From: Zanthoxylum bungeanum
Taxonomy: Eukaryota > Streptophyta > Magnoliopsida > Sapindales > Rutaceae
Assembly (NCBI GenBank): GCA_019454045.1
Contig: SKCR01034826.1
Location: 1 to 64,000, forward strand
Direction: 5' to 3'
DNA length: 64,000 nucleotides
The notes beneath the pieces were generated by a model that saw only the letters and a list, made by a program, of their open reading frames with translations, was not told the origin of the DNA and made no database searches. Of this stretch, positions 1 through 64,000 are shown in pieces; within the stretch, counting starts at the first letter, position 1, and each line of letters opens with the position of its first letter. Made by a program: the position numbers and the translations under genes.

Positions 1-94
1 GGCTCATCAGTTGAGGGAGCCACTGAAGTAATGGCGGTGGACGATAGAGATGTAGACTGACCAGCCCATGGAGAATATGAATGGATGTCTACCT

Positions 95-940
95 CTAGGG
101 GAACAGAAATTGGAGGGCTTCGAGGTGGTGTTGAAGATGAAGATGAGTCGTATTGTGTAGGCTGAAAATGACTGTCGGGTGGAGAAGACTCATGATCGCA
201 CTCTGGAATGTGGGGTTCGTCGATCTCTGAAGAATCACTTGAAGAATCACATGAGTCATATGAGTAAAAATATCAACCACCTCAATCTTCGTATAAACCT
301 GTCTAACCATCTCAGAGTTAATAAAAGACCCAGCTCTCTCCAAAATCCTAAGCTCGTCCTTGCTGAAAATATCAGTCGTATCCCTAAAGAGCCATTAGGC
401 CCAATAGCCATCCATCTATGGGTTTGAGAAGGGACAACTCGCTTAAGGTAAATCCACTTAGGGTTTTCATCAAGATCTTGGATGATGGGGATCGAAGACC
501 GCAAATGATAGTAGTAAAAAAAAAGGGCTACCTGGGTGAATCTCTTCGATGAGAGGGTCACGACTCCCTAAGACTAAGTCGAATGAAATACATTGATGGG
601 TTGCCCTAACGATAAGGCTCGTAGCCTTTTCGGCCTCAGACAGATGTTGGACGATAAGGGTTGATGCAGTCTCGGTCCAAACTGGCTCGGCCGCAAGAAT
701 CGTCTCAATCATGGAACCTACACAATGAGAGAACAACATGTTAAAAAACAACGTTTAACATAGAAAGGAGAAAGTGTGTACCTTAGCTCGAGGGCGACGT
801 ATGAAAGGCTCATCATCATGGTCGGAGTTAGGAGAGGGCAGAATAGAAGATGAGGAATGCCTCTTCCTGCTCTGTCGGGTTGCAGGAGGCTTCTTCGAGG
901 TCGCCGCTCTCTTGGACCCAGATGCTTCGGCCGGGTTCAC
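95..940 (-). pseudogene. Unrecognised minus-strand coding fragment, probably multi-exon and decayed
   Basis: The minus strand from 940 downward starts with a Met codon and a Ser/Lys/Arg-rich N-terminus, then an acidic SDHDDEPF patch. The frame runs into a possible splice donor (AAG/GTACAC, about 781). A possible acceptor (TGTGTAG/GTTCC, about 718) precedes an open stretch to about 532 (residues such as ETILAAEPVWTETAS). A second candidate intron of about 55 bp (531-477) precedes a third stretch. That stretch needs a frame change to reach a continuation containing ERAGSFINSEMVRQVY (about 343-270). I could not make the exon phases agree: exon 2 in the phase set by exon 1 meets a stop at once. 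The composition resembles transposon-associated hypothetical proteins of plants, but I recognise no domain. It could be a decayed retroelement frame or an old gene fragment continuing left of the window. Confidence 0.25.
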
Positions 941-1647
941 CGAAGGAGATTTGGAAGAAGAAAAAGAGAGGGTATTGTATACAACAGCTGTCAGAAGAGG
1001 AAGTAATGAGTTGTATAATGAGATTCAACCACTCTAACAGTTACCAGACAGTTATTCACGCCACTATATAAGTCCAAACTTAAATATAGAAAAAAAAGAA
1101 GAAAAAACTCTTATGAGTAATGTAATTTTTCTTTATCTAGAATAATCAATTATGATTGTGTGTTTGTACCCCTTGAAGACATTCCTCAATAAAATCAGTC
1201 ACCCCTTTTTGTGACTTTGTTTCAAGAGATTTGAACCTTACACGCACTCTTTTGCTATTCAACAATATCAAAAAGACAAAAAGAGACGACAAAAAACAGT
1301 AGAAATAACATTTTTTAACTGTTTTTTTTTTTTTTTTCATTTTTTAATCTCCTGTTTATTTCTATTTTGTTCCCATATCACTTATCTACTCTTTAAAAAG
1401 TGCAAGGAATGTATGAGAGAAGAATTCATAAATATTCAGTATGGGTAATGTGTTTTTTTAATTACGTGTGTTATAGGGCAATTGCCAATAGGGGCATGCA
1501 TGTCACCTAACATAACAAATGTAGCAGGCAAGCTTTTTCTTTGTGAATAAATTTTGACAAATACCAATCAATGAGCATATTTTACACGGTATGTTGGCGC
1601 ATTTATTTCAGTGTACCAAGGGACCAAAGCAAAAGGCATCATAAAGA

Positions 1648-1673
1648 TGACATTATTATTATTATTATTGTTG
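1648..1673. repeat. TTA trinucleotide microsatellite
   Basis: About seven consecutive ATT/TTA units end in TTGTTG. Ordinary plant microsatellite. Confidence 0.85.
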
Positions 1674-2567
1674 TCTCCAATCCCTACAATACACTTTATA
1701 AAAGCTTAGCTAGCTATTCCATTTCCATTTTCCATCATAATGATGGGGAAGTTTCTCTTTGTTTCTTTCCAAAGGGATCCAAAGATTTTTCACAGAAACT
1801 TTGCATGATTGATGGGAGCAAGGCATGAGTTTATTGTAACTTCACGGCTTGCCTTCTTTATATTGGAGGGCAGTGTTGAATTACTCTAAATTTTTAATCG
1901 GGTTTTTAAATTTGCCTTGTGAAGGAAAAGAAAGTGAAAAAAAGAGGGAGAGCGTCAATAAAATTGTTAGACTAAAAGGGGAGTAGTAGGGCCAAAACGG
2001 CAATCATGGCTTTTGAATAATGACCTATTTCCTTTAGAACATAAATGGACCTCCTTTGGATTAGCTTACAACAACTTTGCTCTGGCTGGAATGGATGCGA
2101 ACTTAGATTAATAATAATCCATAAAGCTGCTTCAATCTGCCTTTCAATCTATGGTTTGGTACGCCAGAAAGTCAAACCCAAATGTAGCTGACTTCTTGTT
2201 CTTTAATACGTACATTGAGTTGCCAACTTTGGATAAGCATCCCTTTTTTTTTTTTTTGTTTAAATTATGTTGCATCATAATTTTCCAAAATGGGTTTAGA
2301 AAGTTTTAGATTATAAATACAAGCATGACAGAAGGTTATTAAAATCGATAACACTTGAGATCCCAATAGAGTTTCAACTTAGTGTCATTCACACATCACG
2401 TAGTCAAATGAAATAATAAGTAATTTTTATTAATTATAAAATTCATCATCAATGAGTGAGTGTCACTTAGCTGCTGAGACTCAAATGTTGAGTTCATTAA
2501 CATTATTCTTATTAAAAGATATGCAAAAATAAGATCTACGTCATCATCTCTATAAAAAATGCACAAG

Positions 2568-2600
2568 TGTGTGTACACACACATATATATATATATTGAA
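2568..2600. repeat. Mixed TG/AC/AT dinucleotide repeat
   Basis: GTGTGTGTAC, then ACACACAC, then a run of TA dinucleotides. Simple sequence repeat. Confidence 0.8.
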
Positions 2601-2640
2601 ATTTTATTATATGGTAAACGTATTGATATCAATATTGGCC

Positions 2641-3070
2641 ACAGTTCGGTTCGGTTCGGTTACAACTCTAATTTTTTGAAATCGTAGAACCGGATCGAAA
2701 CAGATAAATCGGTTCAGTTCCTTATTTTTTAGGGTAAAAAAATAAATAAATAGTTTGATTCCGATTCCGAACCGGACCAAACCGAACTGAATCAAACTAA
2801 AAGGTTCAAAAACTGGTTCGGTTACGGTTCTAGCTTTTTGGAACCTTAGAACCGGACCGAACCGGAAAAATTGATTCGGTTCCTTATTTTTTAGGGGAAA
2901 AAAAACCGGAACGAACCTTAAGGTTACGGTTCTAAATTATGTGGAACCGTAATCGAACTGAAATGGATTTCGATTCGGTTTCGATTTTAAAACCGGAATC
3001 AGATGGAATCGTAACCTTACGGTTCCATCCGGTTCGATTTCAGTTCAGAACCGGAACCATAACCGGGTCT
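2641..3070. repeat. CGGTT/AACCG-rich degenerate repeat in both orientations
   Basis: The motif GGTTCGGTT and its complement AACCGAACC recur many times as alternating blocks of about 50-80 bp (for example 2645-2660, 2768-2785, 2815-2830, 2845-2865, 3040-3065). The blocks are joined by a shared linker resembling TTCCTTATTTTTTAGGG, seen near 2718 and 2880. Because both orientations occur, the block can fold on itself. Similar low-complexity CGGTT tracts are common in plant genomes. No coding sequence is visible. Confidence 0.75.
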
Positions 3071-4063
3071 ATACTTAAAAGACTTGACCATGAACTTTCA
3101 GAATTTCTCATGCCTATTGCGCACCACTCATACTAAATTATGAAGGACCAAATATCTTTAGACAAGCATGATTTTGGAAGATACTTACTAAAGCAAAGTT
3201 TCTTGATTCTAATGTCCTGACGACAAACATATAAATAAAAAGAAAAGAAAATAAGTCTAAGAATCTCCGCTGACAGCGGCCTTGACTCACATCAACACGA
3301 GAACCCAAGAAAAAGAATCCCTAGATTAGAATTGAAAGCATAAAAGGACCCTTCTAATCTGGGCTATGCTCCCCTTCAAGGAGACATCAACAACCACAAT
3401 GAATCTTACACTTTTGGAGGTGTGATATTATTATATGAAAATGTGGAGACCTATTTTGATATACTTCATTTCATCTCAAGTCTAATTCGAAAATCCACCT
3501 TAAAATAATCACGGAGAAACTCTATTCTCAAATTAAGGAAAAAAAAAATACTCCCACAGTTACCTAGGTTGGGTCGTTTGGGACTGAAATACAGGGAGCT
3601 AAAGCTTGAAACCAATTTCAAGCCCAAAAAACTGTAAGCAGTAGGTTTTGAACTTAGTTTGGGTCAATCAATAGCCTTTTCAAACTACCGTAGTTTGATA
3701 TTCTAATATTGCTGCAAATTAGTCTCAAACTGCACGTCCAAGAGGTAGAAACTGCTCTTTTTCCTTTAAGAAACTACAGCTGAAAACGAAATCCGGAATA
3801 TAAGAACCACGCTCAACCTGAGATTACGACTAGCATAAACAATGCAGAAGAATTTTTTAGAACAGCTATCATGGATTTCGATCACAGTAAGAATCACCAA
3901 CCATACCAGAAAAAATATGGGAAAAAAATACTCTGTAATGATTCTATTAGCAAAAATGAGGGAAAACAGAAGAAAAATGAGAAGTCATGGTAAGAACTAA
4001 GAACTGATTTCAAAGAAATAGAATAATCACATGCACGATGGTTTTCAATACTAAGTTGAACCA
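3071..4063. other. Intergenic stretch, no gene seen
   Basis: AT-rich, with no recognisable exon, RNA gene or terminal repeat. A short GC-richer part near 3265-3380 has no sustained frame. Confidence 0.45.
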
Positions 4064-4155
4064 AATGCGGTGTAAATAACATGACTCTGAATATATGACA
4101 TGTTCAGTTAAATTAATTCATATATTCAGAGTCATGTTATCATTTACACCGCATT
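4064..4155. repeat. Long near-perfect inverted repeat (foldback)
   Basis: The left arm 4064-4098 (starts AATGCGGTGTAAATAAC, ends TGAATATATGA) is complementary to the right arm 4118-4155 (starts TCATATATTCAGAGTCATG, ends TTTACACCGCATT). The only interruption is a 3-base insertion in the right arm. The loop is about 19 bp. The stem, about 35 bp, is longer than chance would give. It could be a small MITE/snap-back element or a hairpin precursor of small RNAs. Clear target duplications were not identified. Confidence 0.7.
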
Positions 4156-6350
4156 TTATTAAAAAATTTTGACGTTCGGATTGAGGCACCCGCACTAGCC
4201 GCCTCAAGGCGGGCGTTATCGGTATTTTTAAACATTGATCAGAATGGATATAAAACTCTCTGAAACATACCAAGCAAAATTTCCCAGCTATAAATAATAG
4301 GAATTAAGGCAATGGTCATATAAAATAGGCTATATGCTGCAATACCATTTGAAAATGGCTTCTTTTAATGTGCTATGGTCTACTAATACTTGATAAAGTA
4401 TCTTAGACTTGATTGCAAGTGTTCTAGTTTCATCACCCTATCTATATAACAATACTACTAGGAACTGCCTGAATGAATATGTATGGGATAAAACACCTGC
4501 CAACACCATAAAGATGGTTAACGAAGAAACATTAATCGAAAGGAACAACTTATCAAATACAAGATAATATTTCATGAAATATGCACTAATATTGCGGGAT
4601 ACTAACAAAACAAAAGAGAGAGGTAGAATAAGAGAAACATCTGTAGATTTCATCAGCAGATGATGCCACAATGCTATCTATTCTTGGACTGTGATCACAT
4701 CTACCACGCAAACTAATTTTGTTAATCAAAGGCTGCTAGTACTTCTTGCAGCATACTGGAAACAGATTGTATAAGCAGTGTCGCAGACTAAAGAGGATAA
4801 CTTTGATGACTGACCAAACAGTCAAGTCAACTAGACGACCTAGAAAGATAACATAACCAATGTTCTAGTTGGGTCCTGTAAAGTCCCATTATCACAAGCG
4901 AAGAAAGAATGAATCAATTCAAACCATATATATTCGATAAATTTTTCAGGAGTGCTCTACACAAAATTGGATTTCAATCAAAAGAAAGATAAAAACTGGA
5001 CATCTTCTGCCAATGCCATAAGTAATTATCCTAACCATTTGCTTAACCTCATCATCAAGCATACCGCCAGTAATCAACAAAAAGATTTTGCACTTAGAGA
5101 TCATACCCATTCCTAGGCCAGTTAGCTTCTTTATCAGAGCATCCCAGCAAGCAATGAGGGAGAAAGTCCTTGACTATTTCCTCTCAAAGCTGTAGACAAA
5201 TAAACTTTTTCAACAATAGAAAACATAACAACATTCTATAAGTTTCTTGTACAGTTATCATTGTTACTTGCATCCTTTTCAATATACTTTCTTAAACTGT
5301 GTATATCATGCAAAAAACAGAATAGTCAAGGTAAAGAACTATCTAAAGCTATAGATGTTTCTTTGATAAAAATATGTAGCTAATATCCTACTTCTTACAG
5401 AACACATGTCCAACACAGGTTGTAAAATAGTACAAGGAGTCTCGTAAAGTTAAACATTCTTTTTTGAAAAAAAAAAAAAAAGGCCCATGGAGTCAAATTG
5501 ATTGCCCTGTCACCAAGAGGGATTCAACTGGGGTTGCTTCAAGCCTGGCAAGTGAATCATCAAGATTTTCAAGATTACGTGTATACAAACTTTTTACTCA
5601 TAAGTTAGGATAGGGATATATGTGCAGCATAGTAGTAAAGAGCTCATATAATGGAAAAGAAAAATTAAGTTTCATGGTTGACTCAGGGTTACTGGGTTAA
5701 TGCATAAAACAGTCAGGTTAGAATACAGCCAAAAACAACAAATGCATTATGTAAATTGAGACCACCAGTGAAATTACACACCTCCATGATGACAAAGAGA
5801 TCAGCCTTGAAAGCAACGGAAGCAAGTTTTTATCCGAAAACTTCAAAACATTAGGTTCTTAACATACTAACTTGGGCCAAATCCCTAACTAACATCATAA
5901 AATCAGAGGCTCTTGCAGCTAGTCAGTCTATCAAACAACATTCAATAAACTAAAACCTCAATAAAGCACAAGTAACTAAGGACTCAAAATGCATGAAATA
6001 CAAAAGTTCACCGTCTTTAACAATTACGATTCCAAAAAAGCCCCCATTCTTGATAATGAGATGCAGCATTTGGCAAATTCCACATTATATCCAGTGAACT
6101 GTAGTTGAATTTTATTACATTCCAATAACAGAGATACTAGCAGTTTAACTGTTTCTAGATCAGAATAGCTGGAACATTTTCCCCATACTCTATTCTACTA
6201 AAAGATTGTGACATTGATTACCACTGAGCTCACAACAATTTTCACTAGAGCCTCTCTTAATGTACCGCGCTAATTACCTACACTTTTAAATTAAACAAGC
6301 ATGTAAGAACCAAGAAAATAAAATCAAAACAGAAATGAGAACGATCCATT
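4156..6350. other. Intergenic region downstream of the SLOW GREEN 1-like gene
   Basis: No gene was supported. One minus-strand frame at about 5190-4945 is open for roughly 75 codons but has no family motif I know and no good start. An A-run lies at 5466-5480. The 3' end of the gene at 6351-7412 and its polyadenylation region should lie within the right few hundred bases. Confidence 0.45.
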
Positions 6351-7412
6351 TCACTCAGCTCTTTGTCCCCATGCTCTCGCGCTCAACCTTTTCACCGAAA
6401 ATCTTTGTTGCAACCATGTTATCCACAAAGTACTCTCTATAAGGGTGATTCCTCGGAACAAGTCTTCGAAATTCTCAAACTGTTTCTCAGCCTCATCTTT
6501 CTTCCTCAACAAAGTATATATGATCCCCTGACACAAATATGGCCTAAAATCCCTAGGCTCCTCTTTCACAAGCTCCTCATAAACCTTCAAAGCCTCGGAA
6601 TGCCTACTCTCCATCACTCTAATTTGTGCAAGCAATAACTTAAAGTCCCTTAAATCAGTTTTCTTCTTCTCCTTCTTACATTTCTCCATTGCCTTCTCAA
6701 TTCTCTTCTCCAAATCATTTAACTTATGGTCAGACCCATCATACACCATCACGAGTCCATGATAAGCCTCAACTCGAAGAGGGTCCTTCTGTAATATTTC
6801 TTCAAACCCTTTTATAGCTGCATCAGAATCTCCGGCATAGCTCTGAACTTGAGCTTTCAACAGCTGCCATTCGAATTCGTTCGGCTCAAGCTCAATTAAA
6901 CGGTCAATAACTTCGACTGCCTCTACGAGCTTGCGTGATTTGATTTTGACTTCCATCAGGGACTTTAGAGCTTCGATATCGTTAGGGTTTTCGGCCAGGT
7001 GCTGTTCAATTTGCTTCTCTTTCTCTTCATACGAAACATCTTCCGCAGTTGGTGTTGAATCTTTCGTTGATGTTGTCGATTCATCGGTTGATTCCACAGT
7101 GGGTGCAGCGACTGGGGCGGCGATTGCGGGTTTGATATTGTGGGGGAGGCGCATGAAGAATAATGCGGCCGCAGCAACGGTGACAGAAGTAATTTTGATG
7201 AGAGTCGAAGAGAGAGGGGTTAGGGTTTGGAGGAGGGAAGGCTTAGGGTTTGAGGCTGTGGCTTTGATGGAGGAGAATTTGAACGGTCGTGATGATGAGG
7301 GACGAGTTCGAAGGGAAATGAAGGAAACGGAATTGGGAAAAGATGGACGGTGGTGATTGAAGGAGAGGGATAGAGGTTGGTGACCGCTGTGTACTTTAGC
7401 AAGAGACTCCAT
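6351..7412 (-). CDS. SG1: SLOW GREEN 1-like chloroplast TPR protein, 3' end frameshifted
   Basis: Single long minus-strand frame (353 codons as read). It has a Ser/Arg-rich chloroplast transit peptide (residues ~1-52), a hydrophobic segment (~70-90, ITSVTVAAAALFFM) and an acidic Thr/Ser linker. Tetratricopeptide-like helical repeats follow at about 146-178, 180-213, 255-287 and 288-315 (for example AVEVIDRLIELEPN, AIKGFEEILQKDP, ALKVYEELVKEEPRD). This order matches SLOW GREEN 1, needed for chloroplast development and greening. The frame is broken near 6471-6474: after residue ~313 the open frame gives an unrelated tail. The frame reached by adding one base at the GAGAATTT site instead reads a family-like end including HPYREYFVDNMVATKIF and stops at 6355-6357. 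This is either a real 1-bp deletion or an assembly error at an AAATTT-like run. The ATG at 7412 follows from the transit peptide. No intron is needed. Confidence 0.88.
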   Translation of the reverse strand: MESLAKVHSGHQPLSLSFNHHRPSFPNSVSFISLRTRPSSSRPFKFSSIKATASNPKPSLLQTLTPLSSTLIKITSVTVAAAALFFMRLPHNIKPAIAAPVAAPTVESTDESTTSTKDSTPTAEDVSYEEKEKQIEQHLAENPNDIEALKSLMEVKIKSRKLVEAVEVIDRLIELEPNEFEWQLLKAQVQSYAGDSDAAIKGFEEILQKDPLRVEAYHGLVMVYDGSDHKLNDLEKRIEKAMEKCKKEKKKTDLRDFKLLLAQIRVMESRHSEALKVYEELVKEEPRDFRPYLCQGIIYTLLRKKDEAEKQFENFEDLFRGITLIESTLWITWLQQRFSVKRLSARAWGQRAE

Positions 7413-7659
7413 TGCTCAATGTCTAAAACCCTGATGATGAAAATTATGATGATAGAGGGGGTGGGGGGAAGCTCAAAACCCTAGAGAATATGCGTGTTCT
7501 TTTTTATGCGCTGGTATAGCACTTTCAGACGATGTCGTTTACAAGTGTGAGGCAAAAGCGGGCTGGCCTGATCTTACGTAGACTTGTGTTTTGGGCTTGA
7601 TGGGTCCTCTTCCTTCTGATATCATTGTGCTTATCATTAGGTGTCTGGTGCAACGGGGC
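7413..7659. promoter_or_regulatory. Upstream region of the SLOW GREEN 1-like gene with a telo-box
   Basis: Directly upstream (to the right) of the minus-strand gene. AAAACCCTAG, a telo-box-like motif, lies at about 7475-7484, and another AAAACCCTG lies at 7425-7433. Such motifs are common in promoters and 5' UTRs of plant housekeeping and plastid-related genes. No clear TATA box is seen. A 3' LTR begins at 7660, so the retained promoter is at most about 250 bp before foreign DNA. Confidence 0.4.
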
Positions 7660-8287
7660 TGATTTTCACCCGAGGTCTACAATGGAGAATTTATAGGAAG
7701 AAGATACTAGCGATTTTGCAAGATAAATGTCGAATGAGCGGGGAGTTCCTACCCATTGGTATAGTGGGTGCCGTATGCACTTCGAAGCTCAAGTTAGTAG
7801 TGAAGACGAGCGAAAAGTAATAGAAGAGTAAGGTTCAGGATTATCTTGTCATCTGTTGACTGCCGTGAGGGAGGTGAGCCGGTGTTTAGACGGTGATCTC
7901 TTTGAGAGCTCAAGTATGAGAGCTAATAAAAACCTCTCCCCCGTAATTCTGAATTGTGGCTCCTTTTATAGGATATCAATATATGAGTTTGATTAATACA
8001 GTAAATGTTTAACCCTTTAGTGTCCAAAACGGCTAATCACGTGGGGTTATTAATTATAAGAAACATGTTTCTTTAGTTTAGTAGCTGATAAGTCTAAAGG
8101 TTGTTTGGTAAGCCTCTCCTTTGTGCGTGGGCCTTGGCCCAAAGATTTGTTGTTTGTAAGAGTTGGGCTTTAGATAAGAATAGTTTAAGTCTCATGGGCC
8201 GTATAATGTTAGGTATTTGGGTTTGGAATAATATTGGGCCCGAGGTGAAAATATAATTTTACCCTTGGCCTAAATTTGACCCGTACA
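7660..8287 (-). repeat. 3' LTR of the gag-only element
   Basis: About 628 bp, matching 11530-12150 along its whole length with scattered substitutions and small indels (roughly nine in ten bases by eye). It ends CCGTACA on the plus strand, i.e. TGTACGG at the minus-strand 5' end. Confidence 0.85.
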
Positions 8288-8299
8288 GTTTGTCTCATA

Positions 8300-10080
8300 C
8301 TCTATAAGTTAAGGAGTTTTCCTCAGTCGACCCGACTTGTGTGTTGATGTAGGTTGGACATGAGATGATCCTTGGTTGACCCGACCTGCGTGTTGATGTA
8401 GTTTGCACCTGTGATGATCCTCGATCGACCTGACTTGAATGTTGATATAGCTTGGACCTGTCAAATGGTCATATTTAAAGAAAATAAATAATTATTATGG
8501 ATGATCCTCAGTCGACCAGATGAAGGCTATGACAATCTCCAATCGACCAAACCAGCTAAGGGTCGAGGGAGTCTTCAACCTCGTCCGGACAAGATGAAGG
8601 TCCGGGTCTTGAACTCGACTCGTCATGAGCTATTGAAGGATGTTCCCGTCGACTGGACCAGCTGAATACCAGGATAATCTCTAGTCGACCAAACCAGCTA
8701 AGGGTCGGGGGAGTCTTCAATGTCGTCTGGACCAGATGAAGGTCCAGGTATTGAACTCGACTCGACATTAGTCATTAGGAATGTTCTCAGTCGACTGGAC
8801 CAGATGAAGGCCATAATAATCTCTAGTCGACCAAACCGATAAGGATCGGGGGAGTCTTCAATGTCGTCTGGACCAGATGAAGGTCCAGGTCTTGATGAAT
8901 GTCATATGACATTGTCTGTGAGCTTGAAACCACGAATCATGGATATCAACAAGGAAAAAATACTTTTACCTGTCATTTGAAGGCTATGTCATCTGGAGAT
9001 TGGGACGTCTGAACTTTTTGATAGAATCTGAAAATTAACCAATGATGTCGTGTCGACTGGAACTTGTTTGGCTTTGACGTTGCCTGTATGAAATTACGAA
9101 TATGATTACAAGGTAGTGACGTTTATTCCTGTCGGTTGAAGACCATGTCGGCTGAGTTAGAGGGTGGTCCTCTGATGTCCTCTGAAACAGTGGTCTGACC
9201 ATGTCGTTTGGGCTATATGCCATCTTTGAGAGTCTTCACTCCACTAGACCTGACGTTAGACCTGATGGAGGTCGAGTGACTTCGGTCGATTGGACCTGAT
9301 GGAGGTCGTCATGGTTCTTCAATCTACCCGACCTGATGAAGGTTGGGTGACTTGATCGACTGGACCTGATGGAGGTCCAAGAGACTTTGGTCGACTGGAC
9401 CTGATGAATGCCTTATGGGTTCTTCACTCTACCTGACCTGATGGAGATCATCAGGATTCTTCACTCAACCAGATCTGATAAAGGTCGGGAGGCTTCGGTC
9501 GACTGGAAGTGATGGAGGTCCATGAGACTTCGGTCGACAGGACCTGATGGAGGTCCTCAGGGTTCTTCACATTACCTGACCCGATGAAGGTTAGGAGGCT
9601 TCGGTCAACTGGACCCGATGAAGGTCAAAAGACTTCGGTCGACTGGACCTGATGGAGGTCCTCGAGATTTTTCACTATACCTGACCCGATAAATGTCAGG
9701 AGGCTTCGATCGCCTTGACCCGATGGAGGTCCAAGAGACTTCCTACGTAGGCTGAAGTTGATGGCAATCCATACATGTCATATGGAGAATATTATTATCC
9801 TCTCATGTCGCATGAAAGAGATGACAACTCTTCCATGTAGTCTGGAGTAGATAACAGTGAATGCATGTCGTATGGAGTTGATGACAATTCATCCATGTCG
9901 TATGGAGAAGATGAATATCATGTCATATCGTCTGGAAGAGATGACAACCGTTCCATGTAGTCTGGAGTAGATGAGAGTCCATATATGTCGTATGAAGTAG
10001 ATAAAAATTCATTCATGTCATCTTGAGTAGTAACAATTCTTCCCTGTCGTCTGGAGATGATGACAATCATAGAGAATGCT
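8300..10080. repeat. Degenerate tandem-repeat block inside the gag-only element
   Basis: Four successive repeat styles share a core like TCGACTGGACCTGATGGAGG. At 8310-8470 a unit of about 60 bp is built on CCTCGATCGACCTGACTTG. At 8500-8920 a unit of about 150 bp contains ACCAGATGAAGGTCCAGG. At 9235-9750 units of about 55-60 bp carry TTCGGTCGACTGGACCTGAT. At 9755-10080 shorter units carry CATGTCGTATGGAG and GATGACAATTC. The palindrome-like GGACCTGATGGAGGTCC recurs. No frame is maintained. It lies between gag and the 3' LTR. Confidence 0.8.
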
Positions 10081-10446
10081 TATTGATCGATAGAGTATGT
10101 TGGAGGTTTACGAGGGTATTCCTATGTTGATTGGGAGAAGTATTTCAATTAGACCAGATGATGATCCATATGTAAAAATAATATTGTCTTAATATTAATA
10201 GTCTTTTTTATTTGATATATAAAAAATTCTCGTTTCTAAGTGTCGCTTGGTCTTGATGTCAAATGATATAAATTTACAGAAGAACGCTGCCGTATAATAT
10301 AGGCTGAAGGCCTGCGTTTATAATCCTTGTTTTTAAAGTGATGATTCCCAGCTTGTGGAGCCCGACTGTCTGTTGGTTGATGGTTCCTTGCATCCGAACT
10401 CTTTCATCGTTTGGAAGGGTTTGAAATTTTCTCTACATAGCAGTTA

Positions 10447-11438
10447 CTAGGAACTTCTGTTTCTTGCCCCTATTGTCCTCTTCCCATCTGACCTCGATTT
10501 GGGCTCGGCCCATGACCTGATCCATAATGTAGCATCAATTTTTTTTAGCTTCTTATAAAGTTCGTTATCTTCTAGTAACCTATTCCTGAAAGCTTCAATG
10601 GCAGTCGGGTGGTGGAGATCTAGAATAGATATTCTCTCTTTGTTGAAATGGTGACGTAGCCTCGTAGAGATTCTCCTTTCCGCTGCTGAATTGTGTTGAG
10701 GTCGACTGTAGTTTTCTCAAGTTTACAAGAGCTGGTAAAGTACTCCACAAACTTATCAGCTAGTTTTTGATACGACCCAATAGTTCTGTAAGGTAGATTA
10801 ATGAACCAAGTGAGGGTTGTGCCTGCCAATGTTTCTCTGAATCCTCTACACATTCCAGCTTCCCATTGATGAGGAGCCAGATCAGTCGACATCATCTTGT
10901 ACTTGTAATGGACTATATGGTCTTCTGGGTCTGTGGATCCATCATACAGCTTCATATTTGGTGGGCTAAACTTTCGTAGTAGTTCGATGGAAGTGATGGA
11001 TCCCAAAAAAGGAGTATCTGAGATCGTGCTGGCTCGACTTTTTCTTACTGGTAGTCTGACATCAGGTAGGCTGGAGAGAATTGTATCTTTGAACTCCTGT
11101 AATTCCTTACGCATAGTGGAGGAAACTTGTCGTGTTTGGTCAGTTGATGAGATATGTTGACTTCTTTCTTGATTTGGTGGATGGTTGTCTGATGGCGGAT
11201 TATCGCTTACTACATTATTAAATGCCTCCAGTAGGTTGGACCAAATGGTAAGACTGTTGGGGTGATCTGGAGCTTCGCGTCGTGGGGAGGTAGAGGAAAT
11301 TTGCTCCAACTGCTTCTGGAGGTTCGTATTGGAGCTTCGTATGGCTGAGTTTTCCTCATCTAAAACTCGTAACCGTTCTTGGAGAATGGACAATTGAGCG
11401 GCCACTGGGTTTGGTGTCTGCTTGCTATTTGAAGCCAT
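10447..11438 (-). pseudogene. gag: Retrotransposon Gag, one frameshift
   Basis: The open minus-strand frame 11438-10620 (272 codons) starts with a Met, a coiled-coil-like N-terminus (QLSILQERLRVLDEENSAI) and a long polar linker. The plant retrotransposon Gag domain follows, with hallmarks FSPPNMKLYDGSTDPEDHI, WFINLPYRTIGSYQKLADKF and QRKGESLRGYV at residues ~165-262. The Gag signal continues in another frame past about 10655 (NKERISILDLHHPTAIEAF, then LLEDNELYKKLKK) to a stop at 10447-10449. So one small indel near 10655 splits a protein of about 330 residues. Gag would form the particle that packages element RNA. No zinc knuckle or protease follows. The 5' LTR lies 91 bp upstream. Confidence 0.8.
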
Positions 11439-11498
11439 GAGTAGCTATATTTGTAAGGACCGTAGATAGAGAGATCTTCGCTTGCTATAAATCGCTAA

Positions 11499-11518
11499 GG
11501 CCCTACGGTGGGCACCAA
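11499..11518 (-). other. Candidate primer-binding site of the gag-only element
   Basis: Minus strand reads TTGGTGCCCACCGTAGGGCC, about a dozen bases inside the 5' LTR end. The TTGGYGCCCACCGTGGGGCC form is familiar from Tat-type plant elements. I did not verify the matching tRNA. Confidence 0.55.
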
Positions 11519-11529
11519 ATTATAAACGT

Positions 11530-12150
11530 TGATTTTCATCTGAGGTCCACAATCGAGAATTCGTAGAAAGTGGGCACTAGCGATCCTGCAAGACAAATAT
11601 AGAGTGAGCGGAAAGTTCCTACCTACCGGTGTGGTGGGTGTCGTAGGCACTCCGACCCTCAAGTCAATAGTGAATACGAGCGGAAAGTAATAGAAGAGCA
11701 AGGTTCAAGATTACTTGTCCTCTGTTGACTACCGTGAGGGTGGTGAGCCGATGTTTAGAGGGTGATCTCTTTGAGAGCTCAAGTATGAGAGCTAATAAAA
11801 ACGTCTCCCCCATGATTCTGAATTGTGGCTCCTTTTATATGCTATCAAGATATGAGTTTGATTAATGCAGTAAATGTTTAACCCTCAAAATGGCCGATCA
11901 CGTGGGGGTTATTAATCATAAGAAAGATGTTTCTTTAGTTTGATAGCTGATAAGTCTAAAGGTTGTTTGGTAGGCCTCTCATTTGTGCGTGGGCCTTGGC
12001 CCAAAGATTTGGCTATTTGTAGGTGTTGGGCTTTAGATAAGAATAGTTTAAGTCTCATGGGCTGTATACTGTTAGGTATTTGGGTTTGGAATAATATTGA
12101 GCCCGAGGTGAAAAGACGATTTTTTCGTTGGCCCAAATTTGGCCCGTACA
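11530..12150 (-). repeat. 5' LTR of the gag-only element
   Basis: About 621 bp, direct repeat of 7660-8287. On the minus strand it starts TGTACGGGCC and ends GAAAATCA. Confidence 0.85.
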
Positions 12151-12485
12151 GTAGCTGGCAGTATTTTTACCGCAATGTAGTGTATTACAGATAACAGACT
12201 ACTAGATCAAGTTTGTCCAGGATTATTGTAAAGCTCATGGTCACTTGTACTGGAATATTATCAACTGTAAAGTTAATCTTTAATTATTTTTTTTAAGTTT
12301 ATGGGGATGTGACAACTTAAGTATCAAATGTCAAAGGCCAAATTTTGGTCACCAAAACTAATACATGTGACACTTATCGACACGATTGTCTAGCAAGTCA
12401 GCCTAAATTATATTTTCTAGCACGAACTCAAGGTTAATTATCTACAAATGGTTAAAGACGGCGAGAGTAAGTAAGCATTAATATA
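12151..12485. other. Spacer between the gag-only element and a solo LTR
   Basis: AT-rich. No gene or repeat recognised. Confidence 0.5.
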
Positions 12486-13084
12486 TGTATGGGCCAAATT
12501 TAGGCTAAGGACATTTCTGACTTTTCACTTGAGGCCCTATATCAGATATAGCCCAATCCCTCTAAACAGTACCTAAACCAGACTTGGGCCAAGGACCCAA
12601 TTACCTTATTAGGCCATTACGTAAAGAGAGGCCTACCAAACAACCTATTGACTTACCAGCTACCCAACCGAAAAAATGCATTATTCATGATTTACGTGAC
12701 TATCCGCTTTGGCACCCCAAGAGTTTATCATTTAATACATTAATGAGACCCACTCCCTGATCACCTATAAAAGAGGCATAATTCATAGTCTGAGAGAGGT
12801 TTTTTCCCAAGGTTTTCTCTCCATAGCACATAGAACCAATCGCCCCAATATACCAACCCACCACCCTCATGGCGGTCAACAGATGTCAAGGTAACATCAA
12901 ACCTTGCTCTTCCATCGCTATTTGCTCGTCTACATCACTGACTTGAGCGTTAGAGTGCCTACGGAAAACACCATACTAGTGGGTAGAAGCTCCCCGCTCA
13001 CTCTACTTTGTCTTACAGGATCGCTAGTGCCCTTCTTCATTCAAATTCTCGATTGTGGACCAGAGGCGAAAACCGGTGTCTACA
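12486..13084 (+). mobile_element. Solo LTR, plus strand, related to the neighbouring element
   Basis: Begins TGTATGGGCCAAATTTAGGC and ends GGTGTCTACA. It is diverged but collinear with the reverse complement of the LTRs at 7660-8287 and 11530-12150, sharing the blocks AGGCCTACCAAACAACC, GACTTACCAGCT, CTATAAAAG and TCTCGATTGTGGACC. No internal region or second LTR accompanies it. Flanks ATATA (12481-12485) and TTATA (13085-13089) match 4 of 5. CCTATAAAAGAGG at about 12766 is a plausible TATA box of the LTR promoter. Confidence 0.75.
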
Positions 13085-13493
13085 TTATACCATTTCATCC
13101 ATAGAGCAATACAAAGAAAGCAAGCAAGTCAACACAACGAGATCAATGCAACAAACAAACAAGGAAATATAAAACAAGCCAAAAATATTACATTAACCAG
13201 AAGAGGGAGAACACAACTATGGAACAAACTCCTTATAAGAAGGCTAATCACAAAAGTATGGAACAAACACCATAAGACAAGTGACAATGGGCTAGTTAAT
13301 GATCTTGGACAAGCTTGAGACTTGGGATCGTTACGCTGGGTGCGTTTCCTTATACCCATTGTGCAGTGAGTTTAAAACCTCTTTAGGGGATGCCCTAGTA
13401 AGCCTTGGGTGGCCATGAGCATCGGTGATCAATGGAATTTAGCCCTGAACCCTCTTACCCTTAGATAGACACTTATATAATGATGTAAATACG
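13085..13493. other. Spacer, no gene seen
   Basis: No recognisable feature between the solo LTR and the tandem long-LTR array. Confidence 0.5.
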
Positions 13494-16400
13494 TCACACC
13501 CTGGAAAATTCTGGCATGTGATCGGAAGGAGACAGCCTAGCCATCACCCCAAACTCATGACATGCACCAACTCATCTACTAACATACATGATTGTCATGC
13601 CAACGTGATCATGAAACTACTAATAAAATACTAATCATGGTTTACATACATGACTCAAACATATCTTAAACACATAAACATATGGCTCTAAGGCATGACT
13701 TGACAATTTCCTAACTACTGGGCCCTGACACTTGAATCTGTTGACCGTGGTGTTTAATGACTGCTGATAGGTCTCGTCTCCTCCAAAACATGTCATCAAT
13801 ATGCATGATCCTGTAACCTGCAAAACAAACTAGAGAGTGGGGAGGGTCGGGTCTTTTGAAATACCTGGTGAGTAAGTGTCAGAGGGAAAAATAATAATGA
13901 AATAAAAATCATGAATAAACTGAAAGGAACTGAAGTTATAAAATTGTGAACACAAAATTGGGAACAAAAACACGATTGAATATTGAGAAACTGACAAAAA
14001 AGCTGAAGCTATGACTGGAACTGAAATGGCGGGATAAATCTTGAAACATACTAAACATAACTAAACCTAAATTGAAATAACATGATCAGGACCTGGAAGT
14101 GACTTGAACTATATGGCGTGGTTGCTACCTAATCTTATACTAATATGACCTGACTTGCATGACTTGTCATGAATCCTTCATGAACTGAACATGAACTCTT
14201 GAGCTGGACTTGAACACCTAAGCTTGACATGACTGGCTAAAAGTTATATGACCTGCATAACTAAAGTACATGATATCACATGATTTGAAAACATGACCTA
14301 CAACTTATAAAACATGCACATATCAAAATCTAAACTATGTTGTATATAATGTATATGATATTTGAAAACATATGCGTGATCTGAAATCCATAAGCGTGGC
14401 TGAAATTTGTATCTCATAAAACTAAATCTGGGGAACATGAAAACACACACCGGTATAGTAACTTGGGGGCGTGAGAACTAACCTAGCAAGACCTGTCACC
14501 GCGTAGGAAGGGGAACATGAACATGAACATGCTGAGCCTATGTGTGTGATCAGTGTCCCAATGCTATCTAAACAAACCCGGGATGTTAAACGTGAATGGA
14601 CGATACTAGACTGGTGGTTTGAAAACTCATTCATATACTTATAAAAATCATTTTCTAAATCAAGATGTGAATTCCATAAAATCATTTCTGAAATCATAAA
14701 CATGAACATATCACTGAAAAATAAAACTTGAAATTCAATATGCATGATACATGAATGATTTACAATGACATGGATATCAGGTGCACATAACTAGAAACCT
14801 ATGATATGAACTATCAGGTCTAACATGACATGAGAATCATGAAAAACATGACTAAATGAAAGCACGTGAATATGCAAGTAAAACTGAAACCTATGCTAGA
14901 AATTTTACACATGAAAAACAATGACTGACATGTACTCCCTTATGAATACAAGCTCGTATGGGCCCCATTACCTATTTTAGAATAGATATGAAATGGGTGC
15001 CGTCCGAACAGAAAACCTAACCAGTATTTTCTAACCAGAACATAAACATTCCATAACATGAATCATGAATATGAAACACCTATCATGAGCTGAAATGTGA
15101 ACTAGTACATGATCGATAACATGGATTGCAACATAACTAGATACATGAACTAAAAATGTGAACTAACAACATAAGCTGGAAATGTAAATGAATAACATAA
15201 ATTAAATACATGAAAGGAATACATGAGCTGAGATCACCAGTCATGAACAAAAAATAGAGGCATAATCCGATAGCATGAACTGAAGGCAATGGCTAAAGCG
15301 CAACTAAGAATGCCAAAAGAAAACGTAAACTGAGAATAATAATTAAAGACGTAAACTGAAAATAGAATCCAACAAAAATGTAGGTAACTAAAAGCATGAA
15401 AGAGAAATGGGAAAACATCATTCATTCATTGACTGACGTCCATAGCCAGCGTGTCTGAATGCATCTGGAAGGATTTTTGTGAAATTCCTAACATGACATT
15501 TGTCAAAGTATGGTTAGCATACTCGAACTAAGAATACTGAACGTTCTCGTGAATTTCGTGAATGCTTGTACATGTTGAATGCATGCTGACATGGCTAATG
15601 TGATAGCTTAAGATGTTTACTTAACCTAAAACTATACTGACGTGCTACCTAACTTGACTATATTGCTAATGCTACATGACATGCTATGCTCGTGACATGC
15701 TGATGAGATATCTCAGCGTACCCGTTTTGGCTACTCAAAACGCCCAAATGTGACTTGCGGCCAAAACCCCAAATTGGGCTAACATGCTTGACAACTCCGA
15801 TTTACCACGCAACGACAACTATAACTACCATTACATGATTCTAGCTATTTCTAATTCCATAACATGCATTCTAATTACTCTAATTGCTAAAATTATCAAA
15901 CCACCCAATCCATAGGTTTAAACCACTCATACATGTGGTGGCTGGGCTACAACTAAAAAAAATGCATGTATCATGCCTCTAAAAACTTATCAAACATGTT
16001 GAGTTTGCAAATTGTGCATAATGACACCCAAAAATGAAATGCCCAAATTTGGAGATTTTGAGAAATCATTAAATCATGCTAAATATAGTATGGAAAAGAA
16101 GATTAGAGACTTACATGAACTTAATGGAGCTTAAAATGCATGAAAAAATTGAGATTTGGAGCTCAAAAATGGAAAAACTCTGAGCCCTATGAGAACAAGC
16201 ATCGTCAAAAAATGAGGAAGACTAGTCTAATTTTATAAACTCACGGGACCGATATGCCGATCTTACAGACTGGTGTGCCGGTCTTTGCGGGAAGTCAAGA
16301 AGGTTCTCAACATATATGACCAGATCAATAATCGGTATGCATGACATGTTACCGGCATACATATATATGAGATCGGTAAGGAGACCGACATGATGTACAC

Positions 16401-16637
16401 TGATTCCAGTTACAGTGTTATGGATGTAGGGATACTGGTATACTTTTATAATGACGGTTATGCTAAACCCAAAATTAAAAATTTTCCTAAATGATGTCTA
16501 ATACCTGTGAACTTAGACCGTTGCCTCAGTTAACATGCGTATATAATATACGAGCGATGAACATCACATACACGACCTACATGATCATGATGTCTATGAC
16601 GTGAATTACCGTAAATGCTAAAACCTGGGGTGTTACA
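13494..16637 (-). repeat. Element V, LTR A
   Basis: About 3.14 kb, from TCACACCCTGG to GGGGTGTTACA on the plus strand. Collinear with LTR B. It carries about 130 bp near 16300-16450 absent from B, containing ATCGGTA and GACCGACATG motifs. It is extraordinarily rich in CATGAC/GAACATGA words. No open frame of note. Confidence 0.65.
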
Positions 16638-16874
16638 TTCACCCCTTAAAATAAGATTCGTTTCCCAAATCTTAACCTTTTTGAAATTCATGCAACTGTC
16701 CTGACATGATATAACTATATCATGTGATGCTATCATGTCTGTTACATGTAAGTGATATTCCAATTATCAGATGAAATCATTATAGTACTATTTAAATGAA
16801 TAAGATGAGTTACTTGGAGTCAACAGAACTGCAACAGTCATTACACCCTAAATCTCTGCTCTGATACCAACTTA
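16638..16874 (-). other. Element V, internal domain 1 (primer site and polypurine tract only)
   Basis: 237 bp. The left end TTCACCCCTTAAAATAAG is the complement of a polypurine tract. At the right end the complement of TTGGTATCAGAGC lies at 16858-16870. No coding sequence. Confidence 0.65.
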
Positions 16875-19800
16875 TCACACCCCGAAAAATCCAAGCATGT
16901 GATCGGTAGAAGATGACCTAGCCATAACCCCGAACCCATGGCATACATCAACATATATACTAACATGCATGGCTGTCATGCTAACGTGATCACAAAACTA
17001 CTGATACTAATCATGGTTTTCATACATGACTCAAACATTTCTTAAACACATAAATATATGGCTTTAAGGTATGACTTGACAATTTCCCAACTACTGGCTC
17101 CGGCATAACTCTGTTGACCGTTGTGTTTAATGACTGCCACTGGGTCTCATCTCCACCAAAACTTGTCCTCAACACGCATAATCTTGTAACCTGCAAAACA
17201 AACTAGAGAGTGAGGTAGGTCAGATCTTTTGAAAGACCTGGTGAGTAAATGTCAGAGGGCCAAAGAATACTGAAATACAAATTATGAATGAACTTAAGTT
17301 ATAAAATTGTGAACAAAAAATTAGGAATAAAAAACATGATTGAATGCTGAGAATTGGCAAGAAAGCTGGAGCTATGATATGTTTGGGAACTGACATGGCG
17401 TGATGAATACTGAAAGCGTACTAAACATAACTAAACCTTAACTGAAATAACACGATCAAGACCTGGAAGTGACCTGAACTACATAACGTGGTTACTAACA
17501 TGACCTGATCATGTACTAATATGACTTGACTTGCACGACCTGTCATGAATCCTTCATAAATTGAACATGAACTCTTAAGCTGGACGTGAACACCTAAGCT
17601 TGACATGTCTGACAGAAAGCTACATGACTTAACTTGATACATAACCTGCATAACTGAACCACATGACATGATATGTTCTGAAAACATGACATGCAACTTA
17701 TAAAACATGCATATAAATCGAAATATGAACTACGTGCTAAATCATGTATATGATATGCGTGATCTGAAATCCATAAGCGTGGCTGAAATTTGTATCTCAT
17801 AAAACTAAAGATGGGGAACATGAAAACACACACCAATAAAGTAATCTAAATGCGTGATAAACCTACCTAGTGGGACCTGACAACGCATAGATAGAGGAAC
17901 GTGAACATGAACATGCTGAGCCTATGAGGGTGATTAGTGCCCCAAGGCTATCTGAACAAACCCGTGAAGTTAAACGTGAAGGGGCGGTACTAGACTGGTG
18001 GTTTGAAAACTCATTCATATACTTATAAAAATCATTTTCTAAATCATGATGTGAATTCTATAAAATCATTTCCGAAATCATAGACATGAACATATCACTG
18101 AAAAACAAAACTTGAAATTCAATATGCATGATACGTGAATGATTTACAATGACATGGATATCATGTGCACATAACTAGAAACCTATGATATGAACTATCA
18201 TGACTAACATGAAATGAGAATCATGAAAAACATAACTAAATGGATGCACGTGAAAATGCACGTGAACATGGCATGAAAAAAGAGCCTGACATAGACTGGA
18301 TTATGCATACAAGTTCATACGGGCCCCATTACCTATTTTAGATTAGGTATGAGATGGGTGTCGTCTGAATAGAAAACCTAACCAGTACTTTCTAACTAGA
18401 ACATAAACATGCTATAATTTGAATCATAATTATGAAACACATAACGTGAGCTGAAATATGAACTAGTACATGATCGATAACACGAATTGGAACATAACTA
18501 GATACATGAATTGGAAATATGAACTAAATGAATCACATAAATTGAATATATGAAAGGAATATATGAACTGAGATCACTAGTCATGAACATAAAATATAGG
18601 CATAATCTGAAAGCAGGAACTGAAGACAATGGCTAAAGTACAACTAAGAATGCCAAAAGAAAGCATAAACTGAGAATAATAATTAAATTTAAGGTGAAAA
18701 TAGAATCTAACAAAAACATCTGCAACTGAAAGCTTGAAAGAGAGAGGGGAAAAAAACATCCACTCACTGACTGACGTCAATCACCAGCGTGTCTGGATAC
18801 GTCTGGAAGGATTGATGTAAAATGTCTAGCATGACCTTTATCCAAGTATCGCTAGCATATTCGAACTAAGAATAATGAACGTGCTCGTGAATGGGGTGAT
18901 TGCTTGTACATGTTGTATGCGTGTTGACGTGGCTAACATGATAACTTAAGATGTTTACTTAACACCCAAAGTTATACTGACGTGCTACTTAACTTGACTA
19001 TACTGCTAATGCTATATGACATGCTATGCTTCTATGATGACATGCTCGTGACATGATGATGGAACATCTCAGCGTAACCGATTCGGCTTCTCGAAACGCC
19101 CAAATACGACTTGCGGCCAAAACCCCAACTTGGTCTAACATGCTCAGCAACTTCGATTTGCTTAGGAGCGATAACTATAACTACCATGACGTGATTCTAA
19201 ATATTTCTAATTCTATAACATGCATTTTAATTACTCTAATTGCTAAAATTGCTAAACCACCAAATCTCTAGGTTTAAACCACCAATGCTCATGGTGGCTT
19301 GGCTACAACTAAAATAATGCATGTATCATGCCTCTAACAACCAATAAAACACGCTGAGTATGAAAATTATGCATAATTATACCCAAAAATGAAATTCCCA
19401 AATTTGGAGGTTTTGAGAAATCATGAAATCATGCTAAATAAATTATAAAAATGAAGATTAGAGACTTACTTGAGCTCAATGGAGCTTAAAATGCATGAAG
19501 AATTTGAGATTTGGGGCTCAAAAATGGCAAAAATTCGAGCCCTAGGTGAAGAGGCATCATCAAAAAAAAGGAGGGCTAGTCTATTTTTATAAACTTGATG
19601 AGATCGATATGCCAATTTTCCAGACCGGTATGCCGGTCTTCATGGGAAGTCAAGTAGGTTCTCGACACGTATTCTAGATACAAGGGCATCGGTATACTGG
19701 TATGTCGATTGGTATGACGATCCAAGAACTGAAAATTTGCCTAAATGATGCTGAATGCCCGTGAACTTGGACTGTTGCCATGGTCAACATGCGTACATAA

Positions 19801-19891
19801 TATACAAGCGACAAACATCGCATACACAACCTACATGATCATGATATACATGATGTGAATCACCGTACATGCTAAAACCTAGGGCGTTACA
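16875..19891 (-). repeat. Element V, LTR B
   Basis: About 3.02 kb, from TCACACCCCG to AGGGCGTTACA. Direct repeat of LTR A with frequent substitutions and small indels. Confidence 0.65.
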
Positions 19892-20126
19892 TTCACCCCC
19901 TTAAAATAGGATTTGTTCCCGAATCCTAACTTGTGTGAAATTCATGCAACTTTCCTGACATGGTCTAACTATATCATGTGATGCTATCATGTATGTTACA
20001 TGCATGTGATATTCCAATTATCGTATGAAATGATCACAGTACTATATAAATGAGTAAGAGGACTTACATAGAGTCGATGAAACTGCAACAATCATTACAC
20101 CCTTAACCGCTGCTCTGATACCAACT
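19892..20126 (-). other. Element V, internal domain 2
   Basis: About 235 bp, homologous to 16638-16874. Polypurine-tract complement TTCACCCCCTTAAAATAGG at the left, primer-site complement GCTCTGATACCAA at 20112-20124. Confidence 0.65.
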
Positions 20127-20395
20127 AGCCACACCCTGGAAATTCCGTCCATATGATCGGCAAGAGACGGCCTAGCCATCACCCTTAACCCATGACATGC
20201 ATTAACTGATATACTAACATACATGGTTGTCATGCTGACATGATCACAAAACTTCTAATAAAATATTAATCATTATTTGCATACATGACTCAAATATATC
20301 TTAAACAAATAAACATATGGCTCTAAGGCCTGACTTGTCAATTTTCTAACCACTAGGCCCTGACACTTGACTCTTTTGACCATGGTGTTTAATGA
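20127..20395 (-). repeat. Element V, LTR C, interrupted by element W
   Basis: The first ~269 bp match the start of LTRs A and B (GCCACACCCTGG through GGTGTTTAATGA). Homology stops exactly where W begins. The five bases before W are AATGA. The rest of this LTR should lie beyond the right edge of the window, after the whole nest. Confidence 0.65.
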
Positions 20396-22998
20396 TGTTG
20401 GGATTTTGGGCAAAATACCCGGGTTACGCAGCAGAATGCGGGAAAATCAAATTTTCCCATTTCTTTAATTTTTCTTGGGTAATCAAAATAAAATTATTTA
20501 TTTTAATCACTCAATACTAAAAAAATAGAAATTTTAACCCAGAAATCATAATTTCAGTAAATTGTCAGACAACCCCAAAACTTTCCATTTTAATCATTTT
20601 AGTCCTAAGTTGTTCAAAACAAGCTTAGGTTATTTCCAATCACAACCAAAATGATTTGTACATCAAATAGACATTAAAAACAGAATTCTGAAAAAAATTT
20701 CAGATTTTTCAGTAATTACGGAAATGCCCCAAAACTTTGCATTTTGATCATTTTAATCCTAATTTGTCAAATACACAATTAGGTGATTCCAAATCACTAC
20801 CAAAATGATTTATACATGTCTTATACATGAAAAAACAAATTGAAATTCAAGAAAAAAAAATTTCCCAAATTGCCGAGAGGTCCCTCAAGTTTCCAAGAAT
20901 TGCACTTTAGTCCAAATTGGTTCAAAACAATTCAAGATCAAGTCCAATCAACACCAAAATTAATATGCATCATATATACATCATTAATTAACACATATAT
21001 GAAAATACCCAAATTTGGAGTGGGTTATGAACCCTAATTTTACAATTTCCATAAATTGACAAATTAACACCAAATTAATTAAATTCAACACTTTAATTCA
21101 ATTCTTACCACACCAAACTAGTCTCACGATCATGAAACAACTCAAGAATAATTCTAGATTATTTATGAGTGGCTAAGTAACTCTAGAATGACAACTCACC
21201 ATCAAATGGCAAAAAGAATACAAATAAACTAATTTTATGCATTCTTTATACATATACATGCTTCCATCTTTCAATCAAGTTCCCAACCATCAAAATACAT
21301 CCACAAGAGAGTAGAGAAAAAACTAAGCTACACGTATTGAAGCCTAAATTCTTAGAAACATTTTTCATAAAGAAGAAAGTAAGAAAAACTTACTAAATTC
21401 AAAGATTTCCAAGCTTTTGCTTTCTTTCTTCATTTTTTCTCTCAAGCTCTCCTTTATTTTGATTTATGGTTCTTAGATTAGGAAACAAAAAATGAAAATT
21501 ATGGCTTTTATAATTTCCTTCAAGTGGCCGAAATTCAAGGGAAAATATTAGCCATATATTTTCTAATTTTTTTTATTTCATTAATAAATGTTGGACAATG
21601 ATTTAATTAAAAAAGTTGTATTTATCCAATAAATATCAAACTTGTACTAATTAAATCAAGCCATTTATACCAATTAAAAATGGCCATTCCAACCAATTAA
21701 AAAGTTCCATTTATCTTACTTTAATAAAGTAAATATATATTTATTATTTAATTAATTTAATTATTCAACATTTAAATAATCAAATAATTAAATACAAATA
21801 TCTTAATTATATATATTATATTTACATTAAATAATCAAAATACATATATTAATAATAAATGTCAAATATCACAATTCGATATTTAATAAACAGCCGAAAG
21901 ATTTCAAACGCATGTATTATCGTTTAACCATTAAACGACTTATAAATCATTAGTATTATTAATAAAAGTTGTCATATTGCTCTACGAGTATATTTCATTA
22001 GTGAGACTCTCTAGGTTCAGGCATATCCGTCACGAAATCTAATTTTGTGTCCTTAATCTACCCACCCCTAAATTATGACGAACACAGATAAACTCGCTGA
22101 ATCATACAGGTCGAGGTCATCGCATACGTATAATCCCTCTGTCACGGATATTTTGATTATCCCAGAGATATAGTTAAAAACGTCAAATATCTATAGGTAT
22201 AATATCGTCGATGATTCTATTAGCAATCTCTTAATAACACTTAGAACTTACTTCTACAGTGTACTACAGGCCCATGGATTTAACAGATTGCTAATTGCAC
22301 ATTGAATACCTATGCTCTGTACACAGAACTGACAGATCCTATCTTGATACGCACTTGATATCCTGAGGATTAGTCCACACCCAATGAACATACGGAGGTC
22401 TGATCTAAATAGATCGGTGACGTGACTGCCATCAAAGTGTGGAGGATACCTCATACATCCACAATGGTATCTCAAGTCAAAAGATCACTATGCTCACTTG
22501 ACCCGAGAAGATTCCTATCGACGTTGGTGTACCATCTATTAGGAAATATTCGGTGAGTCATTTAGTATTTATCCAATATAAACACCTACACGTCTATACG
22601 AGTCTCTCGGACTCATGGTTCATTGGGATAAACCATCAGACCAAGTCTCGATATACGACGTGTTCTGATCTCAGCGGATTTTACTAACCGACCCGTGTTA
22701 GTAAATCCTGACCAGAAACTTTATTTGATAATGTACTTCTAGTAGTGACACTTCCCAATGTCAATTACAAACTACTTTGTAACTGCGCAATACATTATAT
22801 ATTATCGGGTCTTTGTCTAATATATACATTTCACTAAATCCTATTTAGTTTCAATCTAATCGTAATTAGATCAAATATGTATATAAAAACAAGAAGTATT
22901 ACTATAAATAAGTAATATTATGGAAAAAAGAATTATTCGTATTCATGAATCAGACATGAATACGATCCGGATTGGCACTCCGAGCACCAACCTTAACA
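20396..22998 (-). repeat. 3' LTR of element W
   Basis: About 2.6 kb and very AT-rich. Inverted homology with the X LTR blocks at 25265-27572 and 52534-53599, including the covarying hairpin at 22506-22551. Confidence 0.8.
22506..22551 (-). other. Conserved LTR hairpin, W copy
   Basis: Stem arms GAATATTTCCTA and TAGGAATCTTC (minus strand) around the loop core GATGGTACACCAACGTC. Homologous to hairpins in X and Y LTRs. Confidence 0.6.
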
Positions 22999-23018
22999 AT
23001 TTCTCCCATTTGCTCTAG
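22999..23018 (-). other. Polypurine tract of element W
   Basis: Minus strand reads AGAGCAAATGGGAGAAAT directly before the LTR start TGTTAAGGTT. Same layout as the X tract at 52516-52533. Confidence 0.7.
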
Positions 23019-25264
23019 TTCCAATCCACGATATCATATACACATCTAAATATGTATCACATACGCATGGTCCTCAAGAGCTGACCTTTCACTCCAGAGG
23101 TAGGCAACAACAAGTATGTCTGATATAACATATTAAGTTGGTCTAACAAATCCAAAATGTTTCCTTTAACTTGCATCATTCATATTTTGTATAACCTAAG
23201 TTATACATTAATATGACTCAGATGCTATATATCAATAATGTGCTATAATTACAGAATTATCCAAGTATTTAAGGATCAGGTCCAAAATACTATGCAGACA
23301 ACCGCAAGCACAACACTAATATCAAAACTTCTAATTTATAAGCTCACTTTGCAACTTCATAAGTCAATACTTCATAAGTTACAATTAATTCCACTTACAC
23401 AGTAAAATCATTCGTGACACTCCCACTGCATCTTTTCTGACTCTTTATGATGTAGACCATCTAACATCATAATTAGACTCAAACTAATCAGACCCTCGTG
23501 GTTGCAGACTATATTCTCCATAAATAAAAAACTCGTTCTTAATATCTCACGATAACAAAGAACATGTTTCAGACACATCCTATGGTCTATAGCGTATCAA
23601 AATAGTTCATAACAATTACAATTAAATTGATGTCTTTTAGTCGTACATGATATAGTATTCATTACGCCATCATTTTATGATGCATAAGATTGTTTAGACA
23701 TTGTAATTAATTTCTCTTTCGAGTAAAGAATCATCATTTACGAAAGATAAATACTATATATAAGAGACACACTAACTGTCAAGAAATTATACTATCTGTC
23801 ATACAGATAGTCTTGTTGTGTCCTATATTAGATCATATCTAATGCATGACTAATGAGAGTATCTCACAAGTCTCTTAGTTTTATATCATATATGAAACTT
23901 TATATCAAATATAACATAGACTACTCTCATTGCTTTCACGGAGAAAAGAAGGCTTAGGTAAACTTTTTACCTTATAAACATCTCATTATTACATTAATAT
24001 TGATAATTTCGTTAGGATATACAATACTAGAAAGAAATTTGTACAATCCCACTAACTCCACCATCATAAATGAATTATCTATGTTTTGATATAATCAGAC
24101 AATCTAACTGTAATCAAAATTAGAGAATACGATTTCCGAAAGGCTTACCTGAGTCTACAATAGGCTCTATAAGCTAGTATATCAAACTATGATCTTAGCA
24201 GAATACAAACTCCAGGACCATTCTAGAATGAACTCTTCAAACAAAGAAATCACAATAGATCTCTTATTCGAAGAAACCATTCAGGAACTCCACTTTGCAT
24301 TCTTTAGCCAAAATATATAATTTAATATCAACATTAACCAACAGATCTTTAATTGTTCAATTAGTGCGACTAGAGACAAGTTTCCTCGGAATCTACAATA
24401 GATTGCTGAGTATAACCTTTCTTACTGTCATACTATAAAGGTCAAACCTTTCATAAGCTCACTTTGCTTTTGTTGTGCAAACAATTTACACATTTTATGA
24501 ACGATTCATAACAAAAGCTTAATCAAGTCCAAAACTTGATCGTAGTAAGCTACGGACAATCTTAGATCTATGGTTCAATGCAAACTTCTGAAACCAATAT
24601 CAAATATCGCTCCCACTATAAATTATAGGATAATTTTCTTCGATAAGAAAACATCAGAACTATTAAGTATCAAATACTTTGTAAATGATTATGACATCTT
24701 ATTTGAACTTATATGGAAGATGTCTAAGGGTCTTTCGTCTTATTAATTATGTAGTTCCATTTATAGTTTATCACTCTCATATTTAACTTCAATAAGTCAA
24801 GTCTTTTCTACAATCGTTAATATCTAATGTTACACACCAAGTAATAAAACAGTTTTATTACTCGAGATCGTAGAAAAGATATTCCATCAAATAAAATAAA
24901 ATATTCTATTAAATAGAATAAATGATAAACTTTTGCTTGTACCTCCAAGGCGTAAGTACTTTCAATTATATAACTATTATATAAAAGAAATATTCAAATC
25001 TCAAACTTTTCAAGATTCAAATTTTCTACCTATACATATCATATACGTAACTGTAAAAATTAATAGAACATTAATTAAAATGATGAATTAGTGTTACTGA
25101 AGCATATCCCCAAGAGTATTGAAACTAATTCGGTAACACTCAATATCAAACGAATCAAATCATATAAGATTCGATTTCTCTCACTGACCAATTCCATCAC
25201 GATGGAATCGTAGAAGAATAATATTGAGTAAGAATAATATTCATTTAATAACCTTAGAACTAAT
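23019..25264 (-). pseudogene. Element W internal region, fossil Copia pol without open frames
   Basis: No usable frame. On the minus strand it is homologous to X 50380-52533, including decayed remnants of the RNase H region (minus-strand TAGATGGTCTACATC near 23455). It also shares the conserved inverted repeat AGTAATAAAA/TTTTATTACT at 24840-24862. It shares lesions with X, so the coding region was dead before both elements inserted. Confidence 0.6.
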
Positions 25265-27572
25265 TGTTAGGGTTGGTGCTCAGAGTGCCAATCCGGATCG
25301 TATTTATGTCCGATTCATAAATACGAGCAATTGTATTTTCCATAATATTACTAATTTTACTGGTAGCACCCTAGTCTTTTATACGCTTATTAGATCTAAT
25401 CATGATTATATATCTGATTACGATTAGATCGAAACTGAATCTGATTCAGTGATACTTGTATATTAGACAAAGACCCTATGATTTATAGTATAGTGCGCAG
25501 TTACAACGTAGTTTGTAATTGACATTGGGAAGCACACTATTAGTTGTATATCCTTAAATAAAGTTCCTGGTCAAGATTTGCTAACACGGGTCGGTTAGTA
25601 AAATCCGCTGAGACCAGTACATGTCGTATATCGTGACTTGGTCCGATGGTTTATCACAGTGAACCATGAGTCTCGGGAAACTCGTATAGACATGTAGGTG
25701 TTTATTTGATAAGACACTGAACAATTCACTGAAGGTTTCCTAATAGATGGTACACCAACGTCAATAGGAACCTTCTCGAGTTGAGCAAGCATAGTGGTCA
25801 TTCGACTTGAGATACCACTGTGGATCTATGAGCTATCCTCCACACTTTGATGGAAGTCACGTCAATGATCTAGTCATGATCAGACCTCCGCCTTTTCATT
25901 GGGTGTGGACTGATGCTCATGATATCCTGTGCGTATCAAGATATGATTCGTCAGTCCTGTGTACAGGGCTTAGGCATCCAACACGTGTTTACGATCTAGT
26001 AAATCCATGGCCGTGGTATAACTTCAGATATCAGTTCCGAGTGTTATTTAAAGATTGTAAATTGAAAGTCGACTGTATTATACCGAACGGATTTGACGTT
26101 CTGATCTATATCCCATGTATAATATGGATAGCCTATGACGGATGGATTATACATATGCTATGACCTCGACTTGTATAGTTTAGCAAGATTATCCGTGGTC
26201 GTCATAATTCATGAGTGGGTGAATTATGGACACGAAATTGGAGTTCGTGACAGATAGACCTAAACTTAGAGAGTCCTACAATATGAAGTGTACTCGTTGA
26301 GCACTTGGGCAACTCGATATGAATAATAAGAATTATTCATAATACTTCACCGAATTAAATGAGTTAATTCGAATCATTTAATCGTTAAACGATAACACTT
26401 GCAATTAAGGGATTTTGTCCGCTAATAATTGTTGTGTATTTGTATCTGATACATAATACGATTAGATACACATTAATTATTCGTCAAATGAGATTTTGAC
26501 ACATTAATGTAAATAAAATACATATATATATAATAATAATTAATTGATTAAATTTTTCATAATTGTTATGAAAAATGTTTAATTATTAGTGGTTACACTT
26601 GTCATTAAATTAAAGGTTAAAGTGTCAAATTTGATTTATTACCACTTTAACTTTACATTTAATTTATTAAATATTTTTCATTTGTGATAAGTGTTATCAT
26701 ACATGTCAATTATTTAATGTAACATGTGGCATGTATTATTGATTTGATTATTGAATCAAATTAATTTATTTACAAAATTCCCATTTTGCCCTTCCTTTAT
26801 TCGGTCAACACTATTAAGAGATGGAATAGTTTTTATTCTTCATTCTTTCACACACCATGGCCAAACATATTGAAGGGAAATGGGTCTCAAATTTTGTTTG
26901 AAGTATCCATGGAAAATTGTAGGAAAATCAAGAACAAGGCTAAGGATTTGGAAGATTTAAGGTAACTCTTCAAAATCCTATGCTTGAAAACTTTGATTTC
27001 TTGATTCTTGATTCTTGATGGATTAGAAATGTTCTAGGGTTCCTTCAAACCTGAAAAATTAGGGCTTTGGGTTGTGAATGGTGAAATGGAAGAATTAGAG
27101 CATGTGTGAAGTAGTATTGGAGTGAATTATTGTAATTAATTTCCAATTTGTTCATTTGATGAATTGTTGTCATTCTAGAGTTGTTGATCCACTCTTAGAT
27201 AGCCTAGAATTGTTCTAGAGCTGTTCATATGTGGTAGGACTATTTGGTGATGGATTAATTAGATTAATCTTGTTGAAAATTGGTTTAAAGCATGAATTTT
27301 TTTCCAATTTCATTTTCTGGTTTGACCTGGAAATAAATCTGATTTTTTGATGTAATTGTTGTCTTTAGAATGCTTTGGATGTAATTTGGGTGTTGGCACA
27401 ATTTCCGGAAAGTGTTTCCGACTTGAAATAAGTGAAAATGGCCAAAAAAACGGCGTTATCGGGTGGATTTTGAGCCAACCAGGTGACAGCTGTCCAAATA
27501 GTGAATCCGTCACTGTTTGGGCAGCCCATGAACTGCCCCGACACTATTAGAGCTGACCTGGGCAGTTCCCAT
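25265..27572 (+). repeat. 5' LTR of element X, left part
   Basis: Starts TGTTAGGGTTGGTGCTCAGA. Matches 52534 onward. Interrupted by Y after the bases CCCAT (27568-27572). Confidence 0.85.
25731..25775 (+). other. Conserved LTR hairpin, X 5' copy
   Basis: Arms GAAGGTTTCCTA and TAGGAACCTTC around a loop containing GATGGTACACCAACGTCA. The stem differs from that of Y by paired changes. Confidence 0.6.
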
Positions 27573-27960
27573 TGTTGGGGTTGGTGCTCAGAGCACCAAT
27601 TCCCTGTAGTATTTCTTTGAGAATACTTCTGTAAAACGTTATTATTATGAATAATATATGCAGTTTCTATCATATAATGTATCTTTTAATATGGTAAAGA
27701 TGTAATGACCTTAGAATGACTAGTCATGATGCTATTGCAAAAGCGTCGCAACTGACATTGAGTTGTATCATGACGTTGTCATTCTCAGACAGTTCTTGGT
27801 CAAGGTTTACACTACTTGGTCAGTAAAGTAAACCCGTTGAGACCAGTACATATCATATGCTGAAATATATTATTTTAATGGTTTCTCAATGAACCATCAG
27901 TCTTGGAGACTCGTATAGACATGTAGGTGTTTATAGCGGATAAATACTGAACGATTCACC

Positions 27961-28004
27961 GAAGATTCTTAATGGATGGTACACAAACGTCAATAAGAAT
28001 CTTC
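27961..28004 (+). other. Conserved LTR hairpin, Y 5' copy
   Basis: Perfect 11-bp arms GAAGATTCTTA (27961-27971) and TAAGAATCTTC (27994-28004) around ATGGATGGTACACAAACGTC. Confidence 0.65.
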
Positions 28005-28769
28005 TCGGGTTGAGTAGCATTTGTGATTCTTAGACTTGAGATGCCACTGTGGGCACATGAGACATCTTCTAGAATTAGAAGGCAGTCACGTCACCGATCT
28101 ATTTAGATCAGACCTCCGCATGTTCGTTGGGTATGGATAGATCCTCAGGGTGTCCTGTGTGTATCGAGATAAGATCCGTTAGTTCTGTGTATCAGAGCAT
28201 AGGTAGTCCATATGATTAGCAATCAGATAAAAACCATGTGCCCGTGGTACAATTTAGAAGTTAGTTCTAAATATTCTTTTTGAGATTGATAATAGAGACG
28301 TCGACGGGATAATCCTCATAGAGATTTGACATTTACATCTATATCTCTGGGATATATCCGGATACCTGTGACAGAGGAATTATACATATGCCATGACCTC
28401 GACCTGTATGATTCAGCGAGTTTATACGTGGTCGTCATAATTTACAGGTGGGTAAATTATGGACACGAAATTGGATTTCGTGACGGATATGCCTGAATCT
28501 ATAGAGTCTCACTAATGAAATATACTCGTAGAGTACTAGGGCAACATTTATAAATAATAGTGATTATTTATAAGTCGTTTAAAGGTTAAACGAAAAATAC
28601 ATGCGATAAGACCTAATAGTCATTTCCTAATTTTTGTGTATTTGCATTTAATGTTAGATTTTATCAAATACACATTAATTAATTGTCAAATTGAGATATT
28701 TGACTAATATCATAAATATATATGTATTTGATATTTAATGTAAATATAATACATATATTTATATATTTG

Positions 28770-28890
28770 TATTTAAATAATTATTTAATTATTTAATTGT
28801 TAAATAATTAAATAATTATTTAATTGTTAAATAATTAAATAATTATTTAATTATTTAATTGTTAAATAATTAAATAATTAAATTAATTAA
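28770..28890. repeat. Palindromic TTAAATAATT array in the Y 5' LTR
   Basis: Units of TTAATTGTTAAATAATTAAA alternate in both orientations. The 3' LTR has a much shorter version near 46845-46880, so the array grew or shrank after insertion. Confidence 0.75.
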
Positions 28891-29670
28891 AAATATAAAT
28901 ATCTAAGGTTATGATATTTTAATTTAATGACTTAAAGATGCTTTACTTGACTTGTTGAATAAGCTTTAAATGGTTAAATGATAAAGTAAACAAGTTGATA
29001 AAGCATTTAAGTGAAACAAAAAAAATATCTAGATATTATATATGCATACAAGTTTTGGCCATGCCCATTTTTGTAGGTATATATTGTTTGTTTCATTTTT
29101 AGGGTTTCATAAGTTTGATAACACAAAAATATAACACAAAAGAGAGTTAAGAGCAAAAAGTTGAAGAAAAGGAAAAAGGCTTGGAAAAAGCTTGTTTTTG
29201 TAAACATTTCTTCTTAACCTTCAACATGAAATATGTTTCTTACATGCTTAGCTTCATTTTGTGATGCTTTGATGTTCTTTCTACTTTTATAGTTTGTGTT
29301 TATTTGTTTGAGAACTTGGATGAAAGATTCATGTATGTAAGTAGCCTTGAAATGGTTTCAAAGGCTTACTTGGATGAAATCTGATTTTGATGCATTAGAT
29401 ATGTTGGAAAACATTTTAGAAATGATTTAGAATCATCCAAAATTATATTTGATAATTTTTGGGCTAAAATAATCAATTTACAAAGTTTTGGGGCAATTCG
29501 ATAATTACCAAGAAATTTGATCTCTTGTGTAATTTTTCAGAATTTGATAAATGGATAATTAAATAAATAATTTTATTTGATTAATTCGAGAAAAAGTTTT
29601 GAAATCGGAAATTTTGATTTTCCACCGTTCCGCTGCGTTACCGGATTTCCATCATAAAACCACTTCAAAA

Positions 29671-29682
29671 TGGTATCAGAGC
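29671..29682 (+). other. Primer-binding site of element Y
   Basis: TGGTATCAGAGC, complementary to the 3' end of initiator Met-tRNA, three bases after the LTR end at 29667. Confidence 0.9.
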
Positions 29683-29689
29683 GAGTCTG

Positions 29690-32674
29690 ATTCTGGACAC
29701 CCTAATATGATCGATTTTATCGATCAACTGAGGCAACATAATCTCATTCTGAATGACATTCTCGGTAGGAGTGTCATTCTTGGTTCACTCCCAGCTTCTT
29801 ATCGCCAGTTCGTGATGTACTTCAACATGAACGAGATTATCTGTACCTACCAAGAGCTACATAGGATGTTGCTCACGGCGGAAGAGGACCTCAAGAAATG
29901 AGTATTGACTCGCCCTCCAAGACCTACTTCACTTTCTGCTCCTTTCCAGACTTGTTCAAAGGGAAAGAAGAAGAAAGGGAAGAAGAATAAGAGTCTCGGT
30001 CCTCAACCACACGCAAAGATAGCAAAGCCCAAGAAGGCTTCTGAAGACAAGTGCCATCACTGCAGCAAAGTCGGGCACTGGAAAAGGAACTGTCCTGACT
30101 ACATTGCCCAGCTGATGTGGGAGAGAGCATTGGCATCATGTACATTTATTTTTCCAGTTATTGATATATCTTTGGCTTGTGAAGCCGTTACATCCACCTG
30201 GATTTTAGATTCTGCTTGTCCCATTCACATTTGTAATTCATTGCAGGTGCTGAAGGAAAGTAGGAAACTGAAGCCTGGAGAGATGCAGTTGCGGTTCGGG
30301 AGTGGAGACTCACTGGATGCAGTTGCAATGAGAGTATGCGATATCCCTTTACTGAAATGGACACTTTTGTTAAATGATTGTTATTATGTACCTGGATGTG
30401 TAGCTAATATTATATCACTTTTTGTATTGGATACATAAGGCTTTCGTATTAATATTAAGAACTGTTCTTTGTATTTATATGATAAAAGTAATATTCAAAT
30501 CCTTTGTTTTCCAAACCAGCATAGTCATTATACATTGCAAACTTCAAAAGATATTTTAAATACTGGAGTTAATAAACGTGGTTTATCTGTAATTAATAAT
30601 ACTGAACTTTGGCATATGCGGCTGGGTCACATAGGCGTTAAAAGCCTTACCCAATTGGTTAGGAATGGTTTGATACCAGATCTTACCATTTTATCCTATC
30701 CAACTTGTGAATCCTGTATTCATGGTAAGATGACCAAAGCCCCATTTTCTGGTGTTGGACACCGCATCACTAACTTACTGGAACTCATACATTCTGATGT
30801 ATGTGGTCCACTAAGTCAGACTGCTCACAGTGGTTATTTGTACTTCGTTACCTTTACCGATGATCTGTCACGATACGGTTATGTCTATTTGATGCGACAT
30901 AAATCGGAAACCTTTGAAAAGTTCAAAGAGTTCCGAAATGAAGTAGAAAAACAAACTAACCAATATATTAAATGCCTTCAATCTGATTGAGGTGGTGAAT
31001 ATATGAGTGGTGAGTTCATGGATTATATGAAGGAGAATGGGATTCTCGCTCAATATACTCCTCCAGGTACTCCACATCACAATAGAGTGTCTGAGAGGAG
31101 AAACCAGACTTTATTGGATATGGTCCGATCAATGTTGAGTTTCACAGATTTGCCCTATTACTTATGGGGCTACTCTCTTTTAACAGCTGCAATCTTTTGA
31201 ATAAGATTCCTTCAAAAGTTGTTCTTACGACTCCGTATGAGATATGGTTCGGTAGGAAACCAAATCTTAGTTACATTAAGGTTTGGGGTTTTCTTGCCTA
31301 CGTCAGGGTGACTCAGCAAGATAAGTTTTCGCCTCGAGGGTAAAAGTCTAGGTTTGTCGGATATCCTTCGAATACGAGGGGATATATGTTCTATGATACC
31401 GAGCATCGAAACGTGTTCGTAGCTCGCTTCGTAAAATTTCTAGAAGTAGAATTTTTATCAGAAGGTGGTAATCATAGACAGGTTGAACTTGATGAAGTCC
31501 AACCTGAAAACAACGAACCAACGGAGGAACCTGAAGTTCAAGTAGATGAAGGACCTTTAACACACACACTCCGTATGTCAGAAAGGATATCTAGACCTCA
31601 TGAACGCTTGTATTTGATACAAGAAAAGAGTCTAGATATTCTCTTAGTAGAAGAGACTGATCATTTCACCTATAGAGAATCGATGTTGGACATCGACTCC
31701 GTGAAATGGCAAAGTGCCATGAAATCCGAGTTAGACTCAATGCATGAAAATCAAGTTTGAGACTTGGTTCCGCTTCCCGAAGGAATTGTTTCTATCGGTT
31801 GTAAATGGGTTTACAAGAGGAAGTGCGGGCCTGACGCTAAGGTTGAAACTTACAAGGCCCGACTGGTAGCAAAATGTTACACGCAGCGACCTGGCGTCGA
31901 CTACGATGAAAATTTTTCACCAGTTGCAATGCTAGTCTATTCGGATTTTACTTTCTATAGCTGCGTATCATGACTACGAGATTTGGCAAATGGATGTCAA
32001 AACGGCTTTTCTAAATGGATTTCTTGATGAAAAAATCTATATGGAACAGCCGGAAGATTTTGCGTCCAGCGAAAACTCGGGTATGGTATGTAAGCTTAAG
32101 AAGTCCATTTATGGACTTAAACAAGCTTCACAAAGTTGGAATCTTCGATTAGACGAGATTATTAGATCGTCTGGTTTTCTCAAGAATTCGGAAGAATCAT
32201 GTGTATATCAGAAAGCCAGTGGGAGCATGGTCATATTTTTAGTCCTATATGTTGATGACATCCTAATCATTGGGAATGATTTAAGTATGTTACAAAGTGT
32301 CAAAGCGTACCTCTGTAAGAATTTCTCCATGAAGGACCTGGGAGAAGCTTCCTATGTTTTAGGGATAAGACTCTATAGAGATAGACAAAGGAAGCTGATT
32401 GGGTTATCCCAATCAACATACATAGATAAGATCTTGGAACAGTATAATTTTGGTAATTGTAAGACAGCAAACATACCGTTCAGACATGAGATTCATCTTT
32501 CAAAGAAGATGAGTCCACAAACAGAAGATGAGAAGGTTAGAATGTCTAACCAACCTTATGCTTCGTGTTTGGGTAGCATAATGTATTCCATGTTATGTAC
32601 GAGGCCTGATATCAGTTTCGCTGTTAGCGTAACTAGTCGATATCAGTCCAATCCAGGTAATGACCATTGGATGG
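29690..32674 (+). pseudogene. Copia gag-pol of element Y, 5' part (gag fragment, protease, integrase, RT)
   Basis: Gag begins abruptly about 60 bp after the primer site at its C-terminal part (GSLPASYRQFVMYFNMNEI near 29780-29840), so most of Gag is missing. A TGA at 29899 follows. The next frame has a CCHC knuckle (CHHCSKVGHWKRNC, near 30050) and the protease site WILDSAC, with Ala where the family has Gly. The GAG-pre-integrase motif LWHMRLGH lies near 30610. Integrase follows (IHSDVCGPL, FTDDLSRY, then SD-stop-GGEY at 30988, where Arg is probably replaced by TGA). Reverse transcriptase (KWVYKRK, DVKTAFLNG, YVDDILIIG near 32250) runs to 32674, where Z is inserted after RYQSNPGN. Further stops at about 31198 and 31758. 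Not functional. Confidence 0.9.
32670..32674 (+). other. Target-site duplication of element Z (left)
   Basis: GATGG, repeated exactly at 45068-45072. It restores continuity of the Y reading frame into MAIKHILKYLKGT. Confidence 0.9.
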
Positions 32675-32889
32675 TGATGAGTGGTAAATGTATCAATATT
32701 TCTCACTCATTTGACCTAATATTTTGAATAGATTCTTAAGTTTTGTGAATATTTTGATGCGTTTTGTGTTATTTTGTAGATAAATAAAGTTTCAGGACTC
32801 TCTGGATGTGATTTGGGGCCAAAAAAGTGAAAAACGGACAAAATGGCAATTTGATAATTTTGCGCGTCGCGACACCTAACATGCGCCAT

Positions 32890-33300
32890 GAGTTGCTAAC
32901 GTCCGCCAGGGGATACGTGTCAGAATCTGAAAAATTTGACTTGTTAACGTGCGTTGTGACACGTGTCAACATCACAGCCGATCTGCTAACGTGTGCCGTG
33001 CCACGTGTCATCATCCTATGGTGCGCCATCACCACGTGTCGCCACGTGTAAGCCACGTCATCATCCACATTAGTAGTAGACCGAGTCAACTCACCACGTC
33101 GGCGCCACGTCATCATCAGCCAATCACAGCGTGCCATGTGTCCCAATCCTACGGTGCCGACAATCACTTTCGCCATGTCATCGCCACATAATTGCCACGT
33201 CAGCACAATTATTGAGTCAATTATCCACATTACCACGTCATCGGATAAGAATCTGAAGCAGCCAACCAGAGCGCGACACGTGGCGTGTCACGACGCGAAG
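32890..33300 (+). promoter_or_regulatory. G-box / ABRE / ACGTCA cluster in the Z U3
   Basis: At least five CACGTG cores (ACACGTGTC near 32959, CCACGTGTCA 33001, CCACGTGTCG near 33033, CCACGTGTAA near 33042, ACACGTGGC near 33277) and about five CCACGTCA/CCACGTCG sites lie within 400 bp. They end just upstream of a TATA box. Such sites bind plant bZIP (ABF, TGA) and bHLH factors and mediate abscisic-acid, light and stress responses. The 3' LTR has the same cluster at 43227-43640. Confidence 0.65.
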
Positions 33301-33319
33301 CGCACACCTTATCGAGGCC

Positions 33320-33329
33320 TATAAATTCA
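33320..33329 (+). promoter_or_regulatory. TATA box of the Z 5' LTR
   Basis: CTATAAATTC preceded by GAGGC. Identical at 43671-43680 in the 3' LTR. Confidence 0.65.
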
Positions 33330-33599
33330 GCTCGAGGTTTCATTTTCAGATGTACCTTTCTCTCTGAATTCTCTGATGTAAATAAGGAGTTTTCATATCT
33401 AGTTTATTTTAATATCAGTTTTGTAATTAATTTTAATTACGTTCTGTAATAATAATTTACTTTCTTTATTTTTTCAGTTTTTACTATTCAACATGAGGAG
33501 GTAACTTCCCCTGCTAGGTTGAAAGGTAAAACTTTTATTACTGCTATTTAGATTAATCTCCCTTAATTATAATATATTCACTATTTAAAATTTGACTTA

Positions 33600-33805
33600 A
33601 TGAGGATACCGCTATATTGGCCGGTTGGTAATTGATATTAAATTGATTTTAATTTGACTAAGCAAGGATACCGCATGGTTGGTCGGTTGGTAATTTACCA
33701 CATATATGGCAGGTTTATGGACAAATATTACCGCCTTAATGCCTGGTTGGACTTAATTTGAATTAATCAGGTTACCGCATATATGGCTGGTTGGTAATAC
33801 TATCA
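33600..33805 (+). repeat. Four spaced TACCGC...GGTTGG(TAAT) motifs in R/U5 of Z
   Basis: TACCGC, a few variable bases, then TGGxxGGTTGGTAAT (third copy GGTTGGACTTAAT), near 33606, 33668, 33729 and 33773, about 45-60 bp apart. The 3' LTR (43960-44150) and both A LTRs (54540-54690, 62360-62500) have counterparts. Confidence 0.7.
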
Positions 33806-34722
33806 CAAGTTAATATATTATATTAAGGGAGATATCTAAAATAGTAGTAGTAAAAGTAGATCCTTTAACCCTAGCATTTTATTTTATTATAAATTTACTT
33901 TTCAGTATTTACTTTACCAAACTTACTTTTCAGCATTTTTACTTTATGTCTTTTACTTTTAAGTTTTTACTAGCCCTAGTTATGTGTCATAACTAAGTTA
34001 GTTATCTAGGGTTGTGATGAATTCTAATATCACCGGTTTATAAGGGGTTATTTTATAGTTTTGGTAATTTAAAGGTTTACTTATTAAGTCTTAAGCTTAA
34101 TGCGTCATGTTAATTGGCCACTAATAAGATTGATCTGGTAAATCTAAAATAAACTTGACAAATGAATTTTAGGTTTCAGCCTTAGACTTAGTAGCCCACG
34201 ATCTTCCTTGAGGATAGATAACTCCTTTAATAGATTTCTTTACAGGATAGACATATACCTGTCGGGCGGGGGTAACCATAATTGGAACTTAATCTTAATG
34301 AATCCGGGTAATTTGGTTGACATAGACATATGGTTCAATTGAGTTATACTGGGTATTTGCATCTGACCATCGACAGAGGCTTTTGCATAATTTCGTGTTC
34401 CAGGTTAGTAAACCGATATATTACACAAACATGAAATAACCACTTCATTTTAATTAGATATTGGAAGAAATCACAACCTGGATAGTTTTATAAATTTGAA
34501 TTTTCCTCAACCTATTTTGCGCAATTTTATTTACTTGTTTTTAAATTTAAAATCATCATTATTCCCAATGAATCAATCGACCTGTTAGATACTAGTAATC
34601 ATTTGACCTCATAAAATTAATAGATTAGATATTAAGTCCTCGTGGGATCGATACTTTTTATACTACTTGAATGATACGTGCGCTTGCGTTATACGTGTGT
34701 GATTACGCACCGGTCAAGTTTT

Positions 34723-34740
34723 TGGCGCTGTTGTCAGAGA
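34723..34740 (+). other. Primer-binding site of element Z (mutated)
   Basis: TGGCGCTGTTGTCAGAGA, a decayed form of the TGGCGCCGTTGCCGGGGA Asp-tRNA site typical of Athila. It starts 6 bases after the LTR end. The A copy at 55814 is nearly intact. Confidence 0.8.
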
Positions 34741-34830
34741 CTTATTTATCTTTCAATATTAGTTTTGAGGTTAGATACCTTTACTTGTATCTAATTTCTT
34801 TTTACTTATTATTTATGTTTTCTTGTGTTT

Positions 34831-34833
34831 CAG
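34831..34833 (+). other. Candidate splice acceptor before Z gag
   Basis: A pyrimidine-rich stretch ending TTCTTGTGTTTCAG/GTTCTC precedes the gag ATG at 34849. Same in A at 55922-55924. Possible leader intron. Confidence 0.35.
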
Positions 34834-34848
34834 GTTCTCAAACACTAT

Positions 34849-36494
34849 ATGAGACGAACCAGAAGCTTTGAACTCAGACCGTTTGACCCGGAAATTGAAA
34901 GAACCATCAGACAGTTGAGAAGGGAAAGGCGAGAAGGCCAAGAAGCTTTAATCAACATGGAACCTGAACCTTTAGAGGTTGCACCACCAATATCTATTTG
35001 AGACAGAACCATTCCGGTGGTCAACGGCTTCATTTCCTGTATTGTACTTCCTCCTTTACCAGAAAATGCGTGTGACATCTAAACATGCATTCAGATGATT
35101 CAGCAGTCAGTGCAATTTGGAGGAAAAGCAATTGAAGATCTTAATACCCACATCAGCAACTTCCTAGAAGTTTGCGACACTTTCAATTACAACTGAGAAG
35201 CTGAAGAAGCTATGAGACTGCGTGTTTTTCCATACTCATTGAAAGACAGAGTTAAAGCTTGGCTACATTCACTACCAGCAGGTTCCATCACAACTTGGAA
35301 CACTTAGCCACCAAATTTCTTGCAAAATACTTTCCACCAGCCAGAACTGAAAAGCTGAGGAATGACATCACATCCTTTGTACAACAAGACTCAGAAAATC
35401 TCTAAGAAACTTGGGAAATGTACAAAGATTTGATCCGGAAATGTCCTCACCATGAGATTCCAAAATGGCTTCAAGTCCAAACTTTCTATAATGGACTTTC
35501 TGGACTGATGAGAACCACAATCGATGCTGCTGCTGGAGGAGCTTTGATGGCAAAAGGAGAAGATCAAACCTGAGACCTAATCGAAGAAATGACCAACAAT
35601 AATTCCTTGTGGCCAACAGAAAGAAGCATGATCCAAAGAATTACAGGAATTTATGAAGTTGGAGCCAATACAGCAGTCAACGCCAAGCTGGATTAGATAT
35701 GTAAATTCATGGAGACTCTCAGCACTCAAAGCAACATTGGAACTACAAGTTCACCATATGGAGGAGCACCAGAACCAAACCAACTTGAAGAGACGGTTAA
35801 TTATGTCAATAATTTCAACAGACAGGGGAACAATCCATATTCCAACACCTACAACCCATTGAATCATCCCAATTTTTCATGGGGCAATAATTCAGGGCAA
35901 AAGAACAATCCACCACCTGGATTCCAACAGCAGAACTATCCACCACCAGGATTTCAACAACAGAACAAAGGCCATGAACATGAAAAAGAACCATAAATGA
36001 AAGAATGGATTGCAGAGATGTTCAAAAAGCAACAAGCAGCATATGATGCTATATTTCAAAGCCAATCTGCTTCCATCAAAGCACTGGAGAATCAAATTGG
36101 ACAACTGGCCAATGCTCAGAGTTACAGACCACCAGGAAATCTTCCCAGCAATACAGAACCAAATCCAAGGAACGGAGGGAAGGAGCAATGTCAAGCCATC
36201 ACCTTGAAAAGCGGTACTGAAATCAACAAAGATGTTGGAATCAAGGCAACAATTGAAGAAGTTCCAAAAGATGCAGTTTCACAGATGGAGGAAAAAGAAG
36301 CAAAAGAAAAAGAAATAGATCAGATCATTCCACCTCCACATTTTCCTCAGCGTCTTCAGAAAAACAAACTGGACAAGCAGTTTGCTCGATTCCTAGAGGT
36401 TTTCAAAAAACAACACATCAACATCCCATTTTCAGAAGCCTTGGAAGAAATGCCCAGCTATGCCAAATTCATGAAAGATATTCTTTCACGAAAA
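34849..36494 (+). pseudogene. gag: Athila-like Gag of element Z, many stops
   Basis: Starts MRRTRSFELRPFDPEIERT, then the acidic segment EALINMEPEPLEV and the retrotransposon Gag core (HISNFLEVCDTFNYN, AWLHSLPAGSITTW near 35260-35300; WLQVQTFYNGLSGL near 35470). The Pro/Gln/Asn-rich region is near 35870-35960 (PPPGFQQQNYPPPGF) and the C-terminal stretch at 36360-36494 (RFLEVFKKQHINIPFSEAL). In-frame stops occur at about 34998, 35080, 35194, 35570 and 35995, and there is a frame change near 35306. Homologous to 55940-57560 of element A. Confidence 0.85.
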
Positions 36495-36500
36495 TGAAGA

Positions 36501-37024
36501 TTGGGAGATTACGAGACAGTAACATTGACGGAAGAATACAGTGCCATTATTCAAAGGAAACTTCCCCCGAAGTTGAAAGATCCTGGCAGTTTTACTGTCC
36601 CATGCACCATTGGAGAACATTACATCGGTAAGGCTTTATGTGATTTAGGTGCTAGTGTTAACTTAATGCATTTTTCTATTTACAGGAAACTGTAAATTGG
36701 AGAAGTAATGCCTATATCAGTCTCAGTACAACTTGCTGATCGAACGCTCGCATTTCCGAGAGGAGTCGTTGAAGATGTCCTGGTCAAAGTTGACAAACTC
36801 ATTCTCCTAGTAGATTTCATTATCCTAGACAAAGATGTGCCTATCATCATTGGGAGACCATTTTTGGCAACATGTCGAACTGTGATTGATGTACAAAAAA
36901 GAGAACTAACCATGAAAGTTCAGGACCAAGAAGTTACCTTCAATGTTTTCAAAGCCATGAAATTCCCAAGTGAAGAAAATGAGGAAGAATGTTTCAGAAT
37001 TGATGCTGTTGATAGCCTCATCTA
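36501..37024 (+). pseudogene. Aspartic protease region of element Z
   Basis: LKDPGSFTVPCTIGEHYIG, then the active-site-like CDLGASVNLM (near 36640) and the distal IIIGRPFLAT (near 36850). A TAA at about 36693 interrupts the frame. The catalytic DLGAS form is usual for Athila proteases. Confidence 0.85.
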
Positions 37025-37309
37025 GGATATTGATACAACTCCCACGGACAAACTTGAAGCTTGCATCACCAACATGACTGACAGCGAGCTAGATGTTGAA
37101 ATCCTGGAATGTATCAACTACCTTGACAAACCATTCCGATTCAAATCAACACCACCAGTTGAAAGTCCGGAACTGCTAAAAAAGATCGAATCAAGCCTTC
37201 GATTGAAGAACCACCACAACTGGAGCTGAAGTTACTTCCGAGCCATCTCAGGTATGCATTTCTTGGAAACTCTTCTGAATTACCTGTTATTATTTCTTCT
37301 TCGCTAACA

Positions 37310-38760
37310 TTGGAGCAGGAAGAAAAGTTGTTAAGAGTATTACGAGAACACAAGAGAGTCATTGGCTGGATTATAGCAGACATTCGAGGCATTAGTCCAT
37401 CATTTTTCATGCACAAGATTCTGATGAATGATGAGTACAAACCCACAGTGGAGCATCAACGGAGACTCAATCCAATCATGAAGGAGGTCGTGAAGAAAGA
37501 AATCATCAAATGGTTGGATGATGACATCATATACCCCATCTCAGACAGCACTTGGGTAAGTCCTATGCAGTGTGTACCGAAGAAAGGAGGAATTACTGTT
37601 GTCACCAATGAAAAGAACGAGCTGATTCCAACAAGAACAGTGACTGGATGGAGAGTATGCATGAACTACCGGAAGCTGAAAAAAGTAACAAGGAATGACC
37701 ATTTCTGCTACCATTTATTGACCAGATGTTAGATAGACTGGCGGGACATGAGTTCTATTGCTTTTTGGATGGATATTCAGGATACAATCAGATTTCCATC
37801 GCCCCAGAAGATCAGGAAAAAACCACATTTACATGTCCCTATGGTACTTTTTCTTTCCGCAGAATGCCATTTGGATTATGTAATGCTCCCGCCACATTTC
37901 AGCGTTGCATGATGGCCATTTTCTCAGACATGCTGGAGCAGAGTATGGAAGTTTTTATGGATGACTTCTCTGTGTTTGGAGATTCTTTTGACCACTGTTT
38001 GCAAAATTTGGAACATGTGTTACAAAGATGTGAAGATACGAACCTGGTACTCAACTGGGAGAAATACCACTTCATGGTATAGGAAGGCATTGTTCTTGGA
38101 CATAGGATCTCACAAAAGGGAATCGAGGTAGACAAAGCAAAGATCAAAACAATTGAGAAATTACCTCTACCAACATCAGTCAAAGGGATTCAGAGCTTTC
38201 TTGGACATGCTGGCTTTTACAGGATATTATCAAAGACTTTTCCAAGATTGCTAAACCTCTATGCAATCTCTGGAGAAGGATGTGTCTTTCAACTTCACTA
38301 AAGATTGCCATGAAGCTTTTGAGATCTTAAAACAGAAGCCGCTCTCTGCCCCCATCATTTTAGCACTAGACTGGACCCTTCCATTTGAGGTCATGTGCGA
38401 TGCTAGTGATTTTAATGTAGGTGTAGTTTTGGGACAACGCAAAGCAAAGATTTTCCACACCATCTACTACTCCAACAGAACTTTGAATGAAGCTCAACTC
38501 AACTACACAACCACTGAAAAAGAGTTGCTCGCAGTTGTGTACGCTTTTGACAAATTCCGCTCCTATCTACTGGGTCCTAAAGTGGTGGTCTACACAGATC
38601 ATTCAGCAATCAAATACTTGATCACGAAGAAAGATGCCAAACCCAGATTGATCCGTTGGATACTTCTTCTGCAAGAATTTGACGTGGAGATCAGAGACAG
38701 GAAAGAGACAGAGAATCAAGTGGCAGATCATCTATCGAGGCTTGAGAATGGAGAAACAGC
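37310..38760 (+). pseudogene. Reverse transcriptase and RNase H of element Z
   Basis: RT motifs: WVSPMQCVPKKGG (near 37552), MNYRKLKKVTRNDHF, FLDGYSGYNQI, FRRMPFGLCNAPATFQ (near 37858) and the catalytic FMDDF (near 37957). A frameshift near 37730 and a TAG near 38080 break it. RNase H follows ([15 protein letters not shown] near 38390, [29 protein letters not shown] near 38593, then ADHLSRLE near 38727). All catalytic-type motifs are visible, but no continuous frame spans them. Element A has lost this region. Confidence 0.9.
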
Positions 38761-40139
38761 TGGCAAAGAACTGACAATCAAAGAAACTTTTCCAGATGAA
38801 CAGCTGTTTGTCATGAAACAGCAGGATGTCCCTTGGTATGCTGACTATATCAACTTCATTGTATCAGGAAAATGGCTGTTGGAATGGACAACTCCGCAAA
38901 GGAAAAAGTTCTTCAAAGAAGTCAAGCACTATGTCTGGGATGAGCCGTACCTGTTCAAACGATGTGCTGATCAATTATTGAGGCGTTGTGTTCCACAGGA
39001 GGAAATCAACAGTGTTTTACAGCACTGTCATTCATCACCATATGGCGGACACTTCAGCGGGAATAAAACTGCAGCCAAAGTCCTACAATCAGGTTTATTC
39101 TGGCCCACTCTTTTTAAAGATGCTTATCTTTTTGCTCTTCAATGTGACAGGTGCCAGAGAACATGGAATATTTCGAGGAGAAATGAAGGACCATTGCAAA
39201 ACATTCTGGAAGTATAGATATTTGATGTGTGGGGTATTGATTTTATGGGACCCTTTGTTCCATCATTCGGAAACCTGTACATCCTGGTTGTTGTAGACTA
39301 CGTCTCCAAATGGGTTGAAGAAATTGCACTGCCATCCAATGATTCAAAAGTGGTGATCAAATTCCTGAAAAAGAACATTTTCACTCGGTTCGGAACACCT
39401 AGGGCAATTATCAGTGATTGTGGCTCACATTTCTCCAACAGATACTTTGATGCACTCCTATCCAAATATGGAGTTACTCACAAGGTTGCCACTGCTTATC
39501 ATCCACAGTCAAATTGACAGGTTGAAGTTTCAACAAAGAAATCAAAAGAATCTTGGAAGAACGTTGGATCAACAAAGAGGGACTGGTCAACAAAACTGGA
39601 TGACGCATTATGGGCCTATTGGACAGCTTACAAGACACCCATTGGTATGTCCCCATATCGATTGGTGTTGGGAAAACATGTCATCTGCCAGTTGAGCTTG
39701 AACACAAGGCGTACTGGGCACAGAAGAAGTTGAATCTTGATTCACAAGCTGCATGAGAGAAACGACTTCACAAGCTCAACGAATTGGAGGATTTTCATCT
39801 ACAAGCTTATGAGAATGCCAGATTGTACAAAGAAAAGACCAAGAAATGGCATGACCGAAAAATAGTGCACAGACAGTTGGAACCAAGGCAGCATGTGTTG
39901 TTGTACAAATGAAGGTTGAAACTTTTCCCTGGAAAGTTGAAATCAAGGTGGTCAGGTCCTTTTGTGATCACTCAGGTTTTCCATATGGAGCTGTTGAGTT
40001 ACTGGATCCCAACACCAACAACACATTCAAGGTTAACAGTCAGCGTGTCAAGCACTACTGGGGAGATCATTTGAGCGACAAAAAGAAAGTGTCACACTTT
40101 CAGATCCAACCTAACGTTCGGGCAGTCACGTCTAGCTGA
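38761..40139 (+). pseudogene. Integrase of element Z
   Basis: Zinc-binding domain (H...H...CDRCQR near 39015-39155), core with the first Asp in GIDFMGPF (near 39236) and the second in IISDCGSHF (near 39407), then HPQSN followed by TGA at 39516. TAG near 39216 and frame changes after 39520 disrupt the rest. The C-terminal part reads FPWKVEIKVVRSF and VKHYWGDHL, ending at 40137-40139. The corresponding C-terminus survives in A at 58180-58520. Confidence 0.88.
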
Positions 40140-40251
40140 CGACGTTAAACTTAGCGCTCGCAGTGAGGCAACCCATACAATTTGTGTATATATTATGATT
40201 TGGTGTGTTTTATTTTTTGTGTTTAATTTTTGCAGGTAAAGTCATTTCACG
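40140..40251 (+). promoter_or_regulatory. Post-integrase linker with conserved hairpin motif and splice acceptor, Z
   Basis: GACGTTAAACTTAGCGCTCG is followed by GAGGCAACCCAT, a motif I associate with Athila elements after pol. A pyrimidine-rich stretch ends TTTTTGCAG/GTAAAG at 40233-40235, 17 bp before the ATG of the next frame. It could serve a spliced mRNA for the downstream genes. Confidence 0.5.
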
Positions 40252-40830
40252 ATGGAAGAAGCTCTCGCAAATCTTCACAAGTAATTTCCTTCTCTCCCTC
40301 AAAAATCTCTGATGAAAGTCTACAAAGCTCGCTTGGAATGGATGAGACTGTTGATGATCAAAGGTATTCCAACTGACATTCGTTGGATTATTGAAGCACG
40401 GGTCCGATTGGCAGGTGAGTCTTCTGAATCTTTTATTTCACATCTATCTGGTTTTGGAAGAAGCACCTATGCAAAGGAAACGTAGAGCTAAGCAAATGGG
40501 TGTTTGTTACAAATGTGCACGCTGGAATTGCAATACTCGTTGTCGTTCTTTAGGAATGGTGTCTGATAATCGCGAAGAAAAAATTAAATTCATTAGGGAT
40601 GGCTTGAGTAAGTAGTCTGTAGATGATATATCTTCAACTCTTGAGACACATCCCAGTGGATATGTTCATATAGCCATTCCCAAATTACATACACAATTCC
40701 AAAAAGAAAGACAACTGTTAAGTCTCGGGAATCTGACTCAAAAAGACCTTGTTTGCCAATTTATAAGAAAATTGGATGGGAAGCTTGTCCCTGATGCATC
40801 GACGTCAATCAAGCTGTAAATTCTTGCACA
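40252..40830 (+). pseudogene. Cysteine-rich basic protein gene carried by Z, broken
   Basis: Collinear with the intact frame at 58659-59348 of element A. Broken by TAA at 40288-40290 and by lesions near 40470-40485 and at 40615-40617. Recognisable parts are SLMKVYKARLEWMRLLMIK, RWIIEARVRLAGES, a Cys cluster (VCYKCARWNCNTRC) after a basic stretch, and GMVSDNREEKIKFIRDGL. See the A copy for interpretation. Confidence 0.75.
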
Positions 40831-41051
40831 TATTATATCTCTTTGTCTTTTCCTAATAAATGTGAATTGGTTTGTAGTTTTCTTTTATTTTCTCCGACAG
40901 GATCTAGATCTTTTTTACTATCACGATTTATTTTACTATTTAACTAATAATTGTCATTTGGCAGGTACTAGTGCTATTATTTTTACTCACCCTTTTCAGG
41001 TGTTATAAATTCAACTCATCATTGCACTTTTGAAGATATCCAGAGTAAAAC

Positions 41052-41700
41052 ATGGAAGCACTTCAATGAGACGAGTTGAAAACATTTCTGTGTTTTGCGG
41101 TACTATTGTTGGTGTTAAACCACAATACATAGAAGCAGCACATGAATTGGATCGAGTCTTAGCTACAAGAATATGCACTTAGTATATGGCGGAGGCAATC
41201 TTGGACTAATGGGGATTGTTTCAAAGGCCGTACAGGAAGGAGGTAGTCAAGTTTTGGGAATCATTCCAAAACCCTTGGCGGAGGCAAATCTTATTGGACC
41301 ATCAAACGAGAAGAACTATTGTGCCAGGTATGTCTGAACGACTGGTAGAAATGATTAACCGTGCTGATGTTTTTATTGCTTGCCAGGTGGCTTGGGTACA
41401 TTGGAGGAAATGTTTACAGTGTTATCTTGGGCGAACCTGAACATACACCAGAAACCGCTTGGACTGTACAACGTTGAAGGATTTTATGATTTTCTTTGTG
41501 TGTTTCTTGATGATGCCCGGAGAAATGGGTTCGTGTCAAAACCTTTAAAAGAACTCCTCTTCACTGCCAGAACTGCTCCGGATCTAATTGACCAAATCTT
41601 AGCCTATGAACCACAAATTGACCCTATCCTTTCAAAGATAAATTGGTCCGAGGACGATCGTGGTAAGAGGCGTCGGATTAATCCGGATCTTAACCTTTAA
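41052..41700 (+). pseudogene. LOG-type cytokinin-activating enzyme gene captured by Z, broken
   Basis: The last 107 codons are open (41380-41700), including GTLEEMFTVLSWANLNIHQK and ELLFTARTAPDLIDQILAY. Upstream, the N-terminal CVFCG region, YGGGNLGLMG and the AEANLIGPSN region are recognisable in shifting frames. Several stops and indels occur between 41064 and 41390, including loss of a base within the PGGLGT motif (around 41383). Same extent and terminus (INPDLNL) as the A copy at 59456-60132. No introns separate the parts, although host LOG genes normally have several, which points to capture of a processed RNA. Confidence 0.88.
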
Positions 41701-41759
41701 CTTTTCGTGTAGAATTTCAGTTAACCAGGTTTATCTTCTAAACTCTTCTTCTATTGTTT

Positions 41760-41781
41760 AAGACATTGGGGACAATGTCTT
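41760..41781 (+). other. Perfect stem-loop after LOG in Z
   Basis: AAGACATTG, loop GGGA, CAATGTCTT. Followed by TTTAGGTTTGGGGGAGG, a polypurine-like tract. Present in A at 60190-60211. Similar ATTGGGGACAAT motifs recur in Athila elements as I remember them. Confidence 0.75.
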
Positions 41782-42228
41782 ATTTAGGTTTGGGGGAGGA
41801 AATTAGTTGATCAGTATCTTGTTTTTAGTTGTGTGTTGTTTTATTTTTAGTCCAAAAGTTTTCGAAAAATACAAAAAAATTGAAAAATTTTCAAAAATTA
41901 CAAAAATATTTTGCATTTTTGTTTTTATTTTGACTAAAAAGGTGAAATTGGTGAGAGATAGATGTGTAAGGAGTTCCCATTCCTGATACGTATTTCAACC
42001 CATTTTCGAAACAAGTTAATTTTTGTTTATTTCCTTTTGAATTATTTAATTTGTAAATTCTCCATAAAATTGACTAAAATGGATCTTCATATGCTCAGTT
42101 GGCAGGTATTATCAACATGCATGGTAACATACAGACATGAGCTGTAATTGAAAAGTTTGTAATATTCAGTGCTCTATTTTAATTGGAGGAAGCATCTATG
42201 AAAAGCATTGGAGTAAAAAAAAACGTTA

Positions 42229-42470
42229 TGAGATCCGAGTTATTAAGTCTGTAGGGGTGTTTTAACACTTAGTGCCCTAAAACCAACTGGTTTGGGAGTC
42301 ACTGGCCCAAAGCTCGCTACATGGATCAAGGATGTTGCAAAAATATATATATCTGAAGTCTGAGTAATTAAGTCTGTAAGGGTGTCTTAACACCTGGTGC
42401 CCTAAAGCCAACTGGTTTGGGAGCCACCGACCCAACACTCGCTACATAGATGGAAGATATTATATATAAA
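42229..42470 (+). repeat. Tandem duplicated ~125-bp structured element in the 3' region of Z
   Basis: Two units each contain TTAAGTCTGTA, a hairpin GGTGT...ACACC or its variant enclosed by AGGG/CCCT, then CCAACTGGTTTGGGAG and CCCAA, then CTCGCTACAT. Same duplication in A at 60664-60893. Confidence 0.7.
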
Positions 42471-43011
42471 TAAAAAAATCAAAGAAAAAAATCAGAAAAA
42501 TGAGAAAAATTATTCCACTGCTGCAAAAAGGTGTGAATCTGATAAAACTTTATGACAAAAATATTACTCTCTTATCAACTGCACTTGTGACTGTTGTGGG
42601 CAAAAATGAGTTGATTAATATTTTGTTGGCTATATATATGGAGAATGGTAAATATAATCGGAGAATTTACTTTTTCGGTAATTTAGAAAGAAAGAAAACA
42701 ACTAGTGACTTGGAGTAGAAGTTTCACCTGATTAGTCACTAACTTCTTTATTCTCTTTTCTATTGTCTTTTTGCTTTTGTGTGCATTAGTCTCACTACCT
42801 TTTTAATTTTGTAAAATATTTGTGGGTATCATTGTTGTAAACCCTCACGAGACTACAACTCGTCCACTAAGGACACCTGGGGGTTTAAAGGCTTGTTGCA
42901 TACGCTAAATGCAACCGTGATCCCTACGAAAGTGGCTTAGTTTTAAAGATGTTTATGTTATTTTATTCTGTAGTTTGCTCGAGGACTAGCAAAATTTTAG
43001 GTTTGGGCGTG
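42471..43011 (+). other. 3' untranslated end of Z with polypurine tract
   Basis: Non-coding AT-rich DNA. A 72-codon frame at 42500-42718 is not preserved in A. The tract TTAGGTTTGGGCGTG (42997-43011) lies directly before the 3' LTR. Confidence 0.65.
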
Positions 43012-45067
43012 CGATGACTGGTAAATGTATCACTATTTCTCACTCATTTGACCTAATATTTTGAATAGATTCTTGAGTTTTGTGAATATTTTGATGTGTT
43101 TTGTGTTATTTTATAGATAAATAAAGTTTCAGGACTCTCTGTAGGTGATTTGGGGCAAAAACAGTGAAAAACGGACAAAAGGGTAATTTGGTAATTTTAC
43201 GCGTCGCGACGCCTAACATGCGCCATGAGTTGCTAATGTGCGCCGGGGGACACATATCAGAATCTGAAAAGTTTGACTTGCTAACGTGCGTCGTGCCACT
43301 TGTCAACATCACAGCCGATCTGCTAACGTGCGTCGTGCCACGTGTCATCATCCTATGGTGCCGACAATCACCATCGCCACGTGTCGCCATGTGTCACTCT
43401 ACGTGTCAGCCACGTCATCGTCCATATCAGCAGTAGACCGAGTCAACTCGCTACGTCAGCGCCACATCATCATCAGCCAATCACAGCGTGCCACGTGTCG
43501 CAATCATACGGTGCCGACAATCACTTTCGCCACATCATCTCCACGCCATCGCCACGTCAGCACAATTATTGAGTCAATTATCCACATCGCCACGTCATCG
43601 GATAAGAATCTGAAGCAGCCAACCAGAGCGCGACATGTTGCGCGTCGCGACGTGCACTCCTTACCGAGGCCTATAAATTCAGCTCGAGGTTTCGGTTTCA
43701 GATGTACCTTTCTCTCTGAATTCTCTGATGTAAATAGGGAGTTTTCATATCTAGTTTATTTTAATTTCAGTTTTGTAATTAATTTTACTTACGTTCTGTA
43801 ATAATAATTTATTTTCTTTACTTTTTCATTTTTTACTATTCAACATGAGGAGGTAACTTCCCCCTGCTATGGTGAAAGGTAAAACTTTTATTACTGCTAT
43901 TTAGATTAATCTCCATTAATTATAATATATTCACTATTTAAAATTTGACTTAATGAGGATATCGCTATATTGGCCGGTTGGTAATTGATATTAAATTGAT
44001 TTTAATTTTACTAAGCAATGATACTGCATGGTTGGTCGGTTGGTAATTTACCGCCTATATGGCAGGTTTATGGACAAATATTACCGTCTTAATGGCTGGT
44101 TGGACTTAATTTGACTTAATCAGGTTACCGCATATATGACTGGTTGGTAATACTATCACAAGTTAATATATTAAATTAAGGGAGATATCTAAAATAGTAG
44201 TAAAAGTAGATCCTTTAACCCTAACATTTTATTTTATTGTAATTTTACTTTTTAGTATTTACTTTACCGCACTTACTTTTCAGCATTTTTACTTTATGTC
44301 TTTTACTTTTAAGTTTTTGCTAGCCCTAGTTATGTGTCGTAACTAAGTTAGTTATCTAGGGTTGTGATGAATTCTAATATCACCGGTTTATAAGGGGTTA
44401 TTTTATAGTTTGGGTAATTTAAAGGTTTACTTATTAAGTCTTAAGCTTAATGCGTCTTGTTAATTGGCCACTAATAAGATTGATCTGGTAAATCTAAAAT
44501 AAACTTGACAAATGAATTTTAGGTTTCAGCCTTAGACTTAGTAACCCACGATCTTCATTGAGGATAGATAACCCTTTAATAGATTTCCTTACAGGATAGA
44601 CATATATCTGTCGGACGGGGGTAACCATAATTGGAACTTAATCTTAATGAATCCATGTAATTTGGTTGACATAGACATATGGTTCAATTGGGTTATAATG
44701 GGTATTTGCATTTGACCATCGACATAGGCTTTTTGATAATTTCGTGTTCCAGGTTAGTAAACCGATATATTACACAAACATAAAATAACCACTTCATTTT
44801 TAATTAGATATTGGAAGAAATCACAACCCTTGATAGTTTTATAAATTTGAATTTTCCTCAACCTACTTTGCGGAATTTTATTTACTTGTTTTTAAATTTA
44901 AAATCATCATTATTCCCAATGAATCAATCGACCTGTTAGATACTAGTAATCATTTGACCTCATAAAATTAATAGATTAGGTATTAAGTCCTCGTGAGATC
45001 GATACTTTTTATACTACTTGAACGATACGTACGCTTGCGTTATACGCATGTGATTACGCACCGGTCA
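43012..45067 (+). repeat. 3' LTR of element Z
   Basis: About 2,056 bp, direct repeat of 32675-34716. The first base is C where the 5' LTR has T (CGATGACTGG). It includes the G-box cluster and TATA box. Confidence 0.88.
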
Positions 45068-45632
45068 GATGGCCATTAAACATATCCTGAAGTATCTAAA
45101 AGGTACCTAGGATAAGTTAATAATTTATGGAGGAAACGAACTGCAAGTTAACGGGTATACGGATTCCGATTTCCAATCGGATCCCGATGATAGAAAGTCT
45201 ACATCTGGATTCGTATTTACCCTTAACGGAGGTGCAATTTGTTAGAAGAGTTCCAAACAGGGATGGACAACAGATTCCACCACTGAGGCGGAATACATTG
45301 CAGCTTCTGAAGCTGCAAATGAAGCTGTGTGGATAAAGAACTTTGTCACAGAATTGGGAGTTGTCCCAAGTATCGAGAATGCGATTCCGTTATACTGTGA
45401 TAATACTGGAGCCATTGCGCAAGCAAAGGAACCGAGGGCGCATCAGAAGTCGAAGCATGTGGAACGAAAGTACCACATCATTCGAGAGATTGTGTCCCGA
45501 TGGGACATTATCGTGTGCAAGGTACCGAGTGAAGATAATGTAGCAGACCCGCTGACGAAGGCCATACCTCCGAAGTTGTTTGATAAACACATGGAGTCGA
45601 TGGGTATTAGATACAATCGTTATTGGCACTAG
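45068..45632 (+). pseudogene. Copia RT end and RNase H of element Y, 3' part
   Basis: Starts with the right-hand GATGG duplication and resumes the RT frame (MAIKHILKYLKGT). RNase H follows: YTDSDFQSDPDDRKSTSGF, a TAG near 45242, then TTEAEYIAASEAANEAVW, PLYCDNTGAIAQAKEPRAHQ and DNVADPLTKAIPP, ending at 45630-45632 (RYNRYWH). The stops show the copy is inactive. Confidence 0.9.
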
Positions 45633-45648
45633 AGCAAGTGAGAGTTTT
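45632..45648 (+). other. Polypurine tract of element Y
   Basis: GAGCAAGTGAGAGTTT directly before TGTTGGGGTT. Confidence 0.7.
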
Positions 45649-48027
45649 TGTTGGGGTTGGTGCTCAGAGCGCCAATTCCCGGTTGTATTTCTTTGAGAAT
45701 ACTTCTGGAAAACGTTATTATTATGAATAATATATGCAGTTTCTATAATATAATGTATCTTTTAATATGGTAAAGACGTAATGACCTTAGAATGACTAGT
45801 CATGATGCTGTTGCAAAAGCGTCGCAACTAACATTGAGTTGTATCATGACGTTGTCATTCTCAGACAGTTCTTGGTCAAGGTTTACACTACTTGGTCAGT
45901 AAAGTAAACCCATTGAGACCAGTACATGTCGTATACTGGAATATATGATTCCATTGATTTCTCAATGAACCATCAGTCTTGGAGACTCGTATAGACGTGT
46001 AGGTGTTTATAGCGGATAAACACTGAACGACTCACCGAAGATTCTTAATGGATGGTACACCAACGTCAATAAGAATATTCTCGGGTTGAGTAGCATTTGT
46101 GATTCTTAGACTTAAGATGCCACTGTGGGCACATGAGACATCTTCTACACTTAGATGGCAGTCACGTCACCGATCTATTTAGATCAGACCTCCGCATATT
46201 CGTTGGGTGTGGATAGATCCTCAAGGTGCCTTCTGTGTATCGAGATAGGATCTGTCAGTTCTGTGTATCAGAGTATAGGTAGTCCATATGATTAGCAATC
46301 AGATAAAAACCATGGGCCCGTGGTACAATTTAGAAGTTAGTTCTAAATATTCTTTTTGAGATTGCTAATAGAGACGTCGACGGGATAATCCCCATAGAGA
46401 TTTGACGTTTACATCTATATCTCTAGGATATATCCGGATACCTGTGACGGAGGAATTATACATATGACATGACCTCGACCTGTATGATTCAGCGAGTTTA
46501 TACGTGGTCGTCATAATTTACGGGTGGGTAAATTATGGACATGAAATTGGATTTCGTGACGGATATGCCTGAATCTAGAGAGTCTCACTAATGAAATATA
46601 CTCGTAAAGCACTAGGGCAACATTTATAAATGATAGTGATTATTTATAAGTCGTTTAAAGGTTAAATGAAAAATACATACGATGGGACCTAATAGTCATT
46701 TCCTAATTTTTGTGTATTTGCATTTAATGTTAGATTTTATCAAATACACATTAATTAATTGTCAAATTGAGATATTTGACTAATATCATAAATATATATG
46801 TATTTGATATTTAATGTAAATATAATACATATATTTGTATTTAAATAATTATTTAATTATTTAATTGTTAAATAATTAAATTAATTAAAAATATAAATAT
46901 CTAAGGTTATGATATTTTATTTAATGACTTAAAGATGCTTTACTTGACTTGTTGAATAAGCTTTAAATGGTTAAATGATAAAGTAAACAAGTTGATAAAG
47001 CATTTAAGTGAAACAAAAAAACATCTAGATATTATATATGCATACAAGTTTCGGCCATGCACATTTTTGTAGGTATATTGTTTGTTTTATTTTTAGGGTT
47101 TCATAAGTTTGATAACACAAAAATATAACACAAAAGAGAGTTGAGAGCAAAAAGTTGAAGAAAAGGAAAAAGGCTTGGAAATAGCTTGTTTTTGTAAGCA
47201 TTTCTTCTTAACCTTCAACATGAAATATGTTTCTTACATGATTAGCTTCATTTTGTGATGCTTTGATGTTCTTTCTACTCTTATAGTTTGTGTTTATTTG
47301 TTTGATAACTTGGGTGAAAGATTCATGTATGTAAGTAGCCTTGAAATGGTTTCAAAGGCTTACTTTTGATTCTTTAAAAATCAAAGTTGACATTCTAGAG
47401 TTAGTAAGCCACTCCTTGGTGACCTAGAATTGTTTTAGAGTTATTTCAAAGTGGTGAGACTTGTTTGGTGAAGTATTGAATGGATTAAAGTGTTGGATTT
47501 TGTTAATTTGGTGAAATTGGACAATTTGATAAAATTGAAAAATTAGGGTTCATAACCCACTCCAAATTTGAGGCTTTTCATATATGTGATGTATTATGGT
47601 ATGAATATGATGCATGTAAATTTTTGGGTTGATTGGATTTGATCTTGGCATGTTTTGAACAAAATGGACCAAAATGTAATTACTTGAAAGTTTTGGGTAG
47701 TCACAACAATTTGGGAAAAATTGGGGATTTGTGTGAAATTTGATTTTGATGAATTAGATATGTTGGAAAACATTTTAGAAATGATTGAGAATCATCCAAA
47801 ATTATATTTGATAATTTTTGGGCTAAAATAATCAATTTACAAAGTTTTGGGACAATTCGGTAATTACCAAGAAATTTGATCTCTTATGTAATTTTTCAGA
47901 ATTTGATAATTGGATAATTAAATAAATAAGATTATTTGATTAATCCGAGAAAAAGTTTTGAAATCATAAAATTTTGATTTTCCACCATTCCGATGCGTTA
48001 CCAGATTTCTGCCATAAAACCCATTCA
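45649..48027 (+). repeat. 3' LTR of element Y
   Basis: 2,379 bp, ends CCCATTCA. Hairpin copy at 46037-46080. It retains a block near 47364-47735 that the 5' LTR has lost. Confidence 0.9.
46037..46080 (+). other. Conserved LTR hairpin, Y 3' copy
   Basis: GAAGATTCTTA and TAAGAATATTC (one mismatch) around GGATGGTACACCAACGTC. Confidence 0.6.
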
Positions 48028-48032
48028 CCCAT

Positions 48033-48287
48033 AAGTGTGGGGCAGTCGGTTCGGTCAAAAACGCGTTTTAGGCAAATTTGCGGAAAAATGGTTTTCGTAA
48101 AAGTTTCGCGAGTTTTCAACATTGTTTATGTCAATATTTGATATTGAATAAATAGGTTTATGTGAAATATGAATAAATTATTCATATTAGATATTGAATA
48201 ATTTATTCGGTATTTTGAAAAAGTTTTAAAATACGATTTCGCCCGGACTCGCGCTTCCGCTGCGCCCCATCGCCCAAAAACCCAACA
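48033..48287 (+). repeat. 5' LTR of element X, right part
   Basis: Continues the X LTR after Y and ends CGCCCAAAAACCCAACA. Its end resembles that of the W LTR (minus-strand CCCAAAATCCCAACA). Confidence 0.8.
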
Positions 48288-48291
48288 AAAA

Positions 48292-48303
48292 TGGTATCAG
48301 AGC
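48292..48303 (+). other. Primer-binding site of element X
   Basis: TGGTATCAGAGC, initiator Met-tRNA type, four bases after the LTR end. Confidence 0.9.
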
Positions 48304-51300
48304 GGGTCTGATGTTTCATCCATTACATTATTCATGCTTGATATATGATATATGATCCAATTTTAATGTTCGCACATGCTTGTAATCTATATATGTTTCT
48401 TTACTTTTCGGTTTTACGTTAACGGAAAATATAACGGAAATTTAATAGGTAAATTGTGTTATGTTTTCTAAAGTAGAATTGAAATGTTTAGAAAATGATT
48501 TAGATTAAAATTCTGCATTGGATGTAGAGTATAACTTCCATAGAAAAATCATCGCTTTTAAATATGGCTGTAAAGTAACGTGTATTGGATACATGTTTCT
48601 TGGTCCGTCTTGTCAGTATGGTTTATGGGTATTTTTCTATAAGTGCATCTGAGATCGTGCCAAAGATGTGAGGGTGTAGTTATAGGATTATTATTCATAT
48701 CGATTGTATATTGATACTGGATAAATTCAAGTGAAAGTGGAAATCCTGAACGTGCCAAAGCTGTCAGGACTACACCGGTAGATTGAGTTTGTCATTGACA
48801 AGTGTAGCCTTGATACGCCTCCCTGTGAACGTGCCAAAGCTGTCACATCGAGAAACGGTCAGGACCAAAACCAGGAGTCACTGGTGAGTGATTGACAAAG
48901 AGTTGTCTACCTAATGAATATACGTAGGCGAGATCGTGCCAAAGCTGTGAGTCAAAATATATTCATGGGATCCTACTCTCACTATGGAATTCGATTTGAT
49001 TATTGAATTCCCATTGTCTGTTGGGAATTACGGTATTATGTAAAGTAGTGGGAGACACTGCTGGGTTTAAAATCCATAACTTGAGCAGTGTGTAATATTT
49101 TGGAATTTACTGCTTACGTTTTCCTTTATTCTATATTGTTTATATAGATTTACATTTCTAATCCACTGCATAGTATATTACCTGAATATATATGTTTTCT
49201 GACTTTACTTATGGTTGCGTAGTTCTAGAATAGGTTCTAGAAAGACAGTAGACTTAGATACTGTTAGATTAGTTGAAACCATCGGGAACTGTTGTTCCGA
49301 TTTTCTTAAAAAATCAAGATGGTTTGTGACTTAGTTTCTAAGTCACGATTAGGTAATCTAAGTGGATATCTGGTTTAGGATATTATTCTAGTTAGATTTG
49401 TTTCTTATGCATTAAGAATTGACTTGAATAGTTCATGTCTCGAGATTCTTGACTGGCATTAAGAAAACCCATTTAGTATTTGTTTGTCTTATAATGACGT
49501 TTCTTGGCTTTAGTGACTTTTAGAAGTCACGTGTCTGACACAATTTGCTAATCAATTATTTGCAAATGTTGTGAATAATTGAACACAAATTATAAAGCTT
49601 AAGAAAGGAGATACATATAGTTGTGTATAGAGAATATCGATTCTCACAATACGACAACTATAAGTATTGGATACCAGATCTCCCGTCTAGTTATTTAAAA
49701 TAATGTTTAATAACTGTTTTGATATTTGATATCAGAACTTGTGACTATTGGATAGTTACTTGTTCTGTATAAACAGTTGTTATATATTTTAATACGACTA
49801 GTAGTGTCATTAATGAAAGATAAGCATTAAGAAAATATTCGGTAAAATAAATAACTTAGAACTGTGTTTTATGAGATTTTATCATAAAAGCATCAGATGC
49901 TTGTTCCGTATGGTAAATGATGGTCTGATATGAGATCATACCACATATCCTTATCCGTTTAATGAATATTGTATTCAGGAAGTGATTAAATCTCATTTAA
50001 CCGATGATTGTCATTGGACCACAGATTTATTAAACTAATGCTTTGGAAGTATGTAGTTTAATGAATTAGAAATTACCTTGTATAGTTTTCTTTGCTTCGT
50101 AACTCAGTTAATGAATTGTCATGACTTAGTTACGTGTTTCTACTAGAGAACATGTTGAACGTCTTGAATTGTTCAAGAACTGTCAATACGTTACTAATGA
50201 AACTTGGATAGAATATTTTGAATAGTTCAAAGATATTTTATCTGTAGTGTTGAAAACTTTATCTTTAAAAATTCATTGCGCGTCTTTGAATTGTTCGAAG
50301 ATTTTGATTTGATCAAACGCATGAATTTAAGGCAATTAGTTCTGTAGTTATTTAATGAATGTGATTCTTACTCAGTATTAAACTTCCGCGATTCTATTGT
50401 GATGGAATTGGTCAGTGGGAATTATCGAATCTTATATGATTTGATTCGTTGATATTGAGTATTACCGAATTGGTTTTCAATACTCTTGGGGTTATGCTCC
50501 ACTAACACTATTTCGTCCCATTAATTAAGGTTCCATTAGTTTCTATAATTACATATATGATATGTATAGTTTTTAAATTCGAATCTTGAAAAGTTTAAGA
50601 TTTTAAACTCCCTTTTGTATAATTGTTATTTAATTGAAATACTTGTGCCTTGGAGGTACGAGTGAAAGGTTTATCATTTATTCTATTTAATGGAATATTG
50701 TATTCTATTTGATAGAATATCTTTTCTATGATCCCGAGTAATAAAATTATTTTATTACTTGGTGGTTGACATTGGATGTTGACGATTGTAGAAATGACTT
50801 GACTTAGTGAAGTCAAATGTGAGAATGATAAACTCTGATGGAACTACATAATTAATAAGATGAAAAGACCCTTAGACAACTTCCGTAGAAGTTCAATAGG
50901 ATATCATAATCATTTGCGAAGTATTTGATACTTACTGATTCTGTTGTTTTCTTATCGAATAAAATTATCCTATAACTTATAGTGGAGCGATATTTGATAT
51001 CGATTCTGGAACTTAACATTGAACCATGGATCCAGGATTGTTCATGGCTTATGACCATCAAGTTTTGAACTTGATTAGGCTTTCGTTATGAATAGTTCAT
51101 AAAATGTGCAAATTGTTTGCGCAACAAAAGCAAAGTGAGCTTGATAAAGGTTTGACCTTTATAGTATGACAGTGAGTAGGTTATACTCAGTAGTCTATTG
51201 TAGATTCTGAGGAAGCTTGTCTCTTATCGCACTGATTGGACAATTGAGGATCTGTTGGTTAATATTGATATTAAACCATGGTTTTGGCTAAAGAATGCAA

Positions 51301-52533
51301 AATGGCGTTCTTGAGCGATTTCTTCGAATGAGAGATCCGTTGTGATTTCTTTGTTTGAAGAGTTCATTCTAGAATGGTCCTAGAGTTTGTATTCTGCTAA
51401 GATCACAGTTTGATATACTATCTTATAGAGCCTATTGTAGACTCATATAAGCTTTCCGGAAATTCGTGCTATCTATTTTTGATATTAGTCAGATTGTCTG
51501 GTTTTATCGAAGTATAGAGAATACGTATTTGTCAGTACAGTCAGTGGGAGCGTACAAATTTCTTTCTAGTATTATATATCATAAGTCTTCTTTTCTCCGT
51601 GTTAGCAGTGAGAGCAGTCTCTATTATATTTGATATAAAGTTTTATATGAGATATAAAACTGAGAGACTTATGAGATACTCTCATTAGTCGCATATTAGA
51701 TACGATCTAATAAATGACACAGCAAGACTATACGTATGACAGTTAGTATAATTGTTTGACAGTGAACTTGTCTTTTAAGTATATAATATTCATCTTTCGT
51801 AAAGGATGATTCCTTTGTCGAAAGATAGATATATTGGAATGTCTAGTCAATCTTATGCTTCATATGATGACATAATGAATATTATATTATGTGCGATTAA
51901 AGATGTCAATTTAATTGTAATTGTTACAAGTTATTTTGATATGGGATATACCATATGATGGTTCTAGAAACATGTTCTTTGTGATATTTGAGATATTAAG
52001 AATGAGTTTCTCATACATGGAGAATTTAGTCAGCAACCATAAGGTCAGATTAGTTTTGATTCTAATTATGACATTAGATGGTCTATGTCGTATAAAGTCA
52101 GAAAAGATGTAGTGGGAGTGTCACCGTTTATTCTACTAAACTAGTGGAATCAGTTACAACTTATGAAGTATTGACTTATGAAGTTGCATAGTGACCTCAT
52201 AGATTAGAAGTTTCCATATTAGTGTAGTGTTTGCGGTTGTCTTATAGTATTTGGATTTGATCTCTAAATACATAGACAACTCAATAGCAATAGCACAATA
52301 CTGATATAACGTCTGAGTCATATTGATGTGGAATTTGGATTCTGCAAAATATGAATGAGGCTGGCTAAGGAAAACGGTTGGGTTTGTTGGACAGACTCAA
52401 TTTGTTAAAGCAGGCTTACTTGTTGTTGCCTACCTCTTGAGTGCTGGTGAGCTCTTGAGGGCCATGAGTATGCGATACACATTAAGATGTGTATATGATA
52501 CCATGGATTGACACTAGAGCAAGTGGGAGAAAT
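48304..52533 (+). pseudogene. Element X internal region: fossil Copia pol with no open frame
   Basis: 4.2 kb without any frame beyond about 80 codons, yet pol traces remain in collinear order. Near 51839 a stretch reads MSSQSYASYDDIMNIILCAI, aligning with the RT end of Y (MSNQPYASCLGSIMYSML). Near 52125 lies TYEVLTYEVA, in the place of the RNase H TTEAEYIAAS. Near 52272 YIDNSIAIAQY corresponds to YCDNTGAIAQA in Y. AGTAATAAAA/TTTTATTACT at 50737-50759 forms a perfect stem shared with W. The polypurine tract GCAAGTGGGAGAAAT lies at 52519-52533. The same decayed sequence occurs in W. Confidence 0.7.
48651..48955 (+). repeat. Four copies of an ACGTGCCAAAGCTGT-type motif in the X leader
   Basis: Copies at about 48651-48673, 48745-48768, 48824-48846 and 48930-48953, around a shared core CGTGCCAAAG(C/A)TGT. 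Copy 2 is flanked by CCTGA/TCAGG and copy 3 by GTGA/TCAC, so each can form a stem around the same loop. Located between the primer site and the former gag position. Confidence 0.7.
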
Positions 52534-53599
52534 TGTTAGGGTTGGTGCTCGGAGTGCCAATCCTGATCGTATTTATGTCCGATTCATAAATACGAGCAAT
52601 TATAATTTCCATAATATTACTAATTTTAGTGGTAGCACCCTTGTCTTTTATACGCTTATTCGATCTAATCATGATTAGATATCTGATTACGATTAGATCG
52701 AAACTGAATCTGATTCAGTGATACGTGTATGTTAGATAAAGACCATATGATTTACAGTATAGTGCGTAGTTACAATGTAGTTTGTAATTGACATTGGGAA
52801 GCGCACTATTAGTTGTATATCCTTAAATAAAGTTCCTGGTCAAGATTTGCTAACACGGGTCGGTTAGTAAAATCAGATGAGACCAGTACATATCGTATAT
52901 CGTGACTTGGTCCGATGGTTTATCCCAGTGAACCATGAGTCTCGGGAGACTCGTATAGACATGTAGGTATTTATTTGATAAGACACTGAACGACTCACTG
53001 AAGGTTTCCTAATAGATGGTACACCAACGTCAATAGGAACCTTCTCGAGTTGAGCGAGTATAGTGGTCATTAGACTTGAGATACCACTGTGGATATATGA
53101 GCTATCTTCCACACTTTGATGGAAGTCACGTCAACGATCTAGTCATGATCAGACCTCCGCCTGTTTGTTGGGTGTGGACTGATGCTCATGATATCCTGTG
53201 CATATCAAGATAGGATCCTGTCAATCCTGTGTACAAGGCATAGGCATCCAGCACGTGTTTACGATCTAGTAAATCCATGATCGTGGTATAACTTCGGAAA
53301 TCAGTTTCGAGTGTTATTTAGAGATTATAAATTGAAAGTCGAATGTATTATACCGAACGGATTTGACGCTTTGATCTATATCCCAGGTATAATACGGATA
53401 TCCTGTGACGGATGGATTATACGTATGCTATGACCTCGACTTGTATAGTTTAGTGATATTATTCATGGTCGTCATAATTCATGAGTGGGTGAATTATGGA
53501 CACGAAATTGGATTTCGTGACGGATAGACCTAAACTTAGAGAGTCCTACAATATGAAGTGTACTCGTTGAGCACTTGGGCAACTTGATATGAATAATAC
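52534..53599 (+). repeat. 3' LTR of element X, left part
   Basis: Starts TGTTAGGGTTGGTGCTCGGA. Hairpin copy at 53000-53044. Interrupted by A after AATAC (53595-53599). Confidence 0.85.
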
Positions 53600-54209
53600 T
53601 GATGAGCGGAAAATATATCAATATTTACCGCCCCTTTTACTTAATATTTTGTTTAGTTTCTCGGGTTTGATGAACGTTTTGATGTGTTTTAATTTCTTTT
53701 GCAGATAAAATAATATTGGGACACAATGAAATCATTTAGGACGAAATGTGGGTCAAATAAGGGCAAAAATTGGACTTGACATATTAATTTTGGAGATTGG
53801 AAACTTGAAAGGACGTTTTAACGAAGTGCATTTTTGGAAATTCCAGTTTTGCATGTGTCGTATTTTTTTTAACTATTTACTCCAATATCGGATTGAGCTG
53901 ATTCAAGTTCCAGATTAAAGAAAACTCAAAGATATCTACAACTTTGAAAAACAAAATAATTTCGAATTCTGAATATTTCATACCGAAATTGATGAACCAT
54001 CCAGAAGTTTGTTGTGTGTAATTATTAAAGTCATTTTCAATCATTTTCAAAGCAAAAAATAAATTAATAAATAAATAATAAAAATTATCAAATCACCACC
54101 AAACATGATAAGTAATTAGTGGATAAATTAATAATGGATTTGGTGGAGCAATTAGTGGAGCAATTAATAATGGATTTGGTGGATGATTTGATGGAGGCAA
54201 AATTTTGCC

Positions 54210-54219
54210 TATAAATACC
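54210..54219 (+). promoter_or_regulatory. TATA box of the A 5' LTR
   Basis: CTATAAATAC preceded by TTTTGC. Repeated at 62031-62040 in the 3' LTR. Confidence 0.65.
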
Positions 54220-54785
54220 AAGCCATTTCATTTGTAAATTCATACTTTCTTCTAAGGAATTCTTTAAGAATACTAAGAAGATTGTATCTTGTTTATTTAT
54301 TTACAGCTTTCAGTAATTAATTTCCGCTTTCGAACTTTCTTTTCTTTACTTTTCAGATTTTACTTTCCGCAATTTACTTTTACGCACAGTACTTTTCTTT
54401 CTTTAATTTTCAGTTTTTACTTTTCAGTAATGAGGAGGTAACTCCCCTTTGCTGGGATAATAGGTAATACTTTTATTACTAATATTTAGATTAATCTCCT
54501 TTAATTATAATATATAAACTAGTTAAAACCTGACTTAACGATAATACATCCATATTGGTCGGTTGGTAATTATTTAAATTGGTTTTAACCTGACTAAACT
54601 GGATAACGTCTGATTGGTCGGTTGGTAATTAATTATTAATTTGACTTAATCTGGATAACGCCTCTATGGCTGGTTGGTAATTATCATGCAAAGTTAATAT
54701 ATTATATTAAGGGAGATATCTAAAATAGAAGTAATAAAAGTGGATCCTTTTACCTCGGCATTTTCTTTTATTGTACTTTTAATTT

Positions 54786-55030
54786 ATTTACTTTTCAGTA
54801 ATTTACTTTCAGCATTTACTTTTCAGTAATTTACTTTCAGCATTTACTTTTCAGCAATTTACTTTCAGTAATTTACTTTCAGCATTTACTTTTCAGCAAT
54901 TTACTTTCAGCATTTACTTTTCAGCAATTTACTTTCAGCAATTTACTTTTCAGCAATTTACTTTCAGCATTTACTTTTCAGTAATTTACTTTCAGCATTT
55001 ACTTTTCAGCAATTTACTTTTCAGCATTTT
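54786..55030 (+). repeat. TTTACTTT(T)CAGCA tandem array, A 5' LTR
   Basis: About 17 units of 14-15 bp alternate AATTTACTTTCAGC and ATTTACTTTTCAGC, with occasional CAGTA. Z has only two or three units at the same place, so the array expanded in the A lineage. Confidence 0.8.
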
Positions 55031-55813
55031 ACTTTATGTCTTTTATTTTATTTAATTTTTTACTATTCGTAAATATGTGTCGTAACTAAGCCAGTTATCT
55101 GGGGTTGTGATGAAATCCAATATCACCGATTTATAAGTTTTATTTTATAGTTTGGGTAATTTAAAGGTTTACTTATTAAGTCTTAATCTTAAAGCTTCTT
55201 GTTGTCTGATCACCAATAAGATTGATAAGGTAAATCTAAAATAAACATGACAAAGGAATTTTAGGTTTCAGCCTTAGACTTAATAGCCCACGATATTCCT
55301 TGAGGATAGATAACCCTTTAATAGATTTCCTTACAGGATAGACATATACCTGTCGGGCGGGGGTAGCCATAATTGGAACTTAAAATTAACGAATCCAGAT
55401 AATTTGGTTGACATAGACATATGGTTCAATTGGGTTAAACTGAGTATTTGCGTCTGACCATCGACAAAGGCTTTTGCATAATTTAGTGTTCCAGGTTAGT
55501 AAACCGATTTATTACACAACCATGAAATAACCACTTCATCTTTTAAAAGATATTAGAAAGATTCACAACCCTAGATAGTTTTTAATATTGAATTTTCTTA
55601 AATCTACTTTTGTGCAATTTTATTTACTTGTTTTTAAATTTAGAATCATCACCATTTCAAATCAATCAATCAACTTGTTAGATACTAGTAATCATTTGAC
55701 CTCATAAAATTAATAGATTAGGTATTAAGTCCTCGTGGGATCAATACTTTTTATACTAATTGAACGATACGTACGCTTGCGTTATACATGTGTGTTTACG
55801 CCGGTCAAGTTTT

Positions 55814-55831
55814 TGGCGCCGTTACCGGGGA
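55814..55831 (+). other. Primer-binding site of element A
   Basis: TGGCGCCGTTACCGGGGA. One mismatch to the Asp-tRNA-complementary Athila site. Confidence 0.88.
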
Positions 55832-55939
55832 CTTATTTATCTTTCACTATTAGTTTATAGGTTAGATACCTTTACTTGTATCTAATTTCTTTTTACTTAT
55901 TGTTTTTGTTTTCTTGTGTTTCAGGTTCTCAGATCCTTC

Positions 55940-57560
55940 ATGAGACGAACCAGAAGCTTTGAACTCCGACCACTTGACCTAGAAATTGAAAGAACCATCA
56001 GACAGTTGAGAAAGGAAAGGCGAGAAGGCCAAGAAGCTTTAGTCAACATGGAACCTGAACCTTTGGAGGTTGCACCACCAATTCCCATTCGAGACAGAAC
56101 CATTCCGGTGGTTGACAGACTCATTTCATGTATTGTACTTCCTCTCTTACCAGCAAATGCAGGTGACATCAAAACATGCATTCAAATGATTCAGCAGTCA
56201 GTTCAGTTTGGGGGGAATGCAACTGAAGATCCTAATGCCCACATCAGCAACTTCTTGGAAGTTTGTGGCACTTTCAATTACAACCGAGAAGCTGAAGAAG
56301 TAATGAGACTGCGTATTTTCCCATACTTCTTGAAGGACAAAGCTAAAGCTTGGCTACATTCACTACCAACAGGTTCCATCACAACTTGGAACACTTTAGC
56401 CACCAAATTTCTTGCAAAGTACTTTCCACCAGCCAGAACTGGAAAGATGAGAATGACATCACATCCTTTGTGCAACAAGACTTAGAAACTCTCTATGAAG
56501 CTTGGGAAAGGTACAAAGATTTGCTCCGGAAATGTCCTCACCATGAAATTCCAAAATGGCTTCAAGTCCAAACTTTCTATAATGGACTTTCTAGACTGAT
56601 GAGAACCACAATCGATGCTGCTGCTGGAGGAGCTTTAATGGCAAAAGGAGAAGATCAAGCCTGGGACCTAATCGAAGAAATGGCCAACAACAATTCCTTG
56701 TGGCCAACATAAATTAGCATGATCCAAAGAATTGCAGGAATTTATGAAAGTGGAGCCAATACAGCAGTCAATGCCAAACTGGATCAGATATGCAAATTCA
56801 TGGAGACTCTCAGCACTGGATCCACAAGTTCACCATATGGAGGAGCACCAGAACCAAACCAACTTATAGAGACTGTGAATTATGTCAACAATTTCAACAG
56901 ACATGGGGAACAATCATATTCCAACACCTACAACCAGAGTGGAGGAATCATCCCAATTTTTCATGGAGTAACAATTCAGGACAAAAGAAAAATCCACCAC
57001 CTGGATTCCAACAGCAGAACTATCCACCACCAGGATTCAACAACGAACAAAGGCCAGGAACATGAAAAAGAAAAGAAATGAAAGAATGGATTGCGATGTT
57101 CAAAAAAGCACAAGCATCATATGATGCTATCTTTCAGAGCCAATCTGCTTCCATCAAAGCACTGGAGAATCAAATCGGACAACTGGCCAATGCTCAAAGT
57201 TACAGACCGCCAGGTAATCTTCTCAGTACACATAACCAAATCCAAGGAACATAGGGAAGGAGCAGTGTCATGCCATCATGTTAAAAAGCGGTACTGAAAT
57301 CAACAAAGACATTGGAGCAAAACAACAATTGAGGAAGTTCAAAAGAAACAAAGCAACAGATGGAGGAAAAAGAAGCAAAGGAAAAAGAACAGATCACTCC
57401 ACCTCCACATTTTCCTCAGCGTCTTCAGAAAACAAACTGGACAAGCGAGTTTGCTCGTTTCCTGGAGGTGTTCAAAAAGCTGCACATCAACATTCATTTG
57501 CAGAAGCCTTGGAACAAATGCCCAGCTATGTAAAATTCATGAAAGAAATTCTTTCACGAA
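55940..57560 (+). pseudogene. gag: Athila-like Gag of element A, a few lesions
   Basis: Starts MRRTRSFELRPLDLEIERT and is open to about 56450. A 1-bp change then shifts it to the frame with ITSFVQQDLETLYEAWERY through MANNNSLWPT. A TAA at about 56710 follows, then IQRIAGIYESGANTAV and the Pro/Asn-rich part. The C-terminal RKEILSRK-like segment is near 57540. Less damaged than the Z copy. Gag would package A RNA if intact; as read it is interrupted. Confidence 0.85.
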
Positions 57561-58180
57561 AACATAGATTGGGAGATTATGAGACAGTAGCATTGACAGA
57601 AGAATGCAGCGCCATCATTCAGAGGAAACTTCCCCTGAAGTTGAAAGATCCTGGCAGTTTCACCATTCCATGCATCATAGGAGAACATAACTTTGGTAGG
57701 GCTTTATGTGATTTAGGTGCAAGTGTTAACTTGATGCCTTTTTCTATTTTTCAGGATATTGCAGATTGGAGAAACAATGCCAACTTCAGTCTCTCTATAA
57801 CTTACTGATAGAACGCTTGTATTTCCAAGAGGCGTAGTTGAGGATGTGCTGGTCAAGGTTGACAAATTCATTTTCCCCAGCAGATCTTGGATACAGGTCG
57901 AACCATTATTGATGTACAAAAAGGAGAATTAACCATGAGGGTACAGGACCAAGAGGTAACATTCAATGTTTTCAAGGCCATGAATTTCCCAGATGATGAA
58001 AAGAATGAGGAATGTTTCAGACTTGATGTGATACACAATACCATTCAGAACTTCAATGCAATGCAAAGTTCTACTGACAAACTTAAAACATGTCAATTGC
58101 TTGTGGAGCCTGAAGATAAAGCGTCTTTTGCATTGAAAAAGCCAATTCTTGCACTACAAGCAACAGAAAAGAAAAAGTTC
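57561..58180 (+). pseudogene. Protease region of element A, truncated
   Basis: ECSAIIQRKLPLKLKDPGSF and CDLGASVNLMPFSIF (near 57705) match the Z protease. The segment with the distal IIIGRPFLAT is missing between about 57880 and 57895, where the sequence jumps to TGRTIIDVQKGELTMRV. Coding homology continues to about 58180. Confidence 0.75.
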
Positions 58181-58520
58181 CACCAGCTCAACGAATTAGA
58201 GGAATTTCACAATCAGCCTTTTAAGGATGCCAAATTGTACAAAGAAAAGGCCAAAAAGAGAGAAGTTAGTGCGCATACAACTGGAACCAGGGCAGAAGGT
58301 ACTGTTAAACAAATCAATGGTGAAATTCTTCCCATGGAAGCCAAAATCACGGTGGTCATGTCCATTTATGATCACCAAAGTTTTACCAGATAGAGCCGTT
58401 GAGATACATGATCCTGACTCCAACAAAACTTTCAAGGTTAAAAACAAGCGTGTTAAGCACTACTGGGGAGAATCATTTGAGCGACAAAAAGAAAGTGTCA
58501 CACTTTCAGATCCAGCCTAA
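58181..58520 (+). pseudogene. Integrase C-terminus of element A joined to the protease tail
   Basis: From FHQLNELEEFHNQPF (about 58180) the sequence matches the integrase C-terminal part of Z (from about 39770). So RT, RNase H and the integrase catalytic core are gone. The last frame holds VLLNKSMVKFFPWKPKSRW and VKHYWGESFERQKESV, stopping at 58518-58520. Confidence 0.8.
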
Positions 58521-58658
58521 CGTTTGAGAAGTCACGTCTAGCTGTCGACGTTAAACTTAGCGCTCGCATGGAGGCAACCCATGCAATTTGTGTATATATT
58601 GTTATCTGGTGTGTTTTATTTCTGTGTGTTTAATTTTTGCAGGTAAAGTCATTTCACG
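58521..58658 (+). promoter_or_regulatory. Post-integrase hairpin and splice acceptor, A
   Basis: GCATGG (58566-58571) pairs with CCATGC (58579-58584) around AGGCAAC, after GACGTTAAACTTAGCGCTC. A pyrimidine-rich stretch then ends TTTTTGCAG/GTAAAG at 58640-58642, 16 bp before the next ATG. Conserved with Z 40140-40251. Confidence 0.5.
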
Positions 58659-59348
58659 ATGGAAGAAGCTCTCGCAAATCTTCGCAAGCAATTTCCTTCT
58701 CTCCCTCAAAAATCTCTGATGAAAGTCTACAAAGCTCGCTTGGAACGGATGAGGTTACTGATGATCAAAGGTATTCCTACTGAAATTTGTTGGATTATTG
58801 AAGCACGGGTCCGATTGGCAGGTGAGTCTTCTGACTCTTTTATTTCACATCTGCCTGGTTTAGGAAGGAGCACCTATGCTAAAAAGAGAAGAGCCAAAAG
58901 AATGTGTGTTTGTTATAAATGTGCTCGTATGTTTTGTGATACTCGTTATCGTTCTTTAGGAATGGTGTCTGATAACCGCGAAGATAAGATTAATTTCATT
59001 AGGGATGGCTTGAGTAAGGAGTCTTTGGATGATATATCTAAAACTGTTGAGACGCATCTCAGTGGATATGTGTATCACGAAATTCGTGTGTTATATGCAC
59101 AATTTCAAAAAGAAAGACAACAGTTAAGTCTCGGGAATCTGACTAAAAAAGACTCTGTTTGCCAATTTATAAGAAAATTGGATGGGAAGCTTGTCCTGAC
59201 ACATAGACGTCAATCAAACCGCTACTTTTCTTGTAAATATTATATCTCTTTGTCTTTTCCTGATAATTGTAATTTGTTTTGTTGTTTTTTTTATTTTCTC
59301 CGACGGGATCCAGACCTTTTTGACTATCACGATTTATTTTACTATTAA
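58659..59348 (+). CDS. Cysteine-rich basic protein of unknown origin, cargo of element A
   Basis: An open 229-codon frame between integrase and LOG. Residues 1-70 are helical and basic (KSLMKVYKARLERMRLLMIK). A strongly basic stretch (74-81, AKKRRAKR) leads directly into clustered cysteines at 83, 85, 88 and 93, followed by GMVSDNREDKINFIRDGL (101-118). A basic arm followed by a small Cys cluster and a conserved hydrophobic tail resembles cysteine-rich nucleic-acid-binding proteins of carla-like plant viruses. This is resemblance from general knowledge, not a search result. Residues after about 180 turn Phe/Tyr/Cys-rich and may be intron read-through: GTAAATATT at about 59233 and TTTGGCAG/GTACT near 59368 could be splice sites. 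It is not a typical Athila env frame (no signal peptide or clear membrane anchor). The frame is intact here, broken in Z. A host gene origin is also possible. Confidence 0.6.
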   Translation: MEEALANLRKQFPSLPQKSLMKVYKARLERMRLLMIKGIPTEICWIIEARVRLAGESSDSFISHLPGLGRSTYAKKRRAKRMCVCYKCARMFCDTRYRSLGMVSDNREDKINFIRDGLSKESLDDISKTVETHLSGYVYHEIRVLYAQFQKERQQLSLGNLTKKDSVCQFIRKLDGKLVLTHRRQSNRYFSCKYYISLSFPDNCNLFCCFFYFLRRDPDLFDYHDLFYY

Positions 59349-59455
59349 CTAATAATTGTCATTTGGCAGGTACTAATGCTATTATTTTACTCACCTTTTT
59401 CAGGTGTTATAAATTCAACTCATCATTGCACTTTTGAAGACATTCAGAGTAAAAC

Positions 59456-60132
59456 ATGGAAGCCACTTTAAGAAGACGAGTTGAAAACATCTGTGTGTTT
59501 TGCGGTACTAGTGTTGGTGTTAAACCACAATACGTAGAAGCAGCACACCACAATACTTAGAAGCAGCACATGAATTGGGTCGAGTCTTAGCTGCAAGGAA
59601 TATGCACTTAGTATATGGCGGAGGCAATCTTGGACTTATGGGGATCGTTTCAAAAGCCGTACAGGAAGAAGGCAATCACGTTTTGGGAATCATTCCAAAA
59701 CCCTTGGCGGAGGCAAATCTTATTGGACCATCAAACGGAGAGGAACTGATCGTGCCAGGTATGTCTGAACGATTGGTAGAAATGATTAACCGTGCTGATG
59801 CTTTTATTGCTTTTCCAGGAGGCTTGGGCACATTGGAGGAAATTTTTATAGTGCTATCTTGGGCGAACCTGAACATACACCAGAAACCGCTTGGACTATA
59901 CAACGTTGATGGATTTTATGATTTTCTTTGTGTGTTTCTTGATGATGCTCGGAGAAATGGGTTCGTGTCAAAACCTTTAAAAGAACTCCTCTTTACTGCC
60001 AGAACTGCTCCGGATCTAATTGACCAACTCTTAGCCTATGAACCACAAGTTGACTCTATCCTTTCAAAGATAAATTGGTACGAGGACTATCGTGGTAAGA
60101 GGCGTCGGATTAATCTGGATCTTAACCTTTAA
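59456..60132 (+). pseudogene. LOG-type cytokinin riboside 5'-monophosphate phosphoribohydrolase, captured by A
   Basis: LOG enzymes release active cytokinin bases from their nucleoside monophosphates in the cytosol. From the ATG at 59456 the protein has the N-terminal nucleotide-binding strand (ICVFCGTSVG), YGGGNLGLMG (near 59615), the signature PGGLGTLEE (near 59815) with its conserved Gly and Glu, and NIHQKPLGLYNVDGFYDFL. It ends INLDLNL at 60132, about 215 residues once the defect is discounted, near normal LOG length. A 23-bp direct duplication (59525-59547 and 59548-59570) shifts the frame and brings in TAG at 59558-59560. Apart from that the frame is uninterrupted from 59575. No introns are present, unlike host LOG genes. 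It sits downstream of the Cys-rich frame with a TTTTTCAG/GTG candidate acceptor about 50 bp upstream. Confidence 0.9.
59525..59570 (+). repeat. 23-bp tandem duplication disrupting A LOG
   Basis: CCACAATAC(G/T)TAGAAGCAG plus CACA occurs twice back to back with one mismatch. The Z copy has a single unit, so the duplication arose in the A lineage. Confidence 0.9.
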
Positions 60133-60189
60133 TTTCCTGTAGAATTTCAGCTAACCATGTATTATCTTCTAAACTTTTTTCTATTGTTT

Positions 60190-60211
60190 AAGACATTGGG
60201 GACAATGTCTC
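60190..60211 (+). other. Stem-loop after LOG in A
   Basis: AGACATTG, loop GGGA, CAATGTCT. Followed by TTTAGGTTTGGGGGAGG, as in Z. Confidence 0.7.
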
Positions 60212-60663
60212 ATTTAGGTTTGGGGGAGGGAATTAGTTGATCAGTACTTTCTTTTTAGTTTGTGTGTTGTTTTTATTTTTAGTCCAAAATTTTTCGAAAA
60301 ATACAAAAAAGATTGAAAAATTTTCAAAAAATTACAAAAATATTTTGTGTTTTTGTGTTTTTATTTTGACTAAAAATGTGAAATTGGTAAGAGATAGTTG
60401 TGTAAGGAATTTCCACTCCTGAGACGTATCTCAAACCATTTTTGAAACAAGTTAGTTTTTGTTTATTTCATTTTAAATTATTTAATTTGTAAATTCTTCA
60501 TAAAACTAACTAAAATGGATCTTCATATGCTCAGTTAGCAGATATTATCAACATGCATTGTAACATACGGACATGAGCTAAAATTGAAAAGTTTGTAATA
60601 TTCAGTGCTCTAGTTTAATTGGAGGAAACATCTCAAAAAGTGATGGAGTAAAAAAAAAATCTG

Positions 60664-60893
60664 AGATCTGAGTTATTAAGTCTGTAAGGGTGTTTTAACA
60701 CCTAGTGCCCTAAAGCCAACTGGTTTGGGAGTCACTGGCCCAACACTCGCTACATGGATCAAAGATGTTGCAAAAATATATATATCTAAAGTCTGAGTAA
60801 TTAAGTCCATAGGGGTGTCTTAACACATGGTGCTCTAAAGCCAACTGTTTTGGGAGTCACCGACCCAACACTCGCTATATAGATGGAAGATAT
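60664..60893 (+). repeat. Tandem duplicated structured element in the 3' region of A
   Basis: Two units with GGGTGTTTTAACACC and GGGGTGTCTTAACAC, each followed by GCCAACTG and TTTGGGAGTCAC, then CCCAACACTCGCTA. Collinear with Z 42229-42470. Confidence 0.7.
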
Positions 60894-61440
60894 TGTATAT
60901 AAATAAAAAAAATCAAAAATCAAAGAAAAAATCAGAAAAATCAGAAAAATTATTCCATTACTGCAAAAAGGTGTGAGTTCTAATAAAACTTTAGGACAAA
61001 AATATTACTCTCTTATCAACTGCACTTGTGACTGTTGGGGGAAAACATGAGTTGATTAATATTTTGTCGGCTGTGCATATTGAGAATGGTAAATATAACC
61101 GGAGAATTTACTTATTCGGTAATTTAGAAAGAAACAAAACAACTAGTAACTTGGAGTAGAAGTTTCACCTGATTAGTCACTAACTTCTTTATTCTCTTTT
61201 CTCTTATCTTTTTGCTTTTGTGTGCATTAGTTTTACTACATTTTTACTTTTTTAAAATGTTTGTGGGTATCATTGCTGTAAACCATCACGATACAACAAC
61301 TCGTCCACTAGGGACACCTAGGGGTTTAAAGGCTTGTTGCATACGCTAAATGCAACTGTGATCCCTACGAAAGTGGCTTAGTTTAATTTTAATTGTTTCT
61401 TATATTTTATTTTGTTGTTTTGCTCGAGGACTAGCAAAAT

Positions 61441-61456
61441 GTTAGGTTTGGGGGTG
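61441..61456 (+). other. Polypurine tract of element A
   Basis: GTTAGGTTTGGGGGTG directly before TGATGAGCGG. Confidence 0.8.
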
Positions 61457-63688
61457 TGATGAGCGGAAACTATATCAATATTTACCGCCCCTTTTACTTA
61501 ATATTTTGTTTAGTTTCTCGGGTTTGATGAACGTTTTGATGTGTTTTAGTTTATTTTACAGATAAAATAATATTGGGACACAATAAAATCATTTAGGACG
61601 AAATGTGGGTCAAATAAGGGAAAAAATTGGACTTGACATATTAATTTTGGAGATTGGAAACTTGAAAGGGCGTTTTAACGAAGTGTAGTTTTGGAAATTC
61701 CAATTTTACGCATCTGTCGTATTTTGGGTATAACTTCTTACTCCGATATCGAATTGAGCTGATTCAAGTTCCAAATTAAAGAAGACTCAAAGATCTACAA
61801 CTTTGAAAAAAAAAATAATTTCGAATTCTGAAGTTTTCATGCCCGAAATTGATGAACCATCTAGAAGTGTGTTGTGTGTAATTATTAAAGTCATTTTCAA
61901 TCTTTTCAAAACAAAAAATAATTAATAAATAAATAATAAAAATTATCAAATCACCACCAAACATGATAAGCAATTAGTGGAGCAATTAATAATGGATTTG
62001 GTGGATGATTTGATGAAGGCAAAATTTTGCCTATAAATACCAAGCCATTTCATTTATAAATTCATACTTTCTTATAAGGAATTCCTTAAGAATACTAAGA
62101 AGATTGTATCTTGTTTGTTTATTTACAGCTTTCAGTAATTAATTTCCGCTTTCGCACTTTCTTTTCTTTACTTTTCAGTTTTTACTTTCCGCAATTTACT
62201 TTTACGCACAATACTTTTCTTTCTTTAATTTTCAGTTTTTACTTTTCAGTAATGAGGAGGTAACTCCCCTTTGCTGGGGTAAAAGGTAAAACTTTTATTA
62301 CTAATAATTAGATTAATCTCCCTTAATTATAATATATAAACTAGTTAAAACCTGACTTAACGAGGATACCGCCATATTGGTCGGTTGGTAATTATTTAAA
62401 TTGGTTTTAACCTGACTAAACTGGATACCGCCTGATTGGTCGGTTGTAATTAATTATTAATTTGACTTAATCTGGATACCGCCTATATGGCTGGTTGGTA
62501 ATTATCATGCAAAGTTAATATATTATATTAAGGGAGATATCTAAAATAGAAGTAATAAAAGTAGATCCTTTTACCTCAGCATTTTCTTTTATTGTACTTT
62601 TACTTTATTTATTTTTCATCAGCATTTTACTTTCAGCGTTTACTTTTCAGCAATTTACTTTCAGCATTTACTTATCAGCAATTTACTTTCAGCATTTACT
62701 TTTCAGCAATTTACTTTCAGCATTTACTTTTCAGCAATTTACTTTCAGCAATTTACTTTCAGCATTTACTTTTCAGCAATTTACTTTCAGCATTTACTTT
62801 TCAGTGATTTACTTTCAGCAATTTACTTTTCAGCAATTTACTTTCAGCATTTACTTTTCAGCAATTTACTTTCAGCATTTACTTTTCAGAATTTTACTTT
62901 TCAGCATTTTACTTTATGTCTTTTATTTTATTTAAGTTTTTACTATCCGTAAATATGTGTCGTAACTAAGCCAGTTATTTGGGGTTGTGATGAAATCCAA
63001 TATCACCGATTTATAAGTGGTTATTTTATAGTTTGGGTAATTTAAAGGTTTACTTATTAAGTCTTAATCTTAATGCTTCTTGTTGTCTGATCACCAATAA
63101 GATTGATGTGGTAAATCTAAAATAAATTTGACAAAGGAATTTTAGGTTTCAGTCTTAGACTTAATAGCCCACGATATTCCTTGAGGATAGATAACCCTTT
63201 AATAGATTTCCTTACAGGATAGACATATACCTGTCGGGCGGGGGTAGCCATAATTGGAACTTAAACTTAACGAATCCATATAATTTGGTTGACATAGACA
63301 TATGGTTCAATTGGGTTAAACTGGGTATTTGCGTCTGACCATAGACAGAGGCTTTTGCATAATTTAGTGTTCTAGGTTAGTAAACCGATTTATTACACAA
63401 CCATGAAATAACCACTTCATCTTTTAAAAGATATTAGAAAGATTCACAACCCTATATAGTTTTTAATATTGAATTTTCTTAAATCTACTTCCGTGCAATT
63501 TTTTTTACTTGTTTTTAAATTTAGAATCATCACAATTTCAAATCAATCAATCAACCTGTTAGATACTAGTAATCATTTGACCTCATAAAATTAATAGATT
63601 AGGTATTAAGTCCTCGTGGGATCGATACTTTTTATACTACTTGAACGATACGTACGCTTGCGTTATACGTGTGTGCTTACGCCGGTCA
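61457..63688 (+). repeat. 3' LTR of element A
   Basis: 2,232 bp, direct repeat of 53600-55807. Includes TATA at 62031 and the CAGCA array at 62621-62910, longer than in the 5' LTR. Confidence 0.9.
62621..62910 (+). repeat. TTTACTTT(T)CAGCA tandem array, A 3' LTR
   Basis: About 20 units. Unit number differs from the 5' LTR, showing change after insertion. The 71-codon frame across it (FSIYFSAIYFQHLLFSN style) is only a reading of the repeat. Confidence 0.8.
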
Positions 63689-63693
63689 AATAC

Positions 63694-64000
63694 AGATTAT
63701 TCATAATACTTCACCGGATTAAATGAGTTAATTCGGATCGTTTAATCGTTAAACGATAACACTTGTAATTATGGGATTTTGTCCGTTAATAATTGTTGTG
63801 TATTTGTATCTGATACATAATACAATTAGATACACATTAATTATTCGTCAAATGAGATTTTGACATATGTCATTAAATATATGTACTTGTTATTTAATGT
63901 AAATAAAATACATATATATAATAATAATTAATTGAGTAAATTTTTCATAATTGTTATGAAAAATGTTTAATTATTATTGGTTACACTTGTCATTAAATTA
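63694..64000 (+). repeat. 3' LTR of element X, right part, continuing past the window
   Basis: After the right AATAC the X LTR resumes (GATTATTCATAATACTTCAC), matching 26330 onward. The LTR end, the rest of W and the rest of V LTR C should follow outside the window. Confidence 0.85.

Follow-up and report, generated by a model that had tools for sequence, protein, structure and literature searches.

Two Athila-like elements with similarity to LOGL4 were reportedly found by Steinbauerova in 2011. According to the available text of PMC9289625, a YgdH/LONELY GUY (LOG) domain occurs in Ty3/gypsy elements of Citrus and, when a looser filter was applied, also in those of P. trichocarpa, in line with Steinbauerova 2011. 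The same text describes orchid Ty3/gypsy elements with an m6A demethylase ORF, a host-type enzyme domain that was acquired as an extra ORF and retained while the elements diversified (PMC9289625). In the part of PMC6317226 that was available, 21.4% of the surveyed extra ORFs of plant retrotransposons were similar to a known domain type.

A stretch of 64,000 nucleotides of Zanthoxylum bungeanum DNA (contig SKCR01034826.1, positions 1 to 64,000, forward strand), referred to here as the window, harbours two related Ty3/gypsy elements, Z and A, each with a LOG-derived gene. The initial annotation of this locus had considered hormone-gene cargo in an LTR retrotransposon very unusual. Since the YgdH/LONELY GUY domain has already been published for Ty3/gypsy elements of Citrus and Populus (PMC9289625, available text), LOG cargo as such is not new. 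The LOG-family domain is common to those elements and the present ones, whereas the partner gene for a protein resembling a viral nucleic-acid-binding protein (NABP), the LxLxL tail and the changed substrate pocket are features of the present elements that go unmentioned in the available text of that paper. The orchid elements resemble Z and A in carrying a conserved host-type enzyme domain as extra ORF, but the enzyme and the lineage are different, and the available text mentions no second, virus-type gene (PMC9289625). Among the papers listed for the literature searched, which covers few subscription journals, none was found to mention the NABP-LOG pair, the LxLxL tail or the altered pocket. 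The locus carries cargo of a known type in a novel form, with a virus-type partner, a tail and a pocket change. One 3' region is resolved into two identifiable genes with testable functions, one linking the elements to plant RNA viruses and the other to a host hormone enzyme, and the LOG part carries what appears to be a record of stepwise remodelling. The role of env-position genes in plant Ty3/gypsy elements, an old question, thereby becomes directly testable, and homology of the first gene to its viral counterparts would show a gene common to RNA viruses and retrotransposons.

Two elements with a LOG-derived gene

Element Z (32675-45067, + strand) is a Ty3/gypsy element, probably of the Athila type, with LTRs at 32675-34716 (5') and 43012-45067 (3'). 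Element A (53600-63688, + strand) belongs to the same Ty3/gypsy family and has its LTRs at 53600-55807 and 61457-63688. Both are flanked by perfect 5-bp target duplications, GATGG for Z (32670-32674 and 45068-45072) and AATAC for A (53595-53599 and 63689-63693). The two LTRs of Z show a substitution divergence of 5.56% over 2033 columns, those of A 3.92% over 2167 columns. The pol pieces of Z (37699-39514, + strand) comprise the RT (37699-38079; Pfam RVT_1, 6e-24), RNase H and the integrase zinc-binding domain within 38255-39217 (RT_RNaseH, 9.7e-35; Integrase_H2C2, 1.5e-10) and the integrase core (39218-39514; rve, 2.8e-18). This order of RT, RNase H and integrase is of the Ty3/gypsy type, and it is followed in Z by LOG and the 3' LTR. 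The pol block of Z, at approximately 37006-39672, has no counterpart in element A, whose gag was found in the frames 55916-56482 and 56350-56709. After the 5' LTR a primer-site-like sequence, TGGCGCC...GGGGA, was read, which we take to fit tRNA-Asp, as is typical of Athila. The Pfam profile Athila ORF-1 (PF03078) gave no match in the scanned frames of the window. It is not required for an Athila assignment, since only 16% of Athila elements were found to have it in the available part of PMC6317226. A AGGTTTGGGGGAGG stretch is located about 100 bases 3' of LOG and about 1.2 kb ahead of the 3' LTR, and a second, similar purine-rich stretch directly adjoins this LTR.

The LOG-derived gene of Z is located at 41052-41700 (+ strand), with its ATG at 41052, a PF03641 match (1.3e-19) on 41368-41697 and the tail GKRRRINPDLNL. 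Its counterpart in A is located at 59456-60132 (+ strand) and has the tail GKRRRINLDLNL, ending in LDLNL. The initial annotation had placed a LOG-type gene between integrase and the 3' polypurine tract of Z, and both GTLEE and NIHQKPLGLYNV are indeed read there. The family assignment was borne out by the stop-free frame 59524-60129 of A, which matched PF03641 (5.6e-36), TIGR00730 (6.5e-44) and the Arabidopsis LOG-family structure 2a33 (At2g37210; 4.5e-51) with scores far above chance. No gap of intron size was found in the LOG frame, in agreement with the earlier description of a gene without introns. Because this intron-free gene occupies an equal position in two separate insertions, it is element cargo and not a chance insertion, as had been proposed. 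Other parts of that description were corrected. At the start of the range 40252-41700, in which LOG (41052-41700) had been named, lies a separate gene (40252-40819) that had been missed. Furthermore, LOG is present in both elements but neither copy is intact, as the gene is broken by small frameshifting indels in Z and by a 23-bp tandem duplication (59524-59570) in A.

Z is apparently nested in a Ty1/copia element (27572-47365). A copia RT frame (31990-32727) stops at the insertion point of Z, the sequence 3' of Z continues, judged by eye, like a copia frame, and a repeat pair (27572-29371 and 45648-47365, 91.4%) is found on either side. Both LTRs of A harbour arrays of a 14-base, TTTACTTTTCAGCA-like unit, at 54786-55035 (~18 copies) and 62619-62915 (~21 copies). 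Each unit looks like a 3' splice acceptor, and shorter traces of the array are seen in Z at 33892-33971.

The virus-type gene 5' of LOG

Directly 5' of LOG lies a gene for a protein of ~182 amino acids that matches the nucleic-acid-binding/silencing-suppressor protein encoded by carlaviruses and allied viruses. In Z (40252-40819, + strand) it is broken by stops and a frameshift, and tblastn with P0001 recovered it in two pieces (40252-40479 and 40475-40798). In A (58659-59195, + strand; ORF 58647-59348) the gene is open almost to its end and then runs into another frame. The A frame was likewise matched by P0001 in tblastn, and it exceeded the cut-offs of two Pfam families, with 25.1 bits against 23 for PF05515 and 24.5 bits against 20.9 for PF01623. 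At E<=0.01, PF01623 was matched by 26 and PF05515 by 23 of the 28 relatives scanned. In the element protein as in the carlavirus cysteine-rich protein/NABP (PF01623, PF05515), a four-cysteine finger comes after a basic motif. Among relatives of at least 165 amino acids the four-cysteine pattern was present in 93/110 and the basic motif in 88/110; the window's A copy has another residue in place of the fourth cysteine. The element protein differs from the carlavirus NABP by its greater length, another cysteine spacing, an extra conserved C-terminal part and its location in a retrotransposon. Long relatives share a median pairwise identity of 63% (5460 pairs). The NABP-like and LOG parts are joined in one predicted protein in Citrus (P0116) and Rhamnella (P0110), and the N-terminus of P0132 looks, by eye, like the NABP-LOG spacer of the window.

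Instead of reflecting shared descent, the likeness to flexivirus NABPs might be due to convergent evolution of a basic motif and a cysteine finger, which would be compatible with the other readings of the locus but is considered unlikely. The motifs are short, the two pieces of P0016 stayed under the cut-off when scanned alone, and the finger spacing is unlike the C-X2-C-X9-C-X4-C of PVH given in the available part of PMC3689765. Nor are the fold matches significant: Foldseek searches yielded 0/34 matches at E<=0.001 against BFVD for the first model (pLDDT 58) and 0/16 at the same threshold for the second, better model (pLDDT 70.6), which had one NABP-type match. The proposed homology to the viral proteins does not rest on these fold matches. 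Against convergence stand the two Pfam families scoring above cut-off and the PF05515 match of P0047, which spans residues 6-122; moreover, going by their names, 22/34 of the weak matches obtained with the first model were NABP-type proteins of flexiviruses or betaflexivirus proteins. Two scans of IMG/VR, in which a single NABP-like protein and its alignment served as queries, revealed no relative (in one of them 600 pattern matches, 0 confirmed).

Pocket, tail and relatives of the LOG-derived protein

With the plant type-I LOGs (AtLOG3; PDB 2a33) the element protein shares the family, the PGGxGTxxE motif and the catalytic Arg and Glu; the A copy retains this motif together with the catalytic Arg, Thr and Glu. 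Unlike AtLOG3, the A copy has Ser and Leu in place of the His and Lys that surround the catalytic Arg, and Ile in place of the pocket Glu. In addition, the element gene has a basic and LxLxL tail and no introns. Residues were read in 118 of the nearest 120 LOG relatives (of 1231 found). The catalytic Arg was present in 109, the Thr in 114 and the catalytic Glu (Glu178-equivalent) in 112 of these, with all three in 99/118. The pocket Lys and pocket Glu (Glu181-equivalent) are both gone in 110/118 and both present in 8/118, and never was one found alone. In the standard LOGs (the best 120 of 7998) both are present in 120/120. The comparisons with AtLOG3 in the available part of PMC5379747 (Met, His, Trp) agree with the alignment of the relatives.

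The product had been expected to make active cytokinin. An ordinary cytokinin-activating LOG as cargo, providing more active cytokinin so that the cell keeps dividing, would fit the LOG-family matches and the complete catalytic set of most relatives. It would also fit the eight relatives with the standard pocket pair (P0139, P0155, P0156, P0157, P0158, P0166, P0179 and P0211), seven of which are in the tree described below, where all seven branch early; a cytokinin role is possible above all for such early-branching members. The loss of both pocket residues in the other 110 relatives and in the A copy argues against it, as does the finding that replacement of the equivalent Lys by Ala abolished the activity of CgLOGII, a bacterial LOG (PMC5379747, available part). 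The A frame also scored 105 bits with the specific NCBI model for cytokinin riboside 5'-monophosphate phosphoribohydrolase (NF058542), well below its curated cut-off of 300. With the pocket Lys and Glu lost, and this Lys indispensable to the activity of a bacterial LOG (PMC5379747), the claim of active cytokinin is doubtful, and this explanation has a low probability overall. As judged from the protein sequences, a captured hormone-activating LOG gene has since been rebuilt, and simple hormone production is probably no longer its role. The catalytic Arg is replaced in 8/96 LOG relatives, namely P0131, P0132, P0134, P0137, P0143 and P0150 as well as P0223 and P0233. The first six form a subgroup in which it is changed to Gln. 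Since the catalytic Arg is replaced there, an enzyme role is argued against in this subgroup, possibly a pseudoenzyme branch.

LxLxL is the established form of the EAR motif, a repression motif that binds TOPLESS-type corepressors, and KKRK-like clusters are typical nuclear signals. Among the 98 full-length relatives (of the nearest 120 of 1231), a basic cluster was found in 92 and a strict LxLxL within the last 24 residues in 79. With a slightly looser pattern, the basic cluster followed by an LxLxL-like (EAR-like) tail was scored in 83/98 of them and in 0/120 standard LOGs; it is absent, as scored, from 15/98. The standard LOGs (best 120 of 7998) showed the basic cluster in 1/120 and LxLxL in 0/120. 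A quick tree of 105 rows needed 6 changes for the tail as scored and 3 for the basic cluster.

The nearest 120 of the 1231 relatives are at most ~59% identical to Arabidopsis LOG3. A tree was made of 37 of these 120 plus the fused proteins P0110 and P0116, long rows whose placement in a LOG tree is unsure, and 33 of the best 120 of 7998 standard LOGs. The 39 element-like rows formed one side of a branch with support 100/100 versus the 33 standard LOGs. On this evidence the nearest relatives stand apart from the standard plant LOGs; because the standard set (best 120 of 7998) holds, by names and tree, LOG1/3- and LOG8-like rows, some other host subfamily may be closer to the element LOGs. P0179 has both the pocket pair and the LxLxL tail, and branches next to the remaining relatives. 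Because the carriers of the pocket pair branch early and P0179 with its tail adjoins the rest, the tree suggests that capture was followed by gain of the basic tail, then of the LxLxL tail, and finally by loss of the pocket pair.

The tail and the pocket changes would be of host origin if a family of host LOG paralogues with an LxLxL tail had been captured once or more. Annotation of some relatives as LOGL10 in Populus, and the composition of the standard set just described, are in line with this scenario, which is nevertheless rather improbable in view of the multiple divergent clusters found within single genomes (Reevesia, Paulownia), the odd gene models (P0139 duplicated, P0157 interrupted) and the NABP fusions P0110 and P0116. 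In Reevesia the LOG relatives lie in 4 clusters among the matches listed, and the gene names point to three chromosomes. Like both copies in the window and the fusions P0110 and P0116, the remaining relatives would presumably reside inside elements.

Selection, splice signals and a possible role of the two genes

In nucleotide-aligned comparison, Z and A differ at 9, 9 and 16 of 186 first, second and third codon positions of LOG and at 23, 13 and 30 of 179 each in the NABP-like gene, showing a weak third-position excess in both. Divergence between Z and A is lowest in LOG (0.063), followed by the 3' untranslated stretch (0.091) and the NABP-like gene (0.129). Ka/Ks values from tblastn-mapped codons (LOG 0.577, NABP 0.361) were dropped, as the mapping crossed out-of-frame stretches of Z. 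The higher divergence of the NABP-like stretch compared to LOG and the 3' untranslated stretch may hint at recombination between element sublineages.

The case for function is made by conservation among the relatives, as read from their sequences, and not by selection between the two window copies. An inert passenger, a captured and decaying mRNA functionless for the element, would agree with the two broken copies and the weak selection signal between them, but it can hardly be expected, because open frames would scarcely persist so long without function, and long relatives of both genes do persist (median pairwise identity for LOG 60%, 4560 pairs, besides the value for NABP given above) and have for the most part retained the cysteines, the tail and the catalytic residues.

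A pyrimidine-rich sequence resembling a 3' splice acceptor, TTTTTGCAG (40200-40235, + strand), is located 16 bases 5' of the ATG of the NABP-like gene of Z, and its counterpart in A ends at 58642 (+ strand). Two further acceptor-like sequences precede LOG in Z (40950-40999, + strand), TTTGGCAG ending at 40964 and CTTTTCAG at 40999, and their counterparts in A end at 59369 and 59403 (+ strand); all were recognized by eye. Because acceptor-like sequences precede both genes in both copies, we infer that they may be used for splicing of subgenomic RNAs, like those of retroviral env.

The explanation tentatively preferred here, with somewhat less than even confidence, is that the interval from integrase to the 3' LTR is taken up by a two-gene accessory cassette that acts on the host. 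Gene 1, with its basic motif and four-cysteine finger, would be kin of the carlavirus-type NABP. Gene 2 would be a plant LOG taken up as a spliced copy and later rebuilt; it has retained the phosphoribose-hydrolysing centre, gained the basic cluster and LxLxL (EAR-like) tail and, in most members, lost the Lys and Glu of the adenine/prenyl pocket. Both proteins would be expressed via spliced subgenomic RNAs and would act in the nucleus. Viral NABP relatives were found to block silencing or to switch on growth genes (PMC3689765, available part), and gene 1 might similarly bind RNA or DNA, so that silencing is blocked or growth genes are turned on. The gene 2 protein could recruit a TOPLESS-type corepressor, hydrolyse a nucleotide outside the standard cytokinin set, or do both. 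Together, the two proteins may bias the host cell in favour of the element. Several observations speak against this explanation: the broken state of both genes in the window, the weak third-position excess between Z and A, an NABP-like gene that diverges more than the 3' untranslated stretch, the loss of the catalytic Arg in 8/96 relatives, the non-significant fold matches and the 15/98 relatives scored as tailless. A wider proposal, which must be called doubtful, is that an LTR retrotransposon lineage has kept, in rosids and asterids alike, an effector cassette consisting of a flexivirus-type NABP and a nuclear, TOPLESS-recruiting LOG-derived enzyme with new nucleotide specificity, used in a virus-like way to counter silencing and to influence the state of the host cell, and that the NABPs of flexiviruses and retrotransposons have a common source.

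Elsewhere in the window an uninterrupted TPR-repeat frame of 353 amino acids (6351-7412, - strand) was found, possibly a host gene. Dense tandem repeats with units of 30-143 bases occupy 8320-10068, next to a gag-like frame at 10620-11438 (- strand).
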